Shown here: piece by piece, positions 1-64,000 of the stretch
How positions within the stretch are numbered: the stretch's first letter is position 1
How the letters are laid out: every line of letters begins with the position of its first letter
Assembly (NCBI GenBank): GCA_038380435.1
Contig: JAWZYU010000005.1
Span: forward strand, 41,562,001 to 41,626,000
Length of the DNA: 64,000 nt
Reading direction: 5' to 3'
DNA from: Ryuthela nishihirai
Lineage: Eukaryota > Arthropoda > Arachnida > Araneae > Heptathelidae
Notes under the pieces: generated by a model
Seen by the model: the letters and a program-made list of their open reading frames with translations, nothing else
Database searches by the model: none
What the model was told of the DNA's origin: nothing
Made by a program: the position numbers and the translations under genes

Positions 1-494
1 GTTAAATTCTTATTTTAATAAATATGATATCAAACAATTTGGATTTCATCAGAATATCTACTGAACTGACCCAAAAAATGTTTAACGGCATAAATAATAA
101 TAATAAAAAAAAGCCATAGTTTCTTTGGATATTTCTAAAGCCTTTGATTTGTTGCCTGTATATATTTTTACTGTTTAGCAAACATGTAGCAGTTTAATAC
201 AATAAATTTAATTACATGATTATACTGTATTTTAAAAGGTTAAAAATATCTTAATGGGCCATTAGGTCCTTACATATAAGAAAAAACTACTTGTATGTTT
301 CAGAGCCTATCCTCATATAATATTTAACTGCAATGCTCATTTATCTTACAGATTTAATTTACTAACTTTTACCTTGTTAAAGTGAAGAAAATCTACTGTT
401 TCACATTATATTTTAGTTGCAGAGTTGTTAATTGCCATGCTGGCTCTCTTGTCACTGATATAGTTGATATGATTTGTGGAGATACCAGTCCAAG
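1..494. other. AT-rich intron, nothing recognised
   Basis: No exon with believable splice borders, repeat edge or coding homology was seen. By position it belongs to the CPT1 intron that ends at 13257. Confidence 0.5.
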
Positions 495-665
495 TTACTT
501 GCAACTGCAGAATGTTGTTTTTGTTGGCTGGCCCAGTTCTTTTGTCAAATCTTGTTGCTTTGCCAACTGAAAGATGTTAAGTCTCACAGGCATGTTGTGT
601 ATGCACAGCATATTTGGTGCAGTAGTTCTGCTCATGTTTATTGAGATAATGTCACATCCACATGT
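495..665 (-). mobile_element. Penelope-like element remnant, 3' piece
   Basis: On the minus strand this continues a PLE endonuclease remnant whose other pieces lie at 6617-6918 and 7653-7860. The link is structural: I-like copy 1 was inserted between this piece and 6617, leaving the 11-bp duplication CATCCACATGT at 655-665 and 6606-6616. This part would lie downstream of the GIY-YIG core, where little conserved sequence is expected, so its membership is inferred mainly from continuity. No hammerhead core was found here. Confidence 0.45.
655..665. repeat. Target-site duplication, I-like copy 1, left
   Basis: CATCCACATGT is repeated exactly at 6606-6616. It marks the left edge of the insertion. 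Confidence 0.8.
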
Positions 666-1362
666 GGCCCCCTCGGTGTGAGCGCCTGTACGCGGTGAGG
701 GGGACCACCCTGTGAAGGTTCCGCTGTCTCGGTTACCTTCGCAGGGTCCTAAATGCTCGTGTGTTTGCCGTGCGCGGAGACCTGTGTCCCGGGAAAGGAG
801 GATCCTGGTAGTTGCTCGGGGGTCCCCGTCTTCTCTCCTCAGCTCATGACTGGCGTTGACAATGACATCCCATTGGCCGTCTTGCCATTGGGGAGCCTGT
901 CTGTTGCGGGGCTGGGCAGCGGATTCCAGGGCCTCTGCTATACACTGCTTTGGCCTCTGCTTCCGGTAAACGGGAGCTCCTGGGGTGGCCCCCCCAGGAG
1001 CAATTGGCTGGTGGGCAGGTCCTGCTAGGGTCAACCGTGCAGAGTGGTGAGTAACCTTGCCCACGGTCCGGGTACAGGTTTACAAGTTTCCTCACAGATT
1101 ATTTTCGTTTTGTCGTTATCCTTTCTTTGTGAGGCCAGTTTGGCCATTCACAATTTTCTTATTTTACGCTTTGTTTCATTTGTGTAGAACGTGTTTGTTC
1201 TGCACATTTCTCTTTTTATTTTCCTTCTATTTATTTGTGAGGGCTTGGCTCACTGTCTGTGTGGGTATAGTGCCTGCATAGCCCTGGCGCCTGACTGGGA
1301 GTCCCCTTGTTGGGCTCCGTGGAGGGTGGGGACAGCGGGCACTGAACCACACAAAAACAAAT
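666..1362 (+). promoter_or_regulatory. 5' leader of I-like copy 1
   Basis: About 700 bases precede ORF1 and are shared with copies 2 (from about 17170) and 3 (from about 51140). Such LINE leaders normally hold an internal RNA polymerase II promoter; that role is inferred, and no box was identified. It is clearly richer in GC than the flanking intron. Confidence 0.6.
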
Positions 1363-2643
1363 ATGCGAGTGAATGATGAAAATGCGATCACCGCCAACAA
1401 GAGTGCTCGACATGAACCCCCGTCTTCTTCATCTACGTTATCACTGCCATCGTCTTCTGTGTCTGTGTCTTCTCTCCCAAAGTTCCTGATCATCCACTCC
1501 ACGGGTGATCAGGTACTTGGGGACATGTCCCCATTTTTTGTGAATAAAGGTTTGAAAGGTCTTGCGGGAGAGCCGAAATCCGTTAAGCGCTTACGATCTG
1601 GCGACTTACAAGTTGAGACCGCTTGTTCAAAGCACTCCGAACTACTCCTGAAAGTCGAAGAAATTGGTGGGGTGGCTGTCGAAGTCACTCCCCATAAAAC
1701 TTTGAATTCCTCTCGGGGTGTGATCACCGAGTGGGGCCTCCTCAAAGTCACTGAGGAGGAAATCCTCTCGGAGCTCACACCTCAAGGAGTAACAGCGGTT
1801 CACCAGGTTTCGACACGCCGTGATGGGAAATTGACACCCACCCAGGTGTTGATTGTGACATTCAATACGCCACGTCTGCCTTCTTCCATCAAGGCAGGTT
1901 ATTTACATTGTGAGGTACGGCCGTATATACCGAACCCTCTGCGCTGTTTTCAGTGTCAGATATACGGTCATGCCCGCACAGCATGCAGGGGCAAGCCCAC
2001 CTGTGCTCGCTGTGGCAGTAAGGATCATCTTGATCCTGACTGCACAGCAGAAAAGGCATGCTGTGTGAACTGCAGTGGCGAACATCCAGCGTACTCCCGC
2101 GACTGTCCGAAATGGAAGGAGGAAAAGGAGGTACAACGGTTGAAAGTTATTAACAACATCACTTACGCTGAAGCGAGAAAGCTTGCTGCACCGCCTGCAC
2201 CACCTGGCAAGGTTTCCTATGCCAGTGCAGTCATTGGGAAGCCCATCGTTCCAATGACTTCGGTGGCGGTGCAGACCGACATCAGTGTTCCACCAACTGA
2301 GTCTTTCTCGCCCGCAGCCAAATACCTCCTGACGCAGGCAAAACCGAGGGTGGTGTCGACTTCGACTGCTACCCCGGTTTCCATTCCTGCAACCCAGCCT
2401 TCCACCTCCACCGGAAGGCCTCCTCCTCCCCGTCCTCAGACAGCAAGACCTTCCAAACCAAAGGAGCCCCCACCAGGGCCAAAAAAGAAACTCATCACTC
2501 CTCCTCAAAGGGCGGTCACCGATCCATGCCCCTTGGACGATTCCGAGGACAAGGATACCGACCGCCCCCTATTCACTAAACTGTCCTCTGCGGCGGTTAA
2601 GTTGAATAGGAATACATCGTCCGCCCACTCTTCTAAGTCCTGA
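1363..2643 (+). CDS. ORF1 nucleocapsid-like protein of I-like LINE copy 1
   Basis: An intact frame of 426 codons. The first 60 residues are rich in Ser and Pro and look disordered. The middle (about 65-190) resembles the RNA-binding region found ahead of zinc knuckles in arthropod LINE ORF1 proteins. Three zinc knuckles follow at about 194-250: CFQCQIYGHARTAC, CARCGSKDHLDPDC and CVNCSGEHPAYSRDC. The C-terminal third is Pro/Ser/Thr-rich with basic patches. By family knowledge it binds element RNA in a cytoplasmic particle. The TGA stop (2641-2643) is followed one base later by the ATG of ORF2 (2645), an arrangement that suits termination-reinitiation. Copies 2 and 3 carry broken versions. The upstream in-frame start is taken because homology with copy 3 begins close to it. 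Confidence 0.88.
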   Translation: MRVNDENAITANKSARHEPPSSSSTLSLPSSSVSVSSLPKFLIIHSTGDQVLGDMSPFFVNKGLKGLAGEPKSVKRLRSGDLQVETACSKHSELLLKVEEIGGVAVEVTPHKTLNSSRGVITEWGLLKVTEEEILSELTPQGVTAVHQVSTRRDGKLTPTQVLIVTFNTPRLPSSIKAGYLHCEVRPYIPNPLRCFQCQIYGHARTACRGKPTCARCGSKDHLDPDCTAEKACCVNCSGEHPAYSRDCPKWKEEKEVQRLKVINNITYAEARKLAAPPAPPGKVSYASAVIGKPIVPMTSVAVQTDISVPPTESFSPAAKYLLTQAKPRVVSTSTATPVSIPATQPSTSTGRPPPPRPQTARPSKPKEPPPGPKKKLITPPQRAVTDPCPLDDSEDKDTDRPLFTKLSSAAVKLNRNTSSAHSSKS

Positions 2644-2644
2644 G

Positions 2645-5600
2645 ATGGCCACACTCCTACAATGGAATTGTCGTGGATTCCAGAGGAATCTTGACGACAT
2701 CAAGGCCCTCCTTCAGGCGCACCAGCCCATCTGTGTGTGCCTGCAGGAGACATACTTGCAGCCAGTCACAGATCCCATGATCTGGCACTTTTCACTAGTT
2801 TGCCGGGACCGGGATGGAGATGGCCCAGCTCGCGGGGGTGTCGCCATCCTCATGAGCAAACACTCTCCATTCCAGGTCGTACCCCTCACCACCAACTTGG
2901 AGGCGGTAGCCATCCGTCTCTTCGTGGGGTTCTCGCTGACTGTCTGCTCTATATATCTTCCACCTGGGAGCATCGTCTTCCAGGAAGACCTTGATGATCT
3001 CTTCTCATAGCTGCCATCCTCCTTCCTCATCATGGGGGACTTCAACAGACACAGTCCACTTAGGGGCAGTGCTGACACCAACGGGAGGGGTGGGGTCTTG
3101 AAGCAGTGGCTCCTGGATCCTTCTCTCTCCCTGTTGAACACCGGTGTCAGTACTTACTTTCACTCCCCAACCCTCTCTTTCACTGCCATTGACCTCACCA
3201 TCTGCTCCTCCTCGATCCTTCCACTCTTTACATGGGAGGTCGAGGACAACCCCTATGGAAGCGATCACCTCCCCGTGGTGTGCACCATCTCCCGTGGGGG
3301 GCCTTGCAGCCCTTCACGCGACTCGTGGTGGAGGCTCGATCGGGCTGACTGGGGTGGTTTCGAGCTGCTCTCTGAGCTCGATGACCACTCTGTCAGCCAG
3401 GAGCCCATCAATGTGGCAGTAGCGGAGATAACGGACTGTATCGTAGATGCAGCTGCATCAACAATTCCTCAAACGTCTACACGGTTTCCTCACTTTCCGA
3501 AACCGTGGTGGAATCCAGATTGCACCGCAGCTCGTAAGGCTCAGAACAAGACTTGGGGGTTGTTTCGGAGATATCCGACGTCCCCCAACCTTGAAAACTT
3601 CAAACGCGCCAGGGCGAAAGCTCGTTTCGTCCGACGCCAGAGCCAGAAGGAATCTTGGATTAAGTATACATCTTCTATCACCCGCACGACTAGTTCTAAG
3701 GTCGTGTGGGATAAAGTCCGGAAGATGGGTGGGAACTACACGTCCCACTCGTTATCGATCCTGGAGCACACTGGACAGGCAATTGCTGATCCCAAAGCAA
3801 TTGTCGACACTCTGGGGGAGTCATTCTCTTTCATCTCTTCGTCTTCCTCTTACTCCCCCGAGTTTCTGGCCCAGAAAGGCAGGGCGGAACGCTCTCCACT
3901 GTCTTTCCACTCGAATGGCCTGGAGCCTTACAACAGGCCATTCACAGCGGAGGAGCTTCGCCTTGCTCTGCACTCTTCTCGTGCCTCTGCTGTAGGGCAG
4001 GACAATGTCCATTATGCCATGCTCCAACATCTCTCACCATCGAGTAAGGATCGGCTGCTCCATCTCTTCAATCACAATTTTCTCGAGGAGCAGTTTCCGG
4101 ACTCCTGGCGGGAGGCCATCGTCTTGGCCTTCCCCAAGCCAGGCAAAGATCCCAAGATTCCTTCCAATTATCGTCCCATCGCGTTGACGAGCTGCGTGTG
4201 CAAGGTGTTGGAAAGAATGGTAAATGCCAGACTCATCTAGTATTTAGAACATCACAACCTTCTTTCCAACACCCAGTGTGGCTTTCGCAGGCAACGGTCA
4301 ACTCTTGACCATCTGATACGCCTCGAATCGGCTATCAGAAATTCATTTTTAAGAAGAGAGCACCTGGTGTCAATTTTCTTCGACATCGAAAAAGCGTACG
4401 ACACGGCTTGGAGATTCAGCATTCTTCGTGACCTCCACAGCTTCAGCTTGAGAGGTCACATGCCGATCTTCATCTCCAACTTCTTATCGACACGTTCTTT
4501 TTGTGTCCGTGTCGGTAACACTCTTTTGCGGCCGTACCCCCAAGAACAGGGGGTGCCACAAGGCTGTGTTCTGAGTGTTACGCTTTTCGCTGTCAAGATT
4601 ATTCTATAACTAGACAACTTCCTCCATCAGTAGGCAATGCCCTCTATGTTGATGACTTTAGCATCTTTTGCTCATCGTCCAGCATGAGGGTCATTGAAAG
4701 ACAACTGCAAATTGCCCTGAACAATCTTTCGGTTTGGGCGACGGCAAACGGGTTTCGGTTCTCCCCACAGAAGACCGCTTGTGTGCACTTTTGCCACAAG
4801 CGTAATCTTCATCTGGATCCCGAGCTGCGGCTCGGGGGTAACATCATTCCAGTTGTGGCGGAGACCAAGTTTCTCGGTCTCATATTCGATCGGAAATTGA
4901 CCTTTTTACCACACATACGTCATCTCAGGTCCAAGTGCACGCGGGCATTGAACATCGTCAAGGTCCTCTCCTCCCTTTCTTGGGGGGTGAACTGATGTTC
5001 TTTGCTCCGCCTGTACCGTGCACTTGTCCGATCGAAACTGGACTACGGATCCCAGGTGTACGACTCGGCCCGGGATTCGGTGGTGAAAGTGCTGGACCCC
5101 ATCCATCACCAGGCTCTCCGTGTTTGCACGGGAGCTTTCCGCACATCACCAGTCCAGAGTCTATATGTTGAGACCGACGAACCATCTTTATCTCTTCGCC
5201 GTCAGCAGTTGTCCCTACAATATGCTTCTAAATTGCGATCCCTGCCTGGCCATCCCACTTGGGACTGCGTTTTCAGTCCAAAGTGGGAAATGCTTTACAC
5301 AAATCGGCCGACTGCCATTCGTCCATTTGGTTTGCGAGTCCGAGGCTACCTCAGAGACATCAACACCAGTCTCGATAGCATTGCACAGTCGACAGCTGAG
5401 CCACTTCCACCATGGCTCGCTGTTTCCCCTTCCTGCGATTTTTCCCTGTGCAGGACGGGGAAGGCCTTTACACCCGACTGTGTGTACCGGCAACTCTTTG
5501 CCAGCCATCGTGCTGAGCACCCGGACTTCTTGCCTGTCTTTACAGATGGCTCAAAGTCTGGCACTTCAGTGGGTTCAGCCATGGTCTGCTGTGATGTAAT

Positions 5601-6354
5601 CATTGCAGACGAGATCCCACTGCAGTGTTCCATCTTCACTGCAGAGTTGCACGCTATCAGTCTTGCCTTGGACCACGTGGCAACTAAGCATCATCGTCGG
5701 TGTGTGCTTTACACCGACTCGCTTAGCTCGCTACAGGCTTTGATCTCGGTGAGGCATCGGCCTCACCCAGTTCTTACTAAGATCCGCCAGCAACTTCATC
5801 GTGTGGCAGCCACTACCACCATCCATTTCTGTTGGGTGCCTGGTCTCGTCGGGATTAGGGGCAATGACTTGGCAGACGCTTCTGCCAAGTCAGCCATGCC
5901 CCTGTCCGACTCTCCATTGCCGGTTCCTTATCTGGATTTCCGGCAGCGTTTTACCACCGAGCTCTGGGCACAGTGGCAGAGATCTTGGTCAGAACAGCTT
6001 ACGAACAAGCTCTTTGAGATCAAACCTATCATCAAACCATGGCAGTCTTGTTACCGCAGGAATCGTAAGGAGGAAGTTGTACTTGCTCGGCTCCCCTTAG
6101 GTCACTCGTATATTACTCATTCGTTTCTTCTTCGGGCGGACGACGAACCTAAGTGTGAGTTTTGTGACACCATTTTAACTATCAAACACATTTTAATATC
6201 ATGTCCATGTTTTAACTTTGAACGACGTTTGTATTTTACATTTCATGATTTTACGTCTGAGCCCCTTACACTCGGACATTTGTTATCTGATCATTGTTGT
6301 TTTAATGCTGTATTTGAATTTTTACTTTTTACAGGATATTTTACTCGAATATAG
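2645..6354 (+). pseudogene. ORF2 polyprotein (EN-RT-RNase H) of I-like LINE copy 1, broken
   Basis: Starts MATLLQWNCRGFQ and carries the apurinic-type endonuclease (QETYL, GDFN at about 3038, GSDHLPV at about 3262), reverse transcriptase (RPIAL at about 4165, FFDIEKAYDTAW at about 4376, QGVPQGC at about 4550, YVDDF at about 4648), then RNase H with FTDGSKS, TAELHAI, LYTDSLSSL and GNDLADASAK between about 5530 and 5890, and a CCHC motif (CEFCDTILTIKHILISC) near 6155. It is interrupted by TAG at 3008-3010, TAG at 4238-4240 and frameshifts near 4609 and 4995. The two TAGs recur in other copies (see findings). The last open stretch, 5002-6354, keeps RNase H intact. No activity is expected without readthrough or repair. 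Confidence 0.9.
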
Positions 6355-6605
6355 TTTTATTCCAATATTTAGCCCAGGTTGCTTACACCTGGGTTACTTT
6401 TATATTTATAACTTATTTATACATTTGTTTCTTGTTATCAATTATGTTTCTTTTTATTGCTTTACATTCTTAGTATATGTGTGTGGTTTCTTTTAAAATT
6501 CGGTTAAGGGTTACACGACTTTTATCTTTTTTCTTCTGGACATTCGTATGGCGCATTATAGCCTTAGTTGCTAATGCGCCATTAAAACCCAAACAACCAA
6601 CCAAC
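6355..6605 (+). other. 3' UTR of I-like copy 1
   Basis: T-rich tail ending in an A/C-rich terminus (AAACAACCAACCAACC). The same end appears in copy 2 (CAGCCAACCAACCAA) and copy 3 (AAACAACCAACCA). It probably serves as the recognition end for target-primed reverse transcription. Confidence 0.8.
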
Positions 6606-6616
6606 CATCCACATGT
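6606..6616. repeat. Target-site duplication, I-like copy 1, right
   Basis: Exact repeat of 655-665. Confidence 0.8.
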
Positions 6617-6918
6617 TGACACTGGGCATCTAGCAGTTTCTGATTTGTGGGGAACCACATTGGTGTTACACACACTATTTTTATTCAAATTAATTAGTAT
6701 TTTTTTGAAGCTTACTTAGTTGAAATTTTGTTGGTGGTGCAGCCAATGTATTGAAAAGTAAATTTTATTTGTAGTTGATTTTCAAATATAGTTTGTGCAA
6801 GTGCTGTGGATAGATGACTATTATTGATATCTTTTTGATGTTCTGCCATTCCTTCGGTGTCCATTCAGTATGTTCTGCCGATGTTGCCATCACTCCCTTT
6901 GCTACTTTTTATTGGGAT
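6617..6918 (-). pseudogene. Penelope-like GIY-YIG endonuclease remnant, core
   Basis: Minus-strand conceptual translation, with frameshifts, gives GNIGRT, MAEHQKDINNSHL, STALAQTIFENQLQI and APPTKFQLSK. These align in order with the better PLE frame at 49134-49433 (FYIGKT, MSGHQSDINKGND, ALAQAIKQNQLEIS, APINKYQLHYAEK). The NIG is the YIG half of a GIY-YIG nuclease. The GIY half lies beyond the solo LTR at 7653-7860. Heavily decayed. Confidence 0.75.
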
Positions 6919-7648
6919 TGTAATGCTCCAAAGATTATTAATTTTAATAGTTGGACCTTTTGTCTGATCCAAATTTATTCAAATTCTGGATATCTGTATC
7001 GGGCACTGGGCAATAATAACTTGCCAAATAAAGTTGAAATAGGGTTCATTATGTATTTGTTTAATGTTATTTATTGAGTAAGAATTCAAAAAGGATTGTC
7101 AAGTTTAATTAAAGTTTAAATCTAATCAAAAATCAATTAACTTTGATCAAGAGAAAAATGGCAAAAATTCAAAAGATTCTAATACAAACAGTTTACTTCC
7201 AAAAAAGTTCAAAGACTCACCCAATTCAATACAAAGGTTGGAGTACTAACAACTTCTTCTGTCTAAAGTAACATCATCTCAACTTCCACTAACAGCACTC
7301 TCTGTGGCCCAACGCCACCACTCTACTCACTCTCATTCTCACTCTATGACCTAACGTCACTTAGTTATAACATGCGTACAAATCCAACACATGTCTATTG
7401 CATGCCGGGAAAGACATTTGCATAATATGATGATCATGCTAGCTATGATGCAAGAGGGGTCGTGTCCTACACACACACTTTATCTGTTGGCAATCAAAAG
7501 GTTGGAGTTGCGCATGCACAACTCCTACAGCTCGGAAATGAGAATTGCGATGTCCAAAAAAAATGAAATAATCCCCAAAATGTTAAATATAGCATAAATG
7601 AAGTAAACTGGTTAACGAAAAGTAAAAGTGAATGGGTGGACCATCACA
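6919..7648 (+). mobile_element. Solo LTR-like element
   Basis: A 730-base unit starting TGTAATGCTCC and ending GGTGGACCATCACA, so it has TG...CA borders. It is flanked by a direct repeat, GGAT at 6915-6918 and 7649-7652. It aligns over its length with 11881-12658 and with a truncated copy at 11369-11880. TG/CA ends, 4-bp target duplication and lack of coding sequence fit a solo LTR left after LTR-LTR recombination. It splits the PLE remnant between the GIY and YIG halves. Orientation is arbitrary. Confidence 0.7.
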
Positions 7649-7652
7649 GGAT

Positions 7653-7860
7653 TCCCTATTTCTATTCTGTATATTTCCCCTGTTGGTGGTAATCTATCTC
7701 TGTCATTAATTACAAAACTTATTATATTAGTCATTGTATTAATTGGGACTTGTAATTTAGATTTCACCAAAGTTGTGTTAATTGAGGGAGAGAAATTTTT
7801 ATGTATTGTACTTATTTTATATTGGGAGAGGTGGGGGGGGGGAGGTTCAACTTTCACTTC
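7653..7860 (-). pseudogene. Penelope-like remnant, RT end and GIY half
   Basis: Minus-strand translation contains VINDRDRLPPTGEIYRIEI. This matches the PLE sequence in IR3, where the right and left arms read IVNDRDKRKPMG and GVYEIEIPDEN. EIYRI is the GIY motif. The frame then runs into the solo LTR and resumes at 6914 with the YIG half. Stops and frameshifts make it a pseudogene. Confidence 0.7.
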
Positions 7861-8060
7861 ATTGTGCTTCCATAGACTGAGTTAGTTTTTGAATTTGAAA
7901 TTTTGCTTTTCACACTATTCGGTTTATAAGATTAATTGAATAGCATGCCTCTTGATTTATATTATATAATTGAGTTGCTTTTTCAATAAAGAGGTGTTTG
8001 AGAAATATCTATATACTTTCGTCATATATGCTGTTATTGCTGATTTTTTATATAACCTAT

Positions 8061-8150
8061 GAGATGATTAGAATTTTGGGGGATAATATTCAGAATACTT
8101 ACTTAGTTTAAATTTTGTTGGTGGTGCTACAAGTAGTTTCCTATAGACTG
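8061..8150 (-). pseudogene. Second small PLE endonuclease fragment
   Basis: Minus-strand translation gives VAPPTKFKLSKYSEYY, near-identical to APPTKFQLSK in the 6617-6918 remnant. The DNA shares a block of about 37 bases around GAAATTTTGTTGGTGGTG-like sequence. Too short for more. Confidence 0.55.
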
Positions 8151-8364
8151 GCATGTCACAATACATACTATTTCAGGTTATTAGTATATCCAAATATGAA
8201 AGTTGACCAGCACTTTCAGTTTCATGTGGACATTGTATAGTCAGGAGTATATTATGAAAAGTTGCGATTAAGTCCTGTAATTCATTTTCACTGTAATTCT
8301 AGAAGATTGATATATCATCTATATACAGATATCAGCTATATATATAGATGAGTTTCTATTAATA

Positions 8365-8566
8365 AACAAATAAATAAATACCCCTTCAAGCAGCTGTTTG
8401 CTACAGAGATCTCACAGGAGCATGTCAATTTATATGCCATAGAGAAAGATTCTGTGAGGAAGGCAAGACCTTAGCAGAAAGACAACACAAACATCCATTC
8501 CTTAACCATGTCTCGAATCCAGGTCCCTTTGATCAGTAGCCAAGTTCACTATCCACTGTCACAAGA
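8365..8566 (-). repeat. tRNA-headed short repeat (SINE-like), copy 1
   Basis: Read on the minus strand it has an A-box-like GTGGATAGTGA and a B-box-like GGATTCGAGAC about 40 bases apart near 8500-8555. A non-tRNA body follows and ends in a (TTTA)n-like tail near 8365. A second, headless copy lies at 9157-9275. This is the structure of a tRNA-derived SINE moved by LINE machinery. The family was not identified. Confidence 0.55.
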
Positions 8567-9156
8567 TGGCTAGTTACTATTATAAGAGCATATATATGTA
8601 TAATTATATCAGTTTCATTTTGTTTTAACATACAAATTTATGATTTGTTTTTTACTAACTTTTGAATATGGTTGCTATTAAGTTTTCAAGTTTTTGTGTT
8701 TTGCCAGTTGGACCTATAACGGGCATTTCTGCCACTGAGTCATACAAATATCCTGCTTAAACACATAAGACAGTGTACAGTTGTTTACAACTTTAGGGTA
8801 TCAATTGTCTCTGCTGTCTAGTGTCAAGAATTATCAGCTAGCAGGCATGTCTTCCTGTAGAGAAATTGCAATTGGACAGGTTATATACATATATCTGCAG
8901 AAGTCTTGGGTGAGGCTTTATTTCATAGTCTCCCCTAGCAATACACCACTGTTCATCTATACTGAAGAGTATACGAATAAGGATTCATGTTATCTTCATT
9001 CAAGGGAATGGTGTTTGTATATTCTGAAGGTGCTGCTACAAGCCCATAGTCACCTGGGCTACTTCCAACTTTTGAGTGACCTAGCCAAAATAAGAATTCT
9101 TTATTATTATTTGTGGAAGTTTTTAATTCTATTTTGACAAAATCTATAGAAAAAAT
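8567..9156. other. Intron, nothing recognised
   Basis: A 118-codon open frame (8781-9137) has no motif, no codon bias and no splice context, so I do not call it a gene. Confidence 0.4.
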
Positions 9157-9275
9157 TTACCCCTTAAACATCTGCTTGCCACAGAGGTGCAATAGGAGTT
9201 TGTTAGTATAATACCTCATAGAAGAGGGTCTGTGAGTAAGGTGAAACCTTAGCAAAGACAACAGTCTAAAAGAAA
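9157..9275 (-). repeat. SINE-like repeat, copy 2 (body only)
   Basis: Aligns with 8378-8500: both contain TACCCCTT, CTGYTTGCYACAGAG and a GGCAAGACCTTAGC-like block. The tRNA head is missing. Confidence 0.5.
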
Positions 9276-9332
9276 TATCATACCTTATACAAGGCTTGTC
9301 ATTTAAAAATTATATCTTTTGATAAAAAATGA

Positions 9333-9417
9333 TAATCTTTTGATATTAGATGCAATCATAAGAGGCAATTTTATAAAAATTGGCTCTTTTATGATTCCAT
9401 CTAATATCAAAAGATTA
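9333..9417. repeat. 85-base imperfect hairpin
   Basis: TAATCTTTTGATATTAGATG at 9333 pairs with its complement ending at 9417. Arms are about 38 bases with two or three mismatches and a loop of a few bases. It could be a small MITE or a fold-back; no TA duplication was clear. Confidence 0.6.
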
Positions 9418-9878
9418 ACACTTTTAAATTTGTGGCCCATTTGAGGTTGAAACCCTAACCAAATGATCCCATTGACCCCCTCCCCCCAAGGCCCTGATAT
9501 TATACTATGAAAGAAACACTTTTTTTTTTCATGTGCTTCAGTTATGAGAGAAATAAGTGATCTTGTGGTAAACAAGATCGCTTTTTTCTGTTATTGCCAT
9601 CTCAATGAGTGCAGTCTAACATGTATTGGTATGTTTTGATTAGCCAATTTATGATAATTGTATACAGGGTTCAAAGGAAAGTCTTGAAACATACAAATAA
9701 CTTTTTAATGAAGGTTCCTATAGGTGCAAAGTTAGGTATACCAGTAGGAAATTGATCATGCCCAATCAAATGACAAGTGACTGTAGTTGTAAATTTAGGA
9801 AGTTAACAAACCTAACTCAGCAACAGAGGGAGTGAGGGAAAATTGTAAAGTTGTAGAGAATCTTCTAATTAGTAGGAA

Positions 9879-11160
9879 ATGACTTATGGTACACATGTAA
9901 TGAGTGGATGGAAGGCTATAACTACTGATCATTTGAAATCAGATGCTCAATGTGCTAATCCACCACAAAATACTGTGAAATGCTGCAGAAAGATTCATAA
10001 ACAATGTGCATATGATGATCATGTTCATAGCACCCACCCAGTGAGATCAATTTCAGACGTGGCAGTATGTGATACAGCACTTCTAGGTGATTAGGTACCA
10101 ATTGAAGTGTAATGGTGAGCTACTCCAACAATCAGTAATGTAAAATGGTGCTGATGCATGGTGAGTGTCAACAAAATGCTGGATAAGCTGCACAGCAGTA
10201 TGTGACTCATTTTCCAGCTTCGACCTCCAACTCCAGTGATTATTTGCCATGTCTTCATGGCTGAAGCTATCTCAAGATTCCAGCAGCATAATGACTCATC
10301 TATGATCTGGCAGACCGACAAGATCAGTTATTCAAGTGCATCCAGTGGACATCCTGGATGTGTCTGCACTCATCCGTGTCTCAGTACCTTGCATATCAAC
10401 ATGAGTGAGGCCTGCAGCTTAACAGCAGTTCTTGTGTGGCAAAGTCTGCACAAGCACAGTGCACAGTCATACTATCCGTTGTGATGCACAATTTCACACC
10501 ATGAGACCATCAGAGATGTTTAAATTTTTGCATTTTGGTACTAAATATCTTAGAGGATAACCCATCATTTTTCTCCAAGATCCTTTGAGCAGAGGAGGTG
10601 AAATTCACATTGTCCAGAATCGGGTAACAGGCAGAACTTTCATTACTAGGCTCTTAGCAAGACATCCCTGGGATGAGCAATGAGGCATCAAATACACTGG
10701 TCAATTAGCATTTGGGCAGTATTTGTAACAATACCTTAATGGACCGGTATTCTATGAGGGAATGTTAGCAAGTCTGAGGTACTGCCAACTGTTATGGAAC
10801 ATTATACCTCACTGGCTGGATTATCTTTCCCTCAGGGATGTTCACTGCTGCAATACCAATTGGATTGCACACTGCTGAAATACCAAGGAAATATATGTTC
10901 TTTCCTCTCTGACACGTTTGGACACCAGATTTTTGGGTATGATGTGGTCACCATACTCGATTCCTATAGATTTCTTTGTGGTTATCTGAAAGAACAAGTA
11001 TATACCACAGAACCTTCAAGAACTCTAATGTTGGATCATTGACAGTTGTAATAGAGTGACACCTACAGTACTGGTTGCTGTACAACAAGCTATTCTTTCT
11101 CACAATCAGATGTTCATTGTAGCCAACAGTAGGCACATCAAACATGCTCTATGGTAGACT
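9879..11160 (+). pseudogene. Decayed mariner-family transposase
   Basis: The best preserved part is the C-terminus (10930-11160): CGYLKEQVYTTEPS, then in a shifted frame VAVQQAI-like and MFIVANSRHIKHAL. This resembles the end of mariner-type transposases in which the third catalytic Asp lies in a DFFLWGYLKEQVY-type block. Upstream blocks (about 10740-10930) look like the second catalytic region but are scrambled by substitutions and frameshifts. Related to, but distinct from, the transposase remnant in 31259-32738. Not functional. Confidence 0.55.
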
Positions 11161-11368
11161 CACGTGCCTGTGAGTTTTGTTTATACCATTCATGAATTAG
11201 AATGCAATTATCCTGTAATCATTAATCTGTGTCATAAATGGTTTTGTCACTATTCTCTTTCTGTTGTGTCATATTTTTCACTCTCTGTAAGATGTCACAA
11301 CATTCTGTGATGGCTAAGCATCAAGCACGCAATTTTGAATGATTGGCATTTATAACCTTCCATCCAAT

Positions 11369-11880
11369 TGTAATGCTCCAAAAGATTTTTTAACTTTTTC
11401 TCTTTTGACTGGTCCAAATTAAATTAAAACTCCAGATAGCATATCGGGTTCCAGGCAATATTAATCTTGCAAAATAAAGTTAAATGAGAGTTTGTTAAGT
11501 ATATGAGCATTACTTATTGAGTAAGAAATCAAAAGATTGTCAAATTTTTAAAGTTAAATCTTAATTAAAATCAATTTTTGTTGCTCAAGAGAAAAAAAAA
11601 TAGGAAAGTCAAAATATTCATATAACAAACAAATTTTATTTCCATAAAATTCACCACTTACCATATAAACCGATGAATACAAAATAGTCTGAGCAAATAA
11701 AAGCTCATTTAAACATCTCCAAACTAACAAACTTCTCAGCTAACATTCTCTATCTGATTCTGACTATCTCCACTATGATTACTGTAGTAACTGATTACCT
11801 CCACTATGATTACTGTAGTAACTGATTACCTCCACTATCATTTCTATCATTACTCTGCTATTATCTCTGTCTGATTCCAT
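11369..11880 (+). mobile_element. Truncated LTR (first half of collapsed LTR pair)
   Basis: Starts TGTAATGCTCC and aligns with the first two thirds of the LTRs at 6919 and 11881, then stops where the next copy begins. The left flank CAAT (11365-11368) against the right flank CACT (12659-12662) is compatible with one 4-bp target duplication around both copies together. Confidence 0.6.
11768..11850. repeat. 31-bp tandem repeat
   Basis: The unit starts CTCCACTATGATTACTGTAG. Copies begin at 11768 and 11799 and a partial copy at 11830. It lies inside the truncated LTR and is absent from the other two LTR copies. Confidence 0.85.
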
Positions 11881-12658
11881 TGTAACACTCCAAAGATTAT
11901 TAACTTTCCAAATTAGACCATTTGTCTGATTGAAATTTATTCAAAATTCTGGATAGCTTTGTCGGACACCAGGCAATGTTAACTTGCCAATTAAATTTGA
12001 AATAGGGTTTGTTAGGTATTTCTCTAGTGTTACTTATCTAGTAAGAATTTGAAAGGATTGTCAAGTTTAATTAAAGTTTAAATCTAATCAAAAAAATCAA
12101 TTTACATTGTTCAAGAGAAAAATGGCAAAAATTAAAAAGTTTCTAAAACAAGCAAAATTTATTTCCAAAAAATTCAAAAACTCACCCTCAATTGATGAAT
12201 TAAAAACTTGAAGTACTAACAACTCACATCTATCTAAATCTCTACTAACAACTCCTATGTACACAGCACATACTACTAACAATTCTGATTCTACATCTCA
12301 ATTTCCACTAACAGCACACTCTCCACTAACTGTCAATTCTGACTACACTGACTCTGTAACCTAACATTACTTACTTATACATGCAGCATACAAATGTGGC
12401 ATGTGTCTGTTGCACGTCGAGAAAACATTTGCATAATCCGACGATCATGCTAGCTATGATGCAAGAGGGGTGTGTCTACACGCACGCATTAATGACTGTC
12501 AATCAAAAGTCAGAGTTGTGCATGCGCAACTCCTTTAGTGGATCGGAAGAGAGAAATGTGATAAGTCCAACTGAAGATAATCCCCAAAATGACAAATATA
12601 ACATAAATAAAGTGAAACTGGTTAAGGAAAAGTAAAAGTGAACAGGTGGACCATCACA
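11881..12658 (+). mobile_element. LTR (second half of collapsed LTR pair)
   Basis: 778 bases, TGTAACACTCC to CCATCACA, aligned throughout with 6919-7648. It directly abuts the truncated LTR. The pair probably remains from an LTR retrotransposon whose internal region was deleted. Confidence 0.65.
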
Positions 12659-12910
12659 CACTCATTTCGTGTGTACCATGTTGCTTCCTATTAATTAGAA
12701 GGTGCTCTACAACTTTGTAATTTTAATTATTCTGTCTCTCTTTGTTTCGCAGATCGATTTGTTAATTTTCTAAATCTTCTGCTAAGGGCACTATAGTCAC
12801 TATCATTCGATCAATCAAGGCACTTTGTATATGTAGATCTAATATTTGCAACTCTAGGATTCTTTGTTAAAGAGCTATTTGGGTGTTTTAGGACTTTCCT
12901 TTGAACCCTG

Positions 12911-13257
12911 TTACATCATTTTGCTGTGCAGCTTTCTAACTCAATTATTGACATAGTTATTTGTATTGTTTTTTTTTAAATCTTGTTTACTTTGAGCTCA
13001 TTCACATAAATTCAGAAATTATTAATTAGTCAATAAAATTGTTATGTTGCAGTTTCCACAAATTCCAACAATTTATGATGTTAAAAATTATTTGCTTTCA
13101 AAAAATTGTTATTGTAGTGTTCTTTAACTCTATTGAAATATAAAAATATACAAGGAAATTTGGTAGTTTAGAATTTCAGATCTGTTATACGTATTGTAGT
13201 AAATATTTTTTTAGCATACATTAAGAAAATGTGTTTGTTGGTATGTAATTATTTCAG
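12911..13257. other. Intron 5' of CPT1 exon
   Basis: AT-rich. It ends with the polypyrimidine-poor acceptor TTATTTCAG just before 13258. Nothing else recognised. Confidence 0.5.
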
Positions 13258-13338
13258 GCAAATAGAAAAGATTCTAGAAGATGAAAATCCACCACAACCA
13301 GGCGAAGCATTTCTAGGAGCACTTACAGCAGCAGATAG
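13258..13338 (+). CDS. CPT1: CPT1 internal exon 1 in window
   Basis: 81 bases between ATTTCAG and GTAAGT. Reading from the second base gives QIEKILEDENPPQPGEAFLG then ALTAAD, with the last two bases (AG) completing Arg across the intron. I recognise the block ahead of the catalytic domain of carnitine O-palmitoyltransferase 1, the outer mitochondrial membrane enzyme that transfers long-chain acyl groups from CoA to carnitine and limits fatty-acid entry to the matrix (family knowledge). The PQPGEA and LTAADR positions match that family. Entry phase: one base completes the previous codon. The partner exons at 26306 and 38637 continue the frame exactly, which is the strongest support. The preceding exon is not in the window. 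Confidence 0.93.
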
Positions 13339-13997
13339 GTAAGTAAATAATGTTTTGCTGTGATAAATTTTAACAGTTAAAAAATTAATAGTTTAAAAAA
13401 TTAATTTATAAGCTAATATATTTAAGCACAATAGTAATTCAGGTATTTGAATTATCAGAGAAGAGGTTACACTGGATATTAATTCTTGTTTTTGTAGGAG
13501 GCAGATGGGGAGTGGAGGAGGTTTAAATCTGACTATCATGCACAATTTTAGCTTATGTTTTAACACTGACAGAATAAACAGTAATAAAAATTCAACAGAA
13601 TAAACAGTAATAAAAATAAATGGAAAATTCAACTCCATTGAGTAAAATATTTAGTTCTGAATTTCTGATTAAAAGTTATATTTATTATCATTTTAAAGTT
13701 CATGAAAACTCTGGGTCAGAGTTCTCATGAACATTATTTTATTCAGTTTTCAGCAGTTCACATTTTTGTTCTTCACAGTGTTTCTCCAAGTGATCATTGT
13801 TCTTCCTTTATGGGTTTTACATTTTGCCATTGTTTCCATAGTATAAATAAATTTAATTGAAAAATTATTCTAAATGGTTTTAAATGCCCTCAAGCGAAGA
13901 TTAATAAATTTAATTATAAGATTAACATTTCTCACTCAATTGTTGTGTCAAGTAACATGGAGTAGAAGAAATTGTTCTTAATATTTTTAACAGTATA
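13339..13997. other. CPT1 intron, start
   Basis: Begins GTAAGTAAAT, a strong donor. Otherwise AT-rich with no repeat recognised before the MITE at 13998. Confidence 0.5.
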
Positions 13998-14146
13998 CAG
14001 GTGTCCCTCGCTTTATGCGTTTTCACTATTACATGATTTTAAAAAGTTAATTTAAAACATCGCAATTGCAAGTCACCACGTGACTGTGAAATTGTGATTT
14101 TTTTTAAATTAACTTTTTAAAATCGCGTTAAAGCGAGGGACACCTG
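13998..14146. mobile_element. MITE with pogo/Tigger-like ends
   Basis: 149 bases bordered by TA (13996-13997 and 14147-14148). The ends CAGGTGTCCCTCGCTTTA are perfect inverted repeats, and the similarity continues inwards through GATTTTAAAAAGTTAATTTA. The ends resemble pogo/Tigger termini. No coding capacity. Confidence 0.85.
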
Positions 14147-14148
14147 TA

Positions 14149-15254
14149 ATATTATTTTACACAAATAAAATCCCGGATGTTGTGGTACCAGATAAATTTA
14201 TTTAGAACTATGAGAGTCTAATTATATTCACAAGATGTTTGAAGTAGTCAGTAGTCTGTCATTGCATGCCATAAGTAAGCTTCACACTTGTTAGAGAAGA
14301 CTCATTGTAGAAGTGTCCATGTTTGTTTATACTGCCATTGTTGAGATGTTATTTCTGAAGGCTGGTACACTCTCATAAGAACTTGCTGTTGATGTTGTTA
14401 AGGGTCAACAAGTCCTTTATAATGAAAAAAAATTGCTGGGATATTGATGCCATAATTTCAGCAGATGACAATAGGTATCTAGGTATGTTGATATGTATAA
14501 AAAAAGTCTTACAGATTTCAAACTTGGAGAGTCTCAATTCTCATTAAATAACATTGGAGGCATTTAAATAATAAAATTTTAGTTCCAATTGAATACATTA
14601 AAATGATAAAATTTTAAAATTTAGTTTTGAACTTTCAATATAATAAAATTTTTACATTTTAGATATATTTACAAGCACAGTGATAGTGAAAAAATTAGCT
14701 TTTAATTCACAAAATTCACTGTTAAATCTATAGTACGTCCTCAGATTATGATATCTTAAAATGGCTTCAGTTAACCAATTTTACCTATAGTAAAAGAACT
14801 GAGACTCTTACACTGAAACTTTCATGCTTGATCTTAGTGCTAGACAGTTAGTTATTTGCTAAGGATGGTAGATTTAGCAAGTTCTCACCATAATTAGTTA
14901 TTGCTTTTTAGGCCCTTGCTGTACAATGGCTGGCACACTCAATTATCTGGTTTATTATTTAATTTTCGGTGCTGACTTGTTTTGCTGTTCATGTCTAATT
15001 TTCCACAGTTGAGTTGGCAGTGTTGTCACACAGTTGGTATCTTTTCTGGAGAAACCAGTCCATGTTGTTATATTCTACTGTGAAAATTGCAGGGTAGTTG
15101 GTGATTCTTCAACTTGCAGTTATACATTTTGATAGCACAGCACGATTTGGAAAATCTTAATTCTCACAATTGTCCTCTGAGAACTCGCATCCCTAACTTT
15201 AATTTTAACTTCCTTAAAAGGACACATAAGTTAAAAGTAAGTAAAAAACATTTG
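14149..15254. other. Intron, nothing recognised
   Basis: AT-rich sequence. No believable exon, repeat border or homology to other parts of the window was seen. Confidence 0.4.
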
Positions 15255-15297
15255 ACTGAATGCATTTCATCTGTCACCTGGTAGCTTCATCAGCAGT
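15255..15297 (-). ncRNA. Hammerhead-ribozyme-like motif, PLE tail
   Basis: Minus strand: stem I ACTG/CAGT, then core CTGATGA, a degenerate stem II around CTACCAGGTG, GAAA, a short stem III (ATGCAT) and a candidate cleavage triplet ATT. It lies just downstream of the PLE endonuclease fragment at 15290-15530, the same relation as in IR3. Stem II is weak, so activity is doubtful. Confidence 0.5.
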
Positions 15298-15530
15298 GAC
15301 TACTGATATATAATATTAATATAGTCATATTTATGGTGTTGCCCTTTGGCATTGCTGCAGAGATTCTCCTTGGTTTTGTTGTAAGAGATGGTTCCATGCA
15401 GACGGGAGTGGGCATAATATTTGTATTACATAATTTATCTATTTGAAAATTTATAAGAAGATTCTCTGAACAGTTTAATTCATATCTTGTAGATTGTGCT
15501 GCAATTATTTTTGGTTGAATATGCATTATA
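15290..15530 (-). pseudogene. PLE endonuclease C-terminal fragment
   Basis: The minus-strand frame includes RYELNCSENLLINFQIDK, then LCNTNIMPTPVCMEPSL, aligning with KYQLYYAEKIYINLNKDR, LCNTDIPPLPAAWNLL of the IR3 endonuclease. The Glu in SENLL matches the conserved catalytic-side Glu of GIY-YIG nucleases. Only the end of the domain is present. Confidence 0.75.
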
Positions 15531-15639
15531 GGTAGTTTATGCTCTAATATATTTTTTTTAATTGCCCTTTGAAAAATTTCTTAGATATATCTTTTAAAAA
15601 TATGTAATTCAAGTTTGAAAAATAATATTTTCATATGAT

Positions 15640-16930
15640 GCTTACTTTATTAAACTATAATATAAATAATTTGTTAAAGCCATTTGATTGCCATTTATTA
15701 GAAGCGCTAAACAGTATGGCCGATTTGCTTGTTAAAGTTCCTCTTTGCTGAGGCAACCTTCTGATTTAAGCTCACATATTTTATTTAAACTATTATCAAT
15801 TAAATTTTCGAAAATCTCCAAAAAATTAATGTACAAACTGCTACGCTTAGAAACGTAAGATTTTTGGAAGTAATTAGGAAGTACCTACTGCCATTTTTTT
15901 GTTTCACACTCTTTTCTGCCATAAACCTATTTCAGTATTCCCAGAATTATTTTTATCATTTATATTATTCATCCCAGTATTCTATGCATCTTTCCGACTT
16001 TTACAATCAAAACTGTAAATAATGTGAGCCTTCTTAGAAACAGAAAGCCAGCAAGCTGAGGTGTCGAAGTGCAAATTACGTAATGGCAGCAGGTGCATTG
16101 AGTGCATTGAGCTAGTGCAGTAAAGTAGTTCTGTAGTGGATGCTTACAGAGTTCTGTGATATAAGATAATGTGACCATGTATCTAGTCAGTATTAACCTT
16201 TGTTTTCATTTATGTAAATTTATTTCTGTAAATTATCGATGTTTCCTAATCAAATTTCATGATAGATCAGCAGACTGACCTATCGATCTTTCGAAGTTAT
16301 GCTACATCGGATAGCCAACTCTACAAGTTGTTGCAGATATTATTTAAGATCACATTAGGTTATATTTGATATTTGTTTTATTATTTCTTGTAAAAAAAAA
16401 CTTTGATTTTGTATATTATTTCTCGAAAATAAACGAGAACAGGTATTGGATACGAAAGCAAAAAAAAAAAAATCTTCCTTGACACAGCAAGTTGTTTACA
16501 TGTATGATTAAAGCCAAATACTTCCTCCCAACAAATTGGATTATAAACCTCCCTGTGTAAAGTTTAACATACGTATTGTATTTCCTGTTTTTAAAAATTA
16601 AACCTTAGTTTTAATTTCTATAGATCTGCTTTATTTCTGTAAATTATTAATCTTTCCACCGATCAATATTATTGATTTTTTTCAGTTATGCTACATCAGA
16701 TGACTGGCTTACAATTTGTTGCTGTGGGTAGTTTAACATTGCATTAGGTTATATGTTATTTTTTCTTTTATTGTTTCTTCGTTTTCCAGTAAAAAAACTT
16801 TAATCTGTATCATTTTCTGAAAATGAACAAGACCTTGGATACGGAAGCAAAAAGTACATCCTGGCACGGATATCAGTCCTCATGTGGGAGGGCAATTTCA
16901 GAAAGGGTTTCCCCCCACTAAACTCATTGA
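15640..16930 (+). repeat. Unclassified 1.3-kb repeat with internal dimer
   Basis: The whole stretch is repeated, inverted, at about 46860-47990. Within it two related units of about 280 bases (near 16200-16470 and 16620-16910) share TTATTTCTGTAAATTAT, GTTATGCTACATC and GCATTAGGTTATAT-like blocks and end near GGATACGAAAGCAAAAA. No coding sequence or terminal motif was recognised, and the class is unknown. Confidence 0.65.
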
Positions 16931-17151
16931 GACATTTTACTCCCCCATCTCTTTAGCAAAAACTACTTAATGAGAGCCTGATGAGATACTGCATTCTCCC
17001 AGTATACAGTGGTTATTTCTCAATGGATTTCTGTACAATTCAAGTTTTTCGCCCATCAAAAATGAACTGTTCCCTGACTTCTTAATTTGGAGGTAACAAT
17101 CGAGTTGATGCACCATCATTCACAAAAGTAGAAATGCACTATGCACATTCT

Positions 17152-17169
17152 CGTTTTGCAACTCCCCTT
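17152..17169. repeat. Target-site duplication, I-like copy 2, left
   Basis: CGTTTTGCAACTCCCCTT, repeated at 23761-23778 with one mismatch (17 of 18). Confidence 0.85.
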
Positions 17170-17871
17170 TTGCGAGCTCATGTATGCAGCGAGGTTCCCG
17201 CATATGAAAGTTCCACTGGTTTGGGTACCTTCACAGGCTCCTGAATGCTCACCCGCGTATTTGCCATGTGTGGAGACCCATGTCCCAGGAAAGGAGGATC
17301 CTGGAAGTTGGTCGGGGGTCCCTGTTTTCTCTCCTCAGCTCCTGACTGGTAGGGTTTCCTTTGTCTGCCTTGCAATTGGGAAGCCTGTCGTCGTGGGGTT
17401 CGGCAGTGGATTCTGTGGCCTCTGCTCTACACTGCTTTGGCCTCTGCTTCTGGTAAACAGGAGCTCCTGGGGTGCTCCCCCCCCCCCCCAAGGAGCAATC
17501 TGCTGGTGAGCAGGTCCTGCTAGGATCAACTGTGCAGAGCTGTTAGTAACCTTGCCCATGTATGGGTACAGGTTTGCGAGTTTCCTCACAAATTATTTTC
17601 CTTTCGTAGTTATAATTTCTTTGTGAAGGCCAGTTTGGTCAATCACAATTTTGTTATTTTCTGATTTATTCCTTTTGTGTAGAAAGTTTATTTCTGCACA
17701 TTTCTCTTTTCATTTTCCTTTTATTTATTTGTGTGGGCTTGGCTCACTGTCTGTATGGGTATAGTGCCCTGGCACCCAACTGGGCATCCCCTTGTTGGGC
17801 TCTGTGGAGGGTGGGGACAGTGGGCACTGAACCACAAAAAAAAAACCCACGAGAGTTGATAAAGAAATTAA

Positions 17872-19590
17872 TGTGATCAATGCCACTAAGAGGGCTCAAC
17901 ATGAACCCCCATCTTCCTCACTGTCTCTGTTATCTATGCTGTCATGTTCTTTGTATCTTTGTTTCCAAGATTCCTGATCATCATCCACACCACGGGTTAT
18001 CAGGTACTTGGGATATGTCCCCATTTTTTATAAATAAAGGTTTGAAAGGTCTTGCAGGAGAGCCGAAATCTGTCAAGTGTATACAATCTGATGACTTGCA
18101 GCTTGAGACCACTTGTTCCAAACACTTGGAACTGCTCCTGAAAGTCAGAGAGATTGGTGGGGTGGCTGTCGAGGTAACTCCCCACAAAAATTTGAATTCC
18201 TCTCAGGGTGTGATCACTGAGTGGGACCTCCTCAAAGTCAATGAGGAGGAAATCCTCTTAGAGCTCACACCTTAAGGAGTAACAGTGGTCCATTGGGTTT
18301 CGACGTGCCATGATGGGGAAATTGGTATCTGATTATAACTTTCAACACGCCATGCCTGCCTTCTTCCATCAAGGCAAGTTAATTACATTGTTAGGTGTGG
18401 CCGTATATACCGAACCCTTTGTGCTGTTTTCAGTGCCAGATATATACAGTCATGCCCACACAGCTTGCTGGGGCAAACCCATCTTGATCCTGACTGCACA
18501 GCAGAAAAGGCAAGCTGTGTGAACTGTAGTGGTGAACATTCGGTGTATTGCCATAACTGTCACAAGTGGAAGGAGAAAAAGGAGGTTCAACGTCTTAAAA
18601 TGATCAACAACATCTCTTATGCTGACTGCACAGCCTGTGCAAAGTCAGAGAGATTGCTGGGGTGGCTGTCGAGGTCACTCCCCACAAAACTTTGAATTCC
18701 TCTTGGGGTGTGATCACTGAGTGGGGCCTCCTCAAAGTTACCGTGAGGAAATCCTCTCAGAGCTCATTCCCCAAGGAATAACAGCAGTCCACTGGGTTTC
18801 GACACTCCATGATGGGAAATTGGTACCCACCCAGGTACTGATGATGACATTTAACATGCCACGCCTGCCTTCTTCCATCAAGCCAAGTTATTTGCATTGT
18901 GAGGTAGAGCTGTATATGCCGAACCCTTTGTGCTGTTTTCAGTGCCAGATATACAGCCATACCCACATAGCTTGCCGGGGCAAACCCACCTGTGCTCGCT
19001 GTGGCAGTAAGGATTGGCAAGCAGCAGAAATGGCAAGCTGTGTCAACTGTAGTGGCAAACATCCTGCATATTCCCATGACTGACCAAGTGGAAGGAGCCA
19101 AAGAAGGTGCAACGCCTAAAGATCATGAATAACATCTCGTACGTTGAGGCAAGAAAGCTCACTGCACTGCCCGCTCCACCTGGCAAGGTATCCTATGCCA
19201 GTGCAGTCATTGGAAAGCCAATTGTTCCAATGACTTTGGTGGTGGTGCAGATTGATATCAGTGTACCACCTACTGAGTCTTTCTTACCTGCAACTAAGTA
19301 CCTCCTGACGCAGGTGAAACTGAGGGTAGTGTCGACTTCGACATCAACCCCGGTTTCCATTCCTGCAACTCAGCCTTCCACCTCCACTGGCAAGCCACCT
19401 CCTTTCCGTCCTCAGACAGCTAGACCTTCCAAACCAAAGGGGCCCCCACCGAGGCCAAAAAAGAAAATTATTCATGTCATTCAGACGATTCTGAGGACTT
19501 GGATACAGACCACCCCCTATTCACTAAACCGTCTTCTGCAGTGGTTAAGTTGAACAGGAATTCGTCATCCGCCCACTCTTTTAAGTCCTG
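17872..19590 (+). pseudogene. ORF1 remnant of I-like copy 2, internally duplicated
   Basis: Carries the ORF1 blocks DMSPFFINKGLKGLAGEP, VEVTPHKNLNSSQGVITEW, zinc knuckles (CFQCQIYSHTHIACR, CARCGSKD, CVNCSGKHPAYSHD) and the Pro-rich tail. A stretch of about 500 bases occurs twice in tandem (from AAAGTCAGAGAGATTG at 18141 and 18641), so the knuckle region is present twice. The unit length is not a multiple of three, and several stops are present. Confidence 0.85.
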
Positions 19591-19592
19591 AG

Positions 19593-22500
19593 ATGGCCAC
19601 ACTCTTACACTGTAATTGTTGTGGATTCTAGAGGAATCTTGAGAACATAAAGGCCCTTCTTCAGGCACATCAGCCCTTCTGTGTGTGCCTGCAGGAGACA
19701 TACTTGCAGACAGTCACAGATCCCATGATCCGGCACTTTTGACTAGTTCACCGGGATTGGGATGGCGATGGTCCAGCTTGCGGGGGTGTCACCATTCTCG
19801 TGAACAACCATTCTCTGTTCCAGGTTGTACCCCTCACTACCAACTTATAGGCGGTAGCCATCCGCCTCTTCATGGGGTTCTCCCTGACTGTCTGCTTGGT
19901 ATATGTTCCACCTGGAAGCATCATCTTCCAGGATGACCTTGATGATCTCTTCTCATAGCTGCCATCCTCCTTCCTCATCATGGGAGACCTCAATGGACAC
20001 AGTCCACTTAGGGGCAGTGCTGACACCAACGGGAGGGGTGGGGTCTTGAAGCAGTGGCTCCTGGATCCTTCTCTCTCCCTGTTGAACAGTGTCAGTACTT
20101 ACTTTCACTCCCCAACTCGCACATTCACTGCCATTGACCTCACCATCTGCTCCTCCTCGATCTTTCCACTCTTTTTTACATGGGAGGTCTTGATCCCTAT
20201 CTTTACATGGAGGTCATGACCTTTATCTTGATCCACTCTTTACATGGAGGTCATGACCCTTATGGAAGTGATGACCTTCCCGTGTTGTGCACCATCTCCC
20301 ATGAGGGGCCTTGCAGCCCTTCACATGTCTTGGTGGAAGCTTGATCAGGCTGATTGGAATGGTTTCGAGCACCTCTCTGAGCGCGATGACCACTTGTCAG
20401 CCAGGAGCCCATCAATGTGGCAGTAGTGGAGATAATGGACTGTATCGTAGATGCAGCTGCATAAACAATTCCTTAAACTTCAACACGGTTTCTTATTTTT
20501 TCGAAACCGTGGTGGAATCCAGATTGCACCGCAGCTTGTAAGGCTCAGAACAAGACTTGGGGGATGTTTTGGAGATATCTGACGTCCTCCAACCTTGAAA
20601 CCTTGAAACGCGACAGGGCTAAAGCTCGTTTTGTCAGGCACCAGAGCCAGAAAGAATTTTGATCAAATATACGTTTTCTTCAGCACGACCAGTTCTAAGG
20701 TCGTGTGGGATAAAGTCCAGAAAATGGGTGGGAATTACATGTCCCATTCATTATCGATCCTGGAGCACAATGGACAGGAAATTGCTGATCCCAAAGCAAT
20801 TGCTGACACTTTGGGGGGGGGGGGGGTCATTCTCCACCATCTCTTCTTTTTACTCCCCCCATGTTTCTGGCCCAGAAGAGCAGGGCGGAATGCTCCCCAC
20901 TGTACTTCCACTTGAATGGCCTGGAGCCTTAAAACGGGCCATTCACAGTGGAGGAGCTTGCTCTGCACACCTCTTGTGCTTCTGCTGTCTGGCCGTACAA
21001 TGTGCCATTATGCCATGTTCCAACATTTCTCACCATTGAGTAAGTATCAGCTGCTCCATATTTTCAATCGCATTTTTCTTGAGGAGCAGTTTGCGGATTC
21101 ATGGCGGGTGGCCATCGTCTTGGCATTCCTGAAGCCAGGAAAAGATCCCAAGATTCCTTCTAATTATCGTTCCATTGCATTGACGAGCTGCATGTGCAAG
21201 GTGTTGGAAAGAATGGTAAATGCCAGACACGTCTGGTATTTACAGCACCACAACCTTCTTTCCAATACCTAGTGTGGCTTTCGCAGGCAACATCAGTCTA
21301 CTGTTTACGTTAACAACAGTCGACTCTTGACCATTTGATACGCCTCAAATCGGCTATCAGAAATTCATTTATACATAGAGAGCCTGGTGTCTTTCAGTGA
21401 CCTCATGATGGACAAAGAGCAAAAGCTGCTTAAATTGTCAACATAGAGGGCATTGTCTACAGATGGAGAAAGTTGTCTAGTAGTAGAATTAATCTTGACA
21501 GCGAAAAGCATAACACTCAGAACACAGCCTCGTGGTACCCTCTATTCTTGGGGGTACGAGCGCGACAGAGTGTTGTCACATGGACACGAAAAGAACGTGT
21601 TGAGAAGAATTTGGAGATGAAGATCGGCATGTGACCTCTCAAGCCAAAGCTATTGAGGTCATGAAGAATGCCAAATCTTCAAGCCATGTCATATGCTTTT
21701 TCGATGTCAAAGAAAATTGACACCAGGTGCTCTCTACATAAAAATGAATTTCTGATAGCCGATTCGAGGCATATCAGATGGTCAAGAGTTAATCGTTGTC
21801 TGCGAAAGCCACACTGAGTGTTGGAAATAAGGTTGTGGTGTTCTAAATACCAGATGAGTCTGACACTGCAGATTGCCCTGAACAATCTTTCAGTTTGGGT
21901 GACAGCAAATGGGTTTCGGTTCTCCCCACAGAACACCGCTTGCATGCACTTTTGCCACAAGTGTAATCTTCACCTGGATCCTGAGCTATGGCTCGGGGGT
22001 AACATCATTCCAGTTGTGGCGGAGACCGAGTTTCTCAGTCTCATCTTCAATCAGAAATTGACCTTTTTATCACACATATTTCATCTTAGGTCCAAGTGCA
22101 TGCAGGCATTGAACATCATCAAGGTCCTCTCCTCTCTCTTCTGAGGAGCTGACAGATGTTCTCTGCTCTGCCTTTACCGTGCGCTTGTTCAATCGAAACT
22201 GGACTATGGATCCCAGGTGTACAACTCTGTCTGGGATTCAGTGGTGAAGGTGCTGGTCCCCTCAATCATCAGGCTCCCCGTGTTTGCACGAGAGCCTTCC
22301 GCACCTCACCGGTCCAGACTCTTTATGTTGAGACCGATGAACTGTCTTTATCTCTTCACCAACAGCAGTTGTTCCTACAATATGCATCTAAATTACGATC
22401 CCTGCTTGGCCATTCCCACTTGGGACTGCGTTTTCAGTCCAAAGTGGGAAATGCTTTCCACAAATCGGCTAACTGCCATTTGTCCTTTTGGTTTGCGAGT

Positions 22501-23492
22501 GTGAAGCTACCTAAGAGGCATCAACATCGGTCTCGATAGCATCGCACAGTCGACAGCTGAGCCACTTCCACCATGCCTCGCTGTTTCCCCTTCCTGTGAT
22601 TTTTCCCTGTGCAGGATGGGGAAGGCCTTTACATCTGACTGTGTGTACTGGAAACTCTTTGCCAGCCATCGTGCTGAGTACCAGGACTTCTTGCCTGTCT
22701 TTACAGATGGCTCGAAGTCTGGCACATCAGTAGGATCAGCCATGGTCTGTTTTGATGTAATCATTGCAGACCAGATCCTACTGCAGTGTTCCATCTTCAC
22801 TGCAGAGTTGCATGCTATCAGTCTTGCCTTGGACCACGTGGTGGCTAAGCATCATCATCAGTGTGTGCTTTACACTGACTCGCTTGGTTTGCTACATGCT
22901 TTGATCTCAGTGAGGCATCGGCCTCGCCCAGTTCTTTCTAAGATCTGCCAGCAGATACATTGTCTGGCAGCTACAACCACCATCCATTTCTTTTGGGTGC
23001 CCGATCACATCAGTATCAGGGGCAATGATTTGGTAGACGCTTCTGCCAAGTCTGCCATGCCCCTGTCCAGCTCTGTGTTACCGGTTCCATATCTGAATTT
23101 CTGGCAGCATTTTACATCAAGCTCTGGGCACAGTGGCAGAGATCTTGGTCAGAACAGCTTATGATCAAACCTATCATCAAACCATGGCAGTCTTGTTACC
23201 GCAGGAATTGCAAGGAGGAAGTTGAACTTGCTCTGCTTCGGTCATTCATTTATTTACACACTCCTTTCTTCTTCAAGTGGATGATAAACCTAAGTGCGAG
23301 TTTTGTGACACCACCTTATCTGTCAAATGTATTTTAATTTCCTGTCCATGTTTTAACTTTGAATGGCATATGTTTTTTAACTTTCATGATTTTACGTCTG
23401 AGCCCCTTACACTTGGACATTTATTATCAGATCATTGTTGTTTTAATGCTGTCTTTCAATTTTTGCAATTTACAGGATATTTTACTCGGCTA
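19593..23492 (+). pseudogene. ORF2 remnant of I-like copy 2
   Basis: Endonuclease (GDLNGHSPL near 19984), RT, RNase H (FTDGSKSGTS near 22705, TAELHAI, LYTDSLGLL, GNDLVDASAK near 23020) and terminal CEFCDTTLSVKCILISC near 23300 are all recognisable. It is broken by TAG at 19956, many frameshifts, a G-run near 20813 and an inverted RT segment at 21400-21856 that reads IFFDIEKAYDMA on the minus strand. Confidence 0.85.
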
Positions 23493-23760
23493 TAGTTTTA
23501 CTCCAATGTTTATTTTTCTGTATGTTTAACTCAGGTCACTTACACCTGGGTTACTTTTATATTTATAACATATTTATACAGTTGTTTCTTATTGTTGACT
23601 ATGTTTCCTTTTATTGTTTTACATTTTGTATGTGTTTGTAGTTTATTTTAAAGCTTGGTTTAGGGTCTTATGACTTTTATCTTTTATTTGGACATTCGTT
23701 TGACACATTATAGCCTGAGATGCTAATGCGCCAGTACATCCTAAACAGCCAACCAACCAA

Positions 23761-23778
23761 CGTTTTGCAACTGCCCTT
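23761..23778. repeat. Target-site duplication, I-like copy 2, right
   Basis: CGTTTTGCAACTGCCCTT; see 17152-17169. Confidence 0.85.
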
Positions 23779-24175
23779 ATTGGATGGTTTTACTACATCC
23801 CTTCCAAGCACAAATATTGTTTCCTTACAATGACAATAGATAGCCCTGTTGCAATTTGCTTTTGATATGCCTGTGTATAAGACATAGACCCTTTATTTAA
23901 ATGTATGTACTAAAACAAAATCTAAAGCTAATGTTTAATAATTTTTTGATTTATACCCTACTTTTAGGTGTCTGTCCTGGGGGGTGCTGTAGCATTGATA
24001 GTTCATATTAAAACATTGATACTGCAATACCTCAGTAGTATTTGATAGCTTGAAATTAACAAAACTGAAGCAGTTGCAGTTTGTCAAGGTATGCAAAATG
24101 AGGCGTGGTCCACTTCTTATTTTTAATATGCAACCAACAAAGAATAATAAATAATTGAACCACAGTGACTGTAAG
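23779..24175. other. Intron, nothing recognised
   Basis: AT-rich sequence between I-like copy 2 and inverted repeat IR1. Confidence 0.4.
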
Positions 24176-25773
24176 TATCTATTTAATCCACGATTAAATC
24201 TGTATTACATTAAAAAGCTCTTTAAAATTCAACACAAGGATGGGGGTGTGCTTAACAAACTTTTACAGATCAAGCTTTACTGTTAGGCCCCTTTGGCCTT
24301 AATTTAGCTTTATCATTGCTTTGTTTTGACATAATATATGATTATCGTATCTCATATTATTATCCTTTACCACATTATGGAGGTAATCTAAAGAATGATA
24401 AAATATAATTACAGACTCCATCTTGGCTAGTACAGTGGCTAGGAAAAAATCTTTGCTTGATGTTGTAAGTAGCTTTTAGGAAGAATAACCTTTGCTTGAT
24501 TTTGATGTCAGCATTAGGATATTTGCTGTTGTATATTATTTCTTTTTTCTTTCCAAGCCTACTAGTCCTTATGTAATGCACATCATGATGTTCAAATGTT
24601 GACATAGTAGATGTAGCAAGATGTTGCAGCGTTGATTGCAGAAAACACTTTAAGCCACTTGATGTCAGTCCTGTCATTATCTATCAGTAGATGCCAGCTG
24701 ATAAGCACTTAACAGGTCTTATTTTCAATCTTCATCTACTAACATTGTTGTTTAAAGTTGTGCATAAACTGGCACTGACTGTCAACATAATGCACAGCAC
24801 CCAAACTTATGTGAGTTGTTTAAAAATTTGAAACCTTTAAAAAACATTAATGCTTAACTTATTAGAACATTAAAAAAGTTAACTCCTTGACATCATGGGA
24901 GCAACGCATTTCGCCAACTCACGTTCCCTTTGGCATCCTCAAGCTCAACTCTTCGTAATGATTTCACCGGCCTTTTATACGCATCTTGCTTAGGTGTCTT
25001 GAGTCGTGCTGTGACGTAATAGAGTTACTCCTTAACATCCTTAATGTCCTTAATAATTCCTAATATAATCCTTAATGTTTTAATAAGTTAAGCATTAATG
25101 TTTTTTAAAGGCTTTAAAATTTTTAAACAACTTGCATAAGTTTGGGTACTGTGCATTATATTGACAATCCATGCCAGTTCATGCACAACTTTAAACAACA
25201 ATATTAGTAGATGAAGATTGAAAATAAGACCTGTTAACTGCTTATCAGCTGGCATCTACTGATAGATAATATGACAGGACTGACATCAAGTGACTTAAAG
25301 TGTTTTCTGCAATCAATGCTGCAACATCAAGTTTCATCTACTACTTCAACATTCGAACATCACGATGTGCATTACATAAGGACTAGTAAGCTTGGAAAGA
25401 AAAAGGAAATAATATACAACAGTGAATATCCTAATGCTGACATCAAAATCAAGCAAAGGTTATTCTTCCTAAAAGCTACTTACAACATCAAGCAAGATTT
25501 CTTCAAAGTCACTGTACTAGCCAAGATGAACTCTGATAATTATATTTTATCATTCTCTAGATTACCTTTATAATGTGGTAAAAGATAATAATATGAGATA
25601 CGATAATCATACATTATGTCAAAACAAAGCAATGATAAAGCTAAAATTTAAGCCCAAAGGGGCCTAACAGTAAAGCTTGATCTGTAAAAGTTTGTTAAGT
25701 ACACCACATCCTAGTGTTGAATTTTAAATAACTTTTTATTGTAATACAGATTTAATCATGGAATAAATAGATA
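24176..25773. repeat. Long inverted repeat IR1
   Basis: Left arm (24176-24873) and right arm (25072-25773) are inverted copies of about 700 bases with a spacer of about 200 bases. Each arm holds a 100-codon frame reading outward from the centre: 24677-24375 on minus and 25271-25573 on plus, both beginning MTGLTSS and sharing HHDVHYIRTS and YPNADIKIKQRLFFLKATYN. I do not recognise this protein. The spacer holds a hammerhead-like motif. The architecture matches IR2; a PLE or other retroelement origin is inferred. Confidence 0.75.
24899..24946 (-). ncRNA. Hammerhead-like motif in IR1 spacer
   Basis: Minus strand in order: GAGC, TTGAGGA, T, GCCAA, 12-base loop, TTGGC, GAAA, TGCGTT, GCTC. Stem I (GAGC/GCTC) and stem II (GCCAA/TTGGC) are perfect and GAAA is in place. 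The core reads TTGAGGA where CTGANGA is required, so the conserved C3 is changed. Stem III would be one or two pairs. Probably a decayed type I hammerhead. Confidence 0.5.
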
Positions 25774-25887
25774 GGAAAGAATTAACATGAGAGAAGACAT
25801 TAGTAAGCAATGGAATTTTGATTTTCTCTTCAACTGGCAGAGATAGCATTTTTTTTTAATGAGGCAAGCTACCTTTGGTTTTTAATG

Positions 25888-25962
25888 GTGTGGAAGTGGC
25901 TGATTTGGTAGCATGCCAGACTCATAATCTGCAGTTCCAGGTTTGAGTGCAGACCCCTCTTT
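25888..25962 (+). repeat. tRNA-Met-like sequence (pseudo-tRNA or SINE head)
   Basis: Contains an A-box-like TGGCTGATTTGG, an anticodon-arm-like CAGACTCATAATCTG with CAT at the anticodon position, and a B-box-like GGTTTGAGTGC. The T stem and acceptor stem do not pair, so it is not a working tRNA. No second copy was seen in the window. Confidence 0.55.
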
Positions 25963-26305
25963 CCCAGATATACATACACACAAACAAAAATGTGTTCTCC
26001 ACACTTGTGTATGATGTGGTATTTGAAGCTATTGAAGAAAAATAAAATCTTACAGTTAGCACCCCACCTAAAAAAAATTCCTGGTTCAGCATCTTCTAAA
26101 ACAATTTATTCAGCTTCAGCATCTCTGCAAAAAACAAATTCAGAATATGTTCCAGACTATCTTCACTACCCATTGCCATGGATAATAGGCTTATATGTAC
26201 AACTTCTCCACTTTCATCCTAAATTAATCTTTTGATGTGCACATTTTTTAAATGTATCTCATGGTTTCTTTTATATATAATTTTAACTTTTGTCTTAATT
26301 TTCAG
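25963..26305. other. Intron 5' of CPT1 exon 2
   Basis: No repeat recognised. It ends with TTAATTTTCAG, a good acceptor. Confidence 0.5.
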
Positions 26306-26381
26306 AGTTACGTGGGCCAAAGTGAGGGAGAGTTATTTCTCAAAAGGGGTAAACAAAATATCATTGGATGCTATAGAAAAG
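26306..26381 (+). CDS. CPT1: CPT1 internal exon 2 in window
   Basis: 76 bases between TTTTCAG and GTATTG. The first base completes the Arg codon begun in the exon ending at 13338; the rest reads VTWAKVRESYFSKG then VNKISLDAIEK and ends in phase 0. The W-A-K-x-R-x-x-Y-F and NKxSLDAIEK pattern is the CPT1 signature ahead of the AAFFV block. Distance to the previous exon is 12,967 bases, all intron filled with repeats. The donor GTATTG is weaker than the other two. Confidence 0.93.
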
Positions 26382-26525
26382 GTATTGTGTGATATTTGTT
26401 TTTGTTGTAACAATGTACTTTAAAATAATTACTGATGTTACACTAAACATCCAATTTGTTTCATTTGATTCGCTTGGTTGTGACAGATAAAATTAAATCA
26501 GGTCTTAAAATATAGATAATTCATT

Positions 26526-26650
26526 TAACCCAGTGTCCAGCCTGAAAAAGGCTGAAAAATAACCAGGCTATTTTTTCTTTATGTACAGCCAAAAAGAAAG
26601 AAATAAAACATTTTTTTGACAAATAACCAAATAACTAATGAAAGGAATTC
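26526..26650 (+). mobile_element. piggyBac-like terminal fragment
   Basis: Begins TTTAACCCAGTGTCCAGCC and shares AACCAAATAACTAATGAAAGG-type sequence with 45739-45860. The family border TTAACCC suggests a piggyBac-like end. It is cut at 26650 by RTE copy A. Confidence 0.45.
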
Positions 26651-28475
26651 ATCATCATCCTCAAGCAGCCATGGCTACGGAGGTCCAACCAGGCAATGCA
26701 GTTTAGTTCTCCAAGCATATCTCCCCTGAGCTACATCTGCTGCATCTGGCCACTGCACACCAATTCTAACAAGTTCCTGTTTGACATTATCTGCCAACTA
26801 CACCCTAGGTCCCCCCCCCCCCCCCTCTCTTTCTGAGGCCTTTAGTCACACTTTCCATAACTCTATTCACCAATCTATAATTATCCATACAGACATGACC
26901 AAACCAACAGTCTCTCTCTGCACAATATGCTGCTTAAAGAAGGTTACTGACTCCTTTGCCTAACCTCATCATTACTTAGAAAGTTGAACCACCTAATGCC
27001 CAAGGTACTGCATAAGCATCTAGTTTCCTGTTATCTTGTTTACAAAGCATCCAATTTTCATTCCCATAACTAACCCTAGAAAGAACCAACTATTACAGTC
27101 TAATTTTAGTCTTATGCACCTATTTCTCAACACTCTCCATAAATTCTTAAAAGTCCCAGCAGTAATCCCTATTCATCTGTTAGTCTCATGCTGCACATCA
27201 CCACTATCTGTTACATAGCTCCCAAGATAATTAAACCATGACACGTGCTCAACACTGCAACCATTCAGATTAACTGAATCACAGCCTGCCTGACCAATTT
27301 TCATCACTTTAATTTTCTCTCTGTTTATAACCAAACCTACTGGTCTACCAGTCTCATCAACAGCTGGAATGAAAGAGTTCATCTCATCAACATCATTTAC
27401 CAAAAGGGCTAAATCATCAGCATAATCTAAATCAGAAATTTTTGTATCTCCAGGCCATTTAAGGCCAAAATCTTTCCCTTGCAGTGAATTTCGCATAACA
27501 TAATCAATAACCAAACTAAAGAGAAAAGGAGACAAAATGCACCCTTGTCGAACACCAGAAGTAATGCTAAACCAATTGCTACAAGACTTAACAACTCTCA
27601 CACACGACTCAGTGTTATTATAGAGAGCTTTCATTATGTTAACTAACTTGTCTGGTATACCATATGATCTCGCAATCAACCACAAATTGTGATGATCAAC
27701 AGAGTCAGAAGCCTTTTTGAAATCAACATGGCCAGCAACCAAAGGTTTCTGAAACTCTAGACATTTCTCAAGATTATCCTTAAGTGAAAATATCTGATCC
27801 ACACATCCCCTACCACTTCTGAATCCACATTGCTCGTCATACAATTGCCTGTCAACCAGATTCTTAATTCTATTAAGCACAATCATGCAAAGAATTTTTT
27901 CTGGAACTGAGAGCAGGCTGATACCCTTATAGTTATTACAAGAACTGCGATTACCTTTTTTGAAAATAGGGATAATAATAGCTCTGGTAAAATTTTCAGG
28001 GACCATGCCTTTATCATAAAAGATATTTAAAATTTCAGTCATCTAAGTGGTAACCGAAACATTCCCAGATCTGAGCATTTCTGTAGTAATTTCCTCTGTC
28101 CCTTGGGATTTATGAAGTTTAAGTTTAGAAATAGCCAAAATAACTTCAGATTGTGTTATAGGTCCAACATTAAAGCCAGTAATGCATCTATCATCATTAC
28201 AAACGATGGGAGTAAAACTAACCACATTGTTTAGAACATCACTGAAATGCTCAGCCCACCTAGCCATGACAGAATCCTCACCTTCTATAACCTTACCTTG
28301 TTTATCCTTCAATCCCTGTATACCTGTTCGTTTTCTACCACACAAAACATTAACTATCTGGTACAGCTCTCTGCTGTTGTGCTGTCTAACTGCTTTCTCG
28401 GTTTTGTCAGCCAAACCATCAAGCCAAAGATTCTTATCAGCAGCTAACTGATCTTTTACACGTTTTTCTGTTTCA
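26651..28475 (-). mobile_element. RTE-like LINE, copy A (5'-truncated)
   Basis: A non-LTR element on the minus strand without RNase H. Its 3' end (at 26651) is a GATGATGATG-type trinucleotide tail after a conserved TTGAGGATG block. RT frames are at 28501-28043 and 28042-27173. Size, single-ORF layout and simple 3' tail suit the RTE clade, but CR1/L2-type cannot be excluded. The 5' end (endonuclease) is missing. Confidence 0.8.
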
Positions 28476-28501
28476 TTTTTAACTTTGGTTGAGAGGAACA
28501 T
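27173..28501 (-). pseudogene. Reverse transcriptase of RTE-like copy A
   Basis: Two minus-strand frames separated by one stop (after VSVTT, at 28043-28045). The first holds the linker (LCGRKRTGIQGLKDKQGK, MARWAEHFSDVLN). The second holds RT blocks in order: IPIFKKGNRSSCNNYKGISL, GFRSGRGCVDQIFSL, VDFKKASDSVDHHNLW, SGVRQGCILSPFLF and DYADDLALL. The catalytic pair is the DD of YADD. The rest, to about 26760, is frameshifted. In copy D the same join reads straight through apart from the same stop. Confidence 0.85.
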
Positions 28502-28829
28502 GCTCTTTTATCTTTCTATTACATTGAAATCTTATTTGGGGCAACATAGCCTTTGTTGCCCTTGCACCATAAAACTGGAAGAAATAATAACTTCTTCCCT
28601 TCTTTACATTGGAGGTCAAGGACAGCCCATATTTAGCAGTCATCACCCTATGGTCTGTAATATATCCATGGAAGACCTTGTGACCCTTCATGTGTCTCAC
28701 AGTGGGGCTAGATCTGACTGATTAGTGTGGCTTTGCACTCTTTTGTGTCTTAGACCTTCCCTCAGTCATTCAGGAGCTATTAATGTTTCAGTGGCTGAAA
28801 TGATGGATGGTATTATCCATGCAGATGTA
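28500..28829 (+). mobile_element. Decayed I-like fragments, left of Tc1
   Basis: 28530-28567 resembles the I-like 3' end (AGCCTTTGTTGCCCTTGC against AACCTTTGTTGCTCTTGC in copy 3). From 28590 the sequence follows the ORF2 endonuclease end (TTTACATTGGAGGTCAAGG, then equivalents of copy 1 3225-3450) until the Tc1 insertion at 28830. Confidence 0.65.
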
Positions 28830-30237
28830 CACTCCATGAGATTGACATTGCCCCACCCAGAAGGAGTGAGGGGATAGGGGTAAAATGTAGCACACACATA
28901 TCAATGCATATTGGCATACCATGATTTAATTTGCAGCGACTTGCAGCAGTTAGAAAATGAGATAATGCAGCACAATGTGACTGCCTCAGTAGGTGGTTGC
29001 ACCGCTGTGAACAGAAATACAGGCAGCAATACGGCGTGGCATGGAGTCATACAGTGAACGGATATGGTCCTGAGGAATTGCACACCAAGCAACGTTGACT
29101 TGTTCCCATAATTCAATGAGATTCCATGCTGGCTGGTGAGAGGATTGCACACGTTGTCCAATGTGGCACCACAGATTTTCTATTGGACATAAATCTGGAG
29201 ATTGTGCTGGCCATGGCAATACTTGAACAGGTTGCAAACATTGTCTGGAGACCTTAGCAGTGTACACAAGTGTTGTCATGCTGGAAAATGAGCTGCTGCA
29301 TACCTCCCAGGAACAGTAATAAAACGGGATGCAGAACCATGCTAATGTATCATGCAGCTCTCAGTGTTCCTGTGATGTGGACAAGAAGTGACCTGCTGTC
29401 ATATCGAATAGCACCCCATACCATTATGCCTGGTTGATGATGGTGTGCCAGTCGTGAACAAAAGCTGCATCTGTCCTCTCACCAGATTGTTGTCATACAT
29501 GGACCCATTGATCATCAGCACCCAGACAGAAACAGGATTCATCATTAAACACAACAGTGTTCCATTTGTGGCCCCAGTTCAGATGACTGCTGCAATGGTT
29601 TGCAGTCAATGGCAGTCGACGTAATGGTTGCCTAGAGCGCTGGTGTGCCTCATGCAACATTCAGTTTACCATTCGGGTCTTTATGGGGATGTCCATGGCT
29701 GCTGACACAGCCTGTTGAATATTGTCTGCAGTGCTCTGTCGGTGATGAACGAGCATTTCGAACAATGCTCCTATCAAGCTGTGCTAACTTCTGTCGAACA
29801 TCACCACTCCCTCTGCAACACATGCTAGAATTTTAATTTCGCTACTGCTGCCAACAGCGTCCAACAATTCATGCATCCTGTGAACATGCGCAGCTACACG
29901 ATGTGTAGTCCATCCAGCTTCACATAGGCCTATAATTCTTCCTCTCTCAAAAGCATCCAAATGGTTATTAAACCTGCCAACGGTGTGTACCAGCATTTTT
30001 GGCCTTCACTGAACAGTTTCCAAGTGGAACTACCTAATCTCAACCATTCACACCACTTCCACCTGCATAAACAATACCATTACTGTTCCTTCTTGCACCT
30101 TTTATCTCTTGAGCCACACACGTCGTTGGCTCTGGATTATCATCATTTTCATATCTCAACTGTGCACACCCATCCTTCTATTTGCATTTTTGTATGACAT
30201 ATCCTTCTGGGTGGGCCAGTTTCAATGTCGAGCAGTG
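28830..30237 (-). mobile_element. Tc1-like DNA transposon, complete length
   Basis: 1,408 bases with TA on both sides (28828-28829, 30238-30239). Ends begin CACTCCATGAGATTGACATT and CACTGCTCGACATTGAAACT and both reach CCCACCCAGAAGGA, so inverted repeats of about 35 bases are visible. It holds a broken minus-strand transposase. It sits inside a decayed I-like copy: I-like sequence stops at 28829 and another I-like piece resumes at 30238. Confidence 0.9.
28900..29996 (-). pseudogene. Tc1 transposase (DD34E type), broken
   Basis: N-terminal helix-turn-helix at 29996-29880 reads HLDAFERGRIIGLCEAGWTT and HRVAAHVH. First catalytic Asp lies in VVFNDESCFCLGADDQW (about 29550), the second in FQHD-like FSSMTT/QHDNT context near 29290, and the third acidic residue in SPDLCPIENLW near 29185. 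The C-terminus MPRRIAACISVHSGATTY ends near 28986. Several frameshifts and stops make it inactive. All three catalytic sites are still recognisable. Confidence 0.85.
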
Positions 30238-30430
30238 TATCTACCATACCACAGACTTTGACACAGTTTCCTTGCTTCCTGTCTTTTACAGACTGATGAT
30301 GAACAGAAGAGTGAGTTTTGTGACCTCATTTTAATTATTAAGCATATTTTAATTGTATTCCCTTTACCCTCAAATGTTTTGACTTTCATAATTTTATGTT
30401 TATGTCTTAACACTTATTTTAACTAGTTGG
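30238..30430 (+). mobile_element. Decayed I-like fragment, right of Tc1
   Basis: GAGTTTTGTGACCTCATTTT at 30311 matches the terminal CCHC region of copy 1 near 6157. Together with 28590-28829 it is an I-like copy that lost its RT before or after the Tc1 insertion. Confidence 0.65.
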
Positions 30431-31258
30431 GCAATGCCAATTGTGCCCTGGAATAATTTGTCTCAAGAAGATCAGTTTTTTATCTAGATACTGGTTTTTT
30501 GAAAAGGGTTCACTTGAAAAGGTGTTTCCTGAAGTTCCTACCAGTATGGGTGACCTTAGCATTAGGAAAATGGGTCTTTGCACCATGTCTATGATTAGAG
30601 GGCAGTTTGATATTGTTGGCCCTATCTTTCCCAATAAACCTAGTTTCTTTAAAAATCCTACAAATCATTTTCTCTTTTCAGTTACATCGAACATGAGGAC
30701 ATTGCATAGAGATTATTCCTCTTGCCATCAGCACACAAGAATTCCGCTGTTTTATAACCTGGATATTCTTGGTTTGTAAGAGGCCAGATGGACAGATAAA
30801 GGTCAGCACTTAAAAATAATTTTTAATTTCTCTTTTCAGGGAGGAAGGATCATAAACATCCCCAAGATGTAGGTTTGCTTCTCAGTAGATATCTCAGTAA
30901 TGCTCTTCTAGAATATGACTGCATTAACAAAAGATTTCTTAGAGCTAAATTTAAAAGTAAAGACTGGAATGTTACCTGTTGTTATACTCCCACAGAAGAC
31001 TCTGATGATAATAAGAAAGATAGGTTTTACATACAACATAGGATATTTTGAAAATTCTGTTAAGAAACGAAACATTTCCCTTGTGCTAAGTGACTTCAGT
31101 GGTAAAGTTAGTACAGACTCTGACCTATGGGTGGGGGGGTGGGGGTGTTGACCTATGGGTGGGACCCTTTCACATTGGTAGTTCCAATGGCAATGGAGAA
31201 CGCCTTCTACAACAGGTAAGTAAACTTAATGGTTTGGGAATTTCATCAGGTGGTTATA

Positions 31259-32738
31259 CAGGGTGATTCAAAACTCTTGGGCCAAACTTTAAGGGGTGAT
31301 AGAACACACCTAAACAAGCACTTTTTGTCATACATGCAGGGTCGGAACTCAAGCAGTGAACGCTAGGGGTTAGCAGTTACTGTGTCAGGAAATGAAGAAA
31401 CACAAGAATGACAGAAGAGGTTTGAAACAATTGCAGAAATTACGGAACAGAAAGTACAGAATTTCATTGAAGAAATTACAGAAACTGCTCAAAAGAGCAA
31501 CTGCCAACATTAATGCAGGCTTCGCACCTTCGATGTAGTGATTGGTGTACATGGGCGAAAACACCGGGCATTTCTCGTACAGCGGCAGCAGCAATAGAAA
31601 TCCTGGCAACAAGGTCCTCATTGGAATCAATGGGGCTATCATAGATGAGACTTTTCATATGGCCCCATAGGAAAAAGTCCAGACATGAGAGATGGGGCGA
31701 TCGTGGCAGCCAAGCGATGGGACCACCCCGACCAATCCATCGTCATGGAAATGTTGCATCCAAGACGTTCCCACATCCATGCTGAAATGGGGTGGCGCTC
31801 CGTCATGTTGGAACCACATACGTGTTTGAACGTTTGCTGGAACAGGGTTCAGTAATTCTGGCAAACTTCTTGCAAAAATACCAGGTACATTCTCCCTTTC
31901 AGTCGGGCTGGCAGAAGGTATGGGCCAATCAAATGGTCATGGAAGATTCCAGCCCAAACATTTATGGAGAAACGTCACTGGTACAAATGTGGATGTATGG
32001 CATTCAGATTACTGGTAGCCCAGACAAGTGAATTGTGTATTAAAAATGCCCTCATAGTAAAAGGTGCATTTGTCAGTGAATAAGACGTGCATCAAAGTCC
32101 GGTTGTGCTACAGTCTGCTGTAGGAACCACTGTGCAAACGAGACCGATAATCTGCAGGTATCAAGGCATGCACCCTCTGTGCATGGTAGGGGTGTAATCG
32201 TTCGTCTTGTAGAACTCGCCACACCTTCGATTGAGGCACACTTACGGCATGGAAAATTGCTCGTGCTACATTCGGGACGATCTCCAACCCTACGTAGAAT
32301 TTCCTTTGTAACACATGGCATCCTCACACTCCTTGCATGCCCTATATCCTGCAAGCCGCTGACAAAGGAGCCCGTTTCGCACAGATACCGGTGCAAACGC
32401 TGAAAGGTTTTATGATCAGGCATGCGTCCGGTCAGAAAGTGCTCCCAGTACAGTCTTTGGGCTTCTCTCGCATTCCCGTCCACAGCTCCGTACGTGAAAT
32501 GCATGTCTGCCTTCTGATTCGTGAAACAATCCATCTCTTCTGCAATCCATAGTAGAAATGACGACGAGTGCAAAAACCAGAGCTTGTAAGTGTTCACTGG
32601 AAAGCACCTTCTAGCGCTTCACGCTTTGAGTTCCGACCATGCATTGTATGACGAAAAGTGCTTGGTTAGAGAAGGGAATTTTTTAGGAATTGCAAACATA
32701 ATTACCTTAGTTTGGCCCAAGAGTTTTGAATCATCCTG
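31259..32738 (-). mobile_element. Mariner-related transposon with near-perfect ends
   Basis: 1,480 bases flanked by TA (31257-31258, 32739-32740). The termini CAGGGTGATTCAAAACTCTT and CAGGATGATTCAAAACTCTT continue as GGGCCAAACT, giving 30-base inverted repeats with a single mismatch. It encodes a broken minus-strand transposase. It interrupts RTE copy B. Confidence 0.92.
31400..32597 (-). pseudogene. Transposase with DUF4817-type N-terminal domain, broken
   Basis: The 174-codon N-terminal frame (32597-32073) holds ADMHFTYGAVDGNAREAQRL and MPDHKTFQRLHRYLCETGSF, a helix-turn-helix module I recognise from arthropod mariner-related transposases (DUF4817 type). The C-terminal pieces at 31864-31476 give MWFQHDGAPPHFSMDVGT (second catalytic Asp), a CLDFFLWG-type block near 31670 and the tail MKSLIYDSPIDSNEDLVARI. 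Frameshifts separate them. Ends and frames are better kept than in other DNA transposons here, so the insertion is probably fairly young. Confidence 0.8.
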
Positions 32739-33760
32739 TATATTAACAGCAAATGGGCTAGTTCAGTTACGAATACCAGATCTTATAGGGAAATCCATAT
32801 TGGGTCTGACCCAATATGTGATCAAAACAACACGTGATAAAAAGTGTCTTACAACTGAAGCTTAAGAAATGTGTGCTAAGGTTAAGAGAATTTCCTTTAA
32901 CACTGAATCTCTGAAAAATCTAGATAGCCAAAGCATACCATGATCAGTTACTTAGTCATTATGACAGTTATGATTTGCTTAATACTGAAGTAGGGTGAAA
33001 ATGGGACTGTTTTAAGCAGGCTTTTCCTTGAACTAACAATATTCTTTTAAGTAAAAAGGAGTAGCAAGTAAGAAGAGGAAAAATTATTAGAGTGATAAGG
33101 CACTGGAGCTTGTTTTTGAAAGAAGGAACTGCAGGAATAATTTGAATCAGTACTCTAATAGTCCTCAGACAGCATTACAAAGAGCTTAATAAACAAGTAA
33201 AGGATCAGTTAACTGCTGATAAGAATCTTTGGCTTGATAGCTTGGCTGGCAAAGCGGAGGAAGTAGCTAAACAGATAATTAATGTTTTGTTTGGGAAGAA
33301 AAAGACAGGTAACAAGGATTGCAGAATAAATATGGTAAGACTGGTGAAGGTGAGGATTCTGTCATGGCTAGGTGTGTTCTAAACAATGTAGTTAATTCTG
33401 CTCCCGTTGTTTGTAATGAGGATAGATGCATTACAGGCTTTAATGTTGTCCTTATATCATAGTCTGAAGTTAATTTTGCTATTTCTAAACTTAAACTGCA
33501 TAAATCCCTAGGGGTAAATGAAATTACCATTGAAATGCCTAGTGCTGGGAATATTTCTGTTATCACATGGCTAATGATATCCTTATGATAAAGGCATTGT
33601 TCCTAAGGTTTTTTTTTACCAGAGCTATTATAATCACGAGTTTTTAAAAAAAGTGATCACAGTTTTTGTGATAACTACGGGGTGTCAGCCACTTCTGTCC
33701 CAGGTAAAGTTCTTTGCATAATTGTGCTTAATAGAATTAAGAATCTGGTTGATTGGCATT

Positions 33761-35246
33761 AAATAAAGTACACAGCTAATAGTATAACTATATTATCACG
33801 ATGTATGCTGTTCAATCAATTAGTAAAAACTCCTTATAACTCAAAATGTGAGGAGTGCAAAGTTGTTAAAATCCATCATGGGTTTTAATCCACAGTGTGA
33901 TAACTTATTGCAATAAATGTACCAACTTATTTCTTAGCTTAAATTCAAGTCATAAATATAGCATTATATATTTACAATGTATACTAGACAATAAAATTGC
34001 AAACATAATTACCTATATTTCATAGGCTGGTATATCTACTTGCTACTTTAGCACAATCTGATGTCACAAACACTTGCTCCATGCAATATGTCCAGAACTC
34101 TTGTGCACTTGCTAAGACTATTGTAGACATCTCATGTAGCCAAAGATGATGTTATGTAAAAAAAACCAGTCCTTGGAAGTTGTAGGCATGATGTTATATC
34201 GATATTCTTATCACTGATACAGTCATTAGATAGATAGATATATATATAACTGCATTAAAGTATACTGAATTTCTTCCTCTAACTGCAGTGTTTATGTTGT
34301 CAATTAAATTAATTTATTATGTCAATTTGCTATGACAATAACAAACATAAAAATTATTTGCTATGTCAATTTGCTATGATGATGCTGTAACATCCATTAC
34401 TTAACCAAGATCTTAAGTCAGAACAGTTTGAAGGTTAACACTGAATAATTATGTTGCAATTATTTATGCTATACTTTGGTGCAGAGTTCAGTTGTAGAAG
34501 AACTATTGCACTATCCTCATATTTTGCGTTTAGAGTTACTATTTTGAACAGTTAAAATCGTCTGAGTTTAAAATCTGTTAAAATATATTTACCAGTGCCA
34601 AGATGTCAATGGCTGTAACCATTACAGTACACCCGGGTCAGAACGAGCTATGTGTTTTACTGTTAATCAGTCATCACGGCATCCTCAGGCTCGGACAGTG
34701 TCGAGTGGCAAGTTGATGACTGATTAATTTGATGAGTGATTAACAGTTAGAGGAAGAAATTCAGTGTACTTTAATGCAGTATATATATATCTAATGACTG
34801 TATCAGTGATAAGAATATCGATATAACATCATGCCTACAACTTCCAAGGACTGGTTTCTTTACGTAACAGCATCTTTGGCTACATAAGATGTCTACAATA
34901 GGCTTAGAAAGTGCACCAAGACAAGAGTTTTGGACATATTGCATGGAGCAAGTGTTTGTGACATCATATTGTGCTAAAGTAGCAAGTAGATATACCAGCC
35001 TATGAAATATAGGTAATTATGTTTGCAATTTTATTGTCTAGTATACATTGTAAATATATAATACTATATTTATGACTTGAATTTAAGCTAAGAAATAAGT
35101 TGGTACATTTATTGCAATAAGTTATCACACTGTGGATTAAAATCCATGATGAATTTTAACAACTTTGCACTCCTCACATTTTGAGTTATAAGGAGTTTTT
35201 ACTAATTGATTTTATAGCATACATCATGATAATGTAGTTATGGTTT
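33761..35246. repeat. Long inverted repeat IR2
   Basis: Left arm 33761-34285, right arm 34744-35246, spacer of about 460 bases. The arms are near-identical inverted copies (for example TTAGTAAAAACTCCTTATAA at 33818 against its complement near 35205). The insertion splits RTE copy B; ATTGGCATT (33752-33760) and ATTGGCAATT (35247-35256) may be an imperfect target duplication. No ORF. The spacer holds a hammerhead-like motif; the layout parallels IR1. Confidence 0.85.
34644..34693 (-). ncRNA. Hammerhead-like motif in IR2 spacer
   Basis: Minus strand: CGAGC, then core CTGAGGA (fits CTGANGA), about 23 bases, AAAAC in place of GAAA, CACATA, then GCTCG. Stem I CGAGC/GCTCG is a perfect five-pair helix and ATA is an allowed cleavage triplet. 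Stem II is not clear and the G of GAAA is changed. The block GAGCCTGAGGATGCC is nearly the same as GAGCTTGAGGATGCC in IR1. Confidence 0.4.
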
Positions 35247-36094
35247 ATTGGCAATTGCAATATGAGCAATGTGGATTCAGAAGTGGTAGGGGATGTGTGG
35301 ATCAGATATTTTCACTTAGGTAGATTCTTGAGGAATGTTTAGACTTTCAGAATCCTTTGGTTGCTAGCTTTGTTGATTTCAAAAAGGCTTTCAATTCTGT
35401 TGATCGTCATAATTTGTGGTTGATTGTGAGATCTTATGGTATACCAGACAAGTTAGTTAACATAATGAAAGCTCTCTATAACACTGAGTCATGTGTGAGA
35501 GTTGGTAAGGCTTGTAGCAATTAGTTTAGCATTACTTCTGGTGTTCGGCAAGGGTATATTTTGTCTCATTTTCTTTTTAGTTTTGTTATTATGTTATTTG
35601 TAATTCTTTGCAAGTCCTTTTGGATAATTATATATTAGTAAATATGGTTATGAACAGCTTGCCTAAAGGCCTCAGGAAAAAGGGAGACCTAGGATGTGAT
35701 GGGCAGACAATATCAAACAGGACCTTATTAAAATTGGCCTACAATTGTCAAATGTAGCAGCTGTAGCTCACGACAAGCATGTTTGGAGAACAAAATTAGA
35801 CTGTCTGATTGAACCTCTATAGCCCATGACTGCATGTATGTATGCTTGAAGGATAAACATGAAAATTTATTTCTCAACGACAAAGAACTTTCAATTTTTC
35901 TAATTATTGTCTAAGCAAGAATGTCTTTTATTGTGTTTTTTGAAGTTTTATATATTATACTATTGTTTTTGTTTTATATAGGTTAATTTGTCTACCTTTA
36001 TTCTTCATATACATCTTTAATTTTGTCTTTTTCCTTTTTGTGCGTTGCTTTTAACTTTTGTTGAGGATGTCTGTGTATTTTATCTGTATATTTT

Positions 36095-36385
36095 TTACTG
36101 TATATCTTGTTTTTGGTACAGCATTTTAATTGTATTCAATATTTTACTTTATTTTTTAAATTCATACTTTTAATTATATGCATCTTATACACCCATTTTG
36201 TATTTTGCATTTGTTTATCATTTTATGTAATGTTTTTTATTCCCATTGTTATTGTTATACACTTTTATTCTTTGTGTCATTTATTGCTTTTATCCTTTGA
36301 TTTTAACTTTAGTTGTAGGTTTCCATGGCTTTAATGTATTTTTTCTCTGCACCTTGTTTGGTGCAACCCCAAACAATCTAGCTCC
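36095..36385 (+). mobile_element. 5'-truncated I-like 3' UTR
   Basis: Follows the 3' UTR of I-like copy 3 (CATCTTATACACCCATT, TTATACACTTTTATTCTTT, TTTAACTTTAGTTGTAGG, TTTGGTGCAACCCCAAACAA). Only the last 300 bases of the element are present. Small frames in it are chance. Confidence 0.65.
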
Positions 36386-36860
36386 TCAGCTCTGTCCGTA
36401 TTATGAAAGGAGACACCAAAGAGCTTGGAAAAGCCACTCTCTATTGGATAGGAAGTTAAGCTAAGACCCATATAAGGGTTAGACATACCATCTACACATT
36501 AGAAAACTTGTTGAATAGCTTTGAATGGGAGATTTTTATTTGTCTGTTAACCAGGGCCTTGCCTATCCAATTTTATGCCCTGGTAAGAATTATTTTGAAC
36601 CTATCAAAGAAATTATTTCCAGCCCATTATAATAAATATTGAGAAATGTAATAATTTGAAACTGCACCCAACATTTGATTTGCCACCTTAGCAGATGCCT
36701 TATTCATCCCTACCTTGGCACAGCCCTGATCTTAAGAACTGTCCAGTATACCCTTATCCTGTGACTAAATCTGCAAGCTTTATGTCTTGTGACCTGGTCA
36801 TTTAACCAATTGTGTGTACAAGAGGTCTGTAAATGGTAGCTGGGCATAAACTCGAAGGAG

Positions 36861-36940
36861 AGCTGTGTACCACAGTGATGATGCACTAAACTGGCCAGGT
36901 CTAGGGCCTAATGTTCGACCCCGCCTTCTCATGGTGCAGG
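36861..36940 (+). repeat. tRNA-like head of a short repeat
   Basis: A-box-like TACCACAGTGATG and B-box-like TGTTCGACCCCG about 45 bases apart. The stems do not fold as a tRNA, so probably a SINE head. It precedes RTE copy C. Confidence 0.4.
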
Positions 36941-36984
36941 CCGGTAGTACCTTTTAAAAGAGATATTCTCTTTTGGAAGGGAAT

Positions 36985-38423
36985 GGAATGGAAGAAGGGC
37001 TTCCAGTTCAGTATGGCATACTGATCTGGTCATCTATGGCCACTTTTTTCCTTTTTTTTTCTACCCTGCTGAGGAGTGGTCAACTTCACAGGGTACTGGT
37101 GCTAATCATTTATACCTACTATAGTGGACTTGTTTATGGATTTGAGCTTGATTATGGAATCTGGACTTGCTGCACTTGTGGGCCTCTGTTGAGGGAGGAT
37201 CTGCCTCTGTGTTTTCTGTTTGCTTCTGGGTTGCCAGTCTTAAGTGAACAGAAGCATGGAGTACATTATATCAGTTGGTGGATAATCCTGATCAGTGGCC
37301 ATCACAGGTACCTGAACCTCACTTAGCTAGTGGGGCATCATCAATCTTAAACTGGAGTAATGTGTCTCAGGCAGGCCATATGGCTCTTGAAAAAAGTCCA
37401 CTTGGAAAGGTGGTGCCTGAAGTTTCTACCAGCATTGGTGACTTCAGTGTTTAGTGGAGGAGGAACAGGTCTTTGCCCCATGCCTGTGATCAGGGGCTGT
37501 TTGATGTTGTTGGCCCTACATATCTCAATAAACCTAGTTTCTTTAAAAATCCTACTAATCATTTTCTCTCTGCAGGAACATTCCACATTCCTGCAGAGAC
37601 ATTGCATAGAGATTATTCTCTTAATGTCCTCACACAGGAATTCCACCACTATAACCTAGATATTCTAGGCTTGCAAGGGATGAATTGCAATGAATGGTTG
37701 ACGATGCTGGTAGGAATTGCACAGGAATATGACTGCATATTAATTAACAGCAAATGGACTAGTTGAGTTAGGAAAACCAGATCATGCAGGGAAGCTGAAA
37801 TTGGGTCTGACCATTACCTGGTTAAAAGTATCTTGCAGCTGAAGCTTAAGAAATGTTGTGCTAAGGTTAAGAAAATTACCTTCAACACTAAAGGTCTGAA
37901 AGATCCAGATATAACCAAAGCATACCATGATAGGCTACTTAGTCATTATGACAATCGTGGTTTGTTTGCTGCTGAAGTTGAGAGAGAATGGGATCAGTTT
38001 AAACAGGCTTTTCTTGAAACCAACAGTACTCTTTTGGGTAAAAGGTAACAGAGGAAACAAAATTATTTGAGTGATAAGGCTATGGAACTTATTTCTGAAA
38101 GAAGGAAGTGCAGGATTAATATAAATTAACTGTGTTGATTTATATTAATCCTGCACTTCCTTCTTTCTTTTCTTTCAGACTGTGTTGGATTGGCCATGTT
38201 GCCCGTATGCATAGCTTCAGATTGGCAAAAAGGTTTATGAACAATGTGCCTAAGGTTTTCAGAAAAATGGGGAGACCTAGGATGCAATGGGCAGACAATG
38301 TCAAACAGGACCTTGCTAGAATTGGCCTATAGTGGCCAAATGCAGCAGCAGTAACTCAGAAAAGACGTGTCTGGAGAGGAAGATCACAGTCTGAATGGAC
38401 CTCCGTAGGCAATGACTGCATGA
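36985..38423 (+). mobile_element. RTE-like LINE, copy C (internally deleted)
   Basis: The 5' part (36985-37330) aligns with the first 290 bases of copy D (43952-43680 on minus). The middle carries the endonuclease-RT linker (37730-38110). The RT core is missing. The 3' end (38170-38423) includes CWIGHVARMHSFRLAKR and RPRMQWADNVKQDLAR and ends at the TG-rich microsatellite, which probably grew from its simple 3' tail. Confidence 0.75.
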
Positions 38424-38442
38424 GGATGTATGTGTGTGTGTG

Positions 38443-38474
<32 letters not shown>

Positions 38475-38506
38475 TGCGTGTGCGCACGTGCATGCGTTCG
38501 TGCATG
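38424..38506. repeat. Microsatellite (TG)n / (TGCG)n
   Basis: Runs of TGTGTG followed by GCGTGCGTGCGTGCG. It directly follows the 3' end of RTE copy C. Confidence 0.9.
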
Positions 38507-38636
38507 CAATTATGAAACAGTTTAGAACTCTTTCAAATGAACATATGATTCTTTAATACTCACCTTATATCCGTAAATGTATAACTACAAAGAATAAACA
38601 ATATTAATTATGTGGGTTTTTTATTTTTTATTTTAG

Positions 38637-38684
38637 GCTGCTTTTTTTGTATCACTTGATGAAGAGTCTTACAACTTCGATCCT
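38637..38684 (+). CDS. CPT1: CPT1 internal exon 3 in window
   Basis: 48 bases between TTATTTTAG and GTAAGT, phase 0 at both ends, reading AAFFVSLDEESYNFDP. AAFFVxLDEE is the block that follows the NKxSLDAxEK segment in CPT1 proteins, some tens of residues ahead of the catalytic His in the next exons. It joins the exon ending at 26381 without a shift. The following exon is not in the window, so the next intron is longer than 25.3 kb. The gene reads in the same direction as the three I-like LINE copies. Confidence 0.93.
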
Positions 38685-39217
38685 GTAAGTAGCTTTGAAT
38701 GATTATGGAATTTTAACAAACATTTATTGTGTAAAAAATATTAAACTCTTAGAAATTCTGGCAGTGTTATCCAGTCTGACAGAGTGTGATTAGTATATAT
38801 TTTCTGCTGAGATAAATTATTTAATATTATTTTTACTAACTTTTCTTGCTAGTTCTTCATTTGAGATCTTTTCAACCCAATATATAAGCCATTGTTAGTA
38901 TGGTAAATTTTCGACAATTATTCTTCAGGAACAATCCTTAAGTGTTAAAAAAAGCCCTCAAGCATTTAAATGGATGATAACTGTTTCTGTTGAAAAATGG
39001 GGTTGAGATAAAGATGAAAACAGAGTTAAAAAAAGTACCACTTTCAACAAAACGTAATTTCTTCAGTCAACATACCTACATAAATGAAGGTTGTACCATG
39101 AATTAGGTATTAAGGTATCATGGGTAGAATATATTACAAGGTGAGCTGTGTTTGGTTGCTTTTTTTTCCGTAGAATGTTACAAGATTAGTAATTGTTACT
39201 GGTAATAATGGAGTGGT
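38685..39217. other. Intron, nothing recognised
   Basis: Strong donor GTAAGTAGC at the start. AT-rich, no repeat border seen. Confidence 0.45.
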
Positions 39218-39227
39218 GATTAAAAGT

Positions 39228-40707
39228 CTAACACATATTTCTAACACTTTTTACAAACACTGCAACATACATAAGTACACATGGATTTCACCTGATGGGC
39301 TGCATAAGAATATGATTGATCATATATTAATTAACAGCAAATGGACTAGTTCTGTTAGGAATACCAGGTCATATAGGGGAGTTGAAATTGGATCTGACCA
39401 TTATCTTGTTAAAAGAGGCTTGCAACTGAAACTGAAAAAGTGTTTTGCTAGGTTTAAAAATTTTACCTTTAATACTGAAGCTATGAAAGACCCAGTTACA
39501 GCTAAAGCTTACCATGATAGGTTACTTAGTCATTATGACAGTCATGGTTTGCTTACTACTGAAGTTGAGGAAGAATGGGGCTGTTTTAAACAGGCTTTTT
39601 TGGAAACTAACAGTACTCTTTTAGAAAAAAAAGGAGCTGATTATGCAGAATTATTTGAGTGATAAGGCATTTGAGCTTATTTCAGAAAAATGGAACTGCA
39701 GGAATGTCCTTAATCAATACCTTACTAGTCCTAATAGAAAGCATTACAGAGAACTTAATAAACGTGTAAAAAATCAGTTAGCAACTGATAAGAATTTTTG
39801 GATTGATGGCTTGGCTGACAAAGCCGAGGAAGCAGTTAGGCAGCACAACAGCAGAGAGCTGTACCAGATAGTTAATGTTTATGTGGTAGAAAACTGACAG
39901 GTATAGAGGGATTGAAGGATAAACAAGGTAAAGTTATAGAAGGTGAGGATTCTGTCATGACTAAGTGGGCTGAGCATTTCACTGATGTCCTAAACAATGT
40001 GGCTAGTTCTACTCCCACTGTTTGCAATAATGATAGATGCATTGGTGGCTTTAATATTGGCCCTATAACACAATCTGTAGTTATATTGGTTATTTCTAAA
40101 CTTAAACTTCATAAATCCCCAAGGGTAGATGAAATTACTACGGAAATGCTCAGAGCTGGGAATGTTTCGGTTACCACTTGTATTACCGAAATTTTGAATA
40201 TCTTTTATGATAAAGGCATGGTTCCTAAGGAATGATTGATAAACGTGTAAAAAATCAGTTAGCTGCTGATAAGAATCTTTGGATTAATGGCTTGGCTGAC
40301 AAAGCCGAGGAAGCAGTTAGGCAGCACAACAGCAGAGTTTTGCCATTATTATTATCCCTATTTTCAAAAATGGTGATTGCAGTTCTTGTGATAACTATAG
40401 GGGTATCAGCCTACTCTCTGTTTCAGGTAAAGTTCTTTCCATGATTGTGCTTAATAGAATTAAGAATCTGGTTGACAGTCAATTGCATGATGAGCAATGT
40501 GGATTCAGAAGTGGTAGGGGATGTGTGGATCAGATATTTTCACTTAGGCAGATTCTTGAGAAATGTTTAGAGTTTCAGAAACCTTTGGTTGCTAGCTTTG
40601 TTGATTTCAAAAAAGCTTTTGACTCTGTTGATCGTCATAATTTGTGGTTGATTGTGAGATCATATGGTATACCTGACAAGTTAGTTAACACAATGAAAGC
40701 TCTGTAT
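39228..40707 (+). mobile_element. RTE-like LINE, copy E/F, left half
   Basis: Starts inside the endonuclease domain (frame 39213-39662: MIDHILINSKWTSSVRNTRS, GSDHYLV) and runs into RT (39643-40790). It stops at AGCTCTGTAT (40698-40707), where copy D is inserted; the same copy resumes at 43963. TTAAAAGT at the left edge and TTAAAGGT after the 3' end (45195) may be its own target duplication. A block of about 105 bases at 39758-39858 recurs at 40229-40337, replacing RT sequence. Confidence 0.8.
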
Positions 40708-40709
40708 CA
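39303..40709 (+). pseudogene. Endonuclease end and RT start of RTE copy E/F
   Basis: Contains the last endonuclease motif GSDHYLVKR, the linker (KHYRELNKRVKNQLATDKNF, MTKWAEHFTDVLNN, SKLKLHKSPRVDEITTEML) and the first RT blocks (GFRSGRGCVDQIFSL, VDFKKAFDSVDRHNLW). Broken by a frameshift near 39660, one near 39895 and the duplicated block at 40229. The catalytic YADD lies beyond the copy D insertion, at about 44160. Confidence 0.8.
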
Positions 40710-43700
40710 TCGTCATCATCCTCAAGCAGCCATGGGCTATGGAGGTCCAACCACACCGTGCAATTTAGTTCTCCAAGCAAGTCTGTCTTGAGCTACATCT
40801 GCTGCATCTGACAACTGCACACCAATTCTAATAAGGTCCTGTTTGACATTGGCTGCCACCTCATCCTTGGTCTCCCCCTCTTTCTGAAGCCTTTAGGGAC
40901 ACTGTTCATAACCCTATTTGCCAATCTATAATTATCCATACAGACAACATGGCCAAACCAGTGGAGTCTCTCTCTGCACAATATGCTGCTTAAAAGAGGT
41001 TGCAGATTCCTTTGCCTAACCTCATCATTAGTTACAAAGTTGAACCACCTAATGCCCAAGATACTGCATAAGCATCTAGAATCAAAATCATCTAGTTTTC
41101 TGTTACCTTGTTTACAAAGTCCAAGTTTCACTGCCATAACTAACCCTAGAAAGAACCAACCTATTATACAGTCTAATTTTAATTTTCAGGTATATAGGCC
41201 TATTTCTCCACACTCTCCACAGATTCTTAAAAGTCCCGGCAGCAATCCCTATCCATCTCTTAATTTCACGCGGCACATCACCAGTGTCTGTTACATAGCT
41301 CCCAAGATAATTAAACTGCTCAAGACCGCAACCATTCAGATTAACTGAATCACAGCCTGCCAGACCAATTTTCATCACTTTAGTTTTCTTTCTCTTTATA
41401 ACCAAACCTACTCTACTACCAGTTTCATCAACAGCTCTAATGAAAGAGTTCATCTCATCAACATCATTTGCCAAAAGGGATAAATCATCAGCATAATCTA
41501 AATCAGAAATTTTCGTATCTCCAGCCCATTTAAGGCCAAAATCTTTCCCTTGAAGTGAATTTTGCATAACATAATCAATAACCAAACTAAAGAGAAAAGG
41601 AGACAAAAATGCACCCTTGTCGAACACCAGACGTAATGCTAAACCAATTGCTACAAGACTTACCAACTCTCACACGTGACTCAGTGTTATTATAGAGAGC
41701 TTTCATTATGTTAACTAACTTGTCAGGTATACCATACGATCCCACAATCAACCACAAATTATGACGATTAACAGAGTCGAAAGCCTTTTTGAAATCAACA
41801 AAGCTAGCAACCAAAGGTTTCTGAAACTCTAAACATTTCTCAAGATTATCCTTAAGTGAAAATATCTGATCCACACATCCCCTACCACTTCTGAATCCAC
41901 ATTGCTCATCATACAATTGCCTGTCAACCAGATTCTTAATTCTATTAAGCACAATCATGCAAAGAATTTTTTCTGGAACTGAGAGCAGGCTGATACCCTT
42001 ATAGTTATTACAAGAACTGCGATCACCTTTTTTGAAAATAGGGATAATAATAGCTCTGGTAAAATTTTCAGGAACCATGCCTTTATCATAAAAGATATTT
42101 AAAATTTCAGTCATCTAAGTGGTAACCGAAACATTCCCAGATCTGAGCATTTCTGTAGTAATTTCATCTGTCCCTTGGGATTTATGAAGTTTAAGTTTAG
42201 AAATAGCCAAAATAACTTCAGATTGTGTTATAAAGCCAACATTAAAGCTGCCAATGCATCTATCATCATTTCAAACAATGGGAGTAGAACTAACCACATT
42301 GTTTAGAACATCACTGAAATGCTCAGCCCACCTAGCCATGACAGAATCCGCACCTTCTATAACCTTACCTTGTTTATCCTTCAATTCCTGTATACCTGTT
42401 TGTTTTCTACCACACAAAACATTAACTATCTGGTACAGCTCTCTGCTGGTGTGATTCTTATCAGCAACTAACTGATCTTTTACACATAGAAAGCATTACA
42501 TAGAGCTTAATAATTAACTATTAGGACTAGTAGGGTATTGATTGAGGACATTTCTGCAGTTCTTTCTTTCTGAAATAAGCTCAAGTGCCTTATCACTCAC
42601 ATAATTCTGCCTCCTCTGCTCCTTTTTCCCTAAAAGAGTACTGTTAGTTTCCAAAAAAGCCTGTTTAAAACAGCCCATTCTTCCTCAACTTCAGTAGTAA
42701 GCAAACCATGACTGTCATAATGACTAAGTAACCTATCATGGTAAGCTTGAGCTGTAACTGGGTCTTTCATAGCTTCAGTATTAAAGGTAAAATTTTTAAA
42801 CCTAGCAAAACACTTTTTCAGTTTCAGTTGCAAGACTCTTTTAACAAGATAATGGTCAGATCCAATTTCAACTCCCCTATATGACCTGGTATTCCTAACA
42901 GAACTAGTCCATTTGCTGTTAATTAATATATGATCAATCATATTCTTATGCAGCCCATCAGGTGAAACCCATGTGTACTTATGTATGTCACGGTGTTTGT
43001 AATAAGTGTTAGTTATTCTGAAACCATTGAGTTTACTTACCTGTAGGAGACGTTACCCATTGCCATTTCAGCTACCAATACCAAAAGTGACTATCACCTC
43101 TCCCCAAAGGTCAGAGTCAGTACCAACTTTGGCATTGAAGTCACCAAGAACAAGAGTAATATCTCCTTTCTTGACAGAATTCAGAATATCCTGAAGTTGT
43201 CCGTAAAACCTATCCTTCTCATCGGCATCCTCAGTGGGGTATAACAGCAGATAACATTCAAGTTTGTAATGCTTGTCTGAAATTTTGCTGTAAGAAACCT
43301 TTCATTAATGCACTCGTATCCTAGAAGAGCATCACTAGCGTGTCTGCTGAGAAGCAGACCCATGCCTTGGTGATGTTTATTATTGTTCCTCCCTGAAAAG
43401 AGAAATTTAAGATTATTTTTAAAAATCTGATTTTTATCTGTTCATCTGGTCTTGCACGCCGAGAATATCTAAATTACAAAGATGGATTCTTGTGTGAGGA
43501 CATTAAGAGAATAAGCTCTGTGCAGAGTCCTCACATTCCAACTGCCTATGGAGAGAAAATGGTTAGTGGGATGTTTAAAGAAACTATGTTTATTGAGAGA
43601 GGGAATGCCGACAATATCAACAGCACCCTAATTGCAGACGTGGCAAAAACCCGTTCTCCTACCACTAAAGGCTGAAGCCAGCTACACTGGAAGACTTCCT

Positions 43701-43952
43701 CCAATGTTGAATTTGACAATGCCAGTAGAAGCAAAGAGTTCAGGTGCCTGTGATGACCTCTGCTCAGGATTATCCACCAGCTGATAAACATACCCTGTGA
43801 ATCTATTCACTTGTGGCTGTGAACCCACAAACAAACAGAAAACATAGCTGAAGATTTTCCCTCCACAGAAGCCCACTAGTGCAGCAAAATCAGGATCCAT
43901 AATCAAGCTCAGAGCCATAATTCTGTTCAGGTTTGTATATATGGTCAGCATC
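40708..43952 (-). mobile_element. RTE-like LINE, copy D (3.2 kb), nested in E/F
   Basis: 3,245 bases on minus, from TGATGCTGACC at 43952 to a GATGA-type tail at 40708. It is flanked by AGCTCTGTAT (40698-40707) and AGCTCTCTAT (43953-43962), 9 of 10 identical. Size and single-ORF layout match full RTE elements. It includes 5' coding sequence not seen in A and E/F (SLIMDPDFAALVGFCGG, 43900-43850). It is the least decayed RTE copy here. Confidence 0.88.
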
Positions 43953-43972
43953 AGCTCTCTATAATAACACAA
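40793..43972 (-). pseudogene. Endonuclease-RT of RTE copy D, broken
   Basis: Endonuclease pieces: RHASDALLGYECINERFLTA and NVICCYTP (43363-43181), MIDHILINSKWTSSVRNTRS and GSDHYLVKR (42941-42630). RT: 42114-41587 with IPIFKKGDRSSCNNYKGISL, GFRSGRGCVDQIFSL, VDFKKAFDSVNRHNLW, SGVRQGC; 41666-41112 with DYADDLSLLANDVDEMNSF; then 41137-40793 with FNFVTNDEVRQRNLQPL and WFGHVVCMDNYRLANRVM. At least four frameshifts or stops. The stop before MTEILNIFYD (42115) is also in copy A. Confidence 0.85.
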
Positions 43973-45192
43973 TCATGTGTGAGAGTTGGTAAGGCTTGTA
44001 GCAATTGGTTTAGCATTACTTCTGGTGTTCGACAAGGGTGCATTTTGTCTCCTTTTCTCTTTAGTTTAGTTATTGATTGTGTTATGCGAAATTCACTGCG
44101 AGGGAAAGATTTTGGCCCTGAATGGGCTGTAGATATGAAAATTTCTGATTTAGATTATGCTGATGATTTAGCCTTTTGGCAAATGATGTTGATGAGATGA
44201 ATTCTTTCATTCGAGCTGTTGATGAAACTGGTAGTAGAGTAGGTTTGATTATAAACAGAGAGAAAACTAAAATAATGTAAATTGGTCAGGCAAGCTGTGA
44301 TTCAGTTAATCTGAATGGCTGCAGTCTTTAGCAGGTGTCACAGTTAAATTATCTTGGGAGCTATATAACAGATGCTGGTGATGTGCTCATGAGATTAACA
44401 GACGAATAGGGATTGCTTCTGGGACTTTTAAGAATCTATGGAGAGTGTGGAGAAATAGGTGTATACACCTAAAGACTAAAATGAGACTGTATAATAGTTT
44501 GGTTCTTTCTAGGGTTATTTATGGTAGTGAAACTTGGACGCTGTGTAAACAAGATAACAGGAAGTCTAGGTGCTTTTGATTCCAGATGCTTACGCAGTAT
44601 CTTGAGTATTAGGTGGTTCAACTTTGTAAGTAATGATGAGGTTAGGCAAAGGAGTGGGCAACCTCCCTTAAGCAGCATATTATGCAGAGAGAGAGAGAGC
44701 CTAGATTCTTATGCAGCCCATCAGGTGAAACCCATGTGTACTTATGTATGTCACGGTGTTTGTAATAAGTGTTAGTTATTCTGAAACCATTGAGTTTACT
44801 TACCTGTAGGAGACGTTACCCATTGCCATTTCAGCTACCAATACCAAAAGTGACTATCACCTCACCCCAAAGGTCAGAGTCAGTACCAACTTTGGCATTG
44901 AAGTCACCAAGAAGTTAAAGAATAACAAAATTTTTTTTTTTTAGTTTGGCCATGTTGCCCATATGAATATAATTATAGATTGGCGAATAGGGTTATGAAC
45001 AGTGCACCTAAATTCCTCAGAAAGAAGGGGAGACCTAGGATGCGGGGGCAGACAGTGTCAAACAGGACCTTGTTAGAATTGGTGTGTAGTGGCCAGATGC
45101 AGTAGATGTAGCTCAGGACAGACTTGCTTGGAGAACTAAATCACGGTCTGGTTTGGTCCTCCGTAGCCCATGGCTGCTTGAGGATGATGATG
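43963..45192 (+). mobile_element. RTE-like LINE, copy E/F, right half
   Basis: Resumes exactly where the left half stopped: MRVGKACSNWFSITSGVRQG (43979), SDLDYADDLAF (44150), then frameshifted C-terminal sequence to GAGGATGATGATG at about 45192. A 209-base foreign patch interrupts it at 44705-44913. Confidence 0.85.
44705..44913 (-). repeat. 209-base copy of the copy D endonuclease region
   Basis: Nearly identical to 42942-43150 (I see one difference, CTCACC against CTCTCC) and in the same orientation as copy D. It contains neither end of the element. Confidence 0.9.
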
Positions 45193-45202
45193 AGTTAAAG
45201 GT

Positions 45203-45454
45203 TCTTAAATGTAAAATCTTTAAAAAAAAATGTAAAATTACAAGCCTTAAAATAAAAATTGTACATTCAGTGATATGCTTGAAATCTTTATGCTGATGGA
45301 AGGTTGTATTAGCATTCTCTCAGGTTGGTGATCCATATGTTCAACATGTTATGCTTGCCTACTCCAATCAATGCAGATGCATTTGCAGTATACAGTGAAG
45401 CTGTGTACTATAAGTACAGTATACAGTTTGATATCGGAGTATAAAGCTGGATAC
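45203..45454. other. Intron, nothing recognised
   Basis: Contains an AGTATACAGT-rich, partly palindromic stretch near 45390-45430; no function assigned. Confidence 0.4.
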
Positions 45455-45690
45455 AGTACAGCTGTATATCTCAAACCCACTGTGTCATTTTCATTGCCAA
45501 AGCATCATGCACTCTCAGTTTACTGGGGTAAAAACCCACTTGTACTTTCTGTGGCAGTGTGTAATATCATGCCAATCTAGACTGTCCAGCTGAAAAGATA
45601 AGTTGAAATGGACTGTACTAATGACTCTCCCATGACTGTCCAGAGTGGAAAGAGGAGAGAGGTCCAGTGCTCTGCAGCTACCTACTTGTA
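45455..45690 (+). pseudogene. I-like ORF1 zinc-knuckle fragment
   Basis: Decayed copy of the knuckle region of I-like ORF1 (compare 1905-2130): GGTAAAAACCCACTTGTACT and TGTGGCAGT, then CCCATGACTGTCCAGAGTGG, follow in order. Isolated fragment. Confidence 0.6.
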
Positions 45691-46859
45691 ATCTATTACT
45701 GTGGTGTAGAAGGCCAACTGTATAAATAGTGTTATTAACCCTTCAGTCTGAAAAACTGGTTTCCATCCAGAGGCCAAGCTATTTTCTCCCTATGCTCAGC
45801 CAAAAAAAATAACTTTAGAACCTTTTTGCCAAATAACTAATGAAAGGAATTATGGCATGTTATATGCCAAATTAATGAACATTTAATTCTGGAGTTTCTG
45901 AAAATAAAATATTTAACAGAAAATGACAAGTTTTATTTTAATAGAACTTTTTTAGAGTCATGTAGTAAAAAATGCATCTGGCAACACAAATAATAATTTA
46001 TTTAAAAAAAAGTTAATAGAAAGAAATGATTACAATGCACATGAATAGAATGACTATATATTTCTGAATAACAAAAATTTTTTTTTTAGTTTTAAGTAAA
46101 TATTTCTTTCGTTTTGTAATTTTTTTCTCGGTACCATACCTAGAGAAAATTCCAGGCTTTTAGCCAATTGTGCTGAGTCACATGAACAAATCAAATTTAG
46201 AATTAAAAAAAATAACCAATCAACAGAAATAGGTCATGCTATATATCAAATTAAACAGAATTTAATTACAAATTTTATGAAAATAAATAGTATAAACAAA
46301 AAATTGCAAGCATATTGATTTTAATAAGCCTCTTTCAATGTGATATGGTGAAAAAAAAAAGATTGCACTAAGCAAAAAAAAGATTGCACTAAGATTAAGG
46401 CTTCATTTTGGAAAACCTGAAGAATAAAAATAGTTAAATTACATATTAATCGAAAGGAAATTTTCTCCAGAATAATATAATATTCAACCTGAAATGGGAT
46501 TTTTATTTATTTTAATAATTCTTTTCAGCATCGTATATTTTAAACATGACCAGTGTTTTACAACATGACTTGGACTTCTCACTCACATTCACTGGATTTT
46601 CTGAACTGGTTATGAAATAGTAGAAAAAAAAACTTCCTTGGCTGCTTTTTTAGCTAAACAGTATAAATTTTTTCATTGGCTGTTGAAGTTTGGCGATCTT
46701 GCTTAAGTGCAGAAAGTTTGTGCACCAGAGCAAAAAATAAAATAGCGTTATATAATCTGTGTGGCACAGCCAAGGTATTGGTATTGGTGAGAGGGGGGTT
46801 GCCTTTAAAATCGTTCAATATAAACGTAAAAACTCATAATTTTAAGAAAATTATATTTT

Positions 46860-47990
46860 TCTGGAGGGGGGTGGGGTGTAACTTTCACAGTGAGTTTAGC
46901 AGAAGGAATGCCTTCCTGAAATTGCCCTCCCACATTATGGCTGATTTCCTAGCAAGGAAGTCTATTTTGCTTCCATATCCAAGACATTCATATTCAGAAA
47001 ATAGTACAAGCTCAAAGTTTTTTTTACTAAAAACCAAGAAATAATAAGAGAAAAATTGCATATAACCTAATGGGATGTTAAATAAAATATCTGCAACAAG
47101 TTTTAAGCTGCCTCCAATATAGCATCAGAGGCTGGCTTAAAACTCAGAAAGATTGATAAATCAGTCTACCGAAAGATCGCTAACTAACAGAAATGCATAT
47201 GCTTCCATATCCAAGATCAAAGTTTTACTGGAAAAGTAATAAATAATAAAATAAAAATTAACACATAGCCTAATGGCGATGTTAAAATATCTACAGCAAC
47301 AAGTTAAAGGCAGGCCATCTGATGTAGGCATAACTATGAAAAATCAGTACTTATCAATCGGCTAAAAGGTCGCTAATTTCAGAAAATAAATCTGCTGAAA
47401 TGAAAACTAAGGTTTAAATATAAAAAAAAGTAAATAATAACTTTACAAAGGGTATCCAATAAGCTGGACCAAAACTGTAAACAACATTTATTGCACACAC
47501 AACGGATATTGCATGTGTCAGTCATCTGCGTCTTGTTTGTCTCAGTGAAGCATAAATAATTAAATGCAGCTGCAACCAGAATTTCTAAGAAGGATGTGTT
47601 TACTTCAAGTTTCGATTTTAAGAGTGGGATAGATGCGTAGAATGCTGGAAAAAATGATAAAAATAGTCTAGGAATGCTGAAATAGGTTTATGACAGAAAA
47701 GAGTGCGAAACAGAAAAAAAAATGGTGGTACATATTTTGTAATTACTTCCAAAATCTATTGTTTTTAAAAATAGCAGTTTTTTTTTTGTTTATTTATAGA
47801 TTTTCGAAAATTTAAGGAAAAATTTGTTGATAATAGTTCAAATCAACTTGTGAGCTTAAATCAGATTGCTTCAGCAAATAGGAACGTTAACAAGAAAATT
47901 GGCAATACCGTTTAGTGCTTCTAAGAAATGGCAATCAGATGGCTTTATAAAATTATTTATATTAATTAAATTATAATTTCACAGCAATGT
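46860..47990 (-). repeat. Second, inverted copy of the 15640-16930 repeat
   Basis: Reverse complement follows 15640-16930 across blocks such as ATGTGGGAGGGCAATTTCAG, GGTTATATGTTA-like, GTTATGCCTACATCAGATG and TTTTGGAAGTAATTA. The internal dimer is present here too (46985-47190 and 47190-47420). Confidence 0.65.
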
Positions 47991-48590
47991 AGTTAAAACA
48001 ATATTTAATACATGAATTATGCTGTTTAAAGGGAGTGAGCTTAGGAGCAATCACATATACACTTTGACTATCTCATGTATAGTCATTGCAATCTTTAAAA
48101 CGATAAAGGTTCAAAGTAATAGTCATAACATTACCAGTTTTCAAGGAAAGTCCTGCTGGCTACAACTGGTTAAGTGATATAATATGATCCATTTTGGTGC
48201 AGTCTTCATTAAAGATGCAGGCACACATAGATGTAATTGTAGAAGTGATCATAATAGTAGCACATATGCTGTATGTTCACAAGTATTAACGGTCAATGTA
48301 TACGTATAATACTCCAGATACCAGTCCAAAACTATGTTGATCTTAAAGATGGTATATTACAATTGTATTGGTGCTTGAAATTTTCAACAAACTCAATAAT
48401 GTGATGTACTTGAGCTCAGGAAGCAGTTCCATTTGTCAACGTCCAGTAAAATCGAGCTTCAAATTTATTTCCAGGTTTGCATCCCACAAACTCCATGAAC
48501 AAGCATACATCAGTGCAAGTTAAAAACAAATTTGTTTAAGCATTAAAACGTTTAAAATTTTATAGCCCGCTTTTCCCATATATCAACAGA

Positions 48591-48639
48591 TTTACGACAT
48601 GTTTCGTACCCGGACGCGTGCGGGACTTCATCAGGCAAA
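48591..48639 (-). ncRNA. Hammerhead ribozyme, IR3 left arm
   Basis: Minus strand: stem I TTTGC/GTAAA, core CTGATGA, stem II GTCCCG/CGGG-T-AC with one bulged T, GAAA, stem III AC/GT with a two-base loop, cleavage triplet GTC, predicted cut between 48596 and 48595. A very short stem III is typical of the minimal type I hammerheads reported in Penelope-like elements, which often work as dimers. An extra A lies between the core and stem II. Confidence 0.75.
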
Positions 48640-48681
48640 CTAGCAAGTAAGGTAGTAGGTATATATGAGAGCATTGCCCTA

Positions 48682-49070
48682 TCAGTGAGTTATCTGATTT
48701 GTTTGATGCTCGCACAACAGGAGATTCCATGCCGCCGGTAGGGGTGGAATGTCTGTGTTGCACAAGCGGTCCTTATTTAAATTAATGTAAATTTTTTCTG
48801 CATAATACAATTGATATTTATTTATTGGTGCTGTTAACGGTTTAAAATTTAAGTTACTAATCTGTAATTGATTTTGTTTTATAGTCTGTGCCAGAGCTGT
48901 ATTATCATTTCCTTTATTAATGTCAGATTGATGTTCCGACATACTTTGTTCGTATGACCGGAAAGTTTTACCAATATTTCCCCCCCCCCCCAATGTTTTA
49001 TTCTCATCAGGTATTTCAATTTCGTATACTCCCCCATTTACAATTGTAAATGACAGAGATAAACGGAAAC
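48682..49070 (-). pseudogene. PLE GIY-YIG endonuclease, left arm
   Basis: The minus-strand frame reads GGVYEIEIPDENKT (GIY half), a C-run-derived GGGGN, IGKTFRSYEQSMSEHQSDIN (YIG half and catalytic-region Arg/His), ALAQTIKQNQLQIS, YYAEKIYINLN with the conserved Glu, and ends LLLCEHQTNQITH before the stop at 48682. The Y of YIG is lost to the C-run. This is the endonuclease end of a Penelope-like RT-EN polyprotein. The part upstream of the GIY motif crosses the centre of symmetry and is not real PLE sequence. Confidence 0.8.
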
Positions 49071-49133
49071 CAATGGGGAGGAGTATAAAAAATTGAAATA
49101 CCTGATGAGAATAAAATACTGGGGGGAAAAAAT

Positions 49134-49433
49134 TTCTATATTGGTAAAACTTTCCAGTCATACGAACAACGTATGTCTGGACATCAATCTGACATTAATA
49201 AAGGAAATGATAATATAGCTCTGGCACAGGCTATAAAACAAAATCAATTAGAGATTAGTAACTTAAATTTTAAACCGTTAACAGCACCAATAAATAAATA
49301 TCAATTGCATTATGCAGAAAAAATTTACATTAACTTAAATAAGAACCGCTTGTGCAACATGGACATTCCACCCCTACCGGTGGCATGGAATCTCCTGTTG
49401 CGCGAGCATCAAACAAATCGGATAACTCACTGA
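49134..49433 (+). pseudogene. PLE GIY-YIG endonuclease, right arm
   Basis: Best preserved PLE frame in the window: FYIGKTFQSYEQ, RMSGHQSDINKGND, ALAQAIKQNQLEIS, PLTAPINKYQLHYAEKIYIN, LCNMDIPPLPVAWNLLLREH and QTNRITH, then the stop. The YIG motif is intact; the GIY half upstream is frameshifted (GRSIKN near 49080-49095). Followed 42 bases later by the hammerhead at 49476. RT is missing. Confidence 0.82.
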
Positions 49434-49475
49434 TAGGGCAATGCTCTCGTATATACCTACTACCTTACTTGCTAC

Positions 49476-49524
49476 TTTGCCTGATGAAGTCCCGCACGCA
49501 TCCGGGTACGAAACATGTCGTAAA
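49476..49524 (+). ncRNA. Hammerhead ribozyme, IR3 right arm
   Basis: Plus strand: TTTGC, CTGATGA, A, GTCCCG, loop, CGGGTAC, GAAAC, AT, GTC, GTAAA. Same fold as the left-arm copy, with one C-to-T-type change in the stem II loop (GCACGCATC against GCACGCGTC). All invariant core bases are present. Predicted cut between 49519 and 49520. Confidence 0.78.
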
Positions 49525-50366
49525 TCTGTTGATATATAGGAAAAGCGGGCCATAAACTTTTAACGTTTCTAATCTAATGCTTAAACAAATTTGTTTTTTT
49601 AACTTGCACTGATGTATGCTTGTTCATGGAGTTTGTGGGATGCAAACCTGGAAATAAATTTGAAGCTCCATTTTACTGGACGTTGACAAATGGAACTGCA
49701 TCCTGAGGTCAAGTACATCACATTATTGAGTTTGTTGAAAATTTCAAGCACCAATACCATTGAAATATACCATCTTTAAGATCAACATAGTTTTGGACTG
49801 ATATCTGGAGTAATACGTATACATCAACCGTTAATACTTGTGAACAGACAGCATATGTGCTACTATTATGATCACTTCTACAATTACATCTATGTGTGCC
49901 TGCATCTTTAATGAAGACTGCACCAAAATGGATCATATCACTTAATCAGCTGTTGCCAGCATGACTTTCCTTGATATATGGTAAAGGTTCAAAGTATTCA
50001 TGCATTACCATTTCAAAGTATCATAACATTGCCATTTTAAAGATTGCATTAAGTTTCGTCTACAATTGTAACAACTCTTACCGTGACTATACATGAGATA
50101 GTAAAAGTGTATATGTGATTGCTCCTAAGCTCACTCCCTTTATATGTATTATAGTTCAATAAAATGTGCATCAAATTAAAAAACAAAATATTATTTTTGA
50201 AGCCTGAATTATATATTTTAATAAGATATATATAAATAAATTACAACAGAAATTTTTATTTTTATAAAATCTTTTTTTTTGTATTAAAAACAGATACATA
50301 TGTCCTTAACCTCTCAATTCAGATTCTCCGAATGTATACAGACAACGTAGACACTGGAAGGATTAA

Positions 50367-50839
50367 TGTTTGGATTTAGAAGTCTTGTATCACACGTATT
50401 ATTAACTCCCCAAAATCAGGTTTTATTTGTTATTTGTCATGTTTTCAAAAGATAGTTTTGATATTAAATATGAAGAAATTTATGCCATGTTTCTGGGGTT
50501 ATACAGGAACAAATAATGCAAGTTTTATTTCATCAGAAGAAACATTAATGTAAACCATTTGTCTTATCAATAATTGCAACTGTGTCAGCATTGAAATCTA
50601 TCTTGCCTGTCCTTGATGAGAGATGGACACTTTTCCTAATTTTCTCTTGGAAATTTAGCTATTTGTTGCATGGTCATTTAGTCTGTTGTGTGCACAAAAG
50701 TGCCACTCAGAAATGAAACAACTTAACCTTTCATTAGTTTGAATTTGCAAGGTCAAAAAGCACTAAATTTTAGAAAATTGTATATATATATATTTTTCTT
50801 TGAAAACAAATATTCAGCAGCAAAAATGATTGGGTTTTG
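50367..50839. other. Intron, nothing recognised
   Basis: AT-rich, no repeat border seen. Confidence 0.4.
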
Positions 50840-50978
50840 TATAGTGAATGGGCATATATACACCCCAACAACAATGTGCAAAGCAGAAGAATTACGTCGT
50901 CATATGGGACACTGAAACTAGCAATGCTTATAAATAGAGTGGTTCTCTATGCACTGGAAACCATTCAAGAAGATGTAA

Positions 50979-51138
50979 TCATGGGCAAAGGCATCGATAT
51001 AAGTGAGTTTGACCATAACCAGATAGCAGGTGCAAGGAAGGCTGGTTGTTCAATTACCACAGCTGCTGAACTGTAGGGATTTCTGCGTCAGACAATCACA
51101 GGTGTATACGAAGATTATGTGAAATGCAGCAAATCCCT
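50979..51138 (+). pseudogene. Tc1 transposase N-terminus, split
   Basis: MGKGIDISEFDHNQIAGARK and AGCSITTAAEL, then a stop and GFLRQTITGVYEDYVKCSK. This is the first helix-turn-helix of a Tc1-type transposase. The frame continues at 56300 with KCGKTSSQQEKCGHKHAI after the LINE insertion; KCSK/KCGK is the duplicated target. Confidence 0.75.
51122..51138. repeat. Probable target duplication, I-like copy 3, left
   Basis: AAATGCAGCAAATCCCT against AAATGTGGCAAAACTTC at 56300-56316; about two thirds identical, consistent with an old insertion. Confidence 0.55.
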
Positions 51139-51795
51139 TGGTGCGAGCTCCTGCCCATTGTGAAGGGACCACCCTGTGAAGGTTCCGCTGGCTCAGGTAC
51201 CTTCACAGGATCCTTAATGCTCACCCGCATGTTTGCCTTGCGCGGAGACCCGTGTCCCTGGAAAAGGAGAATCCTGGCAGTTGCTCGGGGGTCACCATTT
51301 TTTCTCCCCAGGTCATGACTGGTGGGGTCCCCTTTGGCCGTTTTGCCATTGGGAAGCCTGTCTATCGCGGGGCTGGGCAGGGGTTCGGGGGCCGCTGCTA
51401 TACACTGCTTTGGCCTCTACTTCAGGTAAACGGGAGGTCCTGGGGCAGCCTCCTCAGGATCAATCGGCTGGTGGGCAGGTCCTGCTAGGGTCAACCATGC
51501 AGAATGGTGAGTAACCTTGTCCACGTCCGGACAACGGTTTCAAAGTTTCCTTACACATTATCTAATTTTCTAGTTTATGTTCTTTTCTGAGGCCAATTCT
51601 TTCCTCATACTTTATAATTTTTTCACTTACTTTATTTTGTGAAGCCTCGAGTGAGTTTCTCATATTTCTCTTTTCCTTTTCTTTAGTTGTGAGGGTTTGG
51701 CTCATTGGCTGTGCGTGTATGTTGCCTTGGCACCTGTTTGGGCGTCCCCTTGTTGGACTCTGTGGTGGGTGGGCACTGAATCCCAAAAAATAAAC

Positions 51796-52980
51796 ATGAG
51801 TCATAAAAAAGATAATTCTCTGGAGAATGCTGCTAAAAGAGCTCGACATGAGCCTCCATCTTCAGTGTCTTCATTATCTTCATCGCTGTCTGTTTCTCCA
51901 TCTCCAAGATTTCTGGTCATCCACTCTCTAGGTGACCAGGTCCTTGGGGACATGTCCCCCTTTTTTATATACAAGGGTTTGAAAGGTCTTGCGGGAGAAC
52001 CAAAATCTGTCAGGTGGCTAAGATCTGATGACTTGCAGGTGGTGACTGCTTGCTCCAAACATTTGTAGTTTCTGTTGAATGTAACTGCGATTGGTGGAGT
52101 GTCACTCCACATAAGATACTTAATTGCTCCCGGGGTGTGATCTCGTAGTGGGGCCTCCTCAATTTTTCTGAGGAGGAAATCCTCTTGGAGCTTTCATCCC
52201 AGTGAGTTATCGCAGTCCACCAGATATCGAAGCACTGTGATGGAATGTTAGTATCCAGCCGGGTACTAATAATAACTTTCAACCCACCATACCTGCCTAC
52301 TTCCATCAAGGCAGGGTATTTACATTGCGAGGTATGGCCATTTATACCAAACCCTCTTATTGTTTTCAATGCCAGAGGTTTGGCCATCCCGCACTGCATG
52401 CCAGGGCAAGCCCACCTGTGCTCGTGACCGTCAGGATCATCTTGAACCTGACTGCACAGTGGAAAAGGCATATGTTGTAAACTATTGTGACGACCATCCG
52501 GCGTACTCCCGCAACTGTCCAAAGTGGCTGGAGGAGAAAGAGGTACAGCACCTAAAGACCCTCCATAACATCAGTTATCCAGAGGTGAGGAAGCTCGCTG
52601 CACCACCTGCCTCACCTGGCAAGGTCAATAAGCCCATTGTGAAGATGGCTTCTGTAGCACTGCAGACTGACATTAGTGTACCACCTGCTGAATCTTTCTC
52701 GCCTGCTGCGAAGTATCTTTTGACCCAGGTGAAGCTGCAGTTGGTGTCGATCTTGACATCTACTCCGGTTTCTTTCCTGCGTCTTTGCCTTCCACTTCTA
52801 CTTCTAGTAGGCGTCCTCCACCCCACCCACAGACAGCAACACCTTTCAAGCCCAAGGAGCCCAAAAAGAAAATTTTACCACCTTTACGTTCGGTAGTCTC
52901 TGATCCATGTTACTCAGATCACTCCTAGGATTTGGACACAGACCACCCTATTTTTCCAAAATTGTCGCTGGATGTGAGCA
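51796..52980 (+). pseudogene. ORF1 remnant of I-like copy 3
   Basis: Begins MSHKKDNSLENAAKRARHEP and keeps VLGDMSPFFIYKGLKGLAGE; stops follow at 52067 and beyond. The knuckle region is partly kept (DHLEPDCTVEKAYVVNYC near 52437) and the Pro-rich tail is frameshifted. Diverged more from copy 1 than copy 2 is. Confidence 0.85.
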
Positions 52981-52997
52981 ACTATTCTCCTTTCTAA

Positions 52998-55900
52998 GTG
53001 ATTCCCCTCACCACAAACTTGGAGGCGGTTGCCATTCGCCTCTTTGTGGTATTTTCGTTGACTGTCTATTTACCACCCAGAAGCTTGGTCTTCCAGGATG
53101 ACCTTGATGACCTCATCTCGCAACTGCAGTCCCCCTTCCTCATCATGGGGACTTCAACGGACACAGTCCAATCTGGGGCAGTGCTGACATCAACAGGTGG
53201 GGCCACTGATCTCACCATCTACTTCTCATCGATCCTTCCACTCTTTACGTGGGAGGTTGAGGAAAATCCATATGGAAGCGATCACCTCCCCATGGTGTGC
53301 ACCACCTCATGTGGGGGGCCTTGCAGCCCTTCACATGTATTCCGGTGGAGGCTTGATCAGGCTGACTGGAGTGGCTTCAAGCTCTTGTCTGAGCTCGTTG
53401 AGCACTCTGTCAGCCAGTAGCCAATCAATGTAGCAATGGCAGAGATGATGTACTGCATCGTCCATGCAGCTGCCTCTACTATTCCTCAGAACTCGACTCG
53501 GTTTCCGCAGTTCCCCAAACCGTGGTGGAATCCTGACTGCACCACAGCTTGTAAGGCTCAGAACAAGGCTTGGGGGGTGTTTCGTAGATATCCAACCTTG
53601 AAAGCATTCAAACGCGCCAGGGTGAAAGCCCGTTTCATCCGGCTCTAGAGCCAGAAGGACTCTTGGATCAACTATACGTCTTCTATCACCTGCATGACCA
53701 GTTCTAAGGTCATGGGATGAGGTTCGGAAGATGGGTGGGAAGTACAAGTCCCACTCATTATTGATCCAGGCAATTGCTGATTCTCGAGTAATTGCTGACA
53801 CTCTGGGGAGTCATTCTCCTCCATCTCTTCTTTATCCTCCTACTCCCCCGAGTTTCTGGCCTAGAAGAGCAGGGCCGAATGCTCTTTGATGTCCTTCATT
53901 CAAATGGCCTGGAGTCCTACAACAGGCCATTCACAGCGGAGGAGCTTCATCTTACTCTGCACACTTCTCGTGCATCTGCCATCATGCCAGACAATGTCCA
54001 TTGTGCAATGCTCCAACATCTCTCACCATTGAGTAAGGATCTGCTGCTCTGACTCTTCAACTGCATTTTCATTGAGGAGCAGTTTCTGGACTCCTGTCAG
54101 GAGACAATCGTCTTGGCCTTCTCCAAGCCAGGGAAAGATTCCAAGATTCCTTCGAATTATTGTCCAATTGTGTTAATGAGCTGCACTGCAAGGTGTTGGA
54201 AAGAATGGTAAATACCAGGCTGACCTAGTATTTAGAACACCACGGCCTTCTTTCCAACACCCAGTGTGGCTTTCGCAGCCACAGGTCTACTTTAGACCAC
54301 CTGATCTGCCTCGAATTGGTGATCAGGAATTCCTTTTTATGTTGAGAGCATCTGGTGTTCATTTTCTTCGACATCAAAAAAGCATATGACATGGCATGGA
54401 GATTCGGCTTCTTTGTGACCTCCATAGCTTCGGCTTGCGAGGTCACATGCTAATCTTCATCGCCAATTTTCTATCTTCTTTTAATTTTAGAGTTCATGTT
54501 GACAACATTCTGCCCAGGACCTTTCCTCCAAGAACAGGGGGTGCCACAAGGCTGCATTCTGAGTGTTACACTTTTCGCTGTCAAGATAAATTCCATTTTG
54601 TGGCCACTTCCTTCTGTTCTTTCTTCTCTCTTCTTCCATTGCCAGTTCCTTCTCTTCTTTCTTCTCTCTTCTTCCTTCACCAGTTCCTTTTCTATGTTGA
54701 TGACTTGAGCATGTTTTGCTCATTGTCCAGCATGAGGGTCATTGAACAACAACTGAAAACTGCCCTTTCAGTTTGGGTGACAGCCAATGAGTTTTGGTTC
54801 TCCCCACAGAAGACCACTTCTGTGCACTTTTGCCGCAAGCATAATCTTCATCTGGACCCCAAGCTGCAGCTTGGGGATAACATCATTCCAGTTGTGGTGG
54901 ACACCGGTTTTTTTTATCTCATCTTTAACCAGAAATTGACCTTCTTGTCTCATATTTGACATCTCAGGTCCAAGTGAAGGTCCTCACCTTCCTTTCTTTG
55001 GGGGCGGACTGATGTTCTTTGCTCTGTCTCTACCGTGCACTTGTCCGGTCAAAACTGGACTTTAGATCCCAGGTGTATGACTCTACCTGGGATTCAGTGG
55101 TGAAGGTGCTAGACCCTCTACACATCAGGCCCTTTGTGTTTGCACAGGGGGCCTTCCACACTTTATCGGTCCAGAGTCTGTATCTAGAGATCGACGAGCC
55201 ATCATTATCTATTCAATGTCAGCAGTTGTCCCTACAGTACGCAGCAAAATTGTGATCCCTGCCTGGCCATCCCACTTGGGACTGCCTTTTCAGTCCCTGG
55301 TGGGAAATTTTATACCAGAATCAGCTGACTGCTATTTGTCCTTTCAGTTTGTGTGGCCAAGGTTTCCTGCGAGACATTAACACCAGTCTCGATAGCATCA
55401 CACAGTCGACAGCTGATCCACTTCCACCTTGGCTAACTGTTTCACCTTCCTGTGATTTATCTCTTTGCAGGACAGGGAAACCTTTACACCCAACTGTGTG
55501 TATCAGCAACTCTTTTCCAGCCATCGTGCTGCGCTCAGGAGCAATGACTTGACAGATGCTGCTGCCAGGTCAGCTGTGCCCTCTCCGACTCTCCGCTACC
55601 GGTTCCATACTTGGACTTCCGGCAGCTTTTTTCCATTGAGCTTCGGGCACAGTGGCAGAGATCTTGGTCTGAACAGGTTGGTAACAAGCTTTTCTAGATC
55701 AAGCCCATTGTCAAACTGTGGCGGTCTTGTTTTCACAGGAATCGTAAGGAGGAAGTTGTACTTGCTCGGCTCGCTTAGGTCTTTCGTATATTTCACATTC
55801 TTTTCTTATTCAGGCAGACGATGAACTTAAATGCGAGTTTTGTGAGACCATTTTAATTATTAAACAGATTTTAATCAATTGCCCAGTTTTTAACCTAGAC

Positions 55901-56030
55901 AGAAGTTTGTTTTTTGCCTTTCATGATTTTCCATCTGAGCTCCTTACACTTGGACATCTTTTATCTGATTCACTTTTAACTCCTGTTTTCGAATTTTCAT
56001 GTTTTGCTGGTTATTTTACTCATTTATGAA
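52998..56030 (+). pseudogene. ORF2 remnant of I-like copy 3
   Basis: Lacks the first part of the endonuclease. It keeps YGSDHLPMVCTTS (53270), the RT linker (RFPQFPKPWWNPDC, 53500), FFDIKKAYDMAW (54367, frame broken), QGVPQGCILSVTLF (54536), YVDDLSMFC (54692), only the last RNase H block (SNDLTDAAARSA, 55537) and the terminal Cys motif (CEFCETILIIKQILINC, 55840). At the position equivalent to 3008 it has CAA, not TAG; at the position equivalent to 4238 it has TAG. Confidence 0.85.
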
Positions 56031-56299
56031 TTTTTACAATTTTTTCTTAGATTTTCTACCTGTTTTTTATTTTACATGGGTCCTATACACCCATTGATAT
56101 TGTTGACTTATACACTTGTTGGTTCTTATTCTTTCTACTGTTATATCGTTTTTATTCTATCCTTTTATTTGTCCTTGTTTACTGTTTTTGTGTTTATTTT
56201 AACTTTGGTTGTGGGTTGCCCATCTTTTAGCTCTTTGTCTCTGTTTGGTGCATTATAACCTTTGTTGCTCTTGCTCCAAAAAACCCCAAACAACCAACC

Positions 56300-57195
56300 A
56301 AATGTGGCAAAACTTCCAGCCAGCAGGAGAAATGTGGACATAAACACGCAATTGACTCTCTAGATGAGTGCACACTGTCCCGCATCATTACAAGGAATCG
56401 CCTGGCTACTGTGGAGCAGATAACATTAGAATTGAATGAGGGCACATCCACAAGCTTATGCACAAAGACTATCCTTCGTACCATGGAAAAAACAATATAT
56501 GGCAGTCAACATCCACATCGTATGCCCTTGTTGACTGCAAGGCACTGAAAGATTATGCTGCAGTTTGTAAAGGCCTATCTCAACTGGAATGCAGAGGATT
56601 GGAAACAAGTCATCTGGCCTGACGAATCACATTTTCAACTTTATCATGTCGATGGGAGGGTGTGTGATGGCATAAACCACATGAAGTGATGGAGCCATCT
56701 TACCAAGTTGTGATCTTACAGGCAGGTGAAGGCAGTGTAACAGTTTGGGGTGTGCTTACATGGCTTCCTTGGGGCCTCTCATACCCATCAAGACCTCTGT
56801 CACTGGCACAGGTTATGTGTATTCTCGTTGACCATCTACACCTATTTGTAATGATTCTCTTTCCGCACCATGACACAATCTTTCAGCAGAACAACGCCAC
56901 ACTGGATACTTCCTTAGTGGTGACCAATCAGATCCAGGAGCATTCAAGTGAGTTTACCACACTCGAATGGCCCCCTTGATCGCTGGACCTCAACCCCATT
57001 GAGCATTTTTGGGAAGAATTGGAAAGATCTGTTTGAGCCTGCCAACCCCCACCAGTAACTGTGGATGCTCTACAACAAGCAATCCTTGTTTCATGGGTGG
57101 AATACCACCTCTGCATTTTCAACACCTCATTGAATCTTTACCAAGACATCTGGCTATTGTTGTGAGGGCAAAAGGTGGAGCAACAGGTTATTAGG
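56300..57195 (+). pseudogene. Tc1 transposase, main part
   Basis: Second helix-turn-helix (LSRIITRNRLATVEQITLEL near 56370), first catalytic Asp in VIWPDESHFQLYHVDGRV near 56610, second site QQNNA near 56885 (Asp changed to Asn), third acidic site LDLNPIEHFWEELERSV near 56990. Stops and frameshifts throughout. DD34E-type layout. The Asp to Asn change alone would abolish catalysis. Confidence 0.8.
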
Positions 57196-57228
57196 TAGGT
57201 GTATATAATAATTTGTTCATTCAGTGTA

Positions 57229-57975
57229 GTTTCATTTATTAATTTGTTTTTAAATTGCAATTCTACTATTTGTAATTGCATAGTTTTGCAGAACAATACT
57301 AGGTTTTTTTTCCTTACTAGTACCATTTATTGAAATCAACCTTCAAAATTTAACTCTCACATAAACATGTATTTTGATTACATGTTTGCAGTACAGTCTA
57401 TTCTTCCATTTCAATGGCAGATTCTGAAATTAGTAAATGGATTTCAAACAAATCAGTTTACAAACCAGAAATATTGGAAAAATATCTTAAAACTGTCATG
57501 TGATATTAGCAGGGAATAGTCCAAGAGGCATTTCAGTTCAGATCTGAACTAAATGCTAATGATGAATATTAGTTAAATCATCTCTTATGAATATTGAAAG
57601 CTTGTTTGCAAAGAAAAGGTGTCTTTTAGCAACAAATTTGTTAATACTATCCAACCAAAAATAAATTTGTTATTTTACTTATTGAACAAAAATATTTCAT
57701 TTTTCTTGCCCATCAACCCCCTACCCCCATCTTGGGATAAGGGAAATCATTACAGTCAATGTAAACCTTTTACCATCTATCACCAAAGTTTCAAAATTCT
57801 ATGGTTAATGGCTTACATTTTGCCATTATCCATCTTTAGTGCCCCTAATAATAGAAATTGAATCTACTGTAAAATTAAAAAAATTATAATCATGATTTTT
57901 CATTAGCAGCTATTGAACACAAAATTAATTTTTTCGCATAATACTAATATATCTCAGTGAAAATGTTGATCAAAC
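57229..57975. other. Intron, nothing recognised
   Basis: AT-rich; no exon or repeat border recognised. Confidence 0.4.
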
Positions 57976-58960
57976 ATGCACTGGCGGAAATTGAAAAAAG
58001 AACACCCAGAAGGAATTCCTTTAGGAACGTCATATTATAATATGTTGATAGTTAAGAGCAGCAGAAATTGTAATCCGAGATTGAAAGTCATTGGATGAAA
58101 TAATGACGTCACTGAGGACAACAGCATGCAAATGTACGCAGCATGTATTTAAGGACTAGGGCATGAAGAAAAAGTTATTCGTCTTGTGTCGTGTTGTTCA
58201 GTGCTCTTTGAAGAAGCTATCATGTCGTGAATCTTTGGGAAGCAGGTTGGTCTTTTTGTCGATTGCCCACTGCATTGGACGAGAGGTATTGTCAGTGGTA
58301 CGATGGTGACGTCGTTGGTCAGAAGAACAGTCACACACTAACAGATGTGGTTCCAGGCAACACAGAGTTAGGGAAGCATGAGAGGATTGGTGTATCAGGA
58401 GGATGGCAGAGCAGACGTCTACAGCATCACAAATTTGATCCTCTGTCATACCAAGGGTGTCTATAAGAACGATATGCAATCATCTTTTGGAAGCAGGACT
58501 ACGGGCCACTGGCACGGTTACTACTGTCGCCTTGTCACTGTCAAAGCACGTTTGCAGTGGTGTCAAGAATGAGTTCATTGTAGGGAAGAATGGCAGTGTG
58601 GTCTTCAGTGATGAAAGCCGATTCATCATCTTTTGGAAGCAGGACTATGGGCCACTGACACGGTCACTACTGTCACCTTGTCACTGTCAAAGCACATTTG
58701 CAGTGGTGTCAAGAATGAGTTCATTGGAGGGAAGAATGGCAGTGTGTGGTCTTCAGTGATGAAAGCCGATTCTGCTTAGGAGTGTCTGATGGTCGTTTAT
58801 GCATCTGAAGGTGACAAGGTGAGCAGTTTCTTCCATCGTGCATCTGCCAGTGACACACAGGGCCCATGCTGGGCATCATGGTGTGGGGAGCGATTAGCTA
58901 TCATTCTGCAACTGTTGTACTCTGCACTCTCAAACTACTGTTTAATACCGACCAACCTCA
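57976..58960 (+). mobile_element. Second Tc1-like remnant, right end missing
   Basis: Starts with a Tc1-style terminus GCACTGGCGGAAATTGAAAA. Transposase traces follow: ERYCQWYDGDVVGQKNS-type N-terminus (58270), VVFSDESRFCLGVSDGRLCI (58748) with the first catalytic Asp, and GIMVWGAISYHSA (58873). Sequence after about 58960 does not continue the domain and no matching inverted end was found, so it is truncated. A 146-base tandem duplication lies inside. Confidence 0.75.
58479..58772. repeat. 146-base tandem duplication inside Tc1 remnant
   Basis: ATCATCTTTTGGAAGCAGGA begins at 58479 and again at 58625. The two units differ at about eight sites, and the second has two extra bases (TGTGTGG). The duplicated part includes the first catalytic Asp block. 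Confidence 0.9.
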
Positions 58961-59650
58961 ACTAAATACAGCATGGAAATTTCTATTACAAAACTTTCCA
59001 CAAAGCAATATGTCATTGCCACAGTTGTTAAGAAAGAAATGACCACCAAACTATATTTTCCCAACAATCACCAGCGTCTTTCGTGATTGCTGACCTTGCC
59101 TGTCATACTGCATGACTCATGCATCACATCTATGCACAACTACAATTTGAAGCAAGGGTTTGAAATTTACCTACTCTTTATAAGTTAATTTCTAATTGTA
59201 TGTCGGAAAAAGTCCTAATAGTTAGGGCGAAATCGATCACTTCCTTTATATGTTCTGTTACACTGTGTGATAACCATCTCATCTGTTAATTTTTATACAT
59301 CTTCATGATTAGTGTACAAAATTTAGTAAGTATAAACTTCTGAAAAGTTTGTTTAGCCTTCATATTATTCCATCTTCTACATTATTCTACAAGAGACCGT
59401 TTAACATCGATAGATGAAACAATTATAGTGAAACAAAGAAAGAGACTATTATATATGTTTGAAGTTTTCCATTTATATCTGAAAACAAAACGAAATCTCG
59501 TTCTTTCATCCTTTGCTTCTCTCAATGTAAAACCTTTGACCATCATGCCTTGCTACCAAAATTTCGAATTTCTACCATAGATTAGTTGTTTCACATTATT
59601 ATGCATGTCATTCAGCATTATTGAAGGATCTGAGCATTAACATATCTCTT
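58961..59650. other. Intron, nothing recognised
   Basis: No coding or repeat signal recognised. Confidence 0.4.
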
Positions 59651-59654
59651 TTAA

Positions 59655-61105
59655 CCCTTACCGTGTCACAGCCCAAAGAATTGCTTTCGTCTTTCCCATT
59701 CTATGACTGGAGAGCGAAGTTTTGCTCCCATAGTACAAGATTGTAAAAAAAAATTCAAATAGAAATCTGAATTTTTTCAACTGTTTCTAATCGTATATCA
59801 AAAATAAGATATAAATCTATGATATATACTTTTTTATCTATTGATTCCATTTGAAAAATTTATGATAAAGTTTAAAAGCAAATGTATTTGAGTCAACAGT
59901 TGAACTTATGAGCATGCTCAATCACTGTAAACAGTATCAAGTAGCACTGATTTAATTTATTCCTTTATTCTGCCATCCTGTACATAGGTTAATCGATCGG
60001 TTGCATTTCTGTGTATTTTGTGCTATATATAGCTGTACTAGAGTTGTAACACTTTCTAAACTTTTAATGTAAGAATATTGATTTTTTTTTACTACCAGAA
60101 ATCCTGTCATCTGGGAACTATGCACATCGGCTTTCGATCAATATTTTTAACTGACTTTCGATTTTAAAGAATTTTTTTTTATTTACTTTAATGTTTCTAA
60201 AATTATTTTTCATTGCTTCTCAAATGGATACCATGATTATAAACAATAATTAATTAGAAATGATCAGAAATGAAACTGCTAGCAATCTGTAATGGTGACA
60301 ATCAGAACAAGTATTATGATTACTCAGAGTGCGATTTTTAAACTTTAGGACTTCATATAACAATATTTTTAATTACATTTACAGCATATAAACAAAATAA
60401 GTAAGGAATTTGAAATTTTTAGCCAAAATTTCTGCCAGAATTTTAGAATTAAACTTTTCTGTAGGAGTTATGCTTCATAATAAAGTGACTCATTCTCAAA
60501 CTCAGTGTATCAATTAAATTTTTAATGTTTTGAACATTTTTTTTTTAATTTTTCATAGTTCTTTATCAGTTTTCTGATATATTTTTCGTTTCTTATTTAA
60601 ATTGCCTTGTTTTTAATGCAAAATTATTTTTTGTGACACTGCTTTATTTAGGCTTGGAGTTTGCTGATCATCAAAAGTCTAAGAATATGCATTATGCATT
60701 TATGCATAAATAAATAAATAATTTAGTAAAAAGTAAATAAATGAAAAATTTAAGGAATAATCGAAATATTATGAACTGTTTTTATTAGAATAATATAGAA
60801 AAAAAACTGGGAAAAAATATTTTTTTGAAATTTTACCAAAAATAAAGTGGGAAAAATTACAATAAAATATTACAATGTTTAAAAAAAAATGCTTGAAAAA
60901 TTTAACCTGTCCTTTTTTTTTAATATTGCCATTTTATCAAGCACAATTAAATGTTCTTTCGTTTGGTATATAATATGACATATTTCTGTTCATTCGTTAC
61001 TTCAGGATGGGATTCTAAAGTTGTTTATTTTATTTTCTGAAAACACTTTAAAATAAACCCAGCCACCACAGTGAGCTCAGTTTCAGAAACCCAACACCAT
61101 AAGGG
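59655..61105. mobile_element. piggyBac-like non-autonomous element
   Basis: 1,451 bases between TTAA (59651-59654) and TTAA (61106-61109). Ends are CCCTTACCGTG and the complement of CCCTTATGGTG, 9 of 11 identical. TTAA targets and CCC ends are the piggyBac signature. No coding frame inside. The right end aligns with 45739-45930. Confidence 0.75.
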
Positions 61106-61249
61106 TTAATGTGCCATTTTATGTTTTTATATATTAGTTCAAAATATAATTTATATATTAGTTCAAAATAAATTATTTTATTACTAAAATATTTAGCAAT
61201 ATTTTAGTCTGAAAGGGAGGTGGGAGGAGGACTTTTCAATATGAAAGCA

Positions 61250-61860
61250 TGTCTCTCTTTTCTGTATTTTTTGTAACTTCACTTTTGGCAACCATTTCTG
61301 TTAGGCATTAATATTAATATACCTGTGATATGTTTTTTTTTCATATAATGGTTAGTATAGGGGCTGGAGAAGAATACCAATGATCCATATATATATGTGT
61401 GTGTGGTAGCCTTGGTTGAGTAAACTGTCCATCATTTTCATAACAACAGCATGTTTAATTCAACTGGCTACTTCAACAGTTTCTTTTTCAGTGTATATGA
61501 TGGTGTTCCATGTATATTAAGTTTTACTGTCACCTAAAACATATAACTTTGATGCCATATTTTTCTTTGTTTTGGGGGTTATAATCCTGAAGCCCTTATA
61601 TTCAGTTATTGCTTCATCATTGCATATCTCTCTATTTGGAATATAAGTTGTTATAAATCTGTGTATGGTATCAGATAACAGCTGACCTAAAATTCTCTGT
61701 CATTGAGCAATAAAATTTTTTAATTTATCCTTCAAACTATTTGCATGGTAAAAGTTTTTAGGAGAAAACTCAGAAACTTTTTGGAGCAAATACAGCACTC
61801 CTTCTTCAGTGAAGTGACCCTTTGTGGTGATATTAGGTCTGATGAGAGCTTCTTTCCACA
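61250..61860 (-). pseudogene. piggyBac transposase remnant
   Basis: Minus-strand translation: FIPNREICNDEAITEYKGFR, then TPKTKKNMASKLYVLGDSKT and SLLNQGYHTHIYI. The D in NDEA and the D in LGDSK match the first two catalytic Asp of piggyBac (DDD) transposases; the third (usually in TDNFY) is changed. Several stops. It lies just outside the TTAA-bounded element at 59655-61105, so it may be part of another, older copy. Confidence 0.7.
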
Positions 61861-61924
61861 TGTTGTGTAGGGTAATTCCAGTGTCTCAGTTGCTGGTAGG
61901 GACAGGTGAGATTATTATTTCAAT

Positions 61925-62960
61925 ACCCTCATGGACTATGCTGACTGGAGTTTTATCTATCCAACCACATTTATTTCTATTCCCTCTATACAGTCCAAAT
62001 CTGATCTACCACCTGAAGCAATTTTCAAACTGGCTAATTCCCACTTCAAGGAGCATTACTCTGACCACACCAAAATATATACTGATGGGTCTGTTCTTCA
62101 AGACACTCATTCAGCTAGTGCTGCCATCCATATTCCACAGCATAATACATCTCTCACTTATAGACTTCCTCCATATACATCTATATTACATGCAAAAATC
62201 TATGCCATAATAGAGGCCCTCAAATGTTCTTTCATTAACATCAAAAACAAAAAAAAACATATTTTTTAATGACTCAAAGGGAGCCATTCAAACACTAAAC
62301 CAGGAATTTCTATACTCAACTTACAATTACTACATACATCAAATATTGACTCTAACCACAAATAACCTACAGATTAATAATAACACTATCACTTTTCAAA
62401 GGACCCCCAAGTCGTGTAGGCATTATACATAATGAAATAGCTGATTCACTTGCCAAACAAGCCCACTCATTATCAAATGAATCATCTACACATCACTTTT
62501 TCTTCAATGTCACACAGGATATTAGAAACTTGGAAGCACTTTTAACCAACAGAGTTTTTCAAACACATGCCTCAGTTAACAACAACTTTAGATTCATCTT
62601 AAACAACCATATCTCACAGATTGACAAATCACCTTTCCCCAGAAAACACATCAGGTTATTACACAGGCTAAGAACTAACTCCACACTTCTTAATTCATCC
62701 CTTTACAGGCTCAAAATTACAAATGCACCTAACTGCAGTCACTGCAACACACCTGAAACAATTCATCACATACTACTAAACTGTGACCTATACTGCTCAC
62801 AAAAATTAGGGGATATTTCATCGCTTCATATTAATTTTGAAATATCCCCTAATTTTTGTGAGAAGTGTATATTCTAAACAAAGAGAATCCTTATCAAAGG
62901 CTCTTCTTGAACTCAATATTCCTGATTTATACAGCAACATTCTGCTTGACCCTCCCCCCC
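61925..62960 (+). pseudogene. 3' end of another LINE: RNase H and Cys-rich tail
   Basis: RNase H with all four acidic sites in order: KIYTDGSV (62077), LHAKIYAIIEAL (62190), FNDSKGAI (62265, other frame) and EIADSLAKQA (62438). A terminal CCHC motif CSHCNTPETIHHILLNC follows at 62742. Sequence differs from the I-like copies, so it is a second RNase H-bearing family. It is split by a MITE at 62793-62867, after which SKQRESLSKALLELNI continues. RT and everything upstream are missing. Confidence 0.8.
62793..62867. mobile_element. 75-bp fold-back MITE with Tc1-like ends
   Basis: TA (62791-62792) then CTGCTCACAAAAATTAGGGG, continuing ATATTTCA; the complement ends at 62867 followed by TA. The two 30-base arms are nearly identical and the loop is about 17 bases. 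It interrupts the LINE frame right after LLNCDLY. Confidence 0.9.
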
Positions 62961-63295
62961 ACCATCAATAAATTCGAAATTTATGACCTCCTTTTTGACT
63001 TTCTTATTGGCACACCTCTCTGGAACAGAATCTAACTTTGGTTTAATCTTTAAATTACTTTCCTTCCATTCCAAATACCCAGTAGGCCCTATTTTACATT
63101 GCCCCCATCTATCTACGTTAACCAAAATTTTTAAAAGCAAAACTTTCTACCCATAAAAAAAAATTAAAAAAATGTATAAATGAAAAGGAAACTCCAAACT
63201 TAACAAAAAAATGGGAATACCCAACAATAAAAAAATAAACCCATAAAAAAATACCCCTTAAACCAGACAATTAATAAAATATATCCAAAAAAATA
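62961..63295. other. Intron or LINE flank, unassigned
   Basis: C/T-rich then A-rich; may be the 3' UTR of the LINE at 61925-62960. Confidence 0.35.
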
Positions 63296-63740
63296 TGTTC
63301 CACCCAGTGGCTCGAACCCAATATCACAGGCTCAAACCATACTATCTAAACGAAACCACAAACATTTGAGTCATACCATAACTCAAAAATAAAAACAACC
63401 CCATATCAATGTACAAACTCTGCCAATCTAAAATTAAAAACAAAAATTAGAAATAAAACCACTCACACCAATGTATATCATTATATACAGAACACTACAC
63501 TAAAATAAATTAAAAAAAACAATAAAAACTAAAAAAATGCTAAAACAATTAAATAAAAAAAACCTAAAAAACAAGGGAAATCGAACACATAACTCAACCA
63601 GATTAACAATTTAAAAAAAATAAGATTTTTCACTATGCATTAAAATGAACGTCCTTAAAAAAATAGGCTTCTCACCGAGGCTCAAACCCACTATCTTACA
63701 CACTCACACCATAACCCTCCCCAAACACAAACACAAGAGT
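63296..63740 (-). repeat. tRNA-like boxes in A-rich sequence
   Basis: Three sites read on minus resemble tRNA-derived heads: TGGGTTCGAGCCAC (near 63308-63321), a weak TGTTCGATTTC (near 63578) and GTGGGTTTGAGCCTC (near 63678-63692). The last has an A-box-like TATGGTGTGAGTG about 30 bases before it. They look like SINE heads separated by A-rich tails. Confidence 0.45.
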
Positions 63741-64000
63741 ACACTCAATCATAAGAAAAAAAAAATAATTAAAATAAAATGAAAAAATAAAAAATAAAAA
63801 AAATTATAAAAATATAAAATAATAAAAAATACTAAAAGGATAAAAAGACTTACAAAAATATATATATATATATAAATAATACATAATGTAAAATAATAAA
63901 GAAAAAGGCATAAAGGATAAAAGGAAATGCATATAAAAAAATAACAAAAAGCAAAAAAAAAAAAGAAAATTATATCCAAAAATATACACAAAATATAATA
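63741..64000. repeat. A-rich low-complexity sequence
   Basis: Almost only A and T with a (TA)n run near 63860. Hydrophobic frames on the minus strand here arise from poly-T and are not genes. Confidence 0.8.

Follow-up and report, generated by a model that had tools for sequence, protein, structure and literature searches.

Opposed hammerhead motifs, probably inactive, in a palindromic insertion of likely Penelope-like ancestry in a probable CPT1 intron of Ryuthela nishihirai

The locus and its palindrome

The window analysed here is a stretch of 64 000 nucleotides of contig JAWZYU010000005.1 from the spider R. nishihirai (assembly GCA_038380435.1). CPT1 is a gene of fat metabolism, and two of its exons were found on the + strand by means of a CPT1A probe: one at 13256-13339 (57% identity over 28 aa, E = 4e-5) and the next at 26304-26384 (59% identity over 27 aa, E = 5e-6), both with AG/GT borders. 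With twelve other probe segments, the window yielded nothing better than E = 0.1. A large palindrome, the subject of this analysis, probably lies within a sense-strand CPT1 intron of more than 37 kb that follows exon 26304-26384 and has its far end beyond the window. The first-pass annotation of this DNA had placed the locus in a CPT1 intron with the right-hand of two hammerhead copies in the sense strand, and the two upstream + strand exons agree with this. Beyond the palindrome, 52998-53420 holds a LINE-type endonuclease fragment (PF14529, Exo_endo_phos_2; E = 0.00045, under the curated cut-off), and 50980-51110 resembles by eye the start of a Tc1-type transposase, interrupted by stops.

An inverted repeat had been noticed in the first pass and is indeed present, but it is longer than was given then, extending over 2.1 kb (48027-50142). 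Its main blocks are 94-98% complementary, the exceptions being one 53-nt block (85%) and a 50-nt block adjoining the centre (90%); aligned with their indels, the arms are 86-87% alike overall. The left arm (48027-49035, - strand), delimited by inverted repeats I1-I6 and by alignment, comprises what appears to be the 3' end of a Penelope-like element (PLE) and ∼540 bp of other DNA; the right arm, delimited by inverted repeats and alignment, lies at 49077-50142 (+). Two features mark the junction (49032-49078): an 18-bp palindrome without mismatch (49035-49052), and CCCCATT/AATGGGG (49032-49038 and 49072-49078), 7 bp that are complementary across a 33-nt loop. Beside the left arm, a stretch of 62 nt (47965-48026) is unmirrored and has no counterpart on the right.

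The palindrome sits inside one copy (46873-47964 with 50140-50235) of an older interspersed repeat, another copy of which occupies 15581-16945 in the opposite orientation; the two are 74-77% alike. At 15581-16040 (-) the paralogous repeat lacks the insertion, and it aligns with the left flank until 47964 and with the right flank from 50140. These two alignments overlap by 12 bp, which points to a probable 12-bp target-site duplication flanking the palindrome: the left copy, TTATTTATATTA (47953-47964, +), equals the paralog at 12 of 12 positions, and the right copy, TTATATGTATTA (50140-50151, +), overlaps the arm end with its first 3 bases and shares 10 of 12 bases with the left one. PLEs typically show a short target duplication and inverted or tandem pLTRs; here, inverted ends are present in addition to this overlap. 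The unmirrored 62 nt matched the paralogous site only weakly (best E = 0.17), and looser scoring carries the flank alignment across them at low identity; the target duplication of ∼70-80 bp that would follow from the loose alignment was rejected, since by eye its two sides appear to have diverged much further than the arms have. At E ≤ 1e-3 the window held no further copy of the arms. Two further large palindromes are present, at 24176-25773 and 33784-35241, with arms of ∼700 and ∼500 bp that are 92-94% alike, and a comparison of the three palindromes at E ≤ 1e-3 found no sequence in common. The region 26646-45196 is dense in mutual inverted repeats, with identities from ∼69 to 94%.

When one arm was compared with the other, 22 of 418 sites differed in the PLE-like parts (49135-49553), 16 of them by transitions and 8 at CpG; in the outer parts the figure was 10 of 399, with 3 transitions and 1 difference at CpG. 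These counts leave out the positions before 49135, 49554-49600 and 49941-50083, where a G-run or numerous indels occur and where identity, as far as measured, is 73-85%. Within an 86-codon frame that the arms share, the differences are distributed 5, 5 and 3 by codon position and, few as they are, give no sign of constraint at the protein level. The pattern suggests neutral decay following a single duplication, with the reserve that the numbers are small.

Hammerhead motifs and their predicted folding

Each arm carries one hammerhead motif, recognized by pattern and by a stem test, at 49481-49519 (+) and 48596-48634 (-); in both, the core is accompanied by stems I and II, while stem III is almost lacking. 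In the right copy, which with its stems spans 49476-49524 (+), the parts from 5' to 3' are stem I, TTTGC/GTAAA (49476-49480/49520-49524; 5 pairs, one of them G-T), CTGATGA, an extra A (49488), stem II, GTCCCG/CGGG-T-AC (49489-49494/49503-49509; 6 pairs with one bulged T, T49507), GAAAC, AT and GTC. The cut is predicted at 49519/49520, and for the left copy at 48596/48595 in - strand RNA. The parts of a type I hammerhead core (CUGANGA, GAA(A) and UH at the cut site) are all present, with one extra A after CUGAUGA, which makes the core not quite consensus. In stem III, ACATGT (49513-49518) is its own reverse complement; as a monomer this stem would have one pair and a 4-nt loop, or two pairs and a 2-nt loop, and is too short to close. 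Stem I and the one-bulge stem II, as drawn in the first pass, were borne out by the stem test; its description of a complete core in both arms holds for the places, the strands, GAAA and GTC, but needs correction for the extra A and for a stem III of one or two pairs. Since both motifs lie in the arms of one inverted repeat and are equal at 48 of 49 positions (1 difference), they are copies of one motif, and constitute one observation rather than two independent finds.

The bare core pattern has 3 matches in the whole window, where 100 shuffles gave an expectation of 0.18. The third of these matches (15254-15293, -) failed the stem test, which demanded at least 4 pairs in stem I, at least 4 in stem II, where one bulge was tolerated, and the two positions that close stem III. 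Core plus stems also gave 3 matches, namely both arm copies and an A/T-rich variant at 39030-39066 (-), compared with 14 matches in 13 of 300 first-order Markov windows. The core and stem counts both exceed expectation, and therefore the motifs are unlikely to be there by chance. The variant at 39030-39066 (-) is a weak hammerhead-like sequence that passes a loose stem test, and is probably due to chance; neither it nor the match at 15254 (-) is related in sequence to the palindrome copies.

A covariance-model match, which the first pass had proposed as a check, was absent, and by that standard the result tells against the motif. Rfam at gathering score gave 0 matches in the whole window; at E ≤ 10 there were 0 matches in 49440-49560, and 18 below gathering score in 48500-49600, with no hammerhead among them. 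All 18 were rejected: they were mostly microRNA models on the palindrome centre, the others being of snoRNA, idnO and RUF1 type. The Rfam hammerhead models describe ordinary hammerheads and are not known to have been built for minimal PLE forms, so this null result speaks only weakly against such a form. Work by Cervera and De la Pena in 2014 and by Lunse, Weinberg and Breaker in 2017 reportedly deals with minimal type I hammerheads of PLEs. That these form a known class, as the first pass had it, accords with PMC6155905, PMC7229834 and PMC7761336. We conclude that the hammerhead motif is probably genuine and of a known kind, and that the putative ribozyme is probably inactive.

As an isolated 49-mer, the hammerhead has a minimum-energy fold of -9.2 kcal/mol, which has stem II in full and four of the five pairs of stem I, and in which ATG of the core pairs with CAT; by themselves, stems I and II contribute -6.5. 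The right copy in a 121-nt context had a stem I probability of 0.01-0.02, and its hammerhead fold lay 3.7 kcal/mol above the minimum (-14.7 versus -18.4); for the left copy in its own context these values were 0.11-0.13 and 2.6 (-18.8 versus -21.4). In the minimum-energy fold of a 2.1-kb + strand transcript, 48 of the 49 nt of the right hammerhead are paired with the left arm, and imposing stems I and II with five pairs apiece raises the energy by 82 kcal/mol (-1566.0 to -1483.8). Thermodynamic folding ignores co-transcriptional kinetics and proteins; the left-arm complement is transcribed first, so that zipping can follow the polymerase.

Within the palindrome, tandem same-sense copies of the PLE hammerhead are absent, as there is one copy per strand. 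The double-hammerhead mechanism requires two tandem same-sense copies (PMC6466107 and PMC7761336), and eukaryotic double hammerheads are stated to require a palindromic stem III loop as well as tandem copies (PMC6466107). According to PMC11167929, the hammerhead of PAc, the Poseidon element of Anolis carolinensis, showed no cutting without its protein, and no reads ended at its site; the same text mentions earlier work on self-cleavage of PLE hammerheads at 3-25 mM Mg2+. The claim of the first pass that transcription in either direction gives one active-sense copy stands insofar as each direction has one sense copy, but the placement appears to hinder activity rather than favour it, the complement lying upstream, 48 of 49 nt being paired in the predicted fold and a tandem partner missing. 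Because of the arm pairing, the single copy per strand and the protein need of PAc, inactivity is the best guess; on these predictions the hammerheads are most likely inert passengers in the CPT1 intron.

The Penelope-like parts and their borders

Upstream of the hammerhead, each arm has an open frame that resembles the C-terminal part of an endonuclease. In the left arm it lies at 48682-49041 (-) and was recognized as an ORF with GVY...NIG...E...N by eye and by alignment with the right arm, where the frame occupies 49173-49433 (+; 86 aa, 88% identical to the left). The stop codon, TGA, is 47 nt upstream of the hammerhead core in both arms, close to the ∼40 bases between a GIY-YIG endonuclease stop and the core given in the first pass. 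The motifs of the left frame (GVY...NIG...EKIYI...N) are GIY-YIG-like by eye, but this assignment was left unconfirmed by four approaches. The frames of both arms gave one Pfam match at E ≤ 10 (SBP_bac_6, E = 0.051, under its cut-off), PDB sequences gave 2 matches (E = 0.39 and 1.8), and a protein database search with the endonuclease fragment gave 4 candidates, none at E ≤ 0.001; AlphaFold, given the 119-residue left frame and, in a second row, the right arm, produced an uninformative model (mean pLDDT 38.4). A scan of a few chosen frames showed nothing of the reverse transcriptase of a PLE, and the arms end within the endonuclease-like part. A short open frame starts at an ATG inside the core (49484-49555, +) and runs for 23 codons before a TAA.

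Downstream of the hammerhead, arm identity falls to 85% with 7 gap columns at 49554-49600. The PLE-like part has observed-to-expected CpG values of 0.91 and 0.90, compared with 0.35 and 0.39 outside it (flanks 0.60 and 0.34), a contrast that is not significant when set against GpC (p = 0.17 and 0.11). In PAc the ORF begins at hammerhead stem II and reverse transcription starts 111-118 bp into the ORF (PMC11167929), and in Pen2a of Adineta vaga the pLTR with tail includes the first 22 amino acids (PMC3846280). By analogy with these two elements, the PLE 3' end would probably fall between about 49550 and 49602. Outside the PLE-like parts, ∼540 bp of CpG-poor DNA are mirrored at 49601-50139 and 48030-48526. 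Because the identity drop and the CpG change are found at the expected PLE end, these ∼540 bp per arm are probably not PLE, and they are the one feature that our best explanation cannot fully account for. The layout supports, by analogy, a minimal PLE-type hammerhead at a PLE 3' end, and we infer a PLE origin for the arms.

Origin of the insertion and comparison with known systems

The overall reading that we favour, and consider quite likely, is that the insertion consists of two head-to-head, 5'-truncated PLE 3' ends, now decayed, with inert hammerheads. In each arm, the minimal hammerhead of the element would follow the last part of an endonuclease gene. The literature describes intact PLEs as having tandem same-sense hammerheads, which cut as a double hammerhead via a self-complementary stem III, or are helped by the element's protein. 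The CPT1 pre-mRNA would contain one sense copy, that of the right arm, whose complement in the left arm would be transcribed ∼850 nt earlier; this copy would be locked in a long hairpin and would find no same-sense partner from the palindrome. As to how the arms arose, we infer a snap-back with the left arm first: the left arm would represent the initial cDNA strand, whose end turned back at CCCCATT/AATGGGG, and copying of this strand would have yielded the slightly shorter right arm. The asymmetries described above, such as the unmirrored 62 nt, fit this model; PMC3846280 favours self-priming on an antisense template. Against the favoured reading stand the Rfam, Pfam, PDB-sequence and protein-database searches, none of which supports a hammerhead or a PLE endonuclease, the uninformative AlphaFold model, the lack of a reverse-transcriptase part in the few frames scanned and the 2 of 12 bases at which the right target-site copy departs from the left. 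A plain snap-back of a PLE cDNA would also leave unexplained the ∼540 bp that lie past the predicted PLE 3' end.

These outer ∼540 bp, symmetric outside the PLE-like parts and CpG-poor (0.35 and 0.39 against 0.91 and 0.90), would suit a palindromic non-autonomous transposon family, of the foldback type or with long terminal inverted repeats, that has taken up a PLE 3' end and transposes as a whole, and so would the two more large palindromes at 24176-25773 and 33784-35241. We regard such a family as unlikely, though worth keeping in mind, given that the three palindromes have no common sequence and the arms no second copy in the window (both at E ≤ 1e-3), that the CpG contrast is non-significant against GpC and that 62 nt at the left end are unmirrored. 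A long shot is that the palindrome is composite, with ∼540 bp of foreign DNA carried in mirrored form by PLE machinery, and that outward RNAs from between the arms each bear a free hammerhead, able to cut in trans as ACAUGU dimers; if true, this would be a two-way, ribozyme-tipped mobile palindrome. The artefact reading, by which the repeat arose by fold-back in assembly or library, as inverted repeats can, seems to us next to negligible: the arms differ at 22 of 418 PLE-like and 10 of 399 outer sites (8 and 1 at CpG) and by indels, and the flanks match the unfilled paralog.

Should the motif be a working intronic ribozyme, it would cut the CPT1 pre-mRNA at 49519/49520 and tune expression. Its sense orientation in the intron, the equality of the arms at 48 of 49 positions, the fold of the isolated 49-mer with stems I and II, the intronic hammerheads of amniotes (PMC6155905) and the remark on cutting with Mg2+ (PMC11167929) all speak for this, but an arm divergence of ∼5% predicts 2 to 3 differences in 49 nt, and the 1 found is no sign of constraint. 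The extra core A, the almost missing stem III, the lack of a tandem partner and the upstream complement in the same RNA weigh further against it, as does PAc, uncut without its protein and with no reads ending at its site (PMC11167929), and we consider a working ribozyme very unlikely. If a whole-palindrome transcript were cut all the same, a minimal PLE hammerhead would escape the long hairpin as a monomer, contrary to the dimer and protein-assistance models. That repeat DNA merely looks hammerhead-like by chance is, in our view, highly improbable. Such a resemblance would agree with the missing covariance-model match and with the occurrence of the pattern CTGATGA...CGAAACATGTCGTA in two bacterial genes reading as DnaG primase, where it is necessarily there by chance; those two matches, however, come from a scan of 257 billion bases (size as given in the tool description), core and all three stems occurred only 14 times in 300 simulated windows, and the site after an endonuclease-like stop, together with the self-complementary ACATGT, fits PLE hammerheads. 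In bacterial and archaeal genomes the pattern gave no loci but these 2, each within a gene whose translation reads as DnaG primase. Hammerhead patterns gave 0 stretches in viral contigs; a search for related loci in viral contigs gave 7 stretches, none confirmed, and a search of plasmids had no match.

A decayed pair of head-to-head PLE 3' ends has close parallels. The head-to-head placement was offered as a novelty in the first pass, but PLE copies of this kind with junction palindromes are already described as the most frequent form of Penelope in Adineta vaga (PMC3846280). The inverted pair, the inward 5' truncation, the junction palindrome and the probable short target duplication are alike in that case (PMC3846280), whereas the ∼540 bp of additional DNA that flank either PLE-like part on its outer side are peculiar to the present locus; hammerheads have 0 occurrences in the text of PMC3846280. 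For the combined point, that opposed hammerheads are expected to silence each other, no paper was found in the accessible portions of the open-access literature.

With the known class of PLE minimal type I hammerheads, the motif shares the CUGAUGA/GAAAC/GUC core, the very short palindromic stem III and the location at the 3' end of the element; it differs by the extra A after CUGAUGA and by copies that are inverted, not tandem, so that no double hammerhead can form in one RNA. An extra core A is presumably also found in the hammerhead of chrysanthemum chlorotic mottle viroid. It was not seen in the available part of PMC3185496. As in PAc, the hammerhead overlaps the start of an ORF, but the PAc start codon comes after C3 and G8 (PMC11167929), whereas here the ATG is within the core and the frame stops after 23 codons. 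The hammerheads of RECK, CTCL and DTNB in amniotes are intronic like the present one (PMC6155905); those are conserved and thought to be domesticated, whereas here the motif belongs to what looks like a decaying transposon fragment. The locus would thus be a further example of the PLE-type ribozymes scattered in animal introns, in an inverted arrangement that is expected to silence them.
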